From NCBI GenBank assembly GCA_902790465.1, contig CADASF010000009.1:1-64000 (forward strand): 64,000 nucleotides of DNA, written 5' to 3'. Under the pieces are notes generated by a model. That model saw nothing but the letters and a program-made list of their open reading frames with translations. It was not told where the DNA came from and made no database searches. Both the position numbers and the translations under genes were made by a program. Below are positions 1-64,000 of the stretch, in pieces. The stretch comes from an uncultured bacterium (GTDB lineage: Bacteria > Vulcanimicrobiota > CADAWZ01). Numbering within the stretch: position 1 is the stretch's first letter; each line of letters begins with the position of its first letter.

Positions 1-37
1 CTATCAATATTGGTTCTATTCTTATCATATATAAAAA

Positions 38-91
38 CTCCCTTCTAAATGACATTTTTTATATTATTTTTAATGTCAACTTAGAAGGGAG
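38..91. terminator. Long hairpin in non-coding DNA
   Basis: The arm at 38-56 (ctcccttctaaatgacatt) pairs with 72-91 (aatgtcaacttagaagggag) around a T-rich loop, giving a stem of about 19 bp with one bulge. It may end transcription of a gene left of the window, but there is no clean T-tail on either side, so it could also be a structured repeat. Confidence 0.5.
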
Positions 92-126
92 CATATCAAA
101 GTCTCGGAGGATTTTTTATTTTTATG

Positions 127-225
127 GGTAATATAGGGCGTGTTGGTAAATTCCCAATTAGTATTATGAATGCAAACTGCACAATTTGTGGTAATATAGG
201 GGGTGTTGGTAAATTCCCAATTAGT
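127..225. repeat. Two-copy 36-bp direct repeat
   Basis: A 36-bp unit beginning ggtaatataggg and ending aaattcccaattagt occurs at 127-162 and again at 190-225 with a single difference. A 77-codon reading frame runs through it but continues into a dispersed repeat, so I do not call a gene. Function unknown. Confidence 0.75.
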
Positions 226-240
226 GCTTGTATTTATGGG

Positions 241-345
241 CGATGTCATTGCGAGGGAGCTGTACAAATAGTTAAAGACTCTTTAGAGTTTTTAAAAAAT
301 ACTCTCACAAGGAGGGAGCTACCGTGGCAATCTCAAGCACTTAAA
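241..345 (+). repeat. Dispersed repeat, copy A
   Basis: The left part reads gatgtcattgcgagggagct and the right part reads accgtggcaatctcaa. Together they match the reverse complement of the repeats at 43163-43258 and 50330-50436, but here the two halves are split by about 60 bp. This type (tcattgcgag ... gtggcaatctc) resembles dispersed repeats known in several bacterial groups. It lies outside any confident gene. Confidence 0.6.
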
Positions 346-572
346 TTGCAAAATTAATAACAAAAATTTATTTCTACCCCTCCCTTTATTATACCCCAAA
401 ACTTTGTTAAATTGGCTAAATAGTGCATTTTTTTAAAACTGATTTCAGTGTCGATTTTGTGATTGTTTAGAGTGTGAAGAAAAAATATTTTCTATTTTTT
501 TAAAAGGAATTTAAATCTAAAGTACAGAAAATAAAATTTATTATTAACTTGGAAATTAAAATTATGTCTTTT
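346..572. other. AT-rich spacer with no gene seen
   Basis: No ribosome-binding site leads into a convincing reading frame here. The stretch holds homopolymer runs and, at 540-560, the sequence attattaacttggaaattaa with one further a. That 21-nt string recurs at 37888-37908, just beyond the Cas12a gene. Confidence 0.5.
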
Positions 573-719
573 ACAAACCTTGGTCTTAATTTTGCAAACC
601 TCGGTCTTAATTTTACAAACCTCGGTCTTAATTTTACAAACCTCGGTCTTAATTTTACAAACCTCGGTCTTAATTTTACAAACCCTGGTCTTAATTTTAC
701 AAACCCTGGTCTTAATTTT
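573..719. repeat. 21-bp tandem repeat, seven units
   Basis: Seven head-to-tail 21-bp units start at 573, 594, 615, 636, 657, 678 and 699. Each begins acaaacc (gcaaacc in unit 2) and ends cttaatttt. Variation is limited to the ctcgg/ttgg/ctgg core. Because 21 is a multiple of 3, the array leaves open frames on both strands (heptapeptides such as NLGLNFT), but neither has a good start signal. It lies directly left of the presumed CRISPR leader, so it could be a protein-binding iteron-like array, a slippage minisatellite or part of the leader. Confidence 0.85.
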
Positions 720-812
720 TTAAAAAGGTGGTTATTAGACAAAATATAATGTATTACATAATTTTAATTTTAATGTTTAATAATAATTTTGTAGTATTTT
801 GACCCCGTAAGG
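720..812 (+). promoter_or_regulatory. Presumed CRISPR leader
   Basis: This AT-rich stretch adjoins the first repeat on the side from which a Cas12a-type array would be transcribed. A TATAAT-like -10 box lies at 745-750; no good -35 box is visible. Just before repeat 1 the sequence gacccc-gtaa-gggtc can form a small hairpin that overlaps the repeat start. Assignment rests on position and repeat orientation. Confidence 0.45.
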
Positions 813-1560
813 GTCTAATAACTACCTTAAATGCCTACTATTGTAGGTTTTTCCAATTTTTCCATGACCTTGTGCAGTCTAATAACTACCTTAAATGCCT
901 ACTATTGTAGGTTTATGCAGTAAAAAATGAAACAGAAGAAGAGTCTAATAACTACCTTAAATGCCTACTATTGTAGGTGGTATCTCTCTAAATTTTTATT
1001 TATATGTCTAATAACTACCTTAAATGCCTACTATTGTAGGTACCTAAGAATTTGAGAGCTGCATCTGCGTCTAATAACTACCTTAAATGCCTACTATTGT
1101 AGGTAGTTTCATTAAAATTTTTAAGAATAGATTCGTCTAATAACTACCTTAAATGCCTACTATTGTAGGTTTAGCCTTCGAAAAGGATTTAGATTTGGAA
1201 CGTCTAATAACTACCTTAAATGCCTACTATTGTAGGTGAGCATTTGCTTTAATAATAGATTTTTTATTAGTCTAATAACTACCTTAAATGCCTACTATTG
1301 TAGGTCGCCGTGGACTTGGCTTAATTGCTTCAGAGTCTAATAACTACCTTAAATGCCTACTATTGTAGGTATAACAATGAATACCAATAACCCCGAGGTC
1401 TAATAACTACCTTAAATGCCTACTATTGTAGGTACATAGAGATTCCTTATATTAAGACCCTGTCTAATAACTACCTTAAATGCCTACTATTGTAGGTTGC
1501 TCTGGGTATTTGTCAAATTGGTTGGTCTAATAACTACCTTAAATGCCTACTATTGTAGGT
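813..1560 (+). CRISPR. CRISPR array with Cas12a-type repeats
   Basis: Twelve 36-bp repeats, which read identical, start at 813, 877, 943, 1006, 1069, 1135, 1202, 1270, 1335, 1398, 1462 and 1525, and enclose eleven unique spacers of 27-32 bp. Each repeat starts gtctaataac and ends gcctactattgtaggt. The 3' end folds as CCTAC-TATT-GTAGG-T, the short stem-loop typical of type V-A (Cas12a) crRNA, so transcription is on the + strand and mature crRNAs would carry this handle 5' of the spacer. Canonical Cas12a handles have UCUAC/GUAGA; here the outer U-A pair is C-G, a compensatory change. The last repeat is not degenerate. No adaptation genes lie in the window; the only cas-like gene is the nuclease-dead Cas12a at 34131. 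Confidence 0.97.
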
Positions 1561-1593
1561 TAATATATTAGTAGGTATTATCGATAGAACTGC

Positions 1594-1638
1594 AACTGCC
1601 CCAAATTTTTCGTTAATTACGAAAATTTTGGGGCAGTT
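1594..1638. terminator. Strong hairpin after the CRISPR array
   Basis: The arm aactgccccaaatttttcg (1594-1612) pairs with 1620-1638 with one mismatch in 19 around loop ttaatta. It sits 33 bp past the last repeat, so it probably ends the pre-crRNA transcript, though no long T-run follows immediately. Confidence 0.65.
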
Positions 1639-1684
1639 CTAATTTGAAAGCTCTTTTTTATTATCAGTGTATTAGGAAGTGAAA

Positions 1685-1726
1685 AGCAGGAAAAATTTTT
1701 GTTTAAATTAAAAAAATAATTATTAG
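1685..1726 (+). repeat. Dispersed upstream element, copy 1
   Basis: The pattern gcaggaaaaatttttgt, then taaatt, then aaataattatta recurs at about 37856-37896 and 40813-40853, each time within about 100 bp upstream of a reading frame and its ribosome-binding site. The last two copies are explained by duplication of the aldo/keto reductase gene; this copy is upstream of an unrelated gene, so it may be a mobile or promoter-bearing element. Confidence 0.5.
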
Positions 1727-1773
1727 GTAGTTTACCAACAAGCCCTAATTATTTCTTTTCTTGGAGGGGCGTA

Positions 1774-2754
1774 TTGAATGCAAATTTATTAAATAACAGG
1801 ATAGAATATATAGATGTTTTTAAAGCATTAGGTATTATACTAATGGTTATGGGACATGTGTGGTTTGGAAAGGCTTTTGATTATTTTATACATGCATTCC
1901 ATATGCCGATGTTTTTCTTTATCTCAGGATTTCTTACAAAAAATATAGATACTCCATTTAAAGATTTTTTAATAAAGAAAAGTAAAAGTTTGCTTATTCC
2001 ATATTTTGTATTTGGAATTTTGTTTATTTTTGTAGATTTGATTTGGAATAAATTCGATCCTATTCGTGTAAAAAATCTATTTTGGATATCTACAAATAAG
2101 TTAGGTATTGCAGATGCATTGTGGTTTTTGATAGCACTATTTTTTACAAATATTATTTATTTTTGGATCAATAAATTTAAAGATGAAAATATTAAATGGA
2201 TTGTCGTTATATTTGCAACTTTGCTTGGGTGTGATTTCAAATCTATGTTAAAATTTGCATTGCCTTATGCTATTGGACCAGCTTTAGTTGGTGTTGGATT
2301 ATTTCATGTTGGTAGATGTGTCAAAAAGTATGATTCATTTTTGACAGAAAAAGTGAAAATTTGGCATTTGTTGATTTTATTGCCTATTTTATATTATCTT
2401 ATTTTTAAAAATGGGTACATAAATATGAGGTCTGAACTTTATGCAAATAGATCATTGTTTTTGATTATCGCAATATTGTCTTCTGTTCTCTGTATTCCTA
2501 TTTCAAATTATATCTATAAATTTTTGAACAACAATTTTATTTCAAAATGGCTTTGTGAAGTTGGTAGAGATTCAATAGTATATGTCTGTTTTAATCAGTT
2601 TGCAATATTGCTGTTGAATAAATATCTTCCCCAAATATCTATCTTTTCAAAGATGAGAAATATTTGGATACTTATATTTTCTTTTGTTATTATGTATTTG
2701 ATAAATTTAATTTTGACAAAAACAAAATTAAAAATTTTAATAGGACGATTTTAA
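1774..2754 (+). CDS. Acyltransferase 3 family membrane protein
   Basis: The 326-residue protein starts with a segment typical of acyltransferase 3 (OafA/NodX/YcfA) enzymes: IDVFKALGIILMVMGHV, with the His used in acyl transfer at about residue 28, then a second conserved block FHMPMFFFISGF. About ten hydrophobic segments follow, as expected for an integral inner-membrane O-acyltransferase acting on a surface sugar or peptidoglycan. The substrate cannot be told from sequence. The start is TTG at 1774 behind a strong ggagggg site (1763-1769); the nearby ATG is out of frame. It stands alone between the CRISPR array and small hypothetical genes. A dispersed upstream element (1685-1726) also precedes the aldo/keto reductase genes. 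Confidence 0.85.
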   Translation: MNANLLNNRIEYIDVFKALGIILMVMGHVWFGKAFDYFIHAFHMPMFFFISGFLTKNIDTPFKDFLIKKSKSLLIPYFVFGILFIFVDLIWNKFDPIRVKNLFWISTNKLGIADALWFLIALFFTNIIYFWINKFKDENIKWIVVIFATLLGCDFKSMLKFALPYAIGPALVGVGLFHVGRCVKKYDSFLTEKVKIWHLLILLPILYYLIFKNGYINMRSELYANRSLFLIIAILSSVLCIPISNYIYKFLNNNFISKWLCEVGRDSIVYVCFNQFAILLLNKYLPQISIFSKMRNIWILIFSFVIMYLINLILTKTKLKILIGRF

Positions 2755-2801
2755 GAAATATTTATTAGTATTGGTAAGAAAATTTTTGAGAGAAAAGTAT
2801 A

Positions 2802-3230
2802 ATGAAAAACATATGCTGTACAGGATGTAATTCAGAAAAAATACATAAAATTTCTTCAATCTTACATGTAATTTTTGAACAGAAAAAGTATAATGAAAAC
2901 AGAAATTATTACACTGAATTATGGAAAAAAAGAATTCGTCTAAATTCAAAGTATAATATTTTGTTGATACAAAATAAATATTATCATTATAGATCAAATA
3001 TATTTTGGTTTATATTTTTGTATATTTTTTGTTGTTTTGTATTACCTATTTTTACTCGGATACCATTTGCTGTATATCCATGTAATTATAGGGTGATATT
3101 AAAGAAAAATACAAGTATATTTGTAAAATTACATTTAGCTTATAAAAAAATGACAAGAAAGAAATTTGTAAATATAAGATATGTAAGTTATAGAGCAAGA
3201 GAAGAGATGAATAAATTGGGGATGAAGTGA
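2802..3230 (+). CDS. Small hypothetical protein with one membrane segment
   Basis: This 142-residue frame begins with two closely spaced cysteines (CCTGC), is basic, and has one hydrophobic segment at about residues 68-86 (FWFIFLYIFCCFVLPIF), followed by a basic tail. I do not recognise the family. The upstream gagaga is a weak ribosome-binding site and there is no operon partner. It may be a degraded gene or not translated at all. Confidence 0.35.
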   Translation: MKNICCTGCNSEKIHKISSILHVIFEQKKYNENRNYYTELWKKRIRLNSKYNILLIQNKYYHYRSNIFWFIFLYIFCCFVLPIFTRIPFAVYPCNYRVILKKNTSIFVKLHLAYKKMTRKKFVNIRYVSYRAREEMNKLGMK

Positions 3231-3270
3231 ATATAATAACAAAGAAAATAAGACAAATGCGAGGTTGTGA

Positions 3271-4087
3271 ATGTCTGATTTTATTGAGATTGAATTAACT
3301 CGTGATGTTCTAAAAAAATTGGGTTATAAAATTAAAAAAACAATTGTGGACTAAATATCATGTTTATAACAATAATAAGAGAGTTTTTTCTATTGATATA
3401 CCTGCAACTTATGAATCTGAAGGTCAGAAATACAAAATAACATCTATTGGAAAAGATGTTTTTATTTTTACAGATTTTGAATCTATAAATATTCCAGATA
3501 CTGTCACAAAGATAGATAAAGGTGCTTTTAGTAATTGTAGTTTAAAAAGTATAGTTATACCAGATAGTGTAATGTTTATAGGAGAAGAAGCATTTTTGGG
3601 GGCAGAAAAAATTGAAAATATAACTCTTCCAAATAGTATTATAGAAATAAAGGAAGATTTATTTGCTTGTTGTGATAATTTGAAAAGTATTATTATCCCA
3701 GATTCAGTTACTAAAATAGGAGATTGTGCTTTTAGTGAATCGTCTATAGAAAATATAGTTATCCCAAATTCAGTTACTCAAATTGGTGATAATGTTTTTA
3801 GTGATTGCTCTAAACTAAAAAGTATTTTTATTCCTGAAAGTGTTAAAGAAATAGGCTGTGGAGTATTTAGTGGTTGTTCTTCATTGGAAAATATTGTAAT
3901 TCCAAATAGTGTTGATTTGATTTATGATCTTTCTTCTAATGATATGTTTAAAGATTGTACAAATTTAAAGAAAGTACATTTACCGAAAAAATTGACTTGT
4001 GTTGGGAAGTATTTTTTTAAAAATTGTACTTCACTACAGGAAGTAAATAATATTCCTTTTAAAATTTTTCAGAAAAATATTTATTAG
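3271..4087 (+). pseudogene. BspA-type leucine-rich-repeat protein, frameshifted at an A7 run
   Basis: Translation most likely starts at ATG 3271 after gaggttgtga and runs 27 codons before stopping. The frame from about 3344 to 4087 encodes five to six repeats of the BspA/LRR_5 type, with the recurring pattern IVIPDSVTKIGDCAFSEC, preceded by the usual IPATYESEGQKYKITSIG module. The two frames are offset by one base. Reading the A7 run at 3334-3340 as A6 fuses them into one protein of about 271 residues. BspA-like LRR proteins usually mediate adhesion or protein contacts; no signal peptide is seen. It is either a pseudogene, a phase-variable gene or an assembly error. If only the downstream frame is used, its start would be TTG 3344 with no good ribosome-binding site. 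Confidence 0.7.
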
Positions 4088-4105
4088 GTGGTGAAAATGT
4101 GAAAA

Positions 4106-4633
4106 ATGGCTGAAAAAATAAGCTCTTTTATTATTGAAAATTTTCCATTTGAGTTAAGAGCTGATTTAGATTTGTTATCAAGACGAATTGATGTTGTGAA
4201 CGAAGACAAACAAGATGAATTGTTTAAGATTTTGAGAAAATATAAAATTCAAAATTTTGTTCCAATTCTTATGGGAACTAATCGCTGTACTTTTACTTGG
4301 AATGGCTATATTATTAAATGTGCAGTTGAAGTTGCTGGAACAATTGATAATAAGAAAGAATTTGAAATAGCAAACAAATTACAGCAGTATGTTTGTCAAA
4401 TTTATGAAATTACCAGTAATTGTCACATAATGGTTTGTGAGTACATTCAGCCATTTGATACATTTGAACAGATGCTTGAATATAAAGAGGAAATTCTTTC
4501 AATTTCACATCAACTTTCATTAACTTATTCATTTGAAGATTTTGTAATTGATGAAAAGAATTTTAGAAAATGGGGAATTAGAATTGGAACAAATAAGCCA
4601 GTTTGTCTTGATTTTGCTGATTTTATTAGTTAA
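4106..4633 (+). CDS. Small protein with kinase-like motifs, function unknown
   Basis: This protein of 175 residues has hints of a reduced protein-kinase-like fold: a Lys in a beta-strand context (YIIKCAVE, about residue 72), a helix with Glu, a hinge-like segment IMVCEYIQPFDTFEQM, and CLDFADF near the C-terminus, which resembles a DFG-like metal site. There is no HRD-type catalytic loop, so activity is doubtful. It follows the broken LRR gene by 18 bp and precedes a strong terminator, so the two may have been one unit. The kinase relation is inference from motif order only. Confidence 0.55.
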   Translation: MAEKISSFIIENFPFELRADLDLLSRRIDVVNEDKQDELFKILRKYKIQNFVPILMGTNRCTFTWNGYIIKCAVEVAGTIDNKKEFEIANKLQQYVCQIYEITSNCHIMVCEYIQPFDTFEQMLEYKEEILSISHQLSLTYSFEDFVIDEKNFRKWGIRIGTNKPVCLDFADFIS

Positions 4634-4636
4634 AAA

Positions 4637-4685
4637 AAAGGAGGGTCTTTGAAAAAGCATTTTTTCAAAGACCTTCCTTTTTAGA
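4637..4685. terminator. Bidirectional terminator
   Basis: The arms aaggagggtctttgaaaaa and ttttttcaaagaccttcctt form a near-perfect stem with A-rich and T-rich flanks. It separates two convergent genes, the + strand gene ending at 4633 and the - strand FmdB gene ending at 4692. Confidence 0.9.
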
Positions 4686-4691
4686 AGTTTA

Positions 4692-4916
4692 TTAATGACA
4701 GCAGGAAGAACAATTTCCACCGCTACAGCTTCCACAAGAACAACCGCTTGAATGTGAATGACCACCAGACGATAATCCACTCACAGCAAATGAAGAAAAT
4801 TGTTTTTCTGTGTCTGCACTTTTGCATTTTGGACAAGATGTGTCAGATTTTGAATTTCTGACAAGTCTTTCAAATTCATTTCCACAATTTTTACATTTAA
4901 ATTCAAATATAGGCAT
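4692..4916 (-). CDS. FmdB-family zinc-ribbon protein
   Basis: The 74-residue protein opens MPIFEFKCKNCGNEFE, the hallmark of the FmdB/CxxC_CxxC_SSSS family, followed by CPKC to complete a CxxC...CxxC zinc ribbon. The C-terminus is a Gly/Ser/His/Cys-rich tail with many extra cysteines (from about residue 50), typical of family members that may bind further metal. FmdB was first linked to regulation of formamidase expression, but most members have no proven role. It is a single-gene unit in convergent orientation to its left neighbour. Confidence 0.9.
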   Translation of the reverse strand: MPIFEFKCKNCGNEFERLVRNSKSDTSCPKCKSADTEKQFSSFAVSGLSSGGHSHSSGCSCGSCSGGNCSSCCH

Positions 4917-5101
4917 TTTTTATTCCTCCGTATTTTGTCTTTCGCCTCTTTTGTATATTGTTGGAATAAAATTTTTCGTTTTATCTTCAAAAGTATATTT
5001 TTATAAAATAAAATATTTTCCTTTTTATATACTGGTTACAAACAAAGAGTTTTTAGGAATTTTATCGAAAATACATAATGTAAAGGTTGGAAAAACAAAA
5101 A

Positions 5102-5830
5102 ATGATATGTAAAGTTTGTGGCTATAAATTTAATAAATCAAAAAAAAATTCAAAATGTCCTTTTTGTGGAGAAGAAATTTCTTCACAAAAACAAAAAAGA
5201 AAAAAATACAATAAAAAAAATAATGATAATTCTCTAATTGCTCGACCGCATGAGTATAGTTCAACTATCCCACAAAAATTTAGAGAAGATTGGTTTTGCT
5301 CTTTTGAAATAAATAAAAATGAATTGAAAATGAGTCGCTTTTTAAATGGTGGGCAATTTTCTTTTTTGGGAAATTTAATACTGTTTATAATGGGATTTAT
5401 TTTCCTTTTGGGATTTATTTTCTTTTTTCCATATATTATTGGTATAGTAGAGATAATTTTGATTGGAATGGGTATGTTATTTTTGATAGCTATAATATTT
5501 GCACAAGATTTTACTTATTCTACATATAGAGTAAATTCAAGTGGAATTATTGTAAAAACGCCTTTAAAAGAATATTTTATACCAAAAGAAAAAATTGATT
5601 CTATTGCTTGCAAATGTGTACGTAGAGTTAAAAAAATAGATTTAGATGATAACTATTATGAGTCATTTTACGATCTTTTTATTATATTAAGAAATAAAGA
5701 TAAACATCTTTTTAATAAAATAGACATAGATACTGGATTATGCTACAAAGATAGGATTCAAGTTAAATATTTAGTAGATAAATTCAATGAATATTTAGGA
5801 TTTATACAAGATGAAGGAGATAAAAAATGA
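5102..5830 (+). CDS. Zinc-ribbon membrane protein, paralogue of the next gene
   Basis: This protein of about 242 residues has an N-terminal zinc ribbon (CKVCGYKFN then CPFCGEE), a lysine-rich linker, then a block beginning WFCSFEINKNELKMSRF and two adjacent hydrophobic segments (about residues 90-110 and 120-140). A basic cytoplasmic-type domain follows, containing IPKEKIDSIACKCVRRVKK and ending with DTGLCYKDR...LVDKFNEYLG. The same layout without the ribbon occurs in the next gene, which overlaps its stop by 4 bases (ATGA). I do not recognise a family; the post-membrane part is PH-domain-like in size, which is a guess. ATG 5102 is preferred to TTG 5087, whose ribosome site would be too close. 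Confidence 0.65.
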   Translation: MICKVCGYKFNKSKKNSKCPFCGEEISSQKQKRKKYNKKNNDNSLIARPHEYSSTIPQKFREDWFCSFEINKNELKMSRFLNGGQFSFLGNLILFIMGFIFLLGFIFFFPYIIGIVEIILIGMGMLFLIAIIFAQDFTYSTYRVNSSGIIVKTPLKEYFIPKEKIDSIACKCVRRVKKIDLDDNYYESFYDLFIILRNKDKHLFNKIDIDTGLCYKDRIQVKYLVDKFNEYLGFIQDEGDKK

Positions 5831-6642
5831 ATTTATCAGATATTGAACGATATTTTAAAGGTATAGCTTGTTCATTTGAGCAAAAACAAGATGAACTTAA
5901 AATTTCTCGTTTTGTAAATGGTGGACATTTTTGGCGTCTCGGATTTTATTGTATATATTTTTTATTTATATTTTTTTGTATTTTTTGTGCTATTTTAGGA
6001 AATATATTTGGAAATTGCCTTCCTATGATTTTAGTAATGTTGTTTTCTATTATATTTCCATCCAGTATAAGATATCTAATTTATATTACATTTACTGTAA
6101 ATTTAAAAGGTATTTTGGCAAAAACAATAGATAATAAAAAATATTTTATACCAAGAGAAAAAATTGATTATTGTTTTTCTAAAAAAGTTAAAAGATACAA
6201 ATATAAAAGTTCAGATGAAGCAAAAATATTTTATTGTGTTTTTATTAAATTAAATGAAATTCCTGATGAGCCAATAAAATTTAACCAAGATATTTTGTCT
6301 TCTTTTAATAATGTTTTAAGTGGAAAAATATTTTCTAATTTTAATAAAGTTTGTATTACGGTCTCAGAAGTAGATACTGGTTTGTGCTATGAATCAAAGA
6401 TGCCTGCTAAGTATCTTGCAAATGAATTTAATAAGTATTTAGGAATAGAATTTGTTGAAGAGGAAGAAGTCAAAGAAAAAGATACTGATAAAAAAAGTAA
6501 GAAAAAAACAAAAGATACTGATAAAAAAAGCAAGAAAAAAATAAAAGATACTGAAGAAAAGACGGTCAAAGAAAAAGATATTGATAAAAAAAGTAAGAAA
6601 AAAATAAAAGATAAAAAAAGCAAAGTAAAAGTAGAAAACTAA
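5827..6642 (+). CDS. Membrane protein with lysine-rich repeat tail
   Basis: This 271-residue paralogue of the preceding protein shares SFEQKQDELKISRFVNGGHF, two hydrophobic segments, IPREKIDYCFSKKVKRYK and DTGLCYESKMPAKYLANEFN. It lacks a zinc ribbon but gains a C-terminal tail of about 50 residues built from three repeats of the type KDTDKKSKKKIK, a very basic and probably disordered extension. Its start overlaps the upstream stop, so the two are translationally coupled and may form a membrane heteromer. The tail lies in a DNA repeat that could change length by slippage. Function unknown. Confidence 0.7.
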   Translation: MNLSDIERYFKGIACSFEQKQDELKISRFVNGGHFWRLGFYCIYFLFIFFCIFCAILGNIFGNCLPMILVMLFSIIFPSSIRYLIYITFTVNLKGILAKTIDNKKYFIPREKIDYCFSKKVKRYKYKSSDEAKIFYCVFIKLNEIPDEPIKFNQDILSSFNNVLSGKIFSNFNKVCITVSEVDTGLCYESKMPAKYLANEFNKYLGIEFVEEEEVKEKDTDKKSKKKTKDTDKKSKKKIKDTEEKTVKEKDIDKKSKKKIKDKKSKVKVEN

Positions 6643-6647
6643 AAAAT

Positions 6648-6699
6648 ATGGCAATGTTCAAAAATTCTAAGATTTCTTAAATTTTTTGAACATTGCCAT
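6648..6699. terminator. Bidirectional terminator
   Basis: The arm atggcaatgttcaaaaa (6648-6664) pairs perfectly with 6683-6699. It lies between the convergent membrane-protein gene and the lipoate ligase gene. Confidence 0.9.
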
Positions 6700-6710
6700 A
6701 ACTATATAAT

Positions 6711-7496
6711 TCACCTTTTTTCCATCCATTCTTTGGTCATATATTTATTTTTTTTCAGCTCTTTTATTGCTTCTTTTTCTTCGTCAGTATAATCACCAAT
6801 TTGTTCTGTAAGCCCTAAATTTGTTGCTAATGCTTTTGAAAAGAAATCCATAAAAATATCTTGTTTATCTCTTATTGGGAGTCCTGGAGAAAATTCATCA
6901 TTTTCTGTGCAATCTGTTTTAGAGAATAAATTTAGAAGTTTCTTTTTATCTATTGAAAATGGAATACTTCCATGTTGCATTAGACAGCCACTTCTTCTCA
7001 TTTGGGCTGAGCCTATCAATTTTATACCATTGTATATTAGTTCTGTGTCTGAGGCGTGTGCAAAACATACAGGATCACTTGCTTTTGGGTCTTTGTGTGC
7101 TACTTGAATAGAAGGGGATAGATATGTTATTATTCCCATTTTGTTTAATGCTTTTGCCATTGCAAGGTGAATTAAACGGCAACTTTCAACAATACTACCA
7201 AATTTTCCCTGTGGAATTTTAAAAGTTGCTGAGTATGTTATTTCATCATCATGAAAAACGGCATTTCCCCCTGTCGGTCTTCTTACAATGTCAAAATTAT
7301 TTTTTTCAAGCTCAGCTAAATTTATATCGCTCAATTTTTGATTTCGACCGAGTGAAAGGGTAGGGTGTTCCCAATAGTAAAAACGCAATGTTGAAGTATT
7401 GTATTTTATGCATGAATTTAATAATACTTCATCTGTTGCCATATTTTCAGTAGCAGGTATTTTTTTGTCTTTTATTACTCTGAGTATGTTATTCAT
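6711..7496 (-). CDS. lplA: Lipoate-protein ligase A family (lipoate/octanoate transfer)
   Basis: The frame carries the LplA/LipB/BPL catalytic domain: NMATDEVLLN near the start, RRPTGGNAVFHDDEITYSAT (lipoyl-AMP loop), then GIKLIGSAQMRRSGCLMQHG with the expected catalytic Lys. It should attach lipoate or octanoate to E2/GcvH proteins. A LipS1/LipS2-type radical SAM pair lies at 44304-46051, so in this organism it could charge octanoyl for sulfur insertion. The frame is open up to 7706, but I place the start at ATG 7496 (MNNILRVIKDKKIP), where family members begin. The upstream part is a remnant of a second copy. The C-terminal tail TEQIGDYTDEEKEAIKEL occurs again in that remnant. Confidence 0.85.
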   Translation of the reverse strand: MNNILRVIKDKKIPATENMATDEVLLNSCIKYNTSTLRFYYWEHPTLSLGRNQKLSDINLAELEKNNFDIVRRPTGGNAVFHDDEITYSATFKIPQGKFGSIVESCRLIHLAMAKALNKMGIITYLSPSIQVAHKDPKASDPVCFAHASDTELIYNGIKLIGSAQMRRSGCLMQHGSIPFSIDKKKLLNLFSKTDCTENDEFSPGLPIRDKQDIFMDFFSKALATNLGLTEQIGDYTDEEKEAIKELKKNKYMTKEWMEKR

Positions 7497-7499
7497 ATT

Positions 7500-7602
7500 A
7501 GTTTTATTTTTGTGTAAATTTTGAAATTCCTTTTTTATTGCTTTTTTTTCGTTTTCGGTATAATCTCCAATTTGTTCTGTAACTTCTAAATTTGTTGACT
7601 TT
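7500..7602 (-). pseudogene. 3' remnant of a second lipoate ligase copy
   Basis: Immediately upstream of lplA and in frame with it, the DNA encodes NLEVTEQIGDYTENEKKAIK, which matches the C-terminal tail of the intact gene (NLGLTEQIGDYTDEEKEAIK). The simplest explanation is an old tandem duplication whose first copy lost everything except its 3' end. The intact frame now reads through the remnant, so a long 331-residue product starting at 7706 is conceivable. Confidence 0.7.
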
Positions 7603-7821
7603 CCAAAAAAAATGGCAGTGTTCAAAGTTAAAAAACTTTTATTTTGTATAGAATTTGATAGAAGTAAAATATTTGTAAAACTTTTTATTATGACATATTC
7701 TGTCATAAGTGATATATTATAATAATTTTGTCAAAAGTTTTATTTTTTAAAGGTAAAATATTAAAAAATAGTTAACTATTTTACAATGTGAAAATTTATA
7801 TGTATATAGGAGAAAAATAAA

Positions 7822-8592
7822 ATGGTTTTTGATCCCAAAAAATATAAAGCACCAAAAGCTAAAAAATTGCCAGTGATTCTTCTTCTTGATGTAAGTGGAA
7901 GTATGGCAGGAGAAAAAATAGATAATTTATATGATGCAGTCAATGAAATGATTGATACCTTTGTAGACTTGGAATTGAAAGAGACAATAATTGATATTGC
8001 TATCATTACATTTGGTTATGAAATCAATTTACATACGCCATATACTCCTGTAAAAAAATTGCAGGGCAACCTTGGAAGATTTGATGCAAATGGTTGGACT
8101 CCACTTGGAACAGCATTGACAATGGCAAAAGATATGATAGAAGACAAAGATACAACACCTTCAAATGTTTATAGACCTGTAGTTGTACTTGTTTCAGATG
8201 GACAGCCTAATGATGAATGGAGACAACCTTTAGATAACTTTATCAATGATGGTCGTTCTAAAAAATGTCAAAGATTTGCTGTTGCTATAGGAAACGATGC
8301 AGATAGAAGTGTTTTGGAAAAATTTACTGAAAATGGAGCTTTTGTATTTTTTGCTCAAAATGCAAAGGATATTGCAGATCAATTCAAAAAAGTTACTATG
8401 TCTATTTCTCAAAGAGCTACTTCTGTAAATCCAAATCAAATTGCTAAAAATGACCCATTTACTCCTAATGAATATAGTATTGAAACAAAAACAACTACTA
8501 AGCAAAATAGTTCTTTGCCTTCTCAGAAAGTAAATACTCCTATTGAAGATGAAGACGAAGATGAAGATGATGATGACGAAGATTTTGATTAA
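7822..8592 (+). CDS. terY: TerY-type von Willebrand factor A protein
   Basis: This 256-residue VWA-domain protein has a full metal-ion-dependent adhesion site: DVSGSM (residues about 23-28), the Thr in GWTPLGTAL (about 92) and the Asp in VSDGQPND (about 125). The C-terminus is a flexible Ser/Thr-rich linker ending in an acidic run of Asp and Glu. TerY is the cytoplasmic VWA member of the TerY-P triad (VWA, PP2C, protein kinase) described in tellurium-resistance and DNA-processing conflict systems. Its partners follow directly. The start has a good aggag site. A terminator-like hairpin separates it from the next gene, so it may be made in excess over the rest of the operon. Confidence 0.9.
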   Translation: MVFDPKKYKAPKAKKLPVILLLDVSGSMAGEKIDNLYDAVNEMIDTFVDLELKETIIDIAIITFGYEINLHTPYTPVKKLQGNLGRFDANGWTPLGTALTMAKDMIEDKDTTPSNVYRPVVVLVSDGQPNDEWRQPLDNFINDGRSKKCQRFAVAIGNDADRSVLEKFTENGAFVFFAQNAKDIADQFKKVTMSISQRATSVNPNQIAKNDPFTPNEYSIETKTTTKQNSSLPSQKVNTPIEDEDEDEDDDDEDFD

Positions 8593-8605
8593 ATTATAAT
8601 TAAGA

Positions 8606-8648
8606 GACTGAAAACTCAAAAATATACAAAATAACTGAGTTTTCAGTC
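8606..8648 (+). terminator. Terminator or attenuator inside the TerY-P cluster
   Basis: The 13-bp arms gactgaaaactca and tgagttttcagtc are perfectly complementary. The downstream tail (ttatcttt) is only partly T-rich. Transcription probably ends partly here, lowering expression of the long downstream operon relative to terY. Confidence 0.75.
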
Positions 8649-8663
8649 TTATCTTTAAAGATT

Positions 8664-9137
8664 ATGAATAAAAATAATATAATAATAGATTTATCTGGAA
8701 GTATGAAGGAAAATGGAAAATATTTTTTGTTGAGATATATTTTCCAATCTATAGTTAGTTTAATTAAAACAGATGATTTTTCCAAATTTGATTTTGACAT
8801 CTATAAATGGCAAAATGATATTACATTGATTTCTTCATTAAAAGATATTAAAGATAAAGATTTTAATATTAAACAGAATGAAGATAAATTAGTAGAATTT
8901 TTCGAAAATAACAAAGACTCTGTTAATATGTTAATAACAGATGGAAGTTTTTCGCACAATTTGAAAAATAATCTTGAAAAAATATCAAAAAAAACACCTT
9001 TGATTTTACTTCAAATTGGAAATGATTTTGATATTTCTGCAAATAAAATTACTAAAAAAGATTTGATATTTAAATCTTTTGAGCTCATATCTGCAATTTT
9101 TACACAATGTAAATTAAACAAGTCTGAGGTAATTTGA
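8664..9137 (+). CDS. Second, reduced VWA-like protein
   Basis: The 157-residue protein has the same order of motifs as TerY but in a shortened domain: IDLSGSM at residues 8-14 and MLITDGSFS at about 92-100. The middle Thr of the metal site is not obvious, so metal binding may be partial. It overlaps the PP2C gene start by one base (TGATG) and so belongs to the kinase/phosphatase operon. A small second VWA next to TerY is consistent with a two-VWA TerY-P locus. No good ribosome-binding site is seen before ATG 8664. Confidence 0.75.
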   Translation: MNKNNIIIDLSGSMKENGKYFLLRYIFQSIVSLIKTDDFSKFDFDIYKWQNDITLISSLKDIKDKDFNIKQNEDKLVEFFENNKDSVNMLITDGSFSHNLKNNLEKISKKTPLILLQIGNDFDISANKITKKDLIFKSFELISAIFTQCKLNKSEVI

Positions 9138-9814
9138 TGATATTAAATGGAATTTCACTAAAAGGTGCTTATCACGAAAGAAATCAAGATGGTTATATTT
9201 ATAAGAGATTAAGAAATAATGGATTTATTATTACAGTTTCTGATGGACTTGGCAGTAAATTACATTCACATATTGGTGCAAGAAAATTATGTTACACTGC
9301 TTATAAAATAGTAAAAGAACTTGGTAATAAACTTTCTAAAATACTTCCTTTGAAGCTTGTTGAAAAAATTCATAAGAGATGGATTAAAGTAATATCTTCA
9401 AATGGGGTTGATGTTCAAGAATGTTCTGCTACTATGTTAATTTTAGTAGTTTTTAAAAATAGAGCTATTGCAATAAGATTGGGAGATGGATTTATTGCTC
9501 TATCTTATGACAATTCAGTGAAAGTTTTATTCGATAAAAAAGAAGATAATTTTGCGAATGAAACTTATTGTTTTTCTTCTCATTTGTATTTAGAGGAAAT
9601 AGAATTTTTGGATGTAAAAGTTGAAAGTTTTGCAGGTGCAGTCTTATGTACAGATGGACTTATGATGCAAGATGATTCTTATGAAGAATTTACAAAAGAT
9701 TTTTTAAATGAATATAGAGGTCGTAAGAGAAAAAAAGCAAAAAATGAGATATATAAATGGTTGAAAGATTGGACAGGTTCTGATGATAAAACATTGGCTT
9801 ATTGCGTGTATTAA
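9137..9814 (+). CDS. PP2C-family protein phosphatase
   Basis: The 225-residue protein shows PP2C metal-binding motifs: RNQDGY near residue 17, TVSDGLGSKLHSHIGA at about 35-50, RLGDGFIAL (about 114-122) and CTDGLMMQDD (about 172-181). It is predicted to remove phosphate from Ser/Thr and is the phosphatase of the TerY-P triad, countering the kinase encoded 12 bp downstream. I prefer ATG 9137, which overlaps the previous stop and follows a gaggt site, over the TTG one codon earlier. Cytoplasmic; no signal or membrane segment. Confidence 0.88.
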   Translation: MILNGISLKGAYHERNQDGYIYKRLRNNGFIITVSDGLGSKLHSHIGARKLCYTAYKIVKELGNKLSKILPLKLVEKIHKRWIKVISSNGVDVQECSATMLILVVFKNRAIAIRLGDGFIALSYDNSVKVLFDKKEDNFANETYCFSSHLYLEEIEFLDVKVESFAGAVLCTDGLMMQDDSYEEFTKDFLNEYRGRKRKKAKNEIYKWLKDWTGSDDKTLAYCVY

Positions 9815-9825
9815 GAGGAGTTTTT

Positions 9826-11244
9826 ATGGCAAATATTATTCAACAAGTAGAAGATATCTATGATTATGTTTATAATATTAAAGAAGAAATAACTAGAGGT
9901 GGACAGGGAGCAGTTTTTAGAACTGATGATGGTGATGTTTGTGTAAAAATAGAACTCAAAGATGATGAATATGTTACAGATACTTCAAATAATTCAAAAT
10001 ATGATGATATAAGAATTCTTCCTATTTCACAAAATTTAAATGTAACAAAACCACTTTCAACATTGAAAAATTATAGTGGATATATAATGCGTCTTTTGGA
10101 AGATATGATTCCATTCAGAAAAGCATTTGATTTTAAAGAAGGTAAAACATCACAATGTACAAATAATTGGCTTGACAATTTTAAAGATAATGAGGATTTT
10201 TATAATGATTATGGCCAATATATAACCAGTGGAGGATATAGAAAAAGAATTGTTGCCTATCTACACAGTGCTATTCTACTTCTTCAATTACATTCAAGTG
10301 GATTAGTTTATTGTGATTTTTCACCAAATAATGTTTTTGTTTCAGATAAAAAAAGTAATATAGTTTGGCTTATAGATTCAGATAATATCAATTATTATGA
10401 TATAACAAAAGAAAATACTTTTTTACATACACCTGATTATGCTCCGAAAGAGATCTCAACTGGAAAAAGTGGTTGTACTTTTTATTCTGATTGTTTTGCC
10501 TTTGCAATATCATTATTTTGGCAATTAACTTGGACACATCCATTTCAAGAGCCTGAAGCTGAAAGTGAAGATGACGAGGATTCAGATGATTTTAAAGAAC
10601 AAAGCAATAGACAAGATAGAATTAATGCAGGTAAACCTTGGATTTTTTACAATGGATATGAAGAAGAAGATATTGATACTCGTATTTCAAAAATTATATT
10701 AAGTCCAAATATAAGAAAATGTTTTTCTAAGACATTTTCTTCAGAAGGTATAAATAAACCCAATAAACGTGCTACAATGTTTGAATGGGCTTATGTTTTG
10801 TCAAAAGATTTAGATACATCGATTCACTGTAGAAATTGTGAAATGGATTATGATTATATATCTTCTGAAGAAGGTAATTGTCCTTGGTGTGGTAATAAAA
10901 ATAGTGCTATAGAGATAGAATCAAAAACAGAAAATGGAATGACTATTTGGAAATTTGTTCATGAAATTGAAGATGGTCAAGAAATACATGTTCCTAGTAG
11001 AATAATATATGGATTCTCTATAAGTAATGTAGATGAAATAGCTTTTGATATTAAAATTGAAAATAATAAATTAATAATCACAAATTTTCTTGATGATTGT
11101 AATTTTTATTTTGTAAATAAAAATTCTAAAGAAGAAATTTATGGAAAACTTATTTTGAATATATTTGATTTTTGTAATATTATATCAAAAATAAAAAATG
11201 ACCAAACTATTTGTAATATAAATATGAGGATAAATAAAAAGTGA
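9826..11244 (+). CDS. Serine/threonine protein kinase with C-terminal zinc ribbon (TerY-P type)
   Basis: The 472-residue protein has a glycine-rich loop (TRGGQGAVF, about 23-31), a beta-3 Lys in VCVKIEL, a catalytic loop CDFSPNNVFV (about 162-171, in place of HRDLKPEN) and a metal site IDSDN (about 181-185, in place of DFG). Asp and Asn remain, so activity is plausible. An acidic insert follows the activation region. At about 334-357 a CxxC...CxxC zinc ribbon (CRNCEMDYDY then CPWCGN) is followed by a beta-rich domain. This layout is typical of the kinase in TerY-P triads. ATG 9826 follows aagaggag and fits better than an upstream TTG at 9802. The gene overlaps the helicase gene by 4 bases. 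Confidence 0.88.
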   Translation: MANIIQQVEDIYDYVYNIKEEITRGGQGAVFRTDDGDVCVKIELKDDEYVTDTSNNSKYDDIRILPISQNLNVTKPLSTLKNYSGYIMRLLEDMIPFRKAFDFKEGKTSQCTNNWLDNFKDNEDFYNDYGQYITSGGYRKRIVAYLHSAILLLQLHSSGLVYCDFSPNNVFVSDKKSNIVWLIDSDNINYYDITKENTFLHTPDYAPKEISTGKSGCTFYSDCFAFAISLFWQLTWTHPFQEPEAESEDDEDSDDFKEQSNRQDRINAGKPWIFYNGYEEEDIDTRISKIILSPNIRKCFSKTFSSEGINKPNKRATMFEWAYVLSKDLDTSIHCRNCEMDYDYISSEEGNCPWCGNKNSAIEIESKTENGMTIWKFVHEIEDGQEIHVPSRIIYGFSISNVDEIAFDIKIENNKLIITNFLDDCNFYFVNKNSKEEIYGKLILNIFDFCNIISKIKNDQTICNINMRINKK

Positions 11245-14200
11245 GATTGACAGATTTTAATACTAATGAAAATTGTACTTTTTTAGATATTCATTGTATA
11301 TCATTAGATAAACATAAAAAAATTAGAGCTATTGAGGGAAGAATTAGAGCCAAAAATAGAAAACAATTTTCTTTTATTGGCAATAGTGATATTTTTCCAT
11401 TTTATATTGATGATAGGATAAAATCAAGCAATATTTTTGATAGATTACATTATTCTGCTTATAATTTGGCATATATAAGACCACTTGGTAATAAAGGTGA
11501 ATTTAATTTACATTTGGTGTTTTTTTTCAGAGTTTCAAGAGAGACAAAATTAAATATTTATATATCTGATGACTTAAAAAGTATATTGAAAACAAATAAT
11601 TTAATTGCTGATTTAGTCGATTATGAAAAATATATATTAGATAATTTTGTATTATCAGATGGTGTTGAAAAATATTATGCTTATAATTATGGAGAAAATA
11701 GAAGAGAAATAAAATTATATGGTCGTGATTATTCCTTTTTGATATTACTTGCAGATGAAGATATAAATGAACAAAAAGAAAGTTTTTTGGAATTAAAAGA
11801 AATAGATATAAAAAATGACAATATTCCTGAGTTGGCCTTAAAAATAGGTGATCTTGAATTTACAGATGAAAAAAAATATGTTTCTGAAAAATTAAAACAA
11901 GAAATAGATGCAGAATCTCATTATTTAAAAATTTGGAATGAGTATGCTGCAAAAGAAGGGGATTTTTTATTAGAAAAAGCTCGCAAAGTTGGCTCTTTTA
12001 GGATAAATAAAAATCAAATCAATTATTCAAATGATGGAACCATAATATATCCTATTGGTTTGAGTGATGAAGCTATGGATATAATAACAGAAAATGATTC
12101 TTTGATGTTTTCTGAGGAAATACCTATATATATAAAAGATGAAAGTTTGGATTGGCGTAAATATGCAGAATATAAAGAAGAACAGAGGATATTAAATAAA
12201 CAATTTAATATCCCTAGTAAAGAAGAACAGAGTAGAACTTATGAGATCTTAAAAATAGATAAGAAAACGGGGACTTTTATTATAAAAACTGAAAATACAG
12301 AAATTCCCTATGAAAATGTATCTCTGAGTATTTATGGAAATATAAAACAAATTGAGAGAAGAGAAAAAGCAAGGAATTTAATAAAAAATGCTCAATCTGC
12401 CAATCCAGCTCTTGGACTTTTAATTGAAGGGGTAAAACCCAATGAAAATATAATCAAACAAACGATTACATATAATAATCCTTTGACTATTTTTGTAAGA
12501 AATAAAATTTTTAAAAATGAACCAACTGAAACACAAAAAAAAGCTATTGAGATTGCACTAAATACTCCAGATATAGCCATAATTCAAGGACCACCTGGCA
12601 CAGGTAAAACGACAGTTATTACTGCAATAATTGAAAGATTAAATGAGCTTTCAGATAAGTCAAAAGACAATAGGGGAGAAATATTAGTAACGAGTTTTCA
12701 ACATGATGCAGTAAAAAATGTTATCGAAAGATTGAGAATAAATTCTTTACCTACCATAAAGTTTGGAGCCAGAAGAGAAGATGAAGACAATTCAATAAAT
12801 GAAGTCGTTGAAAATTGGTGTAAAGAATATTCTGAAAAATTAAAAGAAAGAAATCCAATAATACAAAAAACAAAAGAAGAAAAAGTTCTTTCAAAAAAGA
12901 TAGAAGCTTATATTTCTTCTCCGAGTAATTTTAATGCAAATTCTTTTTTAGAATGTGTAAGAAGAATTTGTTCTGATAAAGAAATATTGGATAAAGTAGA
13001 TCAAATAGAAAAAGAAATAAATTTTAGAGAAAATATATACGAAAATAAGCTTATAAACAAAATTTATAGGTTGAGGACTACAAAAGAAGGTTTTTTAGAT
13101 GATGGTATTTCTGTGATAAATGATTTGCTTTATGAATTTGAATATATTTTTAATGGAAATATAGAGAAAAACAATAAAGTAAATAAAATATATGATATAT
13201 TGGAACAAGCAGAAAATTTTAAAGATAAAGAACCTACTGATGAATTTTTAAAAGAGATACAAGACTTTAAAAGAAAATTGTTATTGTTGTGTATTCCAAG
13301 ACCAACCTATAGACCTGAAGTAAAGCGTCAAGATATAATAGAGATATATAATAATGTTTCTCAACAATTAAGAAGTGTGAATCCTAAAAATGATAAAGAT
13401 GAAATTCTTTACAATTTGTTAAATGAATTAGAATTCAATATTGAAGCTGTTGAAGATACGATTAAAAATTATGCTTTTGTATATTCTGCTACGACTCAAC
13501 AGAGTGAGGAACGTGATATTAGAAAAGTAAAAGGTGCTAAAAATAAAGATGATGATATTGTTTATGATACAGTTATCATTGATGAGGCTGCAAGGGTAAA
13601 TCCAGGGGATTTGATGATTCCTATGGCACAAGCAAAAAGGCGTATTATTTTAGTTGGAGATCACAGACAGTTACCACATATATATGATGAAGAAATTTTT
13701 GAAAGTATGAATGTTGATGGAGAAGACATAAATGAAGATATAATCAAAAATAGTATGTTTCAATATTTGATCGATCAGATGAGAAAATTGGCTAAACAAG
13801 ATGGTATTCAGAGAAATATTACCTTAGATGCTCAATATAGAATGCATCCACTTCTTGGCAATTTTGTCAGCGAAAATTTTTATGAATCCTATGGAGAATC
13901 TTTTAAATCTCCTTTACCAGCGGAAAAATTTAACCAAGATTTATATGATGTTCCATTAGTGTGGGTAGATATGCCGTACAATAAAGGAAGAGAAGAAAAA
14001 AGAGGAACAAGTAGAATAAGAGAATGTGAAGCCGATTATATTGTTGAAAAGTTGAAGAAATTTATAGAAAATGACAAAGAAAAAAAATTGACTTATGGAG
14101 TTATAACATTTTATAGTTCACAAGTTAATTTGATAAAAAGAAAATTGGGAGAACTTTCAAAATTTGTAAGAGTAGGCAGTGTTGATGCTTTTCAGGGAAT

Positions 14201-14522
14201 GGAATTTGATGTAATATTCCTTTCTGTTGTGAGAAGTTATGACAGAGTTCCTGAAAGATTTAAGCATATGGATAAAAATAGAAGAAAAGATGAAGATTAT
14301 GAAACTTATTGTGAAAGAATTGGACTTCCAATATATGGTTTTTTGACTTCTAAAAATAGACTTTGTGTCGCATTGAGTAGACAAAAGAGATTATTGATTG
14401 TTGTAGGAGATAAAACAATTTTTTATGATGAAGAATGGAAGGATATAGCTGATATTTGTGTTCCTGCTATGAGAAATTTATATGATTTGTGTGAAAGAGA
14501 AGGAAAAATAATCAATGGCTAA
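11241..14522 (+). CDS. Superfamily 1 (UPF1/DNA2-like) helicase
   Basis: This large protein of 1093 residues has an N-terminal region of about 430 residues with no recognised domain, then SF1 helicase motifs: Walker A IIQGPPGTGKTT (about 448), motif II VIIDEAARV (about 778), motif III GDHRQLPH (about 805), DAFQGMEFDVIFLSVVRS (motif V, about 980) and ALSRQKRLLIVVGD (motif VI, about 1040). About 300 residues with coiled-coil character lie between motifs Ia and II. UPF1/DNA2-like helicases unwind RNA or DNA 5'-3'; similar genes accompany TerY-P loci. The start is GTG overlapping the kinase stop (GTGA), and the end overlaps the next gene by 8 bases. Confidence 0.9.
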   Translation: MRLTDFNTNENCTFLDIHCISLDKHKKIRAIEGRIRAKNRKQFSFIGNSDIFPFYIDDRIKSSNIFDRLHYSAYNLAYIRPLGNKGEFNLHLVFFFRVSRETKLNIYISDDLKSILKTNNLIADLVDYEKYILDNFVLSDGVEKYYAYNYGENRREIKLYGRDYSFLILLADEDINEQKESFLELKEIDIKNDNIPELALKIGDLEFTDEKKYVSEKLKQEIDAESHYLKIWNEYAAKEGDFLLEKARKVGSFRINKNQINYSNDGTIIYPIGLSDEAMDIITENDSLMFSEEIPIYIKDESLDWRKYAEYKEEQRILNKQFNIPSKEEQSRTYEILKIDKKTGTFIIKTENTEIPYENVSLSIYGNIKQIERREKARNLIKNAQSANPALGLLIEGVKPNENIIKQTITYNNPLTIFVRNKIFKNEPTETQKKAIEIALNTPDIAIIQGPPGTGKTTVITAIIERLNELSDKSKDNRGEILVTSFQHDAVKNVIERLRINSLPTIKFGARREDEDNSINEVVENWCKEYSEKLKERNPIIQKTKEEKVLSKKIEAYISSPSNFNANSFLECVRRICSDKEILDKVDQIEKEINFRENIYENKLINKIYRLRTTKEGFLDDGISVINDLLYEFEYIFNGNIEKNNKVNKIYDILEQAENFKDKEPTDEFLKEIQDFKRKLLLLCIPRPTYRPEVKRQDIIEIYNNVSQQLRSVNPKNDKDEILYNLLNELEFNIEAVEDTIKNYAFVYSATTQQSEERDIRKVKGAKNKDDDIVYDTVIIDEAARVNPGDLMIPMAQAKRRIILVGDHRQLPHIYDEEIFESMNVDGEDINEDIIKNSMFQYLIDQMRKLAKQDGIQRNITLDAQYRMHPLLGNFVSENFYESYGESFKSPLPAEKFNQDLYDVPLVWVDMPYNKGREEKRGTSRIRECEADYIVEKLKKFIENDKEKKLTYGVITFYSSQVNLIKRKLGELSKFVRVGSVDAFQGMEFDVIFLSVVRSYDRVPERFKHMDKNRRKDEDYETYCERIGLPIYGFLTSKNRLCVALSRQKRLLIVVGDKTIFYDEEWKDIADICVPAMRNLYDLCEREGKIING

Positions 14523-16629
14523 AACACGAGTAATAAGTCTTTTTAAAAAAGAAAGATTTGAAAACATATTTCCAAATATAAAAATCATTGGAAGAACTAT
14601 TGATGTTTTTGTTAAGTGCAAGACTTATGAACTTCAAATTCCAGTAATAAAATCTAAAATACGAGTATTGGATATTTTTGAAGAAGCTGTTTTAAGGATA
14701 ATTAATATTGGAATAAATGATGTTGAACAAATTTCTGATATTCTTTGTTTTTGCAATTATACTGGTAAAGAAAAAATAATAAATACAGATATCGTAAATT
14801 TGGTTTTGATAAAACTTTTAGATAAGGGATATATAGATCAAGATAAAAAGATAACAGATGAAGGTAAAGAAAAAATAAATTTACACATAAATGAAAAAAA
14901 AGATATACAATATATTCCAGCTACTTGTTTTTTTATAAAAGAATCAGATATTATTTTGCCATATATTCAGTTGGGAGAATTTAAAACTGAAAAAAATGTA
15001 ACCATTGAAAATGGATTCATTTATATTCAATATGGAACAGTTGGAGATTCAATTATTATTAGGGGAAAATATATTGGAGAGAAAAAAAAAGAAAAAACAA
15101 ATAGAAATATATTTGAAAATAAAAATACTCTTGAACAGAATAAAATAAGAAAAGCAATAAAAACATATAATTTACTTGCTCAAAAAAGAGAAGAATTGCC
15201 TGAAATAGATTATGATTTAAGAAGTAATAATTTTATATATTCTACTTCAAGCGAAGATGTTTTTTTTCACTTTAAGGCTTTTATTCAAGAGGGAAATGCA
15301 GATGATGTACTTTTTTCAGATGGTTTAATTTCCAATGTTGATGGTATATCTTCTTATGTTAATAAAATTGATGAAAATTTTATTAATTATGTTAGGAAAA
15401 AAAAATCATTATTGTCTAAAGATGATAGTGATGAGGATTCAAAGCAAGAATATAAAGATATAAGATATTATTCTGTTGTTAAGTGTTATGATGAAATACA
15501 AAGAAATTCAATAAATAAAATACAAGATTCACAGACAAAAGACGAAAAAGAAAAAATATTGAGAGAAAATAAAAGTGCCATAGATTATTGCTATAAAATG
15601 TTAGAATGGGGATTTTATTATTATAATAAAAATAATATGCCTTCTGATATATTGTTAAATTTATTTAAAAAACAAACATCTTCGTCAAATATGGAATTAT
15701 TCTTAAAATTTGCAAATGATATTGGAATAAAAAATGTTGAATCTTATAAGTATTTGTTTTCACTAGTTGATCAAAGTAAAATACAAACTGCTTATAAATA
15801 TCCAGACCCTACTCCTATGATGAATGTTTGTCTTCCTTTAGCTATTGCTGAAGCAAGTGAAAATAAAAAGAGCAATATATACGAACTTGTAAAACAAGAA
15901 CCAGATTTTTTGGTATTTTTAAATGATTTAAAATATAAATCTAATTCTTTGAGACATGATTTAGCTTCTGATGTTTTAGGGTTGAAGGTTGATGAAATTG
16001 TAGATAATAGCCGAAAAATCATTGAAATTTTATTACCAGACATTATATTTAATGATGAAACTTCCACTCAAAGTAAAATAATTAGTGCTTCTGAAGTAAA
16101 ATTATCTGCACAAGTAAGATTAGAAAGAGATTTAGGTAGTGTGATATATCAAACCTTGAGTAATGATGTAAAAAATGAATGGCTAAAAATATCACCAAAT
16201 AAAGAACAACCTGACCCTTTGGAATATATTTTGATAATATCAAGATTGATGGAAAAATTATTATCAGATGAAATAAAAGAAATTTTTGGAGTTAATAAAG
16301 ATAAACAAGAAACTATAAAAAAATTGACTTCGAGATATGGAAAAAAATTACCAAATTCATTGGAAAAAGTTAATGATGTTTTTTTTATAGATGCAACTAA
16401 AAATAATAAATCAACATTAGGAGCTTATACTTTAGTTTTTATGGCTAATTGTGAGTCAGCAATATGTAATAAGCTATTAAATATTGGATTTATTTCATTT
16501 ATTGATGAAATAATAACATTGAGAACACATGGAAATAATGTTGGTTTACAAGTTGATGGTGAAAAATTGGAAGATTTTAGAGAAAAAGCTATAAAGGCAA
16601 CAAAAATAATTGGAGGAGCAAATGTCTAA
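14515..16629 (+). CDS. TerY-P operon protein of unknown function
   Basis: The 704-residue protein is embedded in the operon, overlapping both neighbours by 8 bases. The first 140 residues look like a helical module with a winged-helix pattern (ILCFCNYTGKEKIINTDIV, then LIKLLDKGYIDQDKKITDEG). The rest is mostly helical and charged. There is no Walker motif, nuclease motif or membrane segment that I can see. It resembles a scaffold or substrate-recognition part placed between a helicase and an McrB-like ATPase. I do not recognise a named family. Confidence 0.75.
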   Translation: MAKTRVISLFKKERFENIFPNIKIIGRTIDVFVKCKTYELQIPVIKSKIRVLDIFEEAVLRIINIGINDVEQISDILCFCNYTGKEKIINTDIVNLVLIKLLDKGYIDQDKKITDEGKEKINLHINEKKDIQYIPATCFFIKESDIILPYIQLGEFKTEKNVTIENGFIYIQYGTVGDSIIIRGKYIGEKKKEKTNRNIFENKNTLEQNKIRKAIKTYNLLAQKREELPEIDYDLRSNNFIYSTSSEDVFFHFKAFIQEGNADDVLFSDGLISNVDGISSYVNKIDENFINYVRKKKSLLSKDDSDEDSKQEYKDIRYYSVVKCYDEIQRNSINKIQDSQTKDEKEKILRENKSAIDYCYKMLEWGFYYYNKNNMPSDILLNLFKKQTSSSNMELFLKFANDIGIKNVESYKYLFSLVDQSKIQTAYKYPDPTPMMNVCLPLAIAEASENKKSNIYELVKQEPDFLVFLNDLKYKSNSLRHDLASDVLGLKVDEIVDNSRKIIEILLPDIIFNDETSTQSKIISASEVKLSAQVRLERDLGSVIYQTLSNDVKNEWLKISPNKEQPDPLEYILIISRLMEKLLSDEIKEIFGVNKDKQETIKKLTSRYGKKLPNSLEKVNDVFFIDATKNNKSTLGAYTLVFMANCESAICNKLLNIGFISFIDEIITLRTHGNNVGLQVDGEKLEDFREKAIKATKIIGGANV

Positions 16630-19321
16630 TAATATTGATTATGATAGATTGAGTGCTTTAAATTTGGAATTGAAAAGAAGAGAAAATGAGTTGAATTTAA
16701 GAGAAGAGCAACTAAAAAAGGTTCAGAATGAATTGTCAGCTAAAGAAAAACAGTTGATTATAAGAGAAAATGAAGTAAAATCTAAAAATGATGTCTTACA
16801 TAAAAGACAGCTTGATTTAGATAACAAAGAATTTTCTTTAAACTCTAAAGAAAATGATATTGCTATTGGAAATAAAGAGATTGAAGAAAGAAAAGCTTTT
16901 TTGTTTAATCAAGATAAGTCTCTTAAAGAAAAAGAACAAAAAATAACCGATAAGATACAAGAATATAATAAAAAAATGATAAAATATCATGAAGATATTG
17001 CTAAATTTAATGCACAACAGTCTTCTTTACAAAAGAAACAGGAAGAATTAATAGAAAGAGAAGCAAAAGTTATTTCTATAGAAAATGCAGTTAAAGAAGA
17101 AGAATTAAAATTGCAAAAAGAAAAGAATCAACAGTTGCAAGTGTTGACACAAGATAAGTTGGAATTGTTGAAAAAAATTGATGAAGAACAACATGAAAAA
17201 TATATTGAGGCGATGAAAAAATTTGAAGAAGAACGCCATAAAAAATATATTGAATCTATGGATGACTTGAAAAATAAGTTTGAAAAAAATACCGAAGATA
17301 AATTGAGAGAATTGGAAGAGAGAGAAAAAAAGCTGTCTAAAGAAATTGAGACTTTTGAAAATGATAGACTAAAATTAGAAAAAGAAAAAGAAAGATTGTT
17401 AGTAAGAGAAGAAAAATTACAAGAGCGTGAAGAATCTTTAAATGATCGTGAAGATGAATTAGAAGAAGAATTAAAGGAAAAGTTGGATTCTCTTTGCAAA
17501 GAAGATAGAGAAACTCATAAAGAAGAATTGAATCGAAAAGAAACAATTATAGAGGATTTGCGTAAAAAAAATTTAGAGCTAAGTGATGAACTTAAAATTT
17601 TTGGTTCTTTTAGAGAAATATATGGTGATACTCGTGAAATAATCGAGAATAAAATAAATAATCTTCAAGAAGAAAATAAAATATTAAAAGAGAAATTGCT
17701 AAATTCTCCTTCTGTTGAACTCAAAGATGATTATGAGAGATTGAAAGAAAAATCAGAAGAGCAAAGGCATACTATAGATGAACTTTCAAAAGAAAATGAA
17801 AATTTTTTAGCACAGAATGAACAGTTTGAAAGATTACAAATTGAAAAGAATAGTTTAGAAGGAACAAAACAATCACTTGAGACAGAAATTAAAGAATTGG
17901 AAGCTCGTTGTACAAAATATGAAGGCATTATAGAAAGATTGTCTTCTCCTGAGGCAAGATTGGCTGATAGAGATGAACGTATTAAGGCTATAAATACAGG
18001 ATATTTAAAACCTATACCAAATAATTTGCTTCCAGATATTTATGGAAAACAAGAAGTTTTTGAAGCATTTATGAAATTGGATAAAAAAGCTAGAAAAGTT
18101 GAACTTGAAAACTATTTTGTCAATGAAGTGCCTTGGTTGGAAAATATATACGATAATTGTAACGAATATGGTATTCATTTTCCAAAGCGTATTTTATATG
18201 CTTTCCATACTGCTTTGAAAATATCAGATTGGGCTTCTATAACTGTTCTTGCAGGTGTTAGTGGTACTGGAAAATCAGAACTTCCAAAACTCTATGCCAC
18301 ATTTGGAGGAATGAATTTTATTTCAGTTCCTGTTCAGCCAAGTTGGGATAGTCAAGAATCTATGTTGGGATTTTTTAACTCTATAGACAATAGATTTGAG
18401 CCAGAACCACTTTTGAGATTTTTGGTTCAATGTATAAATGATGATTCTTTCAATAAATATATGAGTATAGTTCTTCTTGATGAGATGAATTTAGCTCATG
18501 TTGAACATTATTTTGCTGATTTTTTGAGTAAATTGGAAACAAGACGTTCAAGTAGTAAGAAAGATGTACCTAATATTGAAGTAAAATTGGGATCAGGTGT
18601 TGCTCCATATCCATTAAAATTAGAACGCTGTATCTTGTGGACAGGAACAATGAACCAAGATGAGACAACAAAATCACTTTCAGATAAAGTTCTCGACCGT
18701 GGTATTGTCATCAATTTTCCAAGACCTACTAAATTGAAAAGTAGAGAAGAAATGGCTATTCTTTCTAAGTTTGTAGAAAAATCTAATTGTAAAATGTTGT
18801 TGAGAGAAAATTGGGGCAATTGGATAACCAGAACTAATGATTTCGAAGGTGAACCTAAAAAACAGTTAGATAAATACAAAGAAATTGTTGAAAATATAAA
18901 TAAAAAATTAGAAAATATGGGGCGTGCAGTTGGACATCGTGTTTGGCAAGCTATAGAGTTCTACATTTTAAATTATCCAACTGTTCGTCAATATATGGAT
19001 GCAGAACATCCAGAAGTTCTTTCTGATGAATTAAAAGAGGCTATGAAAATTGCTTTTGAAGATCAAATTGTCCAAAAAGTTATGCCAAAACTCAGAGGAA
19101 TTGAAACTTATGGTTCTTCACTTCAGCATCTAAAAGAGATAGGAGACCTTTTGGTAAGTGAGGGATTTGAAAAACTTCAAGATGATTTTAAGATAGCTTA
19201 TGAACAAGGACACGGTCAATTTATTTGGAATAGTGCAAAATATATTGAACAAGAAGATAATGATGAACCTTCTCAAACAGGTGAATTTGAAGATGAATCT
19301 GAGGAAAATGAAACTGAATAA
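16622..19321 (+). CDS. Coiled-coil protein with McrB-like AAA ATPase domain
   Basis: Residues 1 to about 430 form an almost continuous charged coiled coil with EEREKKLSKEIE-type heptads. An AAA+ domain follows: Walker A LAGVSGTGKSELP (about 540-552), Walker B VLLDEMNLAHVEH (about 614), and an arginine-rich region WTGTMNQDETTKSLSDKVLDRG. The GVSGTGKS loop and the DEMN signature match the McrB/MoxR side of AAA+. The tail is acidic. McrB-type motors drive McrC-like nucleases, and a DUF2357 (McrC-associated) protein is encoded directly downstream. ATG 16622 follows ggagga and overlaps the preceding gene; the upstream TTG at 16610 is less likely. Confidence 0.88.
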   Translation: MSNNIDYDRLSALNLELKRRENELNLREEQLKKVQNELSAKEKQLIIRENEVKSKNDVLHKRQLDLDNKEFSLNSKENDIAIGNKEIEERKAFLFNQDKSLKEKEQKITDKIQEYNKKMIKYHEDIAKFNAQQSSLQKKQEELIEREAKVISIENAVKEEELKLQKEKNQQLQVLTQDKLELLKKIDEEQHEKYIEAMKKFEEERHKKYIESMDDLKNKFEKNTEDKLRELEEREKKLSKEIETFENDRLKLEKEKERLLVREEKLQEREESLNDREDELEEELKEKLDSLCKEDRETHKEELNRKETIIEDLRKKNLELSDELKIFGSFREIYGDTREIIENKINNLQEENKILKEKLLNSPSVELKDDYERLKEKSEEQRHTIDELSKENENFLAQNEQFERLQIEKNSLEGTKQSLETEIKELEARCTKYEGIIERLSSPEARLADRDERIKAINTGYLKPIPNNLLPDIYGKQEVFEAFMKLDKKARKVELENYFVNEVPWLENIYDNCNEYGIHFPKRILYAFHTALKISDWASITVLAGVSGTGKSELPKLYATFGGMNFISVPVQPSWDSQESMLGFFNSIDNRFEPEPLLRFLVQCINDDSFNKYMSIVLLDEMNLAHVEHYFADFLSKLETRRSSSKKDVPNIEVKLGSGVAPYPLKLERCILWTGTMNQDETTKSLSDKVLDRGIVINFPRPTKLKSREEMAILSKFVEKSNCKMLLRENWGNWITRTNDFEGEPKKQLDKYKEIVENINKKLENMGRAVGHRVWQAIEFYILNYPTVRQYMDAEHPEVLSDELKEAMKIAFEDQIVQKVMPKLRGIETYGSSLQHLKEIGDLLVSEGFEKLQDDFKIAYEQGHGQFIWNSAKYIEQEDNDEPSQTGEFEDESEENETE

Positions 19322-19332
19322 CTGAGGATATT

Positions 19333-22300
19333 ATGATAAAAAATATTGATAGTTATGAGGAGTTTTGCCAAAAACTGAATTCTTCACAAAAAGATAAGCT
19401 TTTGCTTTTGATATATATCAGAAATTGGATAATAAATATCATAAATAAAATTGATAAAGATAATATTGATTATAATCTCGATAGATTGTTGTTAGAAAAT
19501 GATGATCTATATTTTAAGCCTGAGTTAAAACAATCTTTTAAAAATGAATTAAAAAATGATATATTATCAAATATTGTTGACAAAAGTTTTGATGCTTTCA
19601 AATATATCAGCAATAATATGCGGGAAAATATAATTCGTGAAAATATTGTAATGCCTGTATATAAAGTGAAAGAAATAAATAGTAGTTGTTTGAATTGGCT
19701 TAGTAGAAAACCTGGAAATTCTATTAAAGAAAAAATATCAAACAATAATCATTCTATGTTAGCTGTAAGGCGTAGAATGACTTTAAATACAGGAGAAAAT
19801 CGTCTTTTTATTGCATTTTTAAAAAATATTTCGAGATTACTTCAATTAAAGTTAGATAGTATTTCTGATTTTGTTAAAAGTGAATCTTATGGTAATTTTG
19901 TTGCTAAAACTAAAATTACTATAAATAGTGAGCTTTCAAATGAAAGAAATTTTTTGGAACAGTGTTTATATTTTTTAAATACTCCTGATATTGAGGAAAT
20001 AGGTCTATGGAATAATATGCCTCCAAATAATGCTCTTTTAGGTGATAAAAATTATAAAAAAATTTGGAATGCTTGGGGAGTATTAAAGAATATAGACGAG
20101 TGGATCAAAGATGATTGCTCAAAAATAGCACATAATTTTTGTGAATTGTCTTTTATTGAGTTATTGACGATAATTTCAAGATATTTTTATCTTCCACAAG
20201 TTCCATTTACTGTTGATTATAAAGAATTTGAATTTTCTATAAAATCTCCATTTTTATATGCAGTTGATTCAAATGGAAATAAATTTGAAATATCAAAGCA
20301 GCATATAAAAGAAGAATCAAAATCAATAATAAATATATTTTATAGAGGAGCATCTTTAATAGTTGAATTTTATAATGACAGGATTTTATTTCAAAACAAT
20401 AATCGTAAAATTTGTGAATATGGTTTGAATATTCAAAATTTGAATAGAATCAATTATGTATTTTCTTTGATGATGTCAAAATTCAAACTATATCAAAATA
20501 ATATATGGAAAAAATATTACGAAAATAAATATTCTGAACAAGAAAAAAATATTTATAATGAAGTCGTAATGAATATTTATTCTGTTTATCCACGATATAT
20601 TGCTAATAATGGTAGGGTGTCAAAATTGGATTCTCGTATTATTCAGCAAAAATATGTTTGTGATGATAAGGAATATATTATACCTGTAGATATTTCAAGA
20701 GCAATAGAGATTCATAAAAGTATTGAAACTTATAGCTTTTTAAATTCAATAAGAAGCAATTCAATATTTCAGATGACTAATTTGTTTCATTTGTTGGAAT
20801 CACATATAAAAAGCAAGAAATTTGCTTTTATATATCCAGATATTTTTAGTGAATTACAAGTTAGTTTGTTGTATAAATCGGCAAGAGGAGCATTTAATAA
20901 TGTAACTGCTTTTCCAAATAGCATTGCATTTGCTTTTTATTATCTCAAAAAATATCAGGTGGATTCAATAATACCAAATAATAAATCAAATGGAAATTTC
21001 ATTTTGATTGCTGATTTGGTAAATGATAAATTGGTATTGTCTTTGATTCATGGAATTGTCGATGAAACAGGTAAGTTAAAAAATGATATACCTGAATATA
21101 AAGGGCTTGTTTTTGAGAGACATCCAAGTATATCTTTTTCTCTTAAAGATGATATAGATATTTTGAAAGAAAATTTAAAATCAGACGAAATATATGATAT
21201 TTGGGGAATTGATGGAATAAAAGATGAAAGAGATAATCTTTCTGTTTTATTTGATGAAAATAACCAATTTAGAATAAATAGTAATTTATGTAATACTATA
21301 AATAATTATAATATAGATATAACAGATTATATAAATGAATTTTTACAAAAATATGAAAAAATAATAGGTAAATCTAAAGTTATAAGTTATATTTCTGATT
21401 CTGAACATATTGTTTCTTATGATTATAATTTAGAATATATCGATAAAAGTAGTTCATTAGAAGGATATACCTTTTTTAAACAACTTCAAAAGAAGACGAA
21501 AATATCACTTTGGAAAGACCATCTTCAAAAATTGTCGATTAAACTATTGTATGGAGAATTTCCATTGGTCGATGATGAAACTATCACTCCTCAATTTGAT
21601 ATTGAGCATAAAATACCTATTAATAAAACATTTACACTTCCAAAAGGTGTTAAAGAATACAAATTTGGATTGATATTAAATGATTCAAGTGAAAATAGTC
21701 GTTTTATGGCTGTAATAAAAAATCCAGCTTTTCCACTATCTGAAAATATAGAATGTACATTAGATATGACATATAAATATGGAGCAGATGATCCTTATGA
21801 ATTGTTTTTTATTCCAAAAGATACGGCTAAGGCTAAATTTGATAAGGCAAAAGTAATTTGGATGCCTCAAGATGAGTACCTATATAAAGATTTAAATTCA
21901 CCTGTATTTCCAAATGTTCCTTCCTATGATGAGTTACAACATTTTCAATCTAAAAATGGAGAAGAAAATTTAATAAGTGGACCAAAGGGGATAATAAATA
22001 AATTCCAAGAAATCATAGATTCAAGACAATATGAAACTTTAAGACCTTCTGATTATAATGTAAAATTGAATGGAAAATATGGCGATAGGGTTTTTTATAT
22101 AAATAATTTTAAGGGTGGAAATATAACTCTTAAATTTAGAGAAAGCTCTATTATATATATTGAAAGAAAAAATAATGTTTCTTTTGATAATATAATAGAT
22201 AATAAGAAAATGATATCTTTTGATATTCCTAAAGATTTTACAACAAAAAATGTAGTTAGATATAGATGCAGTTTAAAAAGTTCTTGGAAATATATTTCTA

Positions 22301-23412
22301 ATAAAGGATATGCTTGTTTTGAAGACAATGTCAACATAGATGGAGAATATAAAAATATTACTTTTTATCAAGATAATTTTATAGATAAAAAAACTTGTAA
22401 TAAAGATATAACTCATGTTTCATTTGAACTAAAAAAAGAACCAATAAAAGATAAATATGGAAATTATAGATATATAGCAAAATGGATAAATGATGAAGAT
22501 AATAAAAAATATGAGCCAGAAAAAATATATAATGTTGAAAATATAAGATTAGGAAAGAAAATAAATACAAATATATTTTATGGTAGAATTTTGTTTTTAG
22601 TTCATAAGATTTTTTCAGAAAATAAATCCAAGTATGATAGAGATTGTCCAAGAGAATTAGTTAACTCTATTACGAATTTTTCTCATGCTTTTAAAGAGAT
22701 TTATTATGATGTGGGAAACGGATTAAAACCAGTGGTCTTTAATATAATGTCTTTAATGGCGAAAAATATTGACGATTATTACGATATTGCTTTTGAACAT
22801 ATGCAAAAATATTTTGATGGTTCTATAAAATTGCCTGATAATATTGGATATGCCCTTGGAAGTTGTAATAATGATAAAGAAATACAATTGAAAAATATTT
22901 TGTTTGATTTTCCAGAAGAAAAGAAAGATAAAGTTGTTTGTATATTGTCTAAAGCCATTTGGGGAAATAGACATTTTGTTTTCTCAGATAATGTAGAACG
23001 AGATAAGTTGTTGTATTATTTGTATGTGGCAATTGACTATATAGTAGATATGATTGATGGTAAAATTTTAAATAAAAATAGAGATATAGGAAAATGTATT
23101 GAATATATTTTAGGTGTATTTAGATTGAGAGAATTGGGAGATAGTCAGCTAAATTATAAATTATCTTTAAATAATCCAAAGATTCAGACTTTATATTTTT
23201 ACATAGAAAAAATTATTGAAAAAGTAAAAAATAATGAATTTGGAATTAAATCATTTTTGAAATTGGAAATTAGTGATAAAGGTCAATATAAAGATATTCC
23301 TGATTTACTTTATGCTATGTTGGTATATATAACAGGTGATACAGGAAGTAGTAATATAAAAATAAATATTGATGAAACTGATGATGAAGATGAAGAAAAT
23401 GATGAGGATTAA
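19333..23412 (+). CDS. Giant DUF2357/McrC-like partner of the AAA protein
   Basis: This protein of 1359 residues contains, at about 105-165, the pattern VKEINSSCLNWLSRKPG followed by AVRRRMTLNTGENRLFIAFL, which I recognise as the N-terminal DUF2357 region of McrC-like proteins that pair with McrB-like ATPases. The remaining 1100 residues are mixed alpha/beta and include IADLVNDKLVLSLIHGIVDE and a long beta-rich region; the C-terminus is acidic. I could not identify a PD-(D/E)xK motif with confidence, so nuclease activity is open. Known McrC proteins are about 350-700 residues, so this is unusually long. A ribosome site (gagga) precedes ATG 19333, 11 bp after the ATPase gene. Confidence 0.75.
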   Translation: MIKNIDSYEEFCQKLNSSQKDKLLLLIYIRNWIINIINKIDKDNIDYNLDRLLLENDDLYFKPELKQSFKNELKNDILSNIVDKSFDAFKYISNNMRENIIRENIVMPVYKVKEINSSCLNWLSRKPGNSIKEKISNNNHSMLAVRRRMTLNTGENRLFIAFLKNISRLLQLKLDSISDFVKSESYGNFVAKTKITINSELSNERNFLEQCLYFLNTPDIEEIGLWNNMPPNNALLGDKNYKKIWNAWGVLKNIDEWIKDDCSKIAHNFCELSFIELLTIISRYFYLPQVPFTVDYKEFEFSIKSPFLYAVDSNGNKFEISKQHIKEESKSIINIFYRGASLIVEFYNDRILFQNNNRKICEYGLNIQNLNRINYVFSLMMSKFKLYQNNIWKKYYENKYSEQEKNIYNEVVMNIYSVYPRYIANNGRVSKLDSRIIQQKYVCDDKEYIIPVDISRAIEIHKSIETYSFLNSIRSNSIFQMTNLFHLLESHIKSKKFAFIYPDIFSELQVSLLYKSARGAFNNVTAFPNSIAFAFYYLKKYQVDSIIPNNKSNGNFILIADLVNDKLVLSLIHGIVDETGKLKNDIPEYKGLVFERHPSISFSLKDDIDILKENLKSDEIYDIWGIDGIKDERDNLSVLFDENNQFRINSNLCNTINNYNIDITDYINEFLQKYEKIIGKSKVISYISDSEHIVSYDYNLEYIDKSSSLEGYTFFKQLQKKTKISLWKDHLQKLSIKLLYGEFPLVDDETITPQFDIEHKIPINKTFTLPKGVKEYKFGLILNDSSENSRFMAVIKNPAFPLSENIECTLDMTYKYGADDPYELFFIPKDTAKAKFDKAKVIWMPQDEYLYKDLNSPVFPNVPSYDELQHFQSKNGEENLISGPKGIINKFQEIIDSRQYETLRPSDYNVKLNGKYGDRVFYINNFKGGNITLKFRESSIIYIERKNNVSFDNIIDNKKMISFDIPKDFTTKNVVRYRCSLKSSWKYISNKGYACFEDNVNIDGEYKNITFYQDNFIDKKTCNKDITHVSFELKKEPIKDKYGNYRYIAKWINDEDNKKYEPEKIYNVENIRLGKKINTNIFYGRILFLVHKIFSENKSKYDRDCPRELVNSITNFSHAFKEIYYDVGNGLKPVVFNIMSLMAKNIDDYYDIAFEHMQKYFDGSIKLPDNIGYALGSCNNDKEIQLKNILFDFPEEKKDKVVCILSKAIWGNRHFVFSDNVERDKLLYYLYVAIDYIVDMIDGKILNKNRDIGKCIEYILGVFRLRELGDSQLNYKLSLNNPKIQTLYFYIEKIIEKVKNNEFGIKSFLKLEISDKGQYKDIPDLLYAMLVYITGDTGSSNIKINIDETDDEDEENDED

Positions 23413-23440
23413 CTAAAAAAAATTGGGCGGAAGATAATAA

Positions 23441-24388
23441 ATGGCAAAAACTATTAAATTCAATTTGATTTGCGATAATAAGCCAATTCGCACAATAGAA
23501 GATTTGCAAAAAAATTTTTCTATTGAAGATGTTTTGGCTTATTATCACAATGGTTTATTAGAACGCTGGTTGAATGTTCGTGGGTATTCCAAAAAAGATG
23601 AGAAGTATAATATATCAAAAATAACATGTAAGGGTGATATTGATATAATAACTGAATTGATCAAAATATTTGATGTGTCAAAAGATGAAAATGAGATAAA
23701 AGAATCGTTATATATCTTGAAATATTTAAAAGAAAAACAGGACAATTTGGATAGATATAATAGATACAATTCCAGCAATGAGACGAGAATTCAAGATTAT
23801 AAAAAAGAATATGATAATTGTGTTACAAAACTTCAAAATGCAAGCGATATATCTGCAATCAAATCAAGTATAAAAATGATTGCTGATTTTTATTTTTGGC
23901 TTTTTGAATTGAATCATAGATCGCTTTTTTGGAAATTGAGAGATAAATCTCCTTTGGCTATTATGTGTCTTTTGATGAATGAGAGGACAAGAAAATATTT
24001 TTTGCCAATAGAGAATATAATTAAAGGCAAAAATATAGCTGTTATGGATATAAATACTAATACTCAAGATATGAGAGATAAAAAAGAGATGTATAACAGT
24101 ATTTGTGATTTGATTAATTCTTCTGATTTTGTAAATAAAATGGGAAATAATTTATATAAAGTCTCTAAAGTAACTGATGGATATTGGAGTGATATTGAAC
24201 CAAAAGGCAAAAAATATATGATTATTGATATAAATAGAAGTAATACTGGAAAAGATTTTGTTCGTTCTGCAGGTGTCAAAGATGGAGATTTATCTCAAAA
24301 AGATATAAAGAATAAATTTGTTATTTTGGATGGAATTGACTATAAGAGTAATTCACCTTCTAGCACATTGTATTACATGGAGGTCTAA
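23441..24388 (+). CDS. TerY-P operon protein with N-terminal EDLLxYYxxGLLxRWL-type motif
   Basis: The 315-residue protein has a distinctive start: a beta strand FNLICDNKPIRTIEDLQKNF followed by SIEDVLAYYHNGLLERWLNVRG. I have seen related 'tyrosine-Gly-Leu ... RWL' modules in other conflict-system proteins but cannot name this one. The remainder is helical and ends with a strand-rich segment (KKYMIIDINRSN, KFVILDGIDY). It lies between the DUF2357 protein and the Ycf46-like AAA ATPase, 2 bp from the latter, so it is likely a small cofactor or adaptor of the complex. Ribosome site ggcgga before ATG 23441. Confidence 0.75.
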   Translation: MAKTIKFNLICDNKPIRTIEDLQKNFSIEDVLAYYHNGLLERWLNVRGYSKKDEKYNISKITCKGDIDIITELIKIFDVSKDENEIKESLYILKYLKEKQDNLDRYNRYNSSNETRIQDYKKEYDNCVTKLQNASDISAIKSSIKMIADFYFWLFELNHRSLFWKLRDKSPLAIMCLLMNERTRKYFLPIENIIKGKNIAVMDINTNTQDMRDKKEMYNSICDLINSSDFVNKMGNNLYKVSKVTDGYWSDIEPKGKKYMIIDINRSNTGKDFVRSAGVKDGDLSQKDIKNKFVILDGIDYKSNSPSSTLYYMEV

Positions 24389-24390
24389 TA

Positions 24391-25890
24391 GTGAAACGAA
24401 CAACTGTTGAAACTTTGGCTTCTTATGTAGATGCTCTTCGTTCTATCATATACATAAACCACTTTGATTTTAAAGTTATTGATGATTCGATAGCGAAAAT
24501 TGGAAAAGATGTAAAATGTGTTGAATTTAACAATGCTTTTGGACTTGTTGATTTTAGAACTAAAAGTCCAATGATGGACTGTGATTTAGAAGGATTTTTA
24601 AGATTGACTTGGGAAGATGGTTTTGAACAAGAGACATTTCTTATTTTAAAAGATGTTCACGAAGAATTAAATAATCCCAAAATAATTTCTCTTTTGAAAA
24701 AAATAGCAGAACTCAATATTTATGATGATACTTATAATGAAACAGTTTTTATTTTATCTGAAACTCTTGTGATTCCAAATAGTCTTGAAAATTATATAAC
24801 TATTTTTGATATTCCCTTGCCTTCAATGCGTGAAATTTTGAAAATAATAAAAAATTTTATAAAAGATTTGGATATAAAAGTTGAACAAGATACAATAGAT
24901 GAGATAGCTTTGTCTTTTAAGGGATTAAATGAATTTCAAATAAAGCAAATTTTGAATTTGGCGTACCAAGATGGTGGTTGTATAGATAGAGAAGATAAAT
25001 TTCTTATTTTAAAAGAGAAAGAACAGTTTATAAAAAAATCTGGAATGTTGGAGCTAGTCAATTTTTCAGAAAAGATAGAAGATATAGGTGGATTGGATAA
25101 TTTAAAAGATTGGCTTTATCGTAAACAAAAAATTTTTGAGAATCTTGATAAAGCACTTAAATTTGGAGTTGATCTTCCAAAAGGTCTGATGATAATAGGT
25201 ATGCCAGGTTGTGGAAAAAGTCTTACAGCAAAGGCTACAGCTAGTTTATTTGAAATACCTCTTGTTCGTCTTGATGTTGGTCGTTTACTAGGAAAATATG
25301 TTGGTGAATCTGAAGAAAATATGAGAAAGGCTTTGAGATTATCTGAAGCTATAAGCCCTTGTGTCCTTTGGATAGATGAAATAGAAAAGGCTTTTGCAGG
25401 TGTTGGAGAAAATGGACTTGGGCATGAAGTTACTACTCGACTTTTTGGACAGTTTTTAACTTGGATGCAGGAAAAGGAAAATACTGTATTTATTGTGGCA
25501 ACGGCAAATAATATATCTAAAATTCCTCCAGAATTTTTGAGAAAAGGGCGATTTGATGAATTATTTTTTGTTGATTTGCCTAATGTTGAAGAGAGAAAGA
25601 CAATTTTTGATATTCACTTGAGAAAGCGTAATAAATGGAATAAAGATATTGATTATATATCTTTGGTAAAGGCTACAGAAGGATTTAGTGGAGCCGATTT
25701 GGAGTCTGTTGTAAAAGATACTGTTGAACTTGCATTTATTGAGTATAGAAATACAATAACAACTCAAGATTTACTAAATACTGTGAAAAACACAAAATCT
25801 ATATCTAATACATTAAAAGAGAAGATTGATGAGATTAGAGAGCGTATAAAAAAAGTTGATATAAAATCTGCAAGTAGAAAAGTAAATTGA
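24391..25890 (+). CDS. Ycf46-like AAA ATPase
   Basis: The 499-residue protein has an N-terminal part of about 240 residues that resembles the degenerate first domain of Ycf46 proteins (ETLVIPNSLENYITIFDIPLP), then a classic AAA module: IGMPGCGKSLTAKA (about 269), LVRLDVGRLLGKYVGESE (pore-loop region), VLWIDEIEKAF (about 327), VATANN sensor 1, and FLRKGRFDE with the arginine finger. A lid domain with EGFSGADLESVVKDTVE follows. This is the FtsH/Cdc48 side of AAA, unlike the McrB-like ATPase of the same operon, so two distinct motors are encoded. Start GTG 24391 behind ggagg. Confidence 0.9.
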   Translation: MKRTTVETLASYVDALRSIIYINHFDFKVIDDSIAKIGKDVKCVEFNNAFGLVDFRTKSPMMDCDLEGFLRLTWEDGFEQETFLILKDVHEELNNPKIISLLKKIAELNIYDDTYNETVFILSETLVIPNSLENYITIFDIPLPSMREILKIIKNFIKDLDIKVEQDTIDEIALSFKGLNEFQIKQILNLAYQDGGCIDREDKFLILKEKEQFIKKSGMLELVNFSEKIEDIGGLDNLKDWLYRKQKIFENLDKALKFGVDLPKGLMIIGMPGCGKSLTAKATASLFEIPLVRLDVGRLLGKYVGESEENMRKALRLSEAISPCVLWIDEIEKAFAGVGENGLGHEVTTRLFGQFLTWMQEKENTVFIVATANNISKIPPEFLRKGRFDELFFVDLPNVEERKTIFDIHLRKRNKWNKDIDYISLVKATEGFSGADLESVVKDTVELAFIEYRNTITTQDLLNTVKNTKSISNTLKEKIDEIRERIKKVDIKSASRKVN

Positions 25891-25915
25891 ATTTTTAATA
25901 AAAAGGAATATTTAA

Positions 25916-27463
25916 ATGAGCGATAGTGCTGTTGAATTTTTACTTATTGATGAAAAAGATTCTCCAATATTGATTGAAGAAGAATGTAAAAATTTTAAAC
26001 CTGTTTTATATGATTTTATTGATTCCTATTCTGTAAGTATTGACAAACCTGTTGATGTATGGCTTGGCAATAAAATGCATGAATATCTTCCAGAGAGAAA
26101 ATCTGAAGAAGTTTTGTCAATGGCAAGAGAGATTGTTGAAACAATAAAAATTAATGAAGCTAAAAAACAATCTCTTTCTGAAGCTATTTCACATGGAAGA
26201 AGTAAAGAAGGTTGGTTTGCTTCTGAGATAAAAAAAGCTACTTCTGGAATGTCAACTCAAGAGGCTTCAAAATATTTATCTAATCTAGATAATGCCCTTC
26301 AGAAAGCCAATGAATCTCTATATAAAACAATAGTTACGCAATCAGGAAATATTAATCAAAATCCTAGGTTAGATGGATTTATTGCAGAACAATATCATGC
26401 ACAGACATTTAATTTAAATGCAGAAGCTACTGGTAGTGAATATCGTGCAAGAGTATTAGAACCTACAGATGGATATGCAAAAAATTCTGTAGATATAGTA
26501 GTTGAAGATGCTAATGGTAAGATAGTAAAACGATATCAAGTAAAATATTGTAAAGATGCTAAAGCTACAGAACAGGCTTTTGAAAAAGGTGATTATAGAG
26601 GTCAACAAAAACTTATTCCAAAAGACCAAGATGGACAGCTTTCCAAAAAGGCAACTTCTGTAATAGAAGCACCAGATGGAACAAAGAGTAATCCTTTGAC
26701 CAAAGCGAGGGCTGAAGAAATGAAAAATGAGGCTCAAAGTGGTCAATGGAATGAGCTTAATTGGAATGAATACAATGTAAAAGATCTTGCTATAGGTATT
26801 GGTAAACAAGCAGGACATGCTGCTATTCAAGGTGCTTGTATTGGTGTTGGTTTTGATGTTGCTCAAAAATTATTTTCAGGTGAAAAAGTAAAAGCAGAAG
26901 AAGTTATTGAAAAAGCTGTTGTCAGTGGTGCAGATTTTGGAATAAAAGCAGCCGCTGCTGGAGCTTTGAAAGTTGGAGTAGAAAAGGAAATAATAAAAGT
27001 TATTCCCAAAGGAACTCCAGCAAGTACGATTGCTAATATAGCCTTTGTTGCTATCGAAAATGTAAAAGTTGTCGGTCAAATGGTTACTGGCAAATTGTCA
27101 TTTAAAGAAGGAGTAGAAAAAATTGAACAAACTACTGTTTCTACTGTTGCTGGATTGGCAGCAATGACAGGAGGAGCTAAAATTGGAGCTGCTGTAGGAA
27201 GTGTTTTTGGTCCAGTTGGTTCAGCTGTAGGAGGGTTTGTTGGGGGAACTATAGGATATATGGCTGGCTCGAAAGTTGGAGAAGTTGTTGTCAAAGGTGT
27301 ACAAAAAATCAGAACGAAGGCTGTCGAGGTTATTAAGACAGTTGCTCCAAAAGTAACTAAATTTGTAAGTAATGTAGTTGATACTGTAAAAACAGGTGTT
27401 AAGAATTTTTGTGATGGAATAAAAAGTATAGGAAATAAAATAAAAAATTTCTTTAGATTTTAA
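25916..27463 (+). CDS. Predicted effector: restriction-endonuclease-like domain fused to a glycine-rich membrane domain
   Basis: The 515-residue protein has three parts. Residues 1-140 are helical. At about 140-220, DGFIAEQYHAQTFNLNA, then SVDIVVEDANGKIVKRYQVKY, gives a (E)...D...QVK pattern like PD-(D/E)xK nucleases. Residues about 290-480 are rich in Gly and Ala with GG/AxxxG spacing (GGAKIGAAVGSVFGPVGSA, GGFVGGTIGYMAGSKVG), a glycine-zipper pattern typical of membrane-inserting or pore-forming segments. The C-terminus is basic and amphipathic (VKNFCDGIKSIGNKIKNFFR). It is the last gene of the TerY-P cluster, where an effector would fit. Both enzymatic and membrane roles are inference. Confidence 0.7.
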   Translation: MSDSAVEFLLIDEKDSPILIEEECKNFKPVLYDFIDSYSVSIDKPVDVWLGNKMHEYLPERKSEEVLSMAREIVETIKINEAKKQSLSEAISHGRSKEGWFASEIKKATSGMSTQEASKYLSNLDNALQKANESLYKTIVTQSGNINQNPRLDGFIAEQYHAQTFNLNAEATGSEYRARVLEPTDGYAKNSVDIVVEDANGKIVKRYQVKYCKDAKATEQAFEKGDYRGQQKLIPKDQDGQLSKKATSVIEAPDGTKSNPLTKARAEEMKNEAQSGQWNELNWNEYNVKDLAIGIGKQAGHAAIQGACIGVGFDVAQKLFSGEKVKAEEVIEKAVVSGADFGIKAAAAGALKVGVEKEIIKVIPKGTPASTIANIAFVAIENVKVVGQMVTGKLSFKEGVEKIEQTTVSTVAGLAAMTGGAKIGAAVGSVFGPVGSAVGGFVGGTIGYMAGSKVGEVVVKGVQKIRTKAVEVIKTVAPKVTKFVSNVVDTVKTGVKNFCDGIKSIGNKIKNFFRF

Positions 27464-27606
27464 AAAATAAAGATTTGTATATATCAAATACTAAATTTTA
27501 GGTAAATATTTTATGAAAAAAATATTTTTAAATTTAACAAGATAAAAAGGAAGAATATATGTTAAATTAGAAAAATGAAGATATATGAAAGATTAGATCA
27601 TTATAG

Positions 27607-27612
27607 TATAAT
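27607..27612 (+). promoter_or_regulatory. Likely -10 box for the receiver/kinase operon
   Basis: A perfect TATAAT lies 33 bp before the presumed GTG start, in a 180-bp gap that follows the TerY-P cluster. The -35 region (about 27586-27591, TGAAAG) is a weak match. This suggests that the downstream pair has its own promoter. Confidence 0.45.
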
Positions 27613-27644
27613 GAGTAAATAAACTCTTTATGGAGGAAAAAGAA

Positions 27645-29246
27645 GTGAATCATTGCGATATTCTTTGGGTCGATGACTTTGATACAAGTGATAATATTGC
27701 AGATAGTGAATTAGTTACAAATGATACTTCTGATACTGCAACTTTTAAGAATGAATTGAATGATTATTACCCAATGTCTTATCATTTTCGTGTCAATATT
27801 TACAAGTATTTTTTGAAATTGTTATTACATCTTGAAGATGATTTTTCTCAATATAATTGTGTTGTATTGGATATAAATTTAGGAAAAGGAATTTGGAGAT
27901 CTCGAAAGCCATCTGTTTTACCATATCGTTATAAAAAGCCTTTAAATGCAACTGAGGAATTGCTTAAAATTAAGAAAATTTTAGAACAAAATAATGTTCA
28001 GTTAAGAGAAAAAGATTGTTATAGAGATTCTGAAGGTAAGCTTGTAATAAGTAGTAGTAGTTTTTTTGAAAATGCAGGTTACTATTTATATTTATATCTT
28101 TTGCAAAAAGGTATGCCTGCAGAACGAATTTGTATGTTAACTGGCAATGCTGGTCCTAAAAATACTTCTTCAGAATGGGATGATTTATTTAAACAAGCAG
28201 GATTAATACCTCCTAAAACTTTTGATAGAAAAGATGAAAAGGGGAATAATAGCAAATTTGCTAAATGGTTAGATGAGCGATTCTCAAATGAATATCGTTT
28301 TCGTTCTTGTGTTATTGCAATGTCAGGCTGTTTGTTGGATATGATAGCCAAGAATGGTATTAAATTGAGACAATTTTGGAATGAAGTATGGGAAGATGAT
28401 GAAGATGGTATTGAATCTGTTAGGCATATTTTAGAAAATGTAAGAAAATTTCCTTTGCGTTTTTCTAAAGGAATAGAAAATGAGTGTTTTAATATAATTT
28501 GGCAACTCGTACTTCCTTGGGAAGGAATAAAAACTTCTGTAAATTATCTATATGAAACAAACAAAGATGATAGATATTATATATTTTTTAAGGCAATAAG
28601 AAATTACTTAGCACATCGTAGCATAACTAAAGTTGGAATTCAGGTATCTGCTTTTTTGTTTGGTTTATCTCTTCATGGATTATTTGATTTTACTTCTGTT
28701 GATAGTAAAGTAAAACGAAATTATGAAGAATATAAACTCTGGGAAAAAGAATTACTGAAATTGATGCATAATATTGATGAAGAAAATCAACATCAAGAAG
28801 AAATAAAATTTTCAGAATTATCTCTTCAATCTTTTAATTGTTTTTGTGAATCTTATAAATTAACAAATAAAGATAAGATTAATTTTGATTATAAATCAAA
28901 TAACGAGATTAAAGTTTATAAATCTATTATAGAAATTATAAAAAAGATAGATTTAAAATTTTTTAAAGATGTTGATTTGCCTAGATTATTTTTACAATGT
29001 TTATATGAAGTTGATGGTACACGTAAACCTGACGACGAATTGAAATTGGATAATTCTTTTAAAAATAGAACAATAATAATCTATAAATCTCAAGATCGAT
29101 TTTCCTTTTATAAATGTAACTCAGACAATTTAGATAGGATTGAAGACAAGTATTTAGATGGTGTTAAAAATACTCTAAAGAAAAAGATTTATGATGATTT
29201 GCTGGATATTGAGAATAGGAAAAAAGAACTAAAAAATAAAAAATGA
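27645..29246 (+). CDS. Response-regulator-receiver-like protein with C-terminal helical domain
   Basis: The protein opens CDILWVDDFD (paired acidic residues as in receivers), has a candidate phospho-acceptor Asp in NCVVLDINLGKG (about residue 74) and MLTGNAG (about 164) in the place of the receiver Ser/Thr; a Lys (PKTFDRKDE) follows. The receiver core is stretched by a long insert between the Asp and the Thr. The second half is helical, with an RNYLAHR motif (about 325), as in HEPN-like or C-terminal helical domains. It overlaps the histidine-kinase-like gene by at most 4 bases. I place the start at GTG 27645 behind ggagg; ATG 27630 is upstream of that site. Confidence 0.65.
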   Translation: MNHCDILWVDDFDTSDNIADSELVTNDTSDTATFKNELNDYYPMSYHFRVNIYKYFLKLLLHLEDDFSQYNCVVLDINLGKGIWRSRKPSVLPYRYKKPLNATEELLKIKKILEQNNVQLREKDCYRDSEGKLVISSSSFFENAGYYLYLYLLQKGMPAERICMLTGNAGPKNTSSEWDDLFKQAGLIPPKTFDRKDEKGNNSKFAKWLDERFSNEYRFRSCVIAMSGCLLDMIAKNGIKLRQFWNEVWEDDEDGIESVRHILENVRKFPLRFSKGIENECFNIIWQLVLPWEGIKTSVNYLYETNKDDRYYIFFKAIRNYLAHRSITKVGIQVSAFLFGLSLHGLFDFTSVDSKVKRNYEEYKLWEKELLKLMHNIDEENQHQEEIKFSELSLQSFNCFCESYKLTNKDKINFDYKSNNEIKVYKSIIEIIKKIDLKFFKDVDLPRLFLQCLYEVDGTRKPDDELKLDNSFKNRTIIIYKSQDRFSFYKCNSDNLDRIEDKYLDGVKNTLKKKIYDDLLDIENRKKELKNKK

Positions 29247-29263
29247 TTTCACTAGAGGTTTTT

Positions 29264-31171
29264 ATGAATAATAAACTTTGTGAAGCAGTAGATGAGATTG
29301 AATGTATTATCATAAATACATTTAATGAATATAATCTGAATTATGAAAATTTTTCTATCGATTCTTATTATAAAGAAAATGATAGATTAAATCGTCCTGC
29401 AATTTCTAAAGAACAGTGTTTAGAAGACAGAAAAGGGATGATTGATGTTTTGGCTCGTTATTATAATAAATGGAAAAATGAAAAAGATAATTTTATTACT
29501 CTTTTTGCCATTTATTGTAATATTTATATTCGTTATAATCTTCATCAAGTATTGTCTGAAAAAGATTTTGGTCTTTCCGTACTTTTTGAAGAGATTGATG
29601 ATTATAAAATGAGGGAATATTTGGATTTAATTCAAAATGGAATTTATAATCAAGATATTTCTTATTTTAAAAAAGCACATGAAAAAAATGATAAATATTC
29701 TGTTGCTAATATTTATCTTTTTGAATACTATTTAAGAGATTATTCTGTTTCTGAATATAAAAAAGAAAGTGATTCTAAAAAACAAAGAGAGATTAAAGAT
29801 TTTTTTACTCCTCTATTTGGTGATGCAAAAAAATATTCTATTTTAGATGATAATGAAGACATTATATATAAAATTTTAGAATATTTTGATAATATCAGTG
29901 ATGATTTACAGAGTTATATCCTTGGAAATGATAATATTTTTAAAAGTTGTTTTTGTTTTGATAAAGAACCTCTACCATATTTAAAGGTTTTTAATAATGA
30001 GATTGAATTTCAAGATTTTATTTTGAAAAATTCTGTTAAATATTTTGATAAATTTAAATATTTATCAGAACAGGAATCATTTGAAAGTAAAAGTAAAAAA
30101 TATGAGGATTTAAATTCTTATATATCTGAAGTTGTAAAAAAAATTGAGGAATTTGATTACAATGATGAAAATTTAAAAGAGAAATATCTTAATAGTGATA
30201 TACTTGAAGATAGATTATTGTATTTAGGGATTCCTTGTATTATTTTTAAATCAAAATATTATGTTTCACTTCTTTTGAAACAAAGTAAACTTTATAAGAA
30301 AATATCTGATACTGAAAAAGAAAAAAATAGTATTATAAAAGATTTTTCACATAAATATAAAAATATGAAAGCAACAACTTTGCATGATATAGGAAATACA
30401 TTGCTGAAATCTGAGAATAAGAATTATAGAGAATATGGTCAAAAGGTTTTAGTTGAATATGTACTTAAAGAATCCTTGACTAAAGATGTCTATATGATGC
30501 AGCTGATGTTTGAACAGGATAAAGTAAAATTATGTGAAAAATTGAAAGATAGCTTATTGTATTATACTGATTCTTCCAAAAAAAATATTAGAGATGTTAT
30601 AAATACAGCATTAGTCTTTTGTTTTATAAATGTATTTTATAACAAGGATTCAAAATTTGTATACATGAGAGAAAATGTGGAATTATTGAAAGATAATATA
30701 GATGATGTTATAAAAGACTTTCAGGAAAATGTTATATTTAAAGGAAAAGATTGTATAAATTGGTTATTAGATAATGGTATTTCATGTAATTTGATTTTAT
30801 CTGAATCTGATGATTGGAATCGTGTTTCATTGAAATCAGAAGATTATGCTTTTATATATTTAAAAGATATATTTCAAGAACTCTTTTTAAATTTTCTTAA
30901 TTATGGAAATTTAGAAAAGCCAATGATATTAAAACTTTATTCTAAAGAAGATCAATTTGTAATATATACTGAAAATTATCTATTTGATGAAGATGAAAAT
31001 ATTCAGATAGGATTGCGTTCTTCTTCTACAGGTTTAAAATCATTTGCTAATATTTTGCCTATGTTATATGAAGAAGATATTCCGATAGAAAAATATTTTA
31101 GACCATCTAAAAGACAAGATATTTTTAGCTTGGAAATAGAAATGCCAATAAAAAGATTTATTTTAGATTGA
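29264..31171 (+). CDS. Histidine-kinase-like protein (GHKL ATPase C-terminus)
   Basis: The 635-residue protein has a helical N-terminal half without recognised sensor domain or membrane segment. Around residue 360 the segment IIKDFSHKYKNMKATTLHDI looks like a dimerisation helix with a phospho-acceptor His. An N-box-like DIFQELFLNFLNYG (about 540), a strand KLYSKEDQFVIYTEN and SSSTGLKSFANILPML as a G2-like box (about 588) follow. Together with the preceding receiver-like protein it forms an unusual soluble two-component pair. ATG 29264 follows agagg; ATG 29243 overlapping the previous stop is possible. Confidence 0.65.
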   Translation: MNNKLCEAVDEIECIIINTFNEYNLNYENFSIDSYYKENDRLNRPAISKEQCLEDRKGMIDVLARYYNKWKNEKDNFITLFAIYCNIYIRYNLHQVLSEKDFGLSVLFEEIDDYKMREYLDLIQNGIYNQDISYFKKAHEKNDKYSVANIYLFEYYLRDYSVSEYKKESDSKKQREIKDFFTPLFGDAKKYSILDDNEDIIYKILEYFDNISDDLQSYILGNDNIFKSCFCFDKEPLPYLKVFNNEIEFQDFILKNSVKYFDKFKYLSEQESFESKSKKYEDLNSYISEVVKKIEEFDYNDENLKEKYLNSDILEDRLLYLGIPCIIFKSKYYVSLLLKQSKLYKKISDTEKEKNSIIKDFSHKYKNMKATTLHDIGNTLLKSENKNYREYGQKVLVEYVLKESLTKDVYMMQLMFEQDKVKLCEKLKDSLLYYTDSSKKNIRDVINTALVFCFINVFYNKDSKFVYMRENVELLKDNIDDVIKDFQENVIFKGKDCINWLLDNGISCNLILSESDDWNRVSLKSEDYAFIYLKDIFQELFLNFLNYGNLEKPMILKLYSKEDQFVIYTENYLFDEDENIQIGLRSSSTGLKSFANILPMLYEEDIPIEKYFRPSKRQDIFSLEIEMPIKRFILD

Positions 31172-31200
31172 TATTTCCATTAAGGCAGGTGTTTTTTATC

Positions 31201-31815
31201 ATGTATATATTGGATTTGTTGAAAAAATGTAGTGCTATTGATAAAGAAAATGTTTTAGAGTGGATTTTTGGGGATTTAGATATTGAAGATAAAATTGATA
31301 GTTTAAAAAAAGAAGTAGAAGATGATAAAAATATCAATAAATGTTTTGGTTTGGGCTTGTTATATTTTTATGGAATAGGTCTTGATAAAGATTATAAAGA
31401 ATCTTTGGAATATTTTAATAAAGTATACTCTAATTTAAAAGATAGCACGATTCAATATTTAATTGGATTATTGTATCTTGAAGGTGGATATGGAATAGAA
31501 CAAGATATAACAAAAGCAATAACATTTTTTTCAGAATCATCTGATAATGGTAATGTAGAGGCACTATATAAGTTAGGTTGTATTTATAAAGATGGTATAG
31601 GTGTTGATAAAAATTACGAAGAAGCAACTAAATATTTTGAAAAAGCTACAGCTAAGGGGCATTTAAAATCACATTATGAGCTTGGGCTTTTATATTATTT
31701 TGGTTTAGGAGTTCCTTTAAATAAAGAGAAAGCAAAACTTTTATTTTATGATTCTAATGAACAAGGTGATATATCTTCTAAGATAATTTTAAAATGCTTG
31801 TTTAATAATAAGTAG
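31201..31815 (+). CDS. Sel1-repeat protein 1
   Basis: The 204-residue protein has four to five Sel1-type TPR-like repeats from about residue 45 on, for example CFGLGLLYFYGIGLDKDYKE and YKLGCIYKDGIGVDKNYEEA, spaced about 36 residues. Sel1 repeats form helical solenoids for protein contacts. It follows the histidine-kinase-like gene by 29 bp and may be in the same operon. ATG 31201 is used; the frame extends upstream without a good start. No signal peptide. Confidence 0.85.
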   Translation: MYILDLLKKCSAIDKENVLEWIFGDLDIEDKIDSLKKEVEDDKNINKCFGLGLLYFYGIGLDKDYKESLEYFNKVYSNLKDSTIQYLIGLLYLEGGYGIEQDITKAITFFSESSDNGNVEALYKLGCIYKDGIGVDKNYEEATKYFEKATAKGHLKSHYELGLLYYFGLGVPLNKEKAKLLFYDSNEQGDISSKIILKCLFNNK

Positions 31816-31827
31816 GTGAATTTACAT

Positions 31828-31885
31828 AAAGGCTTTTTGATAATTAATTTTAGTTATCGAAAGGTCTTATTTTATTTTTTGTAAA
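31828..31885 (+). terminator. Terminator, first copy of a repeated intergenic unit
   Basis: The segment aaggctttttgataatt pairs with agttatcgaaaggtctt (with G-U pairs) and is followed by ttattttatttttt. A diverged copy of the same intergenic sequence occurs at 32952-33010 between the next two Sel1 genes. Confidence 0.7.
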
Positions 31886-31927
31886 ATTGTATAATTAATA
31901 ATATTTCATATTTTTATAGGTGATTAC

Positions 31928-32908
31928 ATGATAGATGAATTTTTTGAAAAAAAATATTTATTTAGAGATTTTTTTGATAATTTTAATTTTCATTTAGCTA
32001 TGAATTCTCTGTTTTATGATAAATTTGAGGATTATGAACAAACTCGTTATAGTTTTGAAAAATGGTCCTCAGAAGGTGATCCAGAAGCACAATTTTATTT
32101 AGGGCGTATGTATAAAGAGGGGAATGGGGAAGTAATAGATGAAAAGAAAGCAAATATATTATTTGTAAAATCCCTTCGTACTTTTTTAAATTTGACCAAA
32201 TCGGATAAATTGGATTCAAAGTCTAATTTTTATATTGGTTTAATGTGCTTACATGGATATGGTACACATAAAGATTTGCTAAAATCATTAAATTTTTTTA
32301 GTAAATCAGCAAAAAAGGGACATGATTTTGCTCAAGTATTTCTTGGTATTATGTATTATAATGGAGATGGTGTTGAGCAGAATTATACAAAGGCTTTTGA
32401 ATTGTTTGAAGAATCTGCAAAACAAGGAAATAATTTTGCACAATTTCATCTTGGTCTTATGTATTACGCTGGTTTAGGTGTTGATCAGAATTATGAAAAG
32501 GCTTTTGAATATTGTAGTAAATCCGCTAAACAGAAGAATAGAGAAGCACAATTTGTTCTTGCTTATATGTATAAAAATGGTGAAGGGATTGATAAGAATT
32601 ATAAAAAAGCCTTTGATTATTATAAAGAATCTGCAGAACAGGGATTTTTACATTCTCAGTATAATCTTGCTTGTATGTATTATAATGGAGATGGTGTAGA
32701 GCAAGACTCTGAAAAGGCTTTTAAATGGTACAAAAAATCTGCAAAACAGGGACATGCACAGGCTCAGCATATGCTTGGTACTATGTATGAGCAAGCTATA
32801 GGAGTTGAGATGAATATTATAGAGGCTTATAGATGGTATAAAAAATCTGCAAAACAAGGAAATGAAAAAGCTAAAGAAGAGATATTTAGATTAGAAAATA
32901 GTAATTAG
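31928..32908 (+). CDS. Sel1-repeat protein 2
   Basis: The 326-residue protein consists of seven to eight Sel1 repeats after an N-terminal segment of about 40 residues (KKYLFRDFFDNFNFHLAMNS). Repeats follow the consensus AQFHLGLMYYAGLGVDQNYE with KAFEYCSKSAKQG. No signal peptide or membrane segment. It is a close paralogue of the next gene, and the intergenic DNA before each is also duplicated, so the two arose by tandem duplication. Sel1 proteins often modulate signalling partners; here the adjacent receiver/kinase pair is a candidate. Confidence 0.88.
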   Translation: MIDEFFEKKYLFRDFFDNFNFHLAMNSLFYDKFEDYEQTRYSFEKWSSEGDPEAQFYLGRMYKEGNGEVIDEKKANILFVKSLRTFLNLTKSDKLDSKSNFYIGLMCLHGYGTHKDLLKSLNFFSKSAKKGHDFAQVFLGIMYYNGDGVEQNYTKAFELFEESAKQGNNFAQFHLGLMYYAGLGVDQNYEKAFEYCSKSAKQKNREAQFVLAYMYKNGEGIDKNYKKAFDYYKESAEQGFLHSQYNLACMYYNGDGVEQDSEKAFKWYKKSAKQGHAQAQHMLGTMYEQAIGVEMNIIEAYRWYKKSAKQGNEKAKEEIFRLENSN

Positions 32909-32951
32909 TGAATACTATTGAGTGAATTACTCAACTCATAATTTGATAAAA

Positions 32952-33010
32952 ATAAGGCTTTTTGATAATTAAATTTCATGTATTTAAAGGTCTTATTTTA
33001 TTTTTTGTAA
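32952..33010 (+). terminator. Diverged second copy of the Sel1 intergenic terminator
   Basis: The string aaggctttttgataatta and the T-rich end aaaggtcttattttatttt match 31828-31885. The stem is less well paired here, so termination may be weaker. The next frame is open through it, but starting there would be inside the terminator copy. Confidence 0.5.
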
Positions 33011-33048
33011 AAATAATATTAAAAAATATTTTTGTCTGGTATATTTTT

Positions 33049-33996
33049 ATGAGTGAAATTTCATATATTGGTATAAATAGTTTGTTATTTAAATTAGCAA
33101 TATTATCTGAAGATTATGAAGTATCTTTAAATAATTTCCTAAAATTATCTTATGAAGATGAACCACAACAAGCTTCAGAAGCTCAATTTTATTTGGGTTT
33201 AATGTATAAATATATTAATGAGATAAAAGATGAAAATAAATCGAAAAGATTTTTTATCAGATCTTTTTATACTAATCTTTGTTTAGCTAAAAAAGGTATT
33301 TGTAAATCTCAATATTATATCTGTTTAATGCTTTTTGAGGGATTTGGTATTGAAAAGAACATTGAACAGGCATTTGAATGGTGTAAGAAATCAGCAGAGC
33401 AAAATTATGAGGATGCTCAATTCATGCTTGCTAATATGTATTTTGAAGGTCTTGGCATAGAAAAAGATTATATCAAAGCTATTGAATATTATAAAAAGTC
33501 AGCTGAACAAGGTAATGATTTGGCACAATATAGACTTGGTGAAATATATGAACAAGGAATAGGAGTAGAAAAAGATAATAAACAATCTTTTGAATGGTAT
33601 AAGAAATCAGCAGAACAAGATAATTTTAGAGCTCAATGTCGCCTTGGTGATATATTTTACAAAGAATATAATGATTTTGATGTTAAACAAGATATAAATA
33701 AGGCTATTGAATGGTTTAATAAATCAATTGAACAAGATTATGAAAAAGCTAAAAAAGAGCTTGGTTTGTTATATTTGAACCTTGGTGATACATATTATAG
33801 TAAATATGAAGAATTGTCTAAAGATTGTGAAGAATCTGAGGAATATTATGAAAAATTAGAAGAATATTATAAAAAATCTGAAGAATATTATAATAAATCA
33901 GCAGAACACAATAATAGAGCTAAGGTTAAGCTTAGAGATAATTTTGAAGGTTATGATATATACATAGGAAGTGATGAAGAAAAAATAAATTGGTGA
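33049..33996 (+). CDS. Sel1-repeat protein 3
   Basis: This protein of about 315 residues has six to seven Sel1 repeats (for example AQFMLANMYFEGLGIEKDYI and AQYRLGEIYEQGIGVEKDNK), then a Glu/Tyr-rich helical stretch with a short internal repeat (EYYKKSEEYYNKSAEH). It is a paralogue of the preceding protein. I start at ATG 33049 (MSEISYIGIN) because the upstream frame crosses the duplicated terminator. It is the gene immediately upstream of the Cas12a-like gene, 134 bp away on the same strand. Confidence 0.82.
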   Translation: MSEISYIGINSLLFKLAILSEDYEVSLNNFLKLSYEDEPQQASEAQFYLGLMYKYINEIKDENKSKRFFIRSFYTNLCLAKKGICKSQYYICLMLFEGFGIEKNIEQAFEWCKKSAEQNYEDAQFMLANMYFEGLGIEKDYIKAIEYYKKSAEQGNDLAQYRLGEIYEQGIGVEKDNKQSFEWYKKSAEQDNFRAQCRLGDIFYKEYNDFDVKQDINKAIEWFNKSIEQDYEKAKKELGLLYLNLGDTYYSKYEELSKDCEESEEYYEKLEEYYKKSEEYYNKSAEHNNRAKVKLRDNFEGYDIYIGSDEEKINW

Positions 33997-34130
33997 TTTT
34001 TATAAGAAATTTCGTTTTATGCATGATTTTAGTATTTTTATCAACAAATTTTTTTTTTAAAAAATAATCAATTTATATAAAATATGTTTTTTACAGATAC
34101 TAACTTTCTGTGAAAGGGGAAATAAAATAA

Positions 34131-37100
34131 ATGCTAAAAGGTATGACAAACCTTTATCCTATTGAAAAAACTGTTTGTTTTGAGCTTCGTCCAATAGGTA
34201 ATACTCTTGAACATTTTTACAAAAATGAAATTATTGAAAAAGCTCAAAATAGATCAGATGAATTTAGAGAGATAAAACATTTAATAGATCCTATACATAA
34301 AGAGATAATAGAAGAATGTTTTCAAGAGTTATCGGAAAACTCTGAATTTACAAGACTTCTTGAAAAATATGAATTCAAGCCACATGTTATAAATTCAAAA
34401 AAGCCACTTCCAAGAGACAAAAAGCTTATAGAAGAAAATATATATAACAAAAAGGAAATTGTTGAAATAGTAAAAGATACTTTTAGACATAACCCAAAAT
34501 ATAAATTGATATTTTCCGACAAAAAAATAGATATGTTGAAAGAATATTATAAAGATGATTGTGAAAAATTTGAATTAATTTCACATTTTGAAGAATTTGC
34601 TTCATATTTTGAGAAATATGACATAAAACTTAAAAATATATATGGATGTGAAGGCAAAATTTCAAATACATGTAAATCAATATTAAATAGACTCATAACA
34701 GATAATCTTCCAATTTTTTATTTCAATACAAAAAAAAATATATTGACAAAAGTAAAATTTTCTGCAAGTTTTGAAAATGTAAAATATATTGATAAATTTG
34801 CTTCTTATTTTTCTATATCAGGAATAGAAAAATACAATAAAATTATTGGAAATATAAATGATGCAGTAAATAAATTAAATCAAAAGGGAAAAAAATATTC
34901 ATATTTAGGAAAAATGAAAGATATTTTCGATTTAGACCAATATTCAGATATTGTGAAAAAAATATCTGACGATAAAGAATTGGTTGAAATAATCAACATA
35001 TTTATAGATGGTCAGGATATCGAAGAACTCAAAAATACTTTTTCTAATTTAAATGACAAATATAATTTAAAAAAAATATTTGTAAGAAGAGGAAAAGAAC
35101 TTGATGATCTTCTAAAAAGAATAGATTTTAAGGGAAGAGCAAGGCTTACTACATCTTATGTAAATTTATTCTATATAGATAGTATAAATAGAAATAAAGT
35201 TAAAATTTATGAGGCTATTTCCGTTAAAATAAATGAACTTGTTGATGATTATATCAAAAAATATGAAGATGTAAAATATATTCTAACTGCTAAATATGAT
35301 AGTGGAACTAAGATATTAGGGCAGAATGATAAAAATATAGCAAAGATAAAAGAATTGTTAGAATCTATAAAAGCAATATATGATTTTGTTTCAATATTTA
35401 TTCCTAAAAAAGCAGAAAACAGAGATAATATAGACTACGAAAAAGTAAATTTTGATATTTACAATAAAATAAATTTTGAAAGACTTTCAATAATCAACCA
35501 GATTTTTAATCATTTTAAAGATTATTTTACATTGAAGAATTTTTCAACAAAGAAAATAAGATTGAATTTCAATGTAGAACAATTATTAAATACTTGGGAT
35601 ATAGATAAAATAGATGAAACACTTGGAACAATACTTTTAAAAGAAGAAGAGGAAAAAACAAAATATTATCTTGGCATTCTCAATAGCTCAAACTATTCTA
35701 AATTTGAATACACAGATGTAAAAGAAAACAATTATAGGCAAATGATATATACATCACAATCTGAAGAAGAAAAGAATAAAAATTATAAAATATCATTCAA
35801 ATATATAAACTCTGCAAAAATAGATGAGATGGTAGAAAAAGATGAGATGTATCTATTCCAAATCTATAATAAAGATTTTTCAAGTTATTCAAACGGGAAT
35901 TATAAACTTAACACAATGTATTGGAATAATATTTTTGATAGTAATAATATCGAAAATATTATTTTCAATATAGCTGGTGGAGCAACAATTTTCTTTAGAG
36001 CAAAAAGTCTTGAGAGAAGAGAGACTCACAAACAAGGCGAAGTTTTGTCAAATAAAAACAAAGATAATCAAAAAACAACAAGTATTTTTAGCTATCCATT
36101 GATAAAAAACAAAAGATATACCGAAGACAAAATAAAACTTCATGTTCCTATTGAAATTAACTGCAATTCAAAAAATTTGAATCAGAGAAAGTTAAATTAT
36201 AGAGTAAATAAAAATATTCAAAACCTGAAAGAAGTAAATATAATAGGCATAAGCAGAGGCACAAATGATCTTTTATATGCAACTGTTATAAATTCCAAGG
36301 GCGAAATTATCGAACAGACTTCTTTAGGTAAAATAAAAAATGTTGTATTTGACAAGTCAATAAATGCAACCAGAGAAATAATTTCAGACTATAATAAAAT
36401 CATTGATACAAAAGAAAAAGAAAGAGAAAATGCAAATAACAGAAATAAAACAGGCGAAGAATTGAATCTTGAGAAGAGTATTAAAGACATCAAAAATGGT
36501 TATATTAGTCAAGCTGTAAATGTTATTGCAAATCTTGTCAAAAAATATAATGCAATCATTGTTTTTGAGGATTTAAATGACAAAAAATCTGAAAAAATAG
36601 AATCAAAGATAGAAAAATCAATATATCGTAATATTCAAAATGCCGTTATAACAAAATTGAGTTACCTTGTAGACAAAAAGAAAAAAGACAAATTTGCGGA
36701 AGGCTCAATATTAAATGGCTATCAGTTGACATATTATTGCGAACAAGATTTAGTTGAAAAACAAGAAGATTCAGAAGAAAAACAAAATGGAATCGTATTC
36801 TATGTTTCAACATATATGACAACAAATATAGACCCAAAAACTGGATTTGTAAATTGTTTTTCTGTCAGTCTTCCAAAATCTATCGATGGAGTGAAAGATT
36901 TCTTAGAAAAATTTAAAGAAATCAAATTCAACACAAAAGAAGGCTACTATGAATTTGTTGTAAACTATGAAAACATTAGTAAATATACAAGATATTTTAT
37001 AGGTGAAAAACTTTCAAAAAAAGAATGGGTTATTTGCTCTTATGGTGACAGAATTGAAGAAAGTAAAGATATAAATACAGGAAAAACAAAATATAAAAAA

Positions 37101-37574
37101 ATAGACCTAACAAAAGAATTTAAATGTCTTTTTGAGAAATTTAATATTGGACAAGGTAAAAAACTTAAAACCAATATTATAAAATTTCTTGAAAATTTGG
37201 ATTTAGGTAGTGGATTACAGGCTAAAATTAAGGGAACGAATAGATTTATAAATAAACAAAGTATTCAACAAGAAGAATTTTGTAGGGAATTTATGCGACT
37301 TTTTGCATTAATATTAAAGTTACAGAATTCAGATGGCAAAGAAAGTTATATAATATCCCCTGTAAAAGATAGTGATGGAAAATTTTTTGATTCAAGAAAG
37401 CATAATGAATATTCTTCTATAGTGCCAGAAAATGAAATTTCAAATTCTGCTTATAATATTGCAAGAAAAGGATTGTTAATCATCAATAGAATTAAAAAAA
37501 CAAAAGAACTTGAAAGAATCGATCTAAATTTAAGAGACGAATATTGGCTCAATTTTGTACAAAACAATAATTAG
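34131..37574 (+). CDS. cas12a: Nuclease-dead Cas12a homologue lacking most of the PAM-interacting domain
   Basis: The intact 1147-residue protein starts with the Cas12a WED-I signature (MTNLYPIEKTVCFELRPIG) and matches Cas12a to its end (family usually about 1200-1300). Approximate layout: REC 26-470, WED-II 474-520, remnant PI region 520-560, WED-III 562-700, RuvC-I at 702, bridge helix 735-775, RuvC-II at 805, Nuc about 930-1085, RuvC-III at 1090. Against LbCas12a from memory: RuvC-I Asp832 is Ser708 (IIGISRGTNDLLY), RuvC-II Glu925 is Glu813 (IIVFEDLN), Nuc Arg1138 is Gln1065 (LKLQNS), and RuvC-III Asp1180 is Ile1103 (NEISNSAYNIARKG). Between KYYLGIL (511) and FQIYNKDF (576) about 85 residues of the PI domain, including the PAM-reading Lys loop, are absent. 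The crRNA-processing residues are retained: His633, Lys642 and Lys659, spaced exactly as FnCas12a His843/Lys852/Lys869. Ribosome site aagggga precedes ATG 34131. Confidence 0.95.
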   Translation: MLKGMTNLYPIEKTVCFELRPIGNTLEHFYKNEIIEKAQNRSDEFREIKHLIDPIHKEIIEECFQELSENSEFTRLLEKYEFKPHVINSKKPLPRDKKLIEENIYNKKEIVEIVKDTFRHNPKYKLIFSDKKIDMLKEYYKDDCEKFELISHFEEFASYFEKYDIKLKNIYGCEGKISNTCKSILNRLITDNLPIFYFNTKKNILTKVKFSASFENVKYIDKFASYFSISGIEKYNKIIGNINDAVNKLNQKGKKYSYLGKMKDIFDLDQYSDIVKKISDDKELVEIINIFIDGQDIEELKNTFSNLNDKYNLKKIFVRRGKELDDLLKRIDFKGRARLTTSYVNLFYIDSINRNKVKIYEAISVKINELVDDYIKKYEDVKYILTAKYDSGTKILGQNDKNIAKIKELLESIKAIYDFVSIFIPKKAENRDNIDYEKVNFDIYNKINFERLSIINQIFNHFKDYFTLKNFSTKKIRLNFNVEQLLNTWDIDKIDETLGTILLKEEEEKTKYYLGILNSSNYSKFEYTDVKENNYRQMIYTSQSEEEKNKNYKISFKYINSAKIDEMVEKDEMYLFQIYNKDFSSYSNGNYKLNTMYWNNIFDSNNIENIIFNIAGGATIFFRAKSLERRETHKQGEVLSNKNKDNQKTTSIFSYPLIKNKRYTEDKIKLHVPIEINCNSKNLNQRKLNYRVNKNIQNLKEVNIIGISRGTNDLLYATVINSKGEIIEQTSLGKIKNVVFDKSINATREIISDYNKIIDTKEKERENANNRNKTGEELNLEKSIKDIKNGYISQAVNVIANLVKKYNAIIVFEDLNDKKSEKIESKIEKSIYRNIQNAVITKLSYLVDKKKKDKFAEGSILNGYQLTYYCEQDLVEKQEDSEEKQNGIVFYVSTYMTTNIDPKTGFVNCFSVSLPKSIDGVKDFLEKFKEIKFNTKEGYYEFVVNYENISKYTRYFIGEKLSKKEWVICSYGDRIEESKDINTGKTKYKKIDLTKEFKCLFEKFNIGQGKKLKTNIIKFLENLDLGSGLQAKIKGTNRFINKQSIQQEEFCREFMRLFALILKLQNSDGKESYIISPVKDSDGKFFDSRKHNEYSSIVPENEISNSAYNIARKGLLIINRIKKTKELERIDLNLRDEYWLNFVQNNN

Positions 37575-37602
37575 AGTATTTGAAAATATGGTATTCATGT
37601 TA

Positions 37603-37640
37603 TAAAAAGGTTGTGGTTATTTAATCACAGCCCCTTTTTG
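37603..37640 (+). terminator. Terminator after the Cas12a-like gene
   Basis: A hairpin of aaaaaggttgtgg and the facing cacagccccttttt sits 29 bp past the stop codon and ends in T5. The gene therefore looks like a single-gene unit on its downstream side. Confidence 0.8.
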
Positions 37641-37753
37641 TTATTATTAGTTGTTTTTATATTATATTTTTGTTAAATACTATTGATAAAATATATGTAA
37701 TTTGCATTTATTTAGTTGATAATTGCAAAAGAAAAATAAAAAATCAATTATTT

Positions 37754-37801
37754 AGAGTGTGTGTAGAAATTTATGTAAAAATTTTTACACGCTCTTTTTT
37801 T
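37754..37801 (+). terminator. Second hairpin with T-tail
   Basis: The arm agagtgtgtgta pairs (with G-U pairs) with tacacgctct, followed by T7. The stretch 37641-37753 between the two hairpins contains no supported gene; a 63-codon frame across this hairpin has no start signal. Confidence 0.7.
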
Positions 37802-37855
37802 ATTGGTTGTAGAAAATTAGGGCTATTTTGTTTTATGCCCTTTAGTTACTTTAAG

Positions 37856-37908
37856 CAGTAAATTTTTTTTTCTAAATTTAAAAAATAATTATTAACTTGG
37901 AAATTAAA
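37856..37908 (+). repeat. Dispersed upstream element, copy 2, with 21-nt flank repeat
   Basis: The stretch from 37839 to 37896 matches the region upstream of the intact aldo/keto reductase (40793-40853), as expected if the reductase was duplicated with its promoter. At 37888-37908 the sequence attattaacttggaaattaa plus one a is identical to 540-560, left of the CRISPR array. Confidence 0.6.
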
Positions 37909-37961
37909 TATTCAAATTATTTAACTGCCGACTTAATATTATAAAAAGGGAGAGAGTTTTT

Positions 37962-38287
37962 ATGGGATTTTCTGAAGAACAATCAAAAGTAATTTAAAAA
38001 GCACAGGAAGAATTGAAAAAGATTCCTATTATTCCATGCAAACTTGTAATTATTGTGCCAAAGTATGTCCAATGGAAATAGGCATTTCAGGCTCATTTAC
38101 AGCGATGAATTATTTGACATTATATGGTGATCTAAAAGTTGCAAAAGAACAGGGATCTTGGCTTGTTGGAATGCACGGAAGAAAGAAAGCCTCTGAGTGT
38201 GTGAAGTGTGGACAATGTGAAGAAGTTTGTCCACAACACATTAAAATTAGAGATATATTAGAAAAAATTGCTTCAACAATTGGATAG
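37962..38287 (+). pseudogene. Decayed copy of the ferredoxin-type aldo/keto reductase
   Basis: Compared with the intact gene at 40869, this copy keeps the first three codons (MGF), then jumps over most of the catalytic domain to EEQSKVI. It carries a nonsense change (gaa to taa) right after that and a one-base deletion before the first cysteine cluster (atgcaaacttg versus gtacaacttg). The remaining frame from 38036 still encodes most of the C-terminal 4Fe-4S domain. With no catalytic domain and three lesions it cannot make the enzyme. Confidence 0.88.
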
Positions 38288-38300
38288 CAAGAGGTAACTT

Positions 38301-38436
38301 ATTAAATACAGAATTAATAAAAGAACTTAAAAAGGCTTCTGATTGTGTAAAATGTGGACATTGTGATAAAAGATGTCCATTCCATGTAAAGCAAAGTAAG
38401 AAGATGACGGAAATTGCCAATTTTTTTGATAAATAG
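38301..38436 (+). pseudogene. Decayed copy of the second aldo/keto reductase
   Basis: The start aaatacagaattaataaaag matches the first codons of the intact gene at 42006, but the ATG is ATT. The sequence then joins directly to the last segment, KKASDCVKCGHCDKRCPFHV, ending TEIANFFDK. About 90 per cent of the gene is deleted. Its position right after the decayed first reductase mirrors the intact pair, showing that the two-gene block was duplicated. Confidence 0.85.
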
Positions 38437-38466
38437 AAATATGTGAAAAAATTGAAGTGAATAACA

Positions 38467-38500
38467 AAAACTGAGTTGTAAAATACAGCTCAGTTTTTTT
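38467..38500 (+). terminator. Terminator
   Basis: The arms aaaactgagttgta and tacagctcagtttt with a T7 tail follow the decayed reductase pair. Confidence 0.85.
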
Positions 38501-38624
38501 GTTGTTATGATTGCAGAAAGAATATTTTTTATTGCTTTTTTAGTGGTTGTAGTGGTATAATGAAAAAATAGTGGAATTTCGCTCCTAAAATTATTTTGGA
38601 AGAAAAAAATACAGGAAAAAAATC

Positions 38625-40503
38625 ATGAAAAAAGATTTACGAAGTGAGAATGTAAAAAAGATTGCTGAAGATTTTCCGATGTGCATAACGGAGATAAGAG
38701 ACAAGGATGGCAATTTAAAAAAGGTTGTTGATTTTGAGAAGTTCAAAGATTTATTTTTAGATGATATAAGAGACCGAGAAGAGGCTTATGAATTTACTTG
38801 GGCAGGGAAGAGAGAGGCTTTACGAAAGGCTTTTGAATATAATGATAAAATTCTCCGTCCTGTTGTTGAAGATAGTCTCAATTTTTTTGATACCCAAAAT
38901 ATTTATATAGAAGGCGATAACCTTGATGTATTAAGGATTTTGCGGAGATCTTATTTTGAAAAGGTTAAGATGATTTATATCGATCCTCCATACAACACAG
39001 GACACGATTTTATTTATAATGATAATTTCAAAAAATCAAAGGAAGATGAAGAAGAGGAACTCGGACTTTGGGACGAAGAAGACAACATGCTTTTTGAAAA
39101 CAAGGAATCAAACGGCAGATTTCACTCTGATTGGTGTAGCATGATTTATTCTCGCCTTCTTTTGGCACGAGACCTTTTAAGACTAGACGGAGTAATTTTT
39201 ATTTCTATAGATGACAATGAAGTCGCTTCACTTCGTAAAATTTGTGACGAAGTCTTTGGTGAAGATAATTTTATAAATATTATATCGAGAGTTATGAAAA
39301 GTGGAGGGGCAAAAGGTAGATTTTTTTCGCCAAATATGGAATATGTGCTTGTTTATTGTAGAAATATAGAAACTGTTAAAAATTTTAGAGAACCTATTTC
39401 CGAAGAAATTATTAATAAATTATACACTTCTATTGAAGAAGAAGGAGAAAGAAAAGGAGAAAGATATAGACCATTTGGATTATATCAATCTTCATTAGAT
39501 ATAAGACCAAATCAAAGATATTATATAGAATGTCCAGATGGGACTTTAGTAATTCCTCCAGGAGACTCTATGCCTTCAATCAAGAAAGATGGTGCTATGG
39601 TTACTCCTAAGACAAATGATGGTTGTTGGAGATGGAGTAAAGAAAGATATATTGAAGAAAAGAAAAAGGGGAATATAGCTTTTAAAGAATCAAAAGGAGT
39701 TTTAGTAACTTCAGAAGGACAACCTGCAAAATGGAATGTTTATACTAAGATTTGGTTAAAAGATAGACAGGAAGAAGGAATGGTTCCTGTAGATTTAATT
39801 ACTAAGTGGGAAAATCGTATAGGAACTAAAGAATTATCCGAATTAAAAATACCTTTTGAATTTTCTAAACCTTCCGATTTAATAAAATATTTAATAAATA
39901 TTATAGATTCACAACCTAACGACATTATCCTCGACTTCTTTTCTGGTTCTGCAACAACGGCACATGCTGTTATGCAATTAAACGCAGAAGACAACGGAAA
40001 CAGAAAATATATAATGGTACAGATTCCTGAAAAATGCGATGAAAAAAGCGAAGCATACAAAGCAGGGTATAAAAATAACAAATGCAAATATTGATTATGG
40101 ATTTAAAGTTTTTAAAGTTGATTCTTCCAATTTTAAAGAAGAAATCAGCGTTCCTGCAGATGAATTTGATTTTAAAAATTTAGAAAACTGTATCGAGAAT
40201 ATAAAAGAAGATAGAACTTCACTTGATTTAGTTTATCAATGTATTTTAAGTTTGGGAAAAGAACTAACACTGCCTATAAAGACAGAAAATATCGACGGCT
40301 TCACTGTTTATAATTTGGATAATTTTAGTATTATGTGCTGTTTTGATGAAAATATTTCTGATGAAGTTATGAAATATATGGCAGATAAAGAGCCTGAAGC
40401 AGTATATTTTAGAGATAGTTGTTTTAGAGATTCAAGCCATAAATTGAATGTCAAAGAATATTTTAAGGTGATCTCCGAAACTACAAGATTTGAAGATGTA
40501 TAA
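38625..40503 (+). pseudogene. mod: Type III restriction-modification methyltransferase (mod), broken
   Basis: The first frame (38625-40094) is an N6-adenine methyltransferase of the beta class: MIYIDPPYNTGHDF (about residue 117) and LDFFSGSATTAHAVM near its end, in the DPPY-then-FxG order of type III Mod proteins. After KCDEKSEAYKAGYK the frame is lost. A second frame resumes with NANIDYGFKVFKVDSSNFKE and ends in the typical Mod C-terminus (VYFRDSCF ... NVKEYFKVISE, stop 40503). The junction near 40070 lacks the segment that normally joins these parts, so a deletion of tens of codons with a frameshift is the likely cause. No res gene follows. The N-terminal target-recognition part is present. 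It sits between the decayed and intact copies of the reductase pair. Confidence 0.85.
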
Positions 40504-40524
40504 AATATAATTATATAAATTTTC

Positions 40525-40556
40525 AATCCTCTTTCAATCGAAAGGGGATTTTTTTA
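40525..40556 (+). terminator. Terminator after the broken mod gene
   Basis: The stem aatcctctttc / gaaaggggatt around loop aatc is followed by T7. Confidence 0.88.
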
Positions 40557-40868
40557 TAATATTATTTTAAATTCTAATTTTAAGCCTCGCAATGACAAAG
40601 TGGCAGTATACAGGCATATATTGGATAGTTTATAGCAACTTTTTATTTACTTATTTTTTTAAAAATCAAATAGCACAAGGCGTTAATTTATTATTTTCCA
40701 TAAAATAGATATATTAAAACTTTCCGAGCTTCGAGAACTCTTCTTGCCAAAATTGCTGTTTGCAAATCACCTAACACAATTTATTTTCAACCCTGTAGTT
40801 GCTTTAAGCAGGAAAAATTTTTGTCTAAATTAAAGAAATAATTATTACAGGAAAAATGGAGGGGCTTT
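40557..40868. other. Intergenic stretch with repeat fragments
   Basis: There is no supported gene. At about 40584-40598 the string gcctcgcaatgaca matches part of the dispersed repeat. At 40793-40853 lies the third copy of the upstream element (gctttaagcaggaaaaattt ... aaataattatta), directly before the ribosome site of the reductase gene; it probably carries the promoter. Confidence 0.55.
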
Positions 40869-41993
40869 ATGGGATTTTGGGGTGAAGATATAAAGAAATT
40901 TGGATTTGGTTTAATGCGACTTCCCAAGATTGAGGGAACAGAAAAAATTGATGTAGAACAGACAAAAAAAATGGTTGATATGTTTTTAGAGGCTGGATTT
41001 ACATATTTTGATACAGCTTGGGCATATCCTGGTAGTGAAGATGCTATTAGACAGGCTTTGATTGAAAGATATCCAAGAGAAAAATTTAAACTTGCGACAA
41101 AAAATGCTGCTTGGATTGCTTGCAAAAATAGAGAAGACGCAATACGACAATTTGAAACTTCACTAAAGCAGACAGGTGCAGGTTATTTTGATTTTTATCT
41201 TCTTCACAATTTGGGAGAGGGAAGAACTCATTATTTTGATGATTTTGATATGTGGAATTTTGTACTTGAAAAGAAGAAAGAAGGACTTATAAAACATGTT
41301 GGTTTTTCTTTTCATTCAACACCTGAAGAACTTGAAGAGATTTTGAAAGCTCACCCTGAAGCAGAATTTGTACAACTTCAGATAAATTATGCAGACTGGG
41401 ATAATCCAGCCATACAATCAAGAAAAGTATATGAAATGGCTCAAAAATACGGAAAGCCTGTTATTGTAATGGAACCTGTAAAAGGTGGACTTTTGGCAAA
41501 GCCTCCAAAATCTGTTGAAAATGTTCTAAAAGATGCAGAACCAAATTCTTCTTGTGCTTCTTGGGCTATAAGATTTTCTGCAAATCTTGAAGGTGTTATG
41601 GTTGTTTTATCTGGTATGAGTAATATTGAGCAGATGAAAGATAACCTCTCATTTATGAAAGATTTTACTTGTCTTTCTGAAGAACAATCAAAAGTTATTG
41701 AAAAAGCTCAGGAAGAACTCAAAAAGATTCCTATTATTCCTTGTACAACTTGCAATTATTGTGCAAAAGTATGTCCAATGGAGATCGGAATTTCAGGTTC
41801 TTTCACTGCATTAAATTATTTGACATTGTACAATGATTTAAAGGTTGCAAAAGAGCAGGAAGGTTGGCTTGTTGGAATGCACGGAAGAAAAAAAGCATCA
41901 GAATGTATAAAATGTGGTCAATGTGAAGAAGCCTGTCCTCAACATATTAAAATTAGAGATATGCTTGAAGTTGTAACTGCTAAACTTGGATAA
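40869..41993 (+). CDS. Aldo/keto reductase with C-terminal 4Fe-4S ferredoxin domain
   Basis: The 374-residue protein opens with KFGFGLMRLPKIEGTEKIDV, followed by FDTAWAYPGSE (catalytic Asp and Tyr), LATKN (Lys) and YLLHNLGEG (His), as in the AKR family, and SGMSNIEQMKDN in the cofactor half. The C-terminus holds two cysteine clusters, CTTCNYCAKVCPMEIG and CIKCGQCEEACPQHIK, for iron-sulfur centres. Such ferredoxin-linked AKRs are common in anaerobes; the substrate is unknown. Its partner starts 13 bp downstream. A decayed duplicate of both genes lies 2.9 kb upstream. Ribosome site ggagg before ATG 40869. Confidence 0.92.
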   Translation: MGFWGEDIKKFGFGLMRLPKIEGTEKIDVEQTKKMVDMFLEAGFTYFDTAWAYPGSEDAIRQALIERYPREKFKLATKNAAWIACKNREDAIRQFETSLKQTGAGYFDFYLLHNLGEGRTHYFDDFDMWNFVLEKKKEGLIKHVGFSFHSTPEELEEILKAHPEAEFVQLQINYADWDNPAIQSRKVYEMAQKYGKPVIVMEPVKGGLLAKPPKSVENVLKDAEPNSSCASWAIRFSANLEGVMVVLSGMSNIEQMKDNLSFMKDFTCLSEEQSKVIEKAQEELKKIPIIPCTTCNYCAKVCPMEIGISGSFTALNYLTLYNDLKVAKEQEGWLVGMHGRKKASECIKCGQCEEACPQHIKIRDMLEVVTAKLG

Positions 41994-42005
41994 ATGGGAG
42001 AAATT

Positions 42006-43100
42006 ATGAAATACAGAATTAACAAAAGAACAGGCGATAAAATAAGTGAAATTGGTTTTGGTTCTGCATATATTTATGAAGCAGGAATGGAAAATGCTGT
42101 CAAAGTTCTTAGAAGAGCTTATGAAAATGGCATAAATTATTATGATTTGGCAGCAGGGGATGGCTCAAGTTTTCCAATGTATGGAGAAGCATTTAAAGAT
42201 GTTCGCAATAATATTTTTTATCAGATTCACTTTGGAGCTGATTATTCAAGAGGTACTTATGGTTGGACATTAAATCTTGATACAGTCAAAAAATCTATTG
42301 ATAAACAATTAAATGAACTTCACACAGATTATATTGATTATGGATTTATCCATTGTCAAGATGAACATTCCGATTGGAAAAAATATCAAGAAAACGGAAT
42401 CTTAAATTATATTTTGGAATTAAAAGAAAGTGGAGTTGTCAAACATATCGGTCTTTCCTCTCATACTCCTTCAGTTATACAGACCATTTTAAATACAGGT
42501 TTAGTTGATGTTTTGATGTTTTCTGTAAATATTGCCTATGACTATCAAAAGGGAGATTATGCAAAAGGCAGTGTTGATGAGCGTAATGCAATATTTAAGC
42601 GTTGTGAGAAAGAGGGGATAGGTATTTCTGTTATGAAGCCTTTCTCAGGTGGTCAACTTCTCAATTCTTCAACATCTCCATTTAAAAAAGCCTTAACTAT
42701 ATATCAATGCTTGAAATATATTCTTGACAAACCTGGAATTTTGACAGTTTTGCCAGGTGTAAAAGATATGAATGATTTGGAAAAACTTTTGGCATATTAT
42801 GATAAAACAGATGAAGAACTTGATTATTCAATAATAGGAACATTTGCACCTATAGAGGCAGAGGGAAAATGTGTTTATTGTAATCACTGTAAGCCTTGTC
42901 CTGCAGGATTGGATATTGGACTTATAAACAAATATTATGATTTGGCAAAAGTTGGAGATTCTTTGGCAGTTGAACATTATAAAACACTTGATAAGAAGGC
43001 TTCTGATTGTGTAAAATGTGGTCATTGTGATAAAAGATGTCCATTCCATGTAAAACAGAGTGAAAAAATGACAGAAATTGCAGATTTTTTTGCTAAATAA
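42006..43100 (+). CDS. Second aldo/keto reductase-like protein with 4Fe-4S domain
   Basis: The 364-residue protein has the AKR barrel order (SEIGFGSAYIYEAG, NYYDLAAGDGSS, DYGFIHCQDEHSDW, KHIGLSSHTPSVI, VLPGVKDMNDLEKL). The first cysteine cluster is altered (CVYCNHCKPCPAGLDI); the second is canonical (CVKCGHCDKRCPFHVK). The usual catalytic Tyr context is changed to DLAAGDG, so its chemistry may differ from that of gene one. It is transcribed together with the first reductase. ATG 42006 follows gggag and fits better than the ATG touching the previous stop (41994). Confidence 0.9.
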   Translation: MKYRINKRTGDKISEIGFGSAYIYEAGMENAVKVLRRAYENGINYYDLAAGDGSSFPMYGEAFKDVRNNIFYQIHFGADYSRGTYGWTLNLDTVKKSIDKQLNELHTDYIDYGFIHCQDEHSDWKKYQENGILNYILELKESGVVKHIGLSSHTPSVIQTILNTGLVDVLMFSVNIAYDYQKGDYAKGSVDERNAIFKRCEKEGIGISVMKPFSGGQLLNSSTSPFKKALTIYQCLKYILDKPGILTVLPGVKDMNDLEKLLAYYDKTDEELDYSIIGTFAPIEAEGKCVYCNHCKPCPAGLDIGLINKYYDLAKVGDSLAVEHYKTLDKKASDCVKCGHCDKRCPFHVKQSEKMTEIADFFAK

Positions 43101-43115
43101 TTTTCTAAAAAATAA

Positions 43116-43155
43116 AAGAGGCTGTGAAAAAAGTATTTTTTACAGCCTCTTTTTA
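43116..43155. terminator. Terminator after the reductase pair
   Basis: The stem aagaggctgtgaaaaaa / ttttttacagcctctt has a T5 tail. Confidence 0.9.
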
Positions 43156-43162
43156 TATAATC

Positions 43163-43258
43163 TTCATAAATTAACTCGTTTTGTTAGTTAATAAAAAAGT
43201 GGTTGAGATTGCCACGGTCGCAATGACATCTATTCTATTTAGTTTTTTCACAGCCACT
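43163..43258. repeat. Dispersed repeat, copy B
   Basis: This segment matches 50330-50436 over about 95 bp: aaattaactcgttttgttag, then agattgccacggtcgcaatg, then catctattctatttag. It lacks 13 bp (cagctccctcgca-like) present in the other copy. The core is the reverse complement of copy A. Both B and C sit just after a terminator and just before the 3' end of a - strand gene. Confidence 0.85.
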
Positions 43259-43282
43259 TTTTGTATCGTTTGTTATATAGTT

Positions 43283-44212
43283 TTAGTTACAACAAATTGG
43301 TTGCAAAATTGGAGCATTATTTCTCTGTTTATGGATTGTAACAGTTGTTCCATCTCCTATTTTGCTGTCTATATTTACAGAAGTTGAAAGGGTTTTCATC
43401 AAGAATATTCCTCTTCCTCTTTCAGAGAATAAATCAGGAATTTCTTCACCTTTTCCTGTTGGATCAAATCCTTTTCCATAGTCAGTTATTTTAACTACTA
43501 TTTCATTTGGCATTATTACATATCTAATGTCAACGCCTTTTTCAGAAACTCCATGTTCGATTGCATTGTCGCAGGCTTCTCCTATGACAAGTACAAAATC
43601 TTGAATTTCTTCAGATGTCATACTGAGTCTTGATGCTATTGCTTCTGCTTGGGCTCTTGCTATCAAAACAAATTCACCTGTGCAAGGAATCTTGAGATCG
43701 AGATGTGAAGTTCTTCTTACAACTTCTTCCCAAATTTTCAATGAATTTTCCTGTTCTTTTATCAATAGATTTTGTTTGTCAAGAAATTTCTTTGTTACAT
43801 CTATTGAAAATTTGTCAATCATACTGTTTATTCTTTTTTCTATCAAGAAAAATGCCTTGAGATTTGCGATTGCAGGAGCTTTTGTCTCGATCCACTCCCA
43901 AACAACAGTTCTTGTCTGTATAATGGCTTCCAATAAATCCATTGCATTTATATTTGATTTAACTCTCTTGTCTGCAACACTTTCTATAAAATCAAAATAT
44001 TCTTTCATTGCCTCTGCATTTACATCAACCATTTTTATACATTCTGCAATATAATCAATGAATTTTTTTGTGTCATTGACAGAATCATCAGATGTTATTT
44101 TACTATTTTGATAATTTTTTACTTCTCTAAAATTAAAGTTTGTAACATCTTCTGCAATTTTCGTTGAATTTTCAGTTAAAAATTTATAAATATTATTTAA
44201 ATCTGTCTGCAT
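43283..44212 (-). CDS. Cytoplasmic ATP-binding protein with RsbW-like GHKL domain
   Basis: The 309-residue protein has a helical N-terminal domain of about 175 residues without recognised family, then an HATPase_c_2 (RsbW/SpoIIAB-like) domain with VLVIGEACDNAIEHG (N box, about 225), VVKITDYGKGFDP (G1) and FSERGRGIFLMKTL (G2). RsbW-like domains bind ATP and act as Ser kinases and anti-sigma or anti-adaptor factors. The long helical N-terminus suggests a sensor or partner-binding module. No cognate STAS or PP2C gene is adjacent. It is a single-gene unit. Confidence 0.8.
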   Translation of the reverse strand: MQTDLNNIYKFLTENSTKIAEDVTNFNFREVKNYQNSKITSDDSVNDTKKFIDYIAECIKMVDVNAEAMKEYFDFIESVADKRVKSNINAMDLLEAIIQTRTVVWEWIETKAPAIANLKAFFLIEKRINSMIDKFSIDVTKKFLDKQNLLIKEQENSLKIWEEVVRRTSHLDLKIPCTGEFVLIARAQAEAIASRLSMTSEEIQDFVLVIGEACDNAIEHGVSEKGVDIRYVIMPNEIVVKITDYGKGFDPTGKGEEIPDLFSERGRGIFLMKTLSTSVNIDSKIGDGTTVTIHKQRNNAPILQPICCN

Positions 44213-44303
44213 GTCGTCTTCTCCAGTCCAGTTGTTTTGTCTGTCGTTGAAATAAATTTTTTAAAATTTATTTATATTATACCACAAAATAAAAATCAAA
44301 AAA

Positions 44304-45245
44304 TTAACTAAAAGCCTCTTCTATAGCTTTTTGAATTTCTTCTTCCGTAGGCTTGTAAGGATAATTATATGGAATCTGCCCAGGTCTTTCATTGTAATAA
44401 GGTCTATTACATCCCTTACAACCTGTCGTCATAAAAATCTCTGTCTTGTCATTTGTTTTTTCTAAAATATCATATATTTTATTTTTAATTTGTGAAATAT
44501 TTCCTTCTTTTAATTCGAGAACATCTCCATATCCCTTTTTTATCAACCAATGGACAAGTTGAATCTCTCTGTATGCTTTGCGATCAGGAGATTTGCAATG
44601 TGCCATTTCAGAATGTGGGATTGGTGTGAAGGCAAACAATCCTACTTCTATGTTGCATTTTTTCATTTTCAAAAGAAAATCAAAAACTTCTTCTTTCTTT
44701 TCTCCAAGTCCAACAATTACATGTGTTGTAATTTTTCCCTTGAATGTTTCTCCAGCTTTCTCCAAAAAATCAAGATGTCTTTTAAAAGATTTTTTCTTTA
44801 TTTTTTCAAAAAGTGATTCAGATACACAATCCATCGGAATTGATATTCTGTCTGCTCCTGAATCAAAAATTTCTTTTAAATCATTTATCGAAATCGTACC
44901 AATCGAACAACTTACTTGTATTGGTGATTTTGATTTTATTTCTTTTATGAGTTCTTTGAGATTGTTTACAGTGTCCTTTTCACAAACAGTTTGAAAACAA
45001 ACTCTTTTTAATTTATTTTCTTTATATAATTCTGCTATTTTATCAGATATTTCGTCAGATTCGTATTCAGGCCAAGATATTCTTGATAGTTTTGTCTCTG
45101 CTTGCCCACTTCCTCTTGAACAAAATGCACATGAGTTGTTGCATTTTTTGCCAATTATTAAATATGCTGTAGTTGGAAAACAATCACATTTTGAATGATT
45201 GAATCCCATCAATGTTGCCGTTCCGTAAGATACACCGATTTTCAA
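44304..45245 (-). CDS. lipS1: LipS1-type radical SAM protein (alternative lipoyl synthase subunit)
   Basis: The protein of about 313 residues has a radical SAM cluster motif CNNSCAFCSRGSG followed by KLSRISWPEY, then a TIM-barrel with VCFQTVCEK, SCSIGTIS and GADRISIPMD and a C-terminal cysteine pair (GCKGCNRPYYNERPG) for an auxiliary cluster. Together with the adjacent second radical SAM gene this matches the split lipoyl synthase LipS1/LipS2 known from archaea and some anaerobic bacteria, which inserts sulfur into octanoyl groups. The assignment is by motif memory. The start at TTG 45245 overlaps the LipS2 stop (TTGA) with gaggag upstream; GTG 45257 would be too close to that site. Confidence 0.65.
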   Translation of the reverse strand: MKIGVSYGTATLMGFNHSKCDCFPTTAYLIIGKKCNNSCAFCSRGSGQAETKLSRISWPEYESDEISDKIAELYKENKLKRVCFQTVCEKDTVNNLKELIKEIKSKSPIQVSCSIGTISINDLKEIFDSGADRISIPMDCVSESLFEKIKKKSFKRHLDFLEKAGETFKGKITTHVIVGLGEKKEEVFDFLLKMKKCNIEVGLFAFTPIPHSEMAHCKSPDRKAYREIQLVHWLIKKGYGDVLELKEGNISQIKNKIYDILEKTNDKTEIFMTTGCKGCNRPYYNERPGQIPYNYPYKPTEEEIQKAIEEAFS

Positions 45246-46051
45246 ATTATACAGCACTCCTCTTCTTTTTTTACAGTTATATTTAAATTTTTCATCTTGT
45301 TTTCAAAATTTGAAGATGGCATTGTTATTTTTTTAAATTCATATTTTACACAGATGTCTTCAAGTGATGAAATATATTTTCCTCGTGGATGCATACAGCC
45401 TAAAATAAAATCTGTATTTGGCATTTTTTTTCTTGCATAATTTAAAAAAGTATCTATTTCATCGAGTGAGGGAGGAGAACATTTTTCAAATAATGTCCCT
45501 TTTGTTGGAATGAAGACTAAAAATATAATGTGTTTTAGATTGTATTTTGACAAAATATCTATCGAATTGTATTCACCTTTTATTTTACCTTCAAGCAATC
45601 CCAATGTTACATGGACTTCAGGTTCTTTTATTTTTCTTAAATTTTCAAAAGTTGTTATATAATCTTTTGCTGTGAAATTGCAATGATATACTTTTGATAT
45701 TGTCTCTTCATCAGATGTAAAATCAAAAGAAATTTTATCAGCCAAAGGACATATTTTAAAAATTTTATCTTTTGGCATTATTCCAGTGTGAATATTTATT
45801 TTTAGTCCGAGTTCTTTAATCTTTTTTATTTCATCTTCATGTTCATCAAGTGGAACATATCCATCTTTATTCATGCCTCCACTTATCAATACAGATGTAA
45901 AATTTCTTTTTCCAAGTTTTATTGTGTCTGTTATTGATTCCATTGAGTGCAGATATTTTCTTCCACAGTGTGAACAATTAAACGAACATCTGTTTCCTGT
46001 TACAGAAATTGATTTTGTCTTAAATGGAAAAACAGCAGTTATTTCTTTCAT
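45242..46051 (-). CDS. lipS2: LipS2-type radical SAM protein (partner of LipS1)
   Basis: The 269-residue protein begins FPFKTKSISVTGNRCSFNCS, with a CxxxCxxC radical SAM motif (CSFNCSHC) at about 23-30, followed by VLISGGMNKDGYVPLDEH and a short barrel ending in CMHPRGKY. The small size and KTKSISVTG start fit the LipS2 half of the split lipoyl synthase. It overlaps both neighbours by 4 bases (ATGA and TTGA), so amidase, LipS2 and LipS1 are translated from one transcript. The C-terminal Cys-Cys pair is at the extreme end. Confidence 0.62.
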   Translation of the reverse strand: MKEITAVFPFKTKSISVTGNRCSFNCSHCGRKYLHSMESITDTIKLGKRNFTSVLISGGMNKDGYVPLDEHEDEIKKIKELGLKINIHTGIMPKDKIFKICPLADKISFDFTSDEETISKVYHCNFTAKDYITTFENLRKIKEPEVHVTLGLLEGKIKGEYNSIDILSKYNLKHIIFLVFIPTKGTLFEKCSPPSLDEIDTFLNYARKKMPNTDFILGCMHPRGKYISSLEDICVKYEFKKITMPSSNFENKMKNLNITVKKEEECCII

Positions 46052-48048
46052 TTTTTGATTTTTATCTTGTTTTTCATATTTTGACCAACATATATATCTA
46101 TTCCGTCAACTATTGCTTCTGCTATTTTTTGTTGGTAAAAATTTTCGTTTAATAATTTTGCTTCGTCGTCATTACTTATAAAACCAAGTTCTGCAAGAAC
46201 TGCAGGCATTTTGGATTTTGAAACAACAAAGAAATTATCTTGAGAAATTCCTCTGTCTGTTCTTCCTGTTTTTCCTATTAGTGCAAATTGTATATTTTTT
46301 GCAAGTTCTTTATCTACTGCTTTATACCAGTGGACAGATATTCCATTTGCTTTTGTATTTGTTGCGGCATTTATGTGAATACTTACAAAAATATCGGCTT
46401 TTTTGCCAGCATTTACTCTTGCACCGAGCTCTTCATTGTCAGGAGAACCTTTGTAAGAGACATCTCTGTCTGTCTCTCTTGTCATTATTACATTAAATCC
46501 CTTTTTTCTCAATAATTCTGCTACTTTTAGAGAAATAGATAGAGTGAGATCTTTTTCGTTTATATTAAGTCTATTGTTTACAGCTCCATAATCACCGCCA
46601 CCATGACCTGGGTCTATACAGATGTTTATGCCATCAGGATCGTATTGTATAGCTTTTTTATCAGTGTAGCCATAGCCTGACATAACAAGCATTGATGGTG
46701 ATAATTCTGTTGCATAGAACTTAAAAGTAACACTTGTGTTACTGTTTTTTACAATGTCGAATCTCGAAGGCTTTTTTAAATCAACTACAATTCTTGTAGC
46801 ACCATCTGGACCAGGTTCAAATTGAGCTGATCTGATTTTGTCTGCTATTGGGCTGATTAATGGATATTCTTTTTGTTTTAAGTTCATTTTACAGGCTTGA
46901 ATATCTATTATGAATCTGTTATCAGGAATTTTCATTCTAAGCCATTTATAGCTAAAAGCGTCAGATGTATTGATTTTCAATTCAAGTCTATCAGGGTATG
47001 TATCTATATCCAAGGAATCAAGGCTTATTTGATTCTTAAGTGATATTTTTATTGCTTCGTCTGCTTGTTCTTTTTGAAGACTAATTGCTTTTCTTCTTCC
47101 TTCTGTGGTCTTAGGAATAGGTATAGTTGCAACTCTTATTGATGAAGTGTAATAAGGATTTTTTGTTTTATCTCTATCATCACTTGTTGTCTGTTCAATT
47201 TTTTCTTTGTTTATTAAATCTTCATCATTGTTTTTGGGATTTGGTTGAGTAATTTTTTCTTCTTTTTTGTTATCTTTATTATCTTTGTTGTCTTTGTTAT
47301 CTTTATCTTGTTTATTTTCTTTTATTACTGTTGTATTGTTACTTGATATTTGAGCTGATCCTGTTCTTTCTGTTGCTATTAAAATTGAATTATCATTTGG
47401 TCTTGTATTTTTTTTCAATACTATATTTTTTGGGCTGTTTATTGATATTTCTGTTATTATGTCATTATCTGTGTTTTTTGATGATATTGTTATATTGTCA
47501 GGAATTATTCCAGTTTTTTCTATTTTTATATTGTTTGGAGCATAAGCATTTTTTAGCGTGATAATATTTGTCATTACATTCTTTTTTGTTTTTATGTCTG
47601 ATTTAGATATATTACCACCTGATTTTATTATGATTTCATTTTCTTTTATTTCGATAGATGAGAGTTGGGGGGCAATTATACATTTTTCTGATTCTGGTTC
47701 GAACGAATAAAAACAGGAACAGGCTTCTGCTAAATCATAAGCACTTATGAATGTTTCATCTGCAATATCATTTTCTATTACTGCAATACTGCCATTTCTT
47801 GAAATTTTAAACTCTTTTTTTGAAAAAGATCTCAATTCTGTTGAAGTATTTTTACAAATATTTTTGAATACTTGCAGATTTATTGAGATATATAATTTTC
47901 CTGAATCTGAAATTGTTGCAGGTTCTTTGAATTTTTGTCCAAAACAGTTTATTTCTACTGTTGTCAATTCATCTGCTCTTGATGTGCCTGTTATAAGAAT
48001 TAATAATATTATTTGAATTAGCAAAATAAAGTTAATTTTATTAAACAT
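46048..48048 (-). CDS. N-acetylmuramoyl-L-alanine amidase with AMIN domain
   Basis: The 666-residue exported enzyme has a signal peptide (residues 1-25, ending GTSRADE), a copper-amine-oxidase-N-like domain (about 30-130), a beta-rich region, a low-complexity linker with repeated KDNKDN (about 245-265), an AMIN domain (about 345-450) and a C-terminal Amidase_3 domain. Zinc and catalytic residues are visible: IDPGHGGGDYGA, NEKDLTLS, VSIHINAATN and LAELGFISN. It splits the amide bond between MurNAc and the stem peptide, usually at the septum. It is the first gene of the operon with the two radical SAM genes, an unexpected pairing. Confidence 0.92.
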   Translation of the reverse strand: MFNKINFILLIQIILLILITGTSRADELTTVEINCFGQKFKEPATISDSGKLYISINLQVFKNICKNTSTELRSFSKKEFKISRNGSIAVIENDIADETFISAYDLAEACSCFYSFEPESEKCIIAPQLSSIEIKENEIIIKSGGNISKSDIKTKKNVMTNIITLKNAYAPNNIKIEKTGIIPDNITISSKNTDNDIITEISINSPKNIVLKKNTRPNDNSILIATERTGSAQISSNNTTVIKENKQDKDNKDNKDNKDNKKEEKITQPNPKNNDEDLINKEKIEQTTSDDRDKTKNPYYTSSIRVATIPIPKTTEGRRKAISLQKEQADEAIKISLKNQISLDSLDIDTYPDRLELKINTSDAFSYKWLRMKIPDNRFIIDIQACKMNLKQKEYPLISPIADKIRSAQFEPGPDGATRIVVDLKKPSRFDIVKNSNTSVTFKFYATELSPSMLVMSGYGYTDKKAIQYDPDGINICIDPGHGGGDYGAVNNRLNINEKDLTLSISLKVAELLRKKGFNVIMTRETDRDVSYKGSPDNEELGARVNAGKKADIFVSIHINAATNTKANGISVHWYKAVDKELAKNIQFALIGKTGRTDRGISQDNFFVVSKSKMPAVLAELGFISNDDEAKLLNENFYQQKIAEAIVDGIDIYVGQNMKNKIKIKK

Positions 48049-48250
48049 AACAAATACCCCTCTTTATTAATTTTCATGTTTTATTTTAATTTATAAAATT
48101 CCTTCACATCATATAAAATAAAATAAATTTAATATATTATAAGAGGAAAAATAAGATAAATAAACAAAAATAATAATTAAGGTAAATAAGAGATTTTTTA
48201 GAAAAATAACTATTTTCTCTAAGTTTGGGAAAATATGGGAGGACTTTTTT

Positions 48251-49681
48251 ATGAATGAAAATATAACCGCTAAAGCAGGCGGATCTTTTCTTGCAAACAT
48301 GGTTAAAGCAGGTTTGTCAAATAGAGAAGAGATGAGACAAGCACCAAAAGAAGATTTGATGAAAGTTCCTTCAGAAGAGGTTGAAGAAACTCTCCCTGAT
48401 ATAGAACAAATACAAAATATTCAACAAGTACATGAAGACCAACCTGTTCAATCAAGAAAAACTTTAAAGCAATCTTCTAAGACCTCATTAGCACAACAAA
48501 AAAATTCTGAAGTATCAAAACCTGTTGTACAATTTAAACCACGTATTGCTAAAATAAAGGTAATTGGAGTTGGTGGGGCTGGTTGTAATGCAATAGAAAG
48601 AATGATGGAAGATATACCTTCCAATATTGATTTTATTGCCATGAATACAGATTGCCAAGCTTTAAAAGAAAGTCATGCACCTACGAAAATTGTACTTGGT
48701 GAAAAAGTTACAAAAAGAAGAGGAGCTGGGGCTATACCAGAGGTTGGAAGAAGAGCTGCAGAGCAAAATGCAGATGAGATTGAGAAATGTATTGCAGGGG
48801 CTGACCTTGTTTTTATAACAGCAGGTATGGGAAGAGGTACTGGAACTGGTGCTGCTCCACTTGTTGCTGACATTGCAAAGAAGACAGGAGCTTTGACAGT
48901 TGCAATAGTAACAAAGCCATTTGGTTTTGAAGGAATGAAAATGATGAATATTGCAAGAAATGGTATTGCCGAGCTTGCAGAAAAAGTTGACACAATAATA
49001 ATAATTCCTAATGACAAATTGCTTGGAATAAATAAGGATATAACATTTTTGGATGCGTTTAAAAAGGTTGATGATATACTGAGATATGGTGTTAGAGGCA
49101 TATCAGATATTCTAAGTGGTACAGGTATAATAAATGTTGACTTTGCAGATGTTCAATCAATATTGCAAAAGGGAGGAGCTTCCCAAGTTGGCATTGGTTT
49201 TGGAACAGGTCCAGATAGAGCGGTATTGGCTGCTCAGGATGCTATTTATAGTCCACTTCTTGAAACTTCTATTGATGGTTCAAAATCTATTTTGTTCAAC
49301 ATTACTGGCGATTCTAATATGACATTACATGAAGTAAGAACTGCCGCTGATATAATTGTAAATGCAGCAGACCCAGATGCAAAAATAGTATTTGGATCAG
49401 TCATAGATGACAATATTCAAGATGGAGCAATGGCAATTACTGTTATTGCAACTGGACTTATGGGAGAAAGTGATACATTAGAAGATAATTCTTCAGATGA
49501 TGATTTATCTTATGATAATTATCAGCAACCTACATCCATATTTTCTTCAAGTTTCAGAGAATCATTGGATAACAGTAAAAGAGCTTCTTCGCAAAATCAG
49601 GCAAATTCTTCTTATAACAATATTACAGACGATGATGATTTACCGCCATTTATAAAACTCAGGAAAAATAAAGGAAATTAA
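48251..49681 (+). CDS. ftsZ: Cell-division GTPase FtsZ with long N-terminal extension
   Basis: The 476-residue protein carries the tubulin-like GTPase signature: IKVIGVGGAGCNAIERM (about 103-119), the GTP loop GMGRGTGTGAAP (about 195) and NVDFADVQSIL with the T7 catalytic Asp. The conserved C-terminal peptide is DLPPFIKLRKN, which should bind FtsA or other tethers. About 98 residues precede the GTPase domain (typically about 10-20), mostly charged and Gln/Ser-rich, with AKAGGSFLANMVKAGLSNRE at the start. The block TKRRGAGAIPEVGRRAAEQ differs from the usual TRGLGAGANPE. The start is ATG 48251 behind gggagg. It lies alone, not in a dcw cluster. Confidence 0.96.
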   Translation: MNENITAKAGGSFLANMVKAGLSNREEMRQAPKEDLMKVPSEEVEETLPDIEQIQNIQQVHEDQPVQSRKTLKQSSKTSLAQQKNSEVSKPVVQFKPRIAKIKVIGVGGAGCNAIERMMEDIPSNIDFIAMNTDCQALKESHAPTKIVLGEKVTKRRGAGAIPEVGRRAAEQNADEIEKCIAGADLVFITAGMGRGTGTGAAPLVADIAKKTGALTVAIVTKPFGFEGMKMMNIARNGIAELAEKVDTIIIIPNDKLLGINKDITFLDAFKKVDDILRYGVRGISDILSGTGIINVDFADVQSILQKGGASQVGIGFGTGPDRAVLAAQDAIYSPLLETSIDGSKSILFNITGDSNMTLHEVRTAADIIVNAADPDAKIVFGSVIDDNIQDGAMAITVIATGLMGESDTLEDNSSDDDLSYDNYQQPTSIFSSSFRESLDNSKRASSQNQANSSYNNITDDDDLPPFIKLRKNKGN

Positions 49682-49707
49682 AAACCGAAAGGAATGACAT
49701 TTTAAAA

Positions 49708-50277
49708 ATGAGTGATAATACAGAAGATAAAGATAAGGGAACATCTAAATTCAAAGGTTCTTTGAAGGCTTCTAAAGCCACATGTCCTTTTGTCAGACCA
49801 GCTCGTATAATGAAAGAGGGGAAAATGACAGATGTCAAGCTCTGTACTGCTTATATTCCAGGTTTTGAAGTAAAAGATGATAGATATATATGTGAACAAT
49901 GCAATGTTCCTGATATGGGAGTAAAAGAGACGAGATGTCGTTCTTTTCTTCCTATGTCTATAGAAGAAGATATGCCTACTAAATGGTATTGCAGATTGCT
50001 TGGAACAAAAGATATACAAGAAGAGCAATGTAATCCTGAACATTGTCCTCATTTTGAAAAGATAGAGCGTTTAAAATGGGAAATAGGTAAGATTGGGGTT
50101 AATAAAGTTTCAAAACAAGTTGAAGAAGTTACAGAAAAGCCAAAAGAGAAAAGAAAATTGATTCCAAAAGGTTCTATGTTGAAAAGACAAAATCCTAAGA
50201 ATCAAAAATCGAGTGGATATGGTAGTTATGGCGATTATGATGATTCTGGAGACGATTACGGCGGTTATTTCTTTTAA
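49708..50277 (+). CDS. Cysteine-rich protein, function unknown
   Basis: The 189-residue protein has nine Cys in the first 120 residues: CPFVRPARIMKEGK, CTAYIPGF, CEQCNVPD, CRSFLP, CRLLG and CNPEHCPHFEK. The CxxC and CxxxxCPHF pairs suggest a metal-binding fold. The C-terminus is basic, then Gly/Tyr/Asp-rich (SSGYGSYGDYDDSG). No known family comes to mind. It follows ftsZ by 26 bp and is probably co-transcribed, so a role linked to division or its timing is possible but unproven. Confidence 0.75.
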   Translation: MSDNTEDKDKGTSKFKGSLKASKATCPFVRPARIMKEGKMTDVKLCTAYIPGFEVKDDRYICEQCNVPDMGVKETRCRSFLPMSIEEDMPTKWYCRLLGTKDIQEEQCNPEHCPHFEKIERLKWEIGKIGVNKVSKQVEEVTEKPKEKRKLIPKGSMLKRQNPKNQKSSGYGSYGDYDDSGDDYGGYFF

Positions 50278-50288
50278 TTGAATAAAAA

Positions 50289-50323
50289 AACTGACTTCTA
50301 AAAATAGAAGCCAGTTTTTTTTA
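50289..50323 (+). terminator. Terminator of the ftsZ operon
   Basis: The stem aactgacttct / agaagccagtt around aaaaat is followed by T6 or more. Confidence 0.9.
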
Positions 50324-50329
50324 TGATTT

Positions 50330-50436
50330 TCGTAAATTAACTTGTTGTGTTAGTTAATAGAAAAGTGATTGAGATTGCCACGGTCGCACAGCTCCCTCGC
50401 AATGACATCTATTCTATTTAATTTTTTCACAGCCAA
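50330..50436. repeat. Dispersed repeat, copy C
   Basis: This copy matches 43163-43258 (aaattaacttgttgtgttag, agattgccacggtcgca, then gctccctcgcaatgacatct). It includes the 13 bp missing in copy B, which in turn match the gcgagggagct part of copy A. It lies between the ftsZ-operon terminator and the 3' end of the DUF1015 gene. Confidence 0.85.
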
Positions 50437-50443
50437 GAAATTT

Positions 50444-51700
50444 TTATTTTACTAAATGTATTGCCATGCCGTCTCTTAACTTAGGTTCAAACCAAGTTGA
50501 TTTTGGAGGCATTATCTTTCCTGCATCTGCTACATCTATCAAGTCTTTTATTGAAGTTGGATATAGAGCAAATGCTACTACAAATTTTCCTGAATCTGTG
50601 AGTTTTTTCAATTCTCCATTTCCTCTTATGCCACCAACAAAGTCAATATTTTTGTCTTCTCTTGGTTTCTTTATTCCCAAAATTGGATCGAGAAGATTGT
50701 TTTGAAGAATTGATGCATCAAGTGATTCTACAGGATCTTTTTCATCATAAGAATCAGCTTTTGCTGTTATGATATAGCCTTTGTGGTCGATATACATGCC
50801 AAAATCATGCTTCTTTTCAGGCATTGGAACTTCATCTGAACATTCTTTAATTTCGAATTTATTTTCGATTAATTTAAAGAATTCTTCTTTTGTATGTCCG
50901 TTTAGATTTTTTACAACTCTGTTATAAGCCATTATATTCATTTCACTTGCTGGGAATATAACAGATAGGAAGAAATTGTATTCTTCATCACCTTTATGCT
51001 CAGGATTTGTATCTTTCATCATGTTTTTGACACGCATTGCTGAAGCACTTCTATGATGTCCATCAGCTACATACATTACATCAATAGCTTTGAATTCTTT
51101 TTCGATTTGTTTGATTTCTTCTGGATTGTCGATGAGCCAAAGAATATGTCTTATTCCATCATTACCTGTAAAATCATATTCACTTTGGCGAGATTCGATT
51201 TCGTCAAAAATCTTTTTTAATTCAGCTCTGTCTTTATAGACCAAGAATACTGGTCCTGTATTTGCCATTGTTGCATATATATGTCTTGTTCTGTCATCTT
51301 CTTTGTCTTTTCTTGTCAATTCATGTTTTTTGATGATATTTTTTTCATATTCATCAACACTTGCACAAGCTACAAGACCTGTTTGGGCATGAAGTTTGTC
51401 GCCTATTGGCATAATCTGTTTGTAGAGATAGAAGATAGGTTTTTCGTCCTGTACCAAAATACCATCTTTTTCAAATTGATCCATATTTTCTTTTGCTTTT
51501 TCATAAACTCTGTCGTCATATTGATTTATAGCAGGGTCTAAATCAATTTCTGGTTTTGTGACATGAAGAAGGCTTATTGGATTGTCTTTTGCAAGTTGCT
51601 TAGCTTCTTCTGTGTTTAGAACATCATAAGGTGGACAGGTTACTAATGAAGCATTTTCACTTTTCGGTCTTAGACCTTTAAATGGTTTTACGATTGCCAA
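50444..51700 (-). CDS. DUF1015 family protein
   Basis: The 418-residue protein begins MAIVKPFKGLRPKSENASLV followed by TCPPYDVLNTEEA, the hallmark of DUF1015, and carries the conserved MYVADGHHRSASA (about 217-229). The length matches the family. DUF1015 proteins are widespread in anaerobes; some are annotated as HtpX-independent kinase-like or SerK-like proteins, since the fold has been linked to an ADP-dependent serine kinase, but I do not assign activity here. It is a single gene in divergent orientation to the ferredoxin gene. Confidence 0.92.
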   Translation of the reverse strand: MAIVKPFKGLRPKSENASLVTCPPYDVLNTEEAKQLAKDNPISLLHVTKPEIDLDPAINQYDDRVYEKAKENMDQFEKDGILVQDEKPIFYLYKQIMPIGDKLHAQTGLVACASVDEYEKNIIKKHELTRKDKEDDRTRHIYATMANTGPVFLVYKDRAELKKIFDEIESRQSEYDFTGNDGIRHILWLIDNPEEIKQIEKEFKAIDVMYVADGHHRSASAMRVKNMMKDTNPEHKGDEEYNFFLSVIFPASEMNIMAYNRVVKNLNGHTKEEFFKLIENKFEIKECSDEVPMPEKKHDFGMYIDHKGYIITAKADSYDEKDPVESLDASILQNNLLDPILGIKKPREDKNIDFVGGIRGNGELKKLTDSGKFVVAFALYPTSIKDLIDVADAGKIMPPKSTWFEPKLRDGMAIHLVK

Positions 51701-51872
51701 TTTCGGAACTCCTTTGACTTTATTATTAATAAAAAATATATTATTGATTTATTTTTAATAACCTTTTATTTTTTTAAAATAAATTATATTATAAAAAAGA
51801 TTGACAAAATTAGAATAAATAAATATAATATTATTTACGAGGTTTTAAAGTTAGTTTTGTAAATTTACTTTT

Positions 51873-51958
51873 AGTACCGCGGGGGATAGCGGGAAAGGCT
51901 TCCTCATAAAAAGCCATAGCCTATATAGGAAAACCGTCTTTTGGGCGGTGTCCTTTTA
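51873..51958 (+). promoter_or_regulatory. Structured 5' leader of the ferredoxin gene, riboswitch-like
   Basis: This is a locally GC-rich run in very AT-rich DNA. It can form ccgc(51877-80)/gcgg(51889-92), ggctt(51897-901)/aagcc(51911-15), cctat/atagg (51920-29) and accgtc(51933-38)/ggcggt(51944-49). The last hairpin is followed by a T-rich tail (tccttttaatttttt), like an intrinsic terminator before the start codon. This aptamer-then-terminator arrangement suggests regulation by a ligand or by a protein. It does not match a riboswitch class that I can name. Confidence 0.5.
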
Positions 51959-51986
51959 ATTTTTTATTATGAAAGGATATAAAAAA

Positions 51987-52160
51987 ATGGCAGCAGTAGT
52001 AGATCCCGGCAAATGCGTTGGTTGTGGAAGCTGTGAATCAGTTTGTCCAGTAGAGGCTATCAAAGTTCAAGAGTCAGTTGCAAAAGCAGATGAGAGTACA
52101 TGCATTGAATGTGGGGCATGTGTAAGTGAATGTCCTGCTGAAGCAATTTCTCTTCCTTAG
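51987..52160 (+). CDS. 2[4Fe-4S] ferredoxin
   Basis: The 57-residue protein (from ATG 51987) has two clusters of CxxCxxCxxxCP (CVGCGSCESVCPVEAIK and CIECGACVSECPAEAIS), the classic clostridial-type bacterial ferredoxin that carries electrons in anaerobic metabolism. ATG 51987 follows aaagga; ATG 51969 would add six residues and lie upstream of that site. It is monocistronic, bounded by the leader structure and a terminator. It is a likely electron partner for the aldo/keto reductases or radical SAM enzymes of the window, which is inference. Confidence 0.95.
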   Translation: MAAVVDPGKCVGCGSCESVCPVEAIKVQESVAKADESTCIECGACVSECPAEAISLP

Positions 52161-52186
52161 TAATTAATTATTTTTTAGAGTGTGTA

Positions 52187-52226
52187 AGGACATTGTTATC
52201 TATTATTTGATGGCGGTGTCCTTTTT
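52187..52226 (+). terminator. Terminator after ferredoxin
   Basis: The stem aaggacattg / cggtgtcctt (two G-U pairs) ends in T7. The gcggtgtccttt string also occurs in the leader terminator upstream (51946-51955). Confidence 0.82.
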
Positions 52227-52258
52227 TTGATTTTAGTCTTATTTTATAGGAGGCTTTT

Positions 52259-54442
52259 GTGGGAGTTATTAAATGTCCTTCTTGTTCAGCAGATGTAGAT
52301 GATAAGATGCTTTTTTGTCCAAACTGTTTTGGTGAATTAAAGGATGCTAAAGATTCATCGCAAGATAAGAAAACTTCTGTATCAAATCAAGTTGTAAATG
52401 AAAATTCAGAAGAAAAGTCAACTGAAAATGGAAATTTTATAGTATGTCCTTCTTGTGGAAAAAAATCATCTAAGGGGATGTTATTTTGTCCATTTTGTTT
52501 TAACGAATTTGCTGCTTCTTCTGAAGACAAAGATTCATCAGATAATATTGATGAAGATATCGATCCAACCCTTTTGGTAGATGAAAAATATTTAAAACTT
52601 GATACATATAAAGATGGTCCTGTTTTTTCTATGTACAAAGCATGTGATAAGTTGGACAGGAATTCCATTTATTCTATTCGGGAATTTGATTTTTCATCTG
52701 AAAAAGTTGATAATACAGAAGATATTTTTAAAAAATTTGATGAAATTGCAACTAATATTTTGCGGGTTTCAAATCCATCAATAACGAGGTTATTTGATTA
52801 TTTTCACAGGGAAAATTCTCTCTTTTTAGTTTATGAATTTGCAAATGGGCTTCCGCTAACAAAGTTTTTAAATGATTTCTATAATAGAACGCAAATGGCA
52901 TTACCTGAGGGACTTATTGTTCTGATTGCAATTAAGTTACTCGAAATGCTTGAATATTTACATAGTCTTGATAATCCTTTATATTGTGTTGATATAAGAC
53001 CTTCATCTGTAATTGTATCAGAAGATATATCTGAGTTATCATATATAAATTTAGGTGTATCTTATGTACAAGATTTGATAGGTATTTATAAGGATATTCC
53101 TGATAATAGTCATGATTATTTTAATTCTCTTAAAAATCCTAAAAGAGATCTTTGGTGTGTTGGTTCTGTAATATATTTCTTGATATCAAATCTCGATCTT
53201 CAGATTTTTGAGAGCATGGAACCTTCTCAAATAAACTCTTTGAGAAAAGATTTGTCTCCTGCTTTTTGTGAGATTCTTACAAAGTTGCTTGGGTCTAATA
53301 GACTTTCTGGCTATTCTTCAGCAACTGAGGCTAAAAAGGATTTTGTATCAAAATGTAGAGCAAGGGGAGTAAATACTTATGATTTTTATTATAAATTCAT
53401 AGATTTTAAGCCTGAATCTGTTGTTTGGGACATCTATTTGGGAAATAATGCAAGAACTGGTAGTATTGGAGGAAATACTTCAATACCAATGAAAATGGCA
53501 TGGTCATTTCCCAGTTCTACAAAGATGAGTGGTTGTATAACTCCTTTTGGTAAAAATATAGTTAGTTCTTTTAATAATGGAGAAATTTTTGTTTTAAATG
53601 CTTCAAAAGGAACATGTATTTGGAATTGCAATATGCGGGAAAAATTAAACCCAGTGATTTCAGATGGTAAGAGGATTTATTCAAGTAGTTCTAATTCTCC
53701 ATCTGTTTTTTGTTTTGATCCTGAATCTGAAAATCCAGGTATATGGCGTACAAATATTGACGGAATGTTGATGACTTCTCCTTTTTTAGGAAATGGAGTT
53801 TTGTATCAAGTTTCATATAATGGTGTGATTTATGCTATTTCACCAGATAGTGGAAGTATTATTTGGCAGGAATCATTGAACATAATGACTATTTCACCTC
53901 CTGTTATAAATGATGATTTAATTTTGGTTGCTGGTCTAAATGGAATATTGTATTCATTTGGAATAAATGAGAAGAAAATTTTGTGGCATTATGAAACAGG
54001 AAGCAATATTTCTTTGCCATGTACCCTTAATGACGATTGTGTTTTAATTTCAACAACAACTGGAGTAATTTTTAATGTTGATATAAATTCGGCTTCTTTA
54101 AAATGGAAAATTGAGGCAGATTCTCCACTTGCATGTCCTATAAAGGCACTTCCAGATACTTATATTTTTATAACTCAAAAGGGAATAATGTATAATGTAG
54201 CTTCAGATGGAAATATTAGATGGAGAGTAAAACTTGGTTTGACAGGAGAATATTTGTGTTCTATTACAAATAATAGAGCTTATGTATTTTCGCCAGATGC
54301 TCGAATTCTTGTTATTGATTTATTTACAGGTAAATTGATAGATAAAAATGGTGTAAGAGTTAAGATTACATCGGAACCTGTTATATATAATGGTAAATTA
54401 TATTTTTCTGTTCAAGATGGAACTGTTTTTTGTTATTCTTAA
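52259..54442 (+). CDS. Zinc-ribbon / pseudokinase / PQQ beta-propeller fusion
   Basis: The 727-residue protein has two N-terminal zinc ribbons (IKCPSCSADV...CPNCFGE, and VCPSCGKKSS...CPFCFNE), an acidic linker, a protein-kinase-like domain (about 108-375) and a C-terminal beta propeller of PQQ-type repeats (about 400-727; GTCIWNCNMREK, GSIIWQESLN, KKILWHYETG). The kinase lacks key residues: the catalytic loop is YCVDIRPSSVIVS (no HRD) and the DFG position is NLG, so it is probably a pseudokinase that binds rather than phosphorylates. No signal peptide. Fusion of kinase and propeller is known in surface- or stress-sensing bacterial kinases. Start GTG 52259 behind aggagg. Confidence 0.85.
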   Translation: MGVIKCPSCSADVDDKMLFCPNCFGELKDAKDSSQDKKTSVSNQVVNENSEEKSTENGNFIVCPSCGKKSSKGMLFCPFCFNEFAASSEDKDSSDNIDEDIDPTLLVDEKYLKLDTYKDGPVFSMYKACDKLDRNSIYSIREFDFSSEKVDNTEDIFKKFDEIATNILRVSNPSITRLFDYFHRENSLFLVYEFANGLPLTKFLNDFYNRTQMALPEGLIVLIAIKLLEMLEYLHSLDNPLYCVDIRPSSVIVSEDISELSYINLGVSYVQDLIGIYKDIPDNSHDYFNSLKNPKRDLWCVGSVIYFLISNLDLQIFESMEPSQINSLRKDLSPAFCEILTKLLGSNRLSGYSSATEAKKDFVSKCRARGVNTYDFYYKFIDFKPESVVWDIYLGNNARTGSIGGNTSIPMKMAWSFPSSTKMSGCITPFGKNIVSSFNNGEIFVLNASKGTCIWNCNMREKLNPVISDGKRIYSSSSNSPSVFCFDPESENPGIWRTNIDGMLMTSPFLGNGVLYQVSYNGVIYAISPDSGSIIWQESLNIMTISPPVINDDLILVAGLNGILYSFGINEKKILWHYETGSNISLPCTLNDDCVLISTTTGVIFNVDINSASLKWKIEADSPLACPIKALPDTYIFITQKGIMYNVASDGNIRWRVKLGLTGEYLCSITNNRAYVFSPDARILVIDLFTGKLIDKNGVRVKITSEPVIYNGKLYFSVQDGTVFCYS

Positions 54443-54447
54443 AGATT

Positions 54448-54693
54448 ATGATATATATTATTTTTGAATCAATTCATTATGTCATGAAGGCTGAAAAGGC
54501 ACTATTCAAAGAATGTATTGAGTTTGAGTTAAGACCTAATCCTGATGAATTAGCCTCAGCTTGTGGTCTTTGTATTTCTTTTAAAGAAAATTTATTGCAG
54601 AAAGTTTTATCAATTTTATCTTCTTGTATGGAACAAGATATGTATTCTTGTTACAAAAAAGAAAATGGTAATTTTGTTAAATTAGATATATAA
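54448..54693 (+). CDS. DUF3343 family protein
   Basis: The 81-residue protein (MIYIIFESIHYVMKAEKALF, then FELRPNPDELASACGLCISF) matches DUF3343, small proteins with a conserved Cys that have been suggested to carry sulfur or selenium. Here two Cys occur in SACGLC. It starts 5 bp after the pseudokinase gene and is followed by two terminators, so it is its co-transcribed last gene. ATG 54448 is chosen; the frame runs upstream into the preceding gene. Confidence 0.8.
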   Translation: MIYIIFESIHYVMKAEKALFKECIEFELRPNPDELASACGLCISFKENLLQKVLSILSSCMEQDMYSCYKKENGNFVKLDI

Positions 54694-54705
54694 AAAAATA
54701 CAGCA

Positions 54706-54762
54706 ATTTTCAAAAATACGAAAATTGCCATGAGAGGCTGTAAATAAATAGCCTCTTTTTTT
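54706..54762 (+). terminator. Tandem hairpins and T-tail
   Basis: Hairpin 1 is gcaattttc / gaaaattgc; hairpin 2 is gaggctgt...agcctc (54734-54756) followed by T7. The second is the terminator of the DUF3343 gene. Confidence 0.85.
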
Positions 54763-54776
54763 GTAAGGGGGAAGTT

Positions 54777-56534
54777 TTGAAAAAAATCTTTTTTTTATCT
54801 TTTTGTTTTTTTCTATTTTTTTTGATTTCTTGTTCAAAAGTTGAAGAAACTTCATCAATACCTCCTTTTGACTATTTGAGAACATTTGGAGGAGCTTTTG
54901 CTGAAGATTGCACAACAGTTTTTCCGTTGAAAGATGGAACATTTTATGTTCTTACAAATAATTATTCACCTGCTTCTAATGGAAATGTTCCAAAATCTAT
55001 GCATTTAAAATTTCATGATTTTATGAAAGATTTGGATAATGCTTATGAAAAATCTGATATTTGGCTCTTTAGAGTTGATCCAAAATTGCCTTATGATAAA
55101 CAAATAATATATTCTCGCTGTTTTGGTGGAAGTGGATATGATGAATATTGGTCTGCTTGTTTAGATGAAGAAGAAAATATGATAATTGGATCAAAATCAA
55201 ATTCAACTGATGGAGATTTAAAAAAACATAATAATTGTAAAGACAAATGTTGGATTTTTAAAGTTGATCCTAGACAACCTTATGATAAACAAATTGTTTA
55301 TAGTCAAGTATTTCCTGCGTCAGAAATGTGGGCTCCACTTGATATTGAGTATGTAAATAAGGATATTTGTTATTTATTCTATAATATTAAACGTGAATCT
55401 GGAAATATTTGTTCTCTGATGAAATTTGATTTTTCTAAAACAAATGAAAATAATCCAGTTTTTAAAAGAGATATTTTTTTTAATACTTCTTCAACTGATT
55501 TGCGTTCTTGGTATTTCTCTAAACATTTATCTGTTTCTAAAGATGAAATTGTTACAATTCTCTGGGCTGTAGAAAAAGATAAGCTATTTTCACCAATGAA
55601 ACAAAATAAATTGTTAAATATAGATAGAACTATAAATCATAAAGATATAATAGATGATAAGGTTTTTACAAATAATCTTGATATATTATTTATTTCTTTG
55701 AATCCAAAATTGCCAGAAAAAGATTGGATCGTCTTTTCAAGACTTATCGGAGGCTCTAAATCAGAGATTTTTCCTAAAATTTGTAAAGCTGAAAATAATT
55801 GTTTTTGGATAAGTTGTTTTTCAACTTCAGATGACGGAGATATGAAAGATAATCTTTCAGAAGAACTATCTTCTATAGCAATTATGAAAATAAATCCTTC
55901 ATTATCGAGAGATAAACAAATTGAATATTCTAAATTTATACATGCTGATAATAAACATGCTTTTCATTCAGCTCCATTTTCTGTAGAACAAAATAAAGTT
56001 GGATTTTTATTTGGAATAGGATTTATAAAAAATGGGAAATATAAAAAAGATATTTCAATAAGATATACAGCTGACGAAGATACATTTATAAAAAAAGGGG
56101 AATATAAAGAAGATATTTCTTTAACTAAAAAACAAAAAGAAAAAAATATTGTTTTTTCTTCTTTTGAAAGAGAAGAAAAATATAATTCTTTAGATTATTA
56201 TAAGGTATTTATTATAGATACAGAAAAAGAAAAGTATTATTTTCAAGATATAAATATTTGTAAGGCAGTCAATGGACTTTTGAATCCCAATGTGTCTTTT
56301 GTAGGTTCTTCTTTTTTATTTCCGATTGATTCTTGTTCTCTTCCTTTGGTTGGAGACATGCCTAATTTTAAAACATCTTTTATTGAAAATTATCTAAGTA
56401 GAAATATTTCTTTAAATAATTTTTTTAAAAAACGTAGTGATGATGTATTAAATAAGGCTTTTTCAAGTGAGATTGTTATTGGAAAAATAGATATAAAAAA
56501 TATGAAAGAATTTTCTAATAACGAAAATAAATGA
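54777..56534 (+). CDS. Lipoprotein, paralogue of the protein at 57513
   Basis: The 585-residue protein has a lipoprotein signal: a basic start, a hydrophobic core (FFLSFCFFLFFL) and lipobox LISC, then SKVEETS. The mature part begins FDYLRTFGGAFAEDCTTVFP, with KDGTFYVLTNNYSPAS, DVWLFRVDPKLPYDKQIIYSRCFGGSGYD-like segments and repeats of DPxxPYDKQI. The repeating pattern suggests a beta-propeller-like surface protein. The paralogue at 57513 has the same segments, so this is a duplicated family. Start TTG 54777 behind aaggggga. Ligand unknown. Confidence 0.82.
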   Translation: MKKIFFLSFCFFLFFLISCSKVEETSSIPPFDYLRTFGGAFAEDCTTVFPLKDGTFYVLTNNYSPASNGNVPKSMHLKFHDFMKDLDNAYEKSDIWLFRVDPKLPYDKQIIYSRCFGGSGYDEYWSACLDEEENMIIGSKSNSTDGDLKKHNNCKDKCWIFKVDPRQPYDKQIVYSQVFPASEMWAPLDIEYVNKDICYLFYNIKRESGNICSLMKFDFSKTNENNPVFKRDIFFNTSSTDLRSWYFSKHLSVSKDEIVTILWAVEKDKLFSPMKQNKLLNIDRTINHKDIIDDKVFTNNLDILFISLNPKLPEKDWIVFSRLIGGSKSEIFPKICKAENNCFWISCFSTSDDGDMKDNLSEELSSIAIMKINPSLSRDKQIEYSKFIHADNKHAFHSAPFSVEQNKVGFLFGIGFIKNGKYKKDISIRYTADEDTFIKKGEYKEDISLTKKQKEKNIVFSSFEREEKYNSLDYYKVFIIDTEKEKYYFQDINICKAVNGLLNPNVSFVGSSFLFPIDSCSLPLVGDMPNFKTSFIENYLSRNISLNNFFKKRSDDVLNKAFSSEIVIGKIDIKNMKEFSNNENK

Positions 56535-56545
56535 GGAGAAAAAAA

Positions 56546-57523
56546 ATGGGTAATACTTTAAAACTAACTTTGAGTTATTTAAAAAAAATAAAACAAGAGA
56601 AAAAATCTATTTTGTTTATTTTTTTATGGGGATTGATATTTGAAATTGCTTGGATAATTCCAGGATTTGATTTATTATCTCTAATTAGTCCTATAATAAA
56701 TCCTGTTAAGTCTTATTTGACATCTCCTCTTTTAGGATTGTTGTTTATTAGAACTTATAATCCTCATTTGATGTTTATTTGGGTTTTTGTCATTGCTTTT
56801 ATAATATCTGCTATTACTTCTACTATCTATATCTTTATTCATTGTAAGGCATATAATATTCTAGTTAAAAAAATTTTGAATTTTAAATCTGATGTTGATA
56901 TAAAAGATTTGTATGTTGAAAAATCAGACAATTTAAAACAGTATTTTTATTGGGAAATTTCATGCTTTTTTATTAAATTTTTTATATTTGTTCCGTTTTT
57001 TATTTGGTCTAATTTTTTTGCAGATTTTTCAAATAGAATTGAACATATATTAATATTTATAGTTGTTTGTATTTTATTTATTATTGTTGATTTATATACA
57101 ATTGTAACTCGTGTTTTTGTAGCACCTGTTTTTATTTCAGATAAATATCAAGATTTAAAATCAATTGGTATTTGGAATATTTCAACAAGAATTTGTTCAG
57201 CAAAATTGATTGTTCCAAGCTTAGTTCTTGCAATAGTTTATATTTTGTCAAATATTTTGGTTTTAGTTGGTTTTGTATTTTTATTTGCGATAAAGGAATA
57301 TTTTGAAATCATTTGGGTGTTTAACATAATACTTTGGATTTTATTTATATTTATAGCTTCTTGTTTTGCATATCATGTTGGATTATTCTGTTTTGTATAT
57401 TCTTGTTCATGTCAAGAACTTATATTCCCTGATAATCCATTGATTTTACATTCTGAATCTGAAGATGGACAGATAGAAGATGTATATTCTGTTTTTGAAG
57501 AGGAAGATTTTTATGAAAAATAA
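56546..57523 (+). CDS. Six-to-seven-segment integral membrane protein
   Basis: The 325-residue protein has six or seven hydrophobic segments (about 30-50, 60-75, 80-105, 135-160, 170-190, 235-265, 270-300). I recognise no catalytic motif or family. It lies between the two paralogous lipoprotein genes; its end overlaps the second lipoprotein gene by 11 bp and its start is just after the first, so all three form one operon. It may act in export or membrane placement of the lipoproteins. ATG 56546 follows aggag; ATG 56531 lies before that site. Confidence 0.75.
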   Translation: MGNTLKLTLSYLKKIKQEKKSILFIFLWGLIFEIAWIIPGFDLLSLISPIINPVKSYLTSPLLGLLFIRTYNPHLMFIWVFVIAFIISAITSTIYIFIHCKAYNILVKKILNFKSDVDIKDLYVEKSDNLKQYFYWEISCFFIKFFIFVPFFIWSNFFADFSNRIEHILIFIVVCILFIIVDLYTIVTRVFVAPVFISDKYQDLKSIGIWNISTRICSAKLIVPSLVLAIVYILSNILVLVGFVFLFAIKEYFEIIWVFNIILWILFIFIASCFAYHVGLFCFVYSCSCQELIFPDNPLILHSESEDGQIEDVYSVFEEEDFYEK

Positions 57524-59219
57524 AAAAATATTTACTATTTTTATTTTATTTTTGTCTATTTTGGTTTTGACATCATGTTCAAAAAATAATATTGAATCTA
57601 AAAAACAAGAAAAAAATCATTCATTTGAATTTTTAAATGTTTTTGGGGGAGTATTATTTGATTTACCTGGGAAAGTTTTTCCATTAAAAGATGGAACTTT
57701 TTATGTTGTAGCTGAAACATATTCTCCAGCTTCTATAAGAGATATTCCTAACTCTTGTCATTTTAAATCTTATGGATTGTTTAACATGTCTGATTGTATC
57801 GAAGATTATGGAGATGTTTGGATATTTCAAATTGATCCTAAAAAAGAAGAGGGAAAACAAGTTATATATTCTCGTTGTTTTGGTGGAAGCAAAGGAGATG
57901 GTGTGGCAAGTGCTACAATTACAGAAGATGAGCAGATTGTTATTTGTTCTATATCAAATTCAAATGATGGTGATTTGAAGTCATATAGGGAAGGTGACAA
58001 AAAATGGATATTCAGAGTTGACCCAAAGAAAGAATGGAAAAAACAAATTACTTTCAGTATGGCATTTCATGGTTCTGAATTTGATTATGTGAATGATATT
58101 AAATTCGTATCTAAAGATATTGCTTATCTGTATATTAGTAAAAAAAATAGTGATGGATGTATGTATTCCTTGTTGGGATTAGACTTTTCTAAAGAGCCAT
58201 CATACAACAGTGAATTTTTTCGCAGAGATATATTTTTTACGGATATGAAACTGATTAGAGATGGATCAATATATACAAAAAATAAGATTGTTTTTTCAGA
58301 TGATGGTATTGCAACTCTTGTTGTTGCTATTGACAAAGACCACATATTTATGCCAAATGATATAAAAAAAGAATTGAATATTCAAAAGAAAATATCTTAT
58401 AAAGATGATAAAAAATCAAAAGATGATGAAAATATAAAGTCAGGAAGGTATTCTGATGTATTGGTTTTATCTCTTGATACTAAGCGTTCTGAATCAGATT
58501 GGATTGTTTTTTCAAGATTTATAGGAGGAAATAATTGTGATTTTTTGCCCTCCATTCTGAAATCAAAAGAAGGAAAATATTGGATAGCTTTTTTATCTTC
58601 TTCCTGTGATGGAGAATTAGAAGGAGTTAAGATAAAGGGTGAAAATGCGAATTATAATAATTTAGTTTTATTAAGATTAAATACTAAACTTGCATTTGAC
58701 AAACAAATAGAGTATTTGAAATATCTATCAACACCGAAAGATGAATGTTGGGGATTGTATTGTTTTGATGTAGATAAAAATGACAATATTGCTTTTTTAT
58801 CTCAAAAAAATAAGCGAAATAGTAATAAAAATTCTTCTAATGAAAAAGACAAAGATATTATTGTAGAAAATAATAAATATGATAAAAATAAAAATATTGT
58901 ATTTCCTTCTATAGGAGATAAGAATTATAATAAAACTTATGAAATGTTTTATATAGATACAAATAAAAATGAGACATTCTCAAAAGATTTATATATTAAT
59001 ACAGATGCTTGTTATGCCTTGAAATTTTATAATGATTCTTCTCTTATTTTTTGTATGTCCACAAATAGTTTACCCAATTTTGGTGATATGCCATCTTATG
59101 AAATTTCTTTTATTGAGAAACAAATAAATAATATGTTAGATAGAAAAGATGGAGAAAACTCTTCTTTGAATATTTTAGTTGGAATTTTGCCTATAAAAAA
59201 TATGAAAAAAATAGATTAA
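57513..59219 (+). CDS. Lipoprotein paralogous to the one at 54777
   Basis: The 568-residue protein begins MKNKKIFTIFILFLSILVLT, with lipobox LTSC, and mature segments FEFLNVFGGVLFDLPGKVFP, KDGTFYVVAETYSPAS, DVWIFQIDPKKEEGKQVIYS, RCFGGSKGD, DWIVFSRFIGG and DKQIEYLKYLS. The same blocks occur in the first lipoprotein with moderate divergence. A lysine/asparagine-rich insert (about 430-470) differs between them. It ends with GILPIKNMKKID, parallel to GKIDIKNMKEFS of the paralogue. Its start is ATG 57513 behind gaggaag, inside the membrane protein gene. Confidence 0.85.
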   Translation: MKNKKIFTIFILFLSILVLTSCSKNNIESKKQEKNHSFEFLNVFGGVLFDLPGKVFPLKDGTFYVVAETYSPASIRDIPNSCHFKSYGLFNMSDCIEDYGDVWIFQIDPKKEEGKQVIYSRCFGGSKGDGVASATITEDEQIVICSISNSNDGDLKSYREGDKKWIFRVDPKKEWKKQITFSMAFHGSEFDYVNDIKFVSKDIAYLYISKKNSDGCMYSLLGLDFSKEPSYNSEFFRRDIFFTDMKLIRDGSIYTKNKIVFSDDGIATLVVAIDKDHIFMPNDIKKELNIQKKISYKDDKKSKDDENIKSGRYSDVLVLSLDTKRSESDWIVFSRFIGGNNCDFLPSILKSKEGKYWIAFLSSSCDGELEGVKIKGENANYNNLVLLRLNTKLAFDKQIEYLKYLSTPKDECWGLYCFDVDKNDNIAFLSQKNKRNSNKNSSNEKDKDIIVENNKYDKNKNIVFPSIGDKNYNKTYEMFYIDTNKNETFSKDLYINTDACYALKFYNDSSLIFCMSTNSLPNFGDMPSYEISFIEKQINNMLDRKDGENSSLNILVGILPIKNMKKID

Positions 59220-59244
59220 AATTATTTTAGGCGTGTAAAAAAAA

Positions 59245-59282
59245 GAAGCTACTGATAATTTTATCAGTAGCTTCTTTTCTTT
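59245..59282. terminator. Bidirectional terminator
   Basis: The stem gaagctactgata / tatcagtagcttc with a T-rich tail separates the convergent lipoprotein and FHA genes. Confidence 0.92.
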
Positions 59283-59293
59283 TTAAATAAGTA

Positions 59294-60367
59294 TTATAAT
59301 CTTGCGAATGCTAATTCTGTTGTTCCTATTTTTATAACATCTCCAGTTTTTAATTGATGTTGTTTGACTGGGTTGTTATTTATAAGCATTCCACTTGTGC
59401 TTATGTCATGGATTGTAAATGTTGAGCCATTTTCAAGGGTTATTACAGCATGTCTTGAAGCAATTTTTGGGAGTTTATCGTCTTCAGCTGCTTCATCTTC
59501 TAATACGAAATCGCATTCTTTATCTGTTCCTATGGAAACTTGATTTTGTGATTCGTAATATTTGAATCTATATCCGTTATTTGCACCTTTTCTTATATTT
59601 ATCTGTGCAACAACTCTTCCTGTTGGAGTAGCTTTTTTAGCAGGTGCAGGTTGTGGCTGAGCTGAAGGAGGTGGAGTTGTTACTGTTGGTTGCATAAATG
59701 ATGAAGTGGGAGTTTGCATTGTTCCCATTCCAGTATTTGTTACTGGAGTATCAAATGAATTTGTAGGAGTTCCAAATCCTGCATTTTGTTGATTTTGTTG
59801 AATTTCTCCTGCATTATTTTCCATTTGTAACATCATTTCTTGATTTTTACATGACTCGCAAATGGTATTTCCTGGTAAAACTTTTCCTCCGCATTTTTGA
59901 CAAACAGATTTAGATTTTCCTTTTCCTGCTAATACGACAGCTATTATTATTATAAGAATTAAAACACCGCCACCAATAGCTACATGCATAATTCCTAAAC
60001 CATAAGGTTTTAACATTGCTTCGATTGGATTGGAAGGTGTTTCTTCTACTGGTTGTACTGGTTGTTTTGATCCTTCAGCAGGTGTTGTTTCGTTTTTAGT
60101 TTCTGTATTTGCTTGAGGTTCTTCTTTTACTGTTTTTTCATCTGTTGTATTTGTTGTCTGTGAATCTTGTTTAACAGGAACTTCTTTTTGTGTTGTTTTT
60201 GTAGGAACAACTTTTTTAGGAACTTGTTTTGTTCCTGTTGTTTTTTGTTGTACGGGAGCTTTTTTAGCAGGTGGTGGAGCTGCAATACTACATTCTGCTG
60301 TTATTAAAAAGCATATAACAAGAAGAGGTATAATAAGATTTATCTTTTTTAGAATATACCCATACAT
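59294..60367 (-). CDS. Membrane-anchored FHA-domain protein with zinc ribbon
   Basis: The 357-residue protein has a signal peptide or N-terminal anchor (about 8-29), a Pro/Thr/Lys-rich periplasmic-type stretch (30-115), a transmembrane helix (VAIGGGVLILIIIIAVVLAG, about 128-147), a zinc ribbon (CQKCGG...CESCKNQ, about 156-175), a Gln/Thr/Pro-rich linker and a C-terminal FHA domain (about 255-357; SIGTDKECDF, SRHAVITLENGS, STSGMLINNNPV), which binds phosphothreonine peptides. A kinase for it is not adjacent; kinase-type genes at 9826 and 52259 are candidates. ATG 60367 follows ggagat. Confidence 0.88.
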   Translation of the reverse strand: MYGYILKKINLIIPLLVICFLITAECSIAAPPPAKKAPVQQKTTGTKQVPKKVVPTKTTQKEVPVKQDSQTTNTTDEKTVKEEPQANTETKNETTPAEGSKQPVQPVEETPSNPIEAMLKPYGLGIMHVAIGGGVLILIIIIAVVLAGKGKSKSVCQKCGGKVLPGNTICESCKNQEMMLQMENNAGEIQQNQQNAGFGTPTNSFDTPVTNTGMGTMQTPTSSFMQPTVTTPPPSAQPQPAPAKKATPTGRVVAQINIRKGANNGYRFKYYESQNQVSIGTDKECDFVLEDEAAEDDKLPKIASRHAVITLENGSTFTIHDISTSGMLINNNPVKQHQLKTGDVIKIGTTELAFARL

Positions 60368-60513
60368 AAAAACATATCTCCTTTTGAGTGTTTTATAATT
60401 TATCTTATTTAATTAATTTTACTTTGTTTTCAAAAAACCTTCAAAAAAACATTGATAATAATTACATATTATAATATAATTATTTTCTGCTTATAATTTT
60501 AGGGGATTTAATA

Positions 60514-62877
60514 ATGTTTTTTTTAAAAAAGAAATTTTTTGAATATTCAATAAAAGAGAAAATTATATTTATTTTTCTTTCTCTTTTTGTTATTTTGTTT
60601 TTCTCTTGTTTGCTCTATATATTGATTCCTATCAAATCAAAGGATTTGATTAAGATTTCAGAATTTTCTGGTGTTATTTTGGATAGAAATGATATGATTT
60701 TGAGAAATGTTTTTTCTGAAAATGATGTTATAACATCTGAATTTGTCAATTCAAAAGAAATTTCTGAAAATATGAAAAAAGCCATTATCTCTGTTGAAGA
60801 TAAGCGTTTTTATTCCCATATTGGCATTGATTTTAGAAGTCTTGCAAGAGCTTTTTTATTGAATTTAAAAGAAATGAAAATTGTTGCTGGTGGTTCTACT
60901 ATAACGCAACAGTTATCAAAACTTATTTTAAAAAATGAGAAAAGAACTTTTTTAGCTAAAATATGTGAAACTCTTTTAGCATTGAGAATTGAATTATATT
61001 TGACTAAAGATGATATTTTATCACTATATTTAAATAGGGTTTCTTATGGTTCATATTTGCAGGGGATAGGAGAGGCTTCAGAATGTTATTTTGGAAAAAA
61101 ACCTTCTGAATTATCTATTGCTCAGTCTGCTTTTTTGGCTTCTATTCCTCTTTTGCCATCATATTATGATCCCTATAGAAATATTGAGGCTGTTTTTGAG
61201 AGAAAAGATTTGATTTTATCTCTGATGAAGGAACAGGGATTGATTTCAGAATTAGAATATAGGAATGCACTTGATGAAAAAATTGTCGTACAATCACCAA
61301 ATTTCCAATTTGAAGCTCCACATTTTTGTGATTATTTGATATCTGAATACAAAAAAAATAATAAAACTATTCATGGCAAAATTCGAACAACTCTTGATTT
61401 AAAATTGCAACATGAAGTAGAAAATATATTGAAGTCTTCTGTATTTTCTTTAAATAAAAATAATGTTACAAATGGGGCCGTTTTGGTTATTGACAATAAA
61501 ACAGGTAATATTCTTTCAATGGTTGGCTCTGTTGATTTTTTTGAAAAAGATGGACAAGTAAATGGATGTTTGGCTACAAGGCAAGCTGGTTCTACACTTA
61601 AGCCATTTGTTTATGCTCTTGCTCTCGAGTCAGGAATGATGGCTTCAGATATAATTCCTGATATAAAGATAACTGTAAATGATCAAAATGGTTCTTTTTC
61701 TCCTTTAAATTATGATAGAAAATATCATGGACCAGTGAGGTTGAGAAATGCCTTGGCATGTTCTTATAATATTCCTGCCTTTAGAACAGTTCTTGACATA
61801 GGAGTTGGCAACTTATACAAAAGATTAAAAGAGATTGGGTTTTCATCATTGGATAAAAGACCTGAATGGTATGGTCCTGGTATTGCATTGGGGAATGGTG
61901 AAGTTTCATTAAAAGAGCTTGTTTCTGCTTATAGATGTTTTTCTAATAATGGAAAAACAATAACAACTAAATTTTTGCTTGAAGATGATGTTCATGAGTC
62001 CGAAAATGTTTTTTCAGATAAGGTTTCTTATATAATTTTTGACATTTTATCTGATAATGAAGCTAGAACACCTGCTTTTGGAAGGAATAGTTATCTAAGA
62101 CTTCCTTTTAAATGTGCCGTAAAAACAGGAACAACTAAAAATTATAGGGATAATTGGTGTATTGGTACTACATCAGAATATACAGTAGGAGTTTGGGTCG
62201 GTAATTTTGACAGTTCTTCAATGAAAAATATATCAGGTGTAACAGGAGCTGGACCTGTATTTTATAATATCATGAGATATTTATATAAAAATTCGAAACC
62301 TGAAGATGTTGCATGCCCTGAAGGAATAATTCAAAAAAAAGTATGTTCTCTTTCTGGAAAACTTCCAAATCCTTATTGTAAAGATATTGTGAAAGAATTG
62401 TTTATTTCTGAATCAATGTCTCCGACAGAAGAATGTTATTTTCATAAATTGTTGAATATAGATGTTAGAACGGGCTATTTAGCCAGTGATTCTGTCTCTA
62501 AAAAATATTTAAAAGCAAAAGTTTGTGAAATATATCCAGATATTTATTATGAATGGGCTAAAGAAAAAGGAATAAAAAATTTTAGTGAGAAAATAATATC
62601 GAATTTTTCAAATTCAAGAAAAAAGTTGAATATAACTTTTCCTTCTGATGGTGATGTTTTTGTAATAGATAAAACTGTTGAAGAAGAACATCAAAAGATA
62701 GTTTTTCACTTAGTCTGTTTAGGTAATTTAAATAGGGTTACTTGGAAATTAAATGGGAAAATATTAGGAGAGGTTAAAGAACCTTTTTCTTATGAATGGA
62801 AATTAAAAGAGGGTAATTATATTTTGGAAGCAATTTCAGAAAATGGCTCTGACAGTGTTTCTTTTACTGTTAAATAA
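60514..62877 (+). CDS. pbpC: Penicillin-binding protein 1C (PbpC-type peptidoglycan synthase)
   Basis: The 787-residue protein has one membrane anchor (about 17-38) and a GT51 glycosyltransferase with EDKRFYSHIGIDFRS and GGSTITQQLSKL. The transpeptidase domain has its catalytic Ser in AGSTLKPFVYAL, the SYN-like motif ACSYNIPAF and KTGTTKNYRDNW. The C-terminal region resembles the BiPBP_C domain of PbpC (SLSGKLPNPYCK, then a beta-rich ITFPSDGDVF...). The order identifies the PbpC subclass of bifunctional class A synthases. It is monocistronic, ribosome site aggggat. No alpha-2-macroglobulin partner gene is adjacent. Confidence 0.92.
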   Translation: MFFLKKKFFEYSIKEKIIFIFLSLFVILFFSCLLYILIPIKSKDLIKISEFSGVILDRNDMILRNVFSENDVITSEFVNSKEISENMKKAIISVEDKRFYSHIGIDFRSLARAFLLNLKEMKIVAGGSTITQQLSKLILKNEKRTFLAKICETLLALRIELYLTKDDILSLYLNRVSYGSYLQGIGEASECYFGKKPSELSIAQSAFLASIPLLPSYYDPYRNIEAVFERKDLILSLMKEQGLISELEYRNALDEKIVVQSPNFQFEAPHFCDYLISEYKKNNKTIHGKIRTTLDLKLQHEVENILKSSVFSLNKNNVTNGAVLVIDNKTGNILSMVGSVDFFEKDGQVNGCLATRQAGSTLKPFVYALALESGMMASDIIPDIKITVNDQNGSFSPLNYDRKYHGPVRLRNALACSYNIPAFRTVLDIGVGNLYKRLKEIGFSSLDKRPEWYGPGIALGNGEVSLKELVSAYRCFSNNGKTITTKFLLEDDVHESENVFSDKVSYIIFDILSDNEARTPAFGRNSYLRLPFKCAVKTGTTKNYRDNWCIGTTSEYTVGVWVGNFDSSSMKNISGVTGAGPVFYNIMRYLYKNSKPEDVACPEGIIQKKVCSLSGKLPNPYCKDIVKELFISESMSPTEECYFHKLLNIDVRTGYLASDSVSKKYLKAKVCEIYPDIYYEWAKEKGIKNFSEKIISNFSNSRKKLNITFPSDGDVFVIDKTVEEEHQKIVFHLVCLGNLNRVTWKLNGKILGEVKEPFSYEWKLKEGNYILEAISENGSDSVSFTVK

Positions 62878-62943
62878 TATCAATTTTTACTCGTTATATT
62901 AAAAAAAATAGTACAAGAAGTAATTTTCAAGAGGTGTAAAAAG

Positions 62944-63828
62944 ATGAATACTCGCCTGATTGGAACTTTTGGAAGTTTTCCTTCTGATAAAGAAGATTAC
63001 GAAAAATCAGATGTTGTTATAATTCCCATGGGCTATGAGGAATCAACATGTTATATTCCAGGAACTAAATTTGGACCAAGTGCAATAATAGAAGCCTCAC
63101 ATTATTTGGAATTTTACGATATAGAATTAGATTATGATGCTTCAAACAATAAAAAAATTTATACATTGCCTGAAACTGAATTTACAAAAAGTTCTATTTC
63201 TGAAGCAATGAATGAAATTGAACATTATATAAATTTACATGCTAAAAAAGATAAATTTATGATTGTTTTGGGTGGAGAACATTCAATAACTCCTCCTATT
63301 GTAAAGGTTTGGAAAAAATTGTATTCTGATTTATCTGTTTTACATTTTGATGCACATAGTGATATGAGGGATTTATATGAAGGTTCTAAATTTAGCCATG
63401 CATGTCCAATGAGAAGATGTAGGGAAATATGTCCTGTTGTACAAGTTGGTATAAGAAGTATGGGACCAGAAGAGGCTTCTTATATAAAAGAACAGGGATT
63501 GAATAAATATATTTTTTATGCCAAAGATATGGCTTTATGGGATATAGATAAAATTTTGAGTTTACTTTCAGATAATGTCTATATATCTTTTGATTTTGAT
63601 TGTTTTGATCCCTCTATAATGCCTTCTGTTGGCACTCCTGAGCCAGGTGGACCAGGTTGGTATCAAATTTTATCCATATTAAAAAAGTGTTTTGAAACTA
63701 AAAATGTTGTAGCATGTGATGCTGTTGAGCTTTGTCCAGCCAATGGAAATAATCATGCATCATTCACTGCTGCTTCTTTGATTTACAAAATGATTTCTTA
63801 TAAATTTTCTTTATCAAAAAACATATAA
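62944..63828 (+). CDS. speB: Agmatinase (ureohydrolase family)
   Basis: The 294-residue protein contains all the dimanganese ligand motifs of the arginase/agmatinase family: GGEHSIT, HFDAHSDMRD and SFDFDCFDPSIMPSVGTPEP. SHACPMRRC and VQVGIRSM in between suit agmatinase (agmatine to putrescine and urea) rather than arginase, giving a route to polyamines. Cytoplasmic. It starts 66 bp after pbpC behind aagaggtg, so it may be co-transcribed with it. Confidence 0.9.
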   Translation: MNTRLIGTFGSFPSDKEDYEKSDVVIIPMGYEESTCYIPGTKFGPSAIIEASHYLEFYDIELDYDASNNKKIYTLPETEFTKSSISEAMNEIEHYINLHAKKDKFMIVLGGEHSITPPIVKVWKKLYSDLSVLHFDAHSDMRDLYEGSKFSHACPMRRCREICPVVQVGIRSMGPEEASYIKEQGLNKYIFYAKDMALWDIDKILSLLSDNVYISFDFDCFDPSIMPSVGTPEPGGPGWYQILSILKKCFETKNVVACDAVELCPANGNNHASFTAASLIYKMISYKFSLSKNI

Positions 63829-63976
63829 AACATATTTTATATATTGAAGGATTTTATTTTTTTATAAAGAATTTTTGTCTAAATAGCATTTTCAGAATTC
63901 AGAGTTTTCAACAATTATTTGTAGTTTTAAGTAAAATTAAATCTACGAAAAAAATTTAAAAGGAGATTTAAAAACA

Positions 63977-64000
63977 GTGCTTAAAAAATTAGCTGTATTG
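63977..64000 (+). CDS. Start of a gene running off the window
   Basis: GTG 63977 follows a strong ribosome site (aaaaggaga). Only eight codons (basic, then hydrophobic: LKKLAVL) are visible, as in a signal peptide. Product unknown. Confidence 0.5.

What the first reader, a model, noticed from the sequence alone, without database searches (positions are those of the whole stretch)
34131..37574. A natural nuclease-dead Cas12a: RuvC-I Asp to Ser708, RuvC-III Asp to Ile1103, Nuc Arg to Gln1065
The frame is intact and Cas12a flanking motifs are well kept (IIGISRGTNDLLY, IIVFEDLN, SAYNIARKG), so the alignment at the catalytic positions is unambiguous. Two of three RuvC carboxylates and the Nuc Arg are gone (LbCas12a D832, D1180 and R1138, recalled from memory). 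The bridge-helix Trp also appears lost (no Trp between KEKERENANN and IKNGYISQ). An open frame of 1147 codons with several independent active-site losses suggests selection for a non-cutting function, not recent decay. That would make it a possible guide-directed DNA or RNA binder, a type V parallel to TldR or Cas12m-like binders.
Basis: partly seen in the sequence, partly recalled or inferred. Interest (0 to 1): 0.95.

Follow-up and report, generated by a model that had tools for sequence, protein, structure and literature searches.

The report
Nuclease-dead, PAM-domain-less Cas12a in CRISPR system
A bacterium's only Cas12a "DNA scissors" protein has lost its cutting residues and its target-recognition (PAM) domain, yet keeps the parts that handle guide RNAs and lives in a genome with well-kept matching CRISPR arrays, so it is either a natural non-cutting guide-RNA protein or an effector caught while decaying.

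Summary
The 1147-aa ORF at 34131-37574 is a true Cas12a. Against 43 other Cas12a sequences in which RuvC-I Asp, RuvC-II Glu, Nuc Arg and RuvC-III Asp never vary, it has Ser708, Glu813 (kept), Gln1065 and Ile1103. The bridge-helix Trp is Asn772.

(1) The PAM-interacting domain (~81 aa) is cleanly deleted in frame; the REC1 seed-lock Asn-Arg and the REC2 cap Trp are also gone, but the pre-crRNA-processing triad (H633, K642, K659) is kept. (2) A type V-A array (12 perfect repeats) lies in the window at 813-1560; two further arrays lie elsewhere in the genome, one inside a prophage. All use a stem (CCUAC/GUAGG) unlike the UCUAC/GUAGA of 29 of 29 other loci. (3) A V-A cas4-cas1-cas2 module is present; its Cas1 branches where this Cas12a does but evolves at a normal rate, while the Cas12a branch is ~2.5 times longer. 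(4) The sister species keeps the same repeat and leader; a related phage carries a solitary copy.

Best reading: native effector of a dispersed V-A system, converted to a non-cleaving crRNA-processing/binding protein. Decay is the serious rival. No close homologue exists for dN/dS; no target is known.

The parts
34131..37574 (+). cas12a-like gene, 1147 aa, nuclease-dead and PI-less (P0001)
36252..36254 (+). Ser708 in place of RuvC-I Asp (Lb D832)
36567..36569 (+). Glu813, RuvC-II Glu kept (Lb E925)
37323..37325 (+). Gln1065 in place of Nuc Arg (Lb R1138)
37344..37346 (+). Ser1072 in place of invariant Nuc/RuvC-III Asp (Lb D1148)
37437..37439 (+). Ile1103 in place of RuvC-III Asp (Lb D1180)
36444..36446 (+). 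Asn772 in place of bridge-helix Trp (Lb W890); segment has 6 extra residues
34626..34631 (+). Lys166-Leu167 in place of the REC1 Asn-Arg (Lb N157-R158), a seed-duplex contact (role from general knowledge)
35751..35777 (+). junction of the in-frame PI-domain deletion (Lb ~584-668 missing; 4 residues here against 64-191 in every full-length homologue)
   Evidence: predicted as a beta hairpin 535-543/551-559
36027..36107 (+). His633, Lys642, Lys659: pre-crRNA-processing triad kept (Lb H759, K768, K785)
   Evidence: roles: PMC5939048 (FnCas12a H843/K852/K869), PMC6711708 (H759)
813..1560 (+). type V-A CRISPR array, 12 perfect 36-nt repeats GTCTAATAACTACCTTAAATGCCTACTATTGTAGGT, 11 unique spacers of 27-32 nt
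727..740 (+). leader anti-repeat GGTGGTTATTAGAC, complementary to the 5' 14 nt of the repeat (one G-U)
37609..37632 (+). intrinsic-terminator-like hairpin after the cas12a gene
38625..40503 (+). neighbouring type III mod gene, frameshifted (two ORFs match successive parts of one profile): sign of local decay
37952..38410 (+). truncated copy of the aldo-keto reductase genes at 40869-43100: local gene remnant

Best explanation
It is the native effector of a dispersed but otherwise intact type V-A CRISPR system, converted into a non-cleaving crRNA-processing and crRNA-binding protein. Shown by sequence: the cutting centre, the PAM-interacting domain and several target-duplex contacts are gone, while the crRNA-processing triad and the WED/RuvC scaffold that holds the crRNA handle remain; matching arrays, leaders and a V-A adaptation module are kept. 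Inferred: it matures crRNAs from the three arrays and holds them; if it acts on targets it does so by guided binding without cutting, more likely to single-stranded nucleic acid (RNA or ssDNA) than to PAM-flanked dsDNA, blocking expression or replication of the target.
For: Catalytic losses unique among 43 active-type sequences. Processing triad kept. PI deletion clean, in frame, fold predicted with confidence (pLDDT 80, pTM 0.71). Outside the catalytic residues, RuvC-I, RuvC-III and WED-III are the best-kept domains relative to the closest homologues (ratios 0.75-0.81 against 0.57-0.61 for REC and bridge helix). Neutral-drift simulation against full decay. Only Cas12a or Cas12a-type RuvC in a 97.8% complete genome, with three arrays of one repeat (12, 25 and 3 repeats). 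Cas1 and Cas12a trees place both with L006/L026, so effector and adaptation genes descend together; Cas1 rate normal (end branch 0.64, median 0.59), Cas12a accelerated (1.55, median 0.61). Repeat stem changed in a compensatory way, U-A to C-G, unlike 29/29 other loci. Leader anti-repeat covaries with the repeat between the two species of the genus. Repeat mimics in a prophage and a phage contig. Cas12a needs no PAM on ssDNA (PMC5939048).
Against: No close homologue, so no dN/dS; known from one genome. The gene is not found in the sister species' assembly (89% complete) although that species has the arrays. Neighbouring mod gene and an aldo-keto reductase copy are broken. The effector is separated from cas1 and 33 kb from the nearest array. 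No protospacer found, so target type and PAM use are unknown. 27% of family-invariant sites are lost across all domains, not only catalytic ones. R18, a conserved N-terminal residue (37 of 40), is Cys16.
Confidence: 0.45

Rival explanations
1. An effector in decay: the V-A system was active in the genus until recently (and may still be in other strains), the cas12a gene lost its function, evolved fast under relaxed constraint and has not yet met a stop codon.
For: Long branch (2.0 against median 0.52); 25 of 92 invariant sites lost in all domains; contact sites for target DNA, PAM and catalysis all gone; broken neighbours; gene away from cas1 and absent from the sister assembly.
Against: Full neutrality for the whole branch would give about 26 stops; Asp-to-Ser and Asp-to-Ile need two steps each; processing triad kept; fold still predicted with confidence. 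It survives only if relaxed constraint came late or was partial.
Confidence: 0.3
2. A crRNA sponge or decoy: by holding handles without acting, it either damps CRISPR immunity (dominant-negative, as suggested for the RuvC-dead phage Cas9) or soaks up phage-encoded repeat mimics.
For: Retained handle-processing parts with target-side parts lost; repeat mimics exist in phages of this lineage; precedent of a phage Cas9 with a dead RuvC (PMC10910872).
Against: No active Cas12a for it to oppose or protect was found in the genome; the gene is not in a recognisable phage or plasmid context; it is the phylogenetic partner of the genome's own cas1.
Confidence: 0.12
3. A crRNA-guided dsDNA binder that silences targets without cutting, parallel to Cas12m, Cas12c or TldR.
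For: RuvC loss with a kept RuvC fold; RuvC inactivation is recurrent in type V and silencing by binding is shown for V-C and V-M (PMC12669027).
Against: PI domain deleted (unique among full-length homologues), seed-lock Asn-Arg and cap Trp lost, bridge helix rebuilt.
Confidence: 0.1

Closest known systems
Type V-A Cas12a (nearest by tree: gut Clostridia L026, Christensenella-like L005/L006; 36-38% identity)
   Same: Homologous over the full length except PI; crRNA-processing triad; V-A type repeat, array, leader and cas4-cas1-cas2 in the genome
   Different: RuvC-I and RuvC-III Asp, Nuc Arg, bridge-helix Trp and whole PI domain lost; repeat stem C-G instead of U-A; effector apart from cas1
Cas12b3, the inactivated type V-B variant (PMC12669027)
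   Same: RuvC-inactivated member of a normally cutting type V subtype, kept with a CRISPR array
   Different: V-B, on Actinomyces conjugative plasmids with mini-arrays; this one is V-A, with 12- and 25-repeat arrays and a lost PI domain
Cas12m (V-M) and Cas12c (V-C)
   Same: Natural type V effectors without target DNA cleavage
   Different: Own subtypes; they bind PAM-flanked dsDNA, for which this protein lacks the usual domain
TldR
   Same: Natural RuvC loss in an RNA-guided protein (idea of exaptation)
   Different: TnpB-derived and phage- or transposon-encoded (general knowledge; PMC13418256 abstract); no CRISPR array
BpCas12a (BpCpf1), Butyrivibrio proteoclasticus pCY360, WP_013282991.1
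   Same: Also lacks RuvC-I Asp (Thr), RuvC-III Asp and Nuc Arg
   Different: Independent branch, PI region and bridge-helix Trp present, K768 and K785 of the processing triad changed, no array within the 11 kb read

Membership tests
Cas12a (type V-A effector) | Profile match to Cas12a over WED, RuvC and Nuc, and same fold | tested here: met
Cas12a (type V-A effector) | RuvC catalytic triad D/E/D | tested here: not met
   S/E/I, against D/E/D in 43 of 43 others
Cas12a (type V-A effector) | PAM-interacting domain | tested here: not met
   4 residues where others have 64-191
Cas12a (type V-A effector) | Pre-crRNA-processing residues (His, Lys, Lys) | tested here: met
   H633, K642, K659; activity itself not tested
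Cas12a (type V-A effector) | Array with ~36-nt V-A repeat and 3' CUAC-loop-GUAG stem in the same genome | tested here: met
   three arrays, with a non-canonical closing pair
Cas12a (type V-A effector) | V-A adaptation module (cas4-cas1-cas2) | tested here: met
   G000 contig C103; Cas1 53-55% identical to V-A Cas1 of L026/L006; not adjacent to cas12a
Inactivated type V effectors that silence by binding (V-M, V-C) | RuvC catalytic residues lost in an intact effector gene | tested here: met
Inactivated type V effectors that silence by binding (V-M, V-C) | crRNA-guided dsDNA binding without cleavage | not testable with these tools
   needs a binding assay; PI loss argues against PAM-dependent binding
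TldR | Derived from TnpB with a TnpB-type guide RNA | tested here: not met
   nested among active Cas12a in the tree, V-A arrays
Racr (RNA anti-CRISPR), for the phage elements | Solitary repeat mimic in a phage genome, apart from cas genes | tested here: met
   L098 positions 1402-1420; inhibition not tested

The most novel reading that the evidence does not exclude
A type V-A immune system that has given up both nuclease and PAM recognition in its effector and now works by crRNA-guided binding to single-stranded targets (RNA or ssDNA), with its own co-diverged repeat, and is still contested by phages that carry repeat mimics. It would be a natural PAM-free, non-cutting Cas12a.
Probability: 0.25. 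Interest if true: 0.88.

Novelty: new variant of a known kind. Interest (0 to 1): 0.7.

Why it matters
RuvC inactivation has happened repeatedly in type V, but the 2025 classification names V-C, V-M, V-O, V-P and Cas12b3 in its text, not V-A. A natural dead Cas12a that also dropped its PAM-interacting domain while keeping crRNA processing would show which parts of Cas12a can be separated in nature, give a possible PAM-free guided binder, and let one ask directly whether a CRISPR system can persist, and be fought by phages, without cutting. If it is instead decay, it is a rare snapshot of an effector dying while its arrays and adaptation genes remain.

Tried and rejected
Canonical repeat patterns (TTTCTACT..GTAGAT) in the window and genome: no array found, because the stem is altered; two chance hits (in a coding region and beside a tRNA) were rejected. 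P0001 alone as query in genome contigs and viral contigs, in phages, and in its genus, family, order and phylum: no close homologue; in plasmids only BpCas12a. Spacer targets: no self-target; the best phage match (Javan62, E 0.09) runs over a junction of my concatenated query; a 20-nt exact viral hit of spacer 1 has 6 mismatches over the whole spacer and was rejected. Remnant of an intact cas12a beside cas4 on C103: none. Relation to Cas12a2/Cas12a3 considered: the PI domain is present in both. A second dead Cas12a (BpCas12a) as sister: the tree puts it on a separate branch.

Full report
Observation. The ORF at 34131-37574 (+) is complete and encodes 1147 residues. It is a Cas12a by profile, sequence and fold: PADLOC Cas12a E 1.9e-202, Pfam RuvC_1 and NUC, best PDB sequence match E 3e-130, and an AlphaFold2 model (39-sequence alignment, pLDDT 79.9, pTM 0.71) whose best Foldseek match is LbCas12a (5xus, E 3e-68). 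A scan of GTDB genomes with a small Cas12a alignment gave 44 loci. In the resulting alignment the columns of LbCas12a D832, E925, R1138 and D1180 are invariant in all 43 other sequences that cover them; here they are Ser708, Glu813, Gln1065 and Ile1103. The bridge-helix Trp (43/43) is Asn772, and the bridge segment has 37 residues where all 40 comparison sequences have 31. Asp-to-Ser and Asp-to-Ile each need two base changes (codons).

The PAM-interacting domain is deleted: where every full-length homologue has 64-191 residues, this protein has 4, and the flanking WED strands are predicted to be joined by a short hairpin. The REC1 Asn-Arg (Lb N157-R158; the Arg is invariant in the family) is Lys-Leu, and the REC2 segment with the aromatic cap (Lb W355; W/Y/F in 39 of 40) is missing. 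The Nuc Asp (Lb D1148) is Ser. By contrast the pre-crRNA-processing triad is intact: H633, K642, K659 for Lb H759, K768, K785 (the FnCas12a equivalents H843/K852/K869 are the RNase residues in PMC5939048; H759 lies at the processed crRNA 5' end in PMC6711708). Relative to the closest homologues, RuvC-I, RuvC-III and WED-III are the best-kept domains, and REC and the bridge helix the worst. So the RuvC fold is kept while its chemistry and the target-side contacts are not. The roles of the REC1 and REC2 contacts are from general knowledge, not tested here.

Guide RNA source. A repeat search without a fixed motif found a CRISPR array in the same window, 813-1560: 12 identical 36-nt repeats GTCTAATAACTACCTTAAATGCCTACTATTGTAGGT with 11 unique spacers of 27-32 nt. 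It is of V-A type but with stem CCUAC/GUAGG; in 29 of 29 other Cas12a loci with repeats the stem is UCUAC/GUAGA. The change is compensatory and the folded handle is more stable (-7.6 against -4.8 kcal/mol). The same repeat occurs on contig C6 (25 repeats, one of them degenerate at the array end, same leader) and as a mini-array of 3-4 units in a prophage on C36. The sister species has the repeat with one change, the same leader and different spacers. Leaders carry a 14-nt complement of the repeat's 5' half that covaries between the species; the same feature is seen in five other V-A arrays (L006, L014, L019, L026, L031) and recalls the leader-repeat hairpin of Cas13 systems (PMC13187072). A phage contig related to the prophage by its deoxynucleoside-kinase gene (78% identical) carries one solitary repeat unit, the form of known RNA anti-CRISPRs, which include V-A examples (PMC10651486).

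The rest of the system. The genome has two cas1 genes. One sits in a type I operon on C66; the other, on C103, is in a cas4-cas1-cas2 set and is 53-55% identical to V-A Cas1 of L026 and L006, the same lineages that are nearest to this Cas12a in the tree. On matched trees the Cas1 end branch is ordinary (0.64, median 0.59) but the Cas12a end branch is long (1.55, median 0.61), although both genes attach at the same place. No other Cas12a or Cas12a-type RuvC was found in this 97.8% complete genome, and none at all in the other 148 genomes of the phylum that were searched.

Selection or decay. The protein keeps 67 of 92 family-invariant residues; other members keep a median of 99% (lowest 84%). 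Losing 25 of 92 by neutral drift in this base composition would leave about 26 in-frame stops, minimum 11 in 300 runs; there are none. So the branch was not neutral throughout. This does not exclude a late onset of decay, and two neighbouring genes are broken. dN/dS could not be measured for want of a close homologue.

How it most likely works. Shown: no plausible two-metal RuvC site, no PI domain, kept processing triad, matching arrays and adaptation genes. Inferred: it matures and holds crRNAs. Since Cas12a needs a PAM for dsDNA but not for ssDNA (PMC5939048), a PI-less, dead Cas12a would be expected to pair, if at all, with single-stranded targets and act by binding.

Comparison with what is known. 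RuvC inactivation is recurrent in type V: the 2025 classification names V-C, V-M, V-O, V-P and Cas12b3 in the passages I read, and I found no inactivated V-A there. The open library does not hold most subscription papers, so this is not proof of novelty. By descent it is a Cas12a; by the functional definition (RuvC triad, PI) it fails, so it is best called an inactivated V-A variant. BpCas12a of Butyrivibrio proteoclasticus, an annotated public Cas12a, also lacks the RuvC-I and RuvC-III Asp and the Nuc Arg, so dead Cas12a proteins as such are not unique; the PI loss, the kept processing triad and the kept arrays are what is new here.

Noticed in passing
L004 (NC_014389.1, B. proteoclasticus pCY360), 2865-6590: BpCas12a (WP_013282991.1), annotated as Cas12a, also lacks RuvC-I Asp (Thr), RuvC-III Asp and Nuc Arg; a second, independent natural dead Cas12a.
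   Followed up: partly
L097 (G000:C36) 5125-5390: Prophage carries a V-A mini-array of 3-4 units matching the host repeat, with a promoter-like sequence (TTGACA ... TATAAC) just upstream.
   Followed up: partly
L098 (IMGVR_UViG_3300028833_000244) 1402-1420: Phage contig with a solitary repeat unit of the same altered stem, likely an RNA anti-CRISPR (Racr).
   Followed up: partly
window 727-740; also C6 (L095), L112 leaders; L006, L014, L019, L026, L031: Leader anti-repeat complementary to the repeat's 5' half in several V-A arrays, covarying between the two species; like the Cas13 leader-repeat hairpin.
   Followed up: partly
window 570-720: About eight tandem copies of a ~22-nt unit (TTTTACAAACCTCGGTCTTAA) upstream of the array leader; copies also precede the C6 and G001 arrays.
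   Followed up: no
L018 and probably L009 (Paracoccus salsus EGI L200073 contigs): L018 encodes LbCas12a with NLS tags and linkers: laboratory plasmid contamination in a public genome. L009 is a similarly small contig with a Moraxella-like Cas12a.
   Followed up: partly
window 9134-31171: Possible defence island: PP2C phosphatase, protein kinase, SF1 helicase, PDC-M26A match, DUF2357 protein, AAA ATPase and two large proteins without a Pfam match.
   Followed up: no
window 31168-33996: Three Sel1-repeat proteins in a row directly upstream of the dead cas12a.
   Followed up: no
G000:C66 and G000:C103 (L053, L054): The two contigs share 51 nt at their ends inside a transposase-like (Rpn-type) gene; the type I operon and the V-A cas4-cas1-cas2 may be neighbours.
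   Followed up: partly
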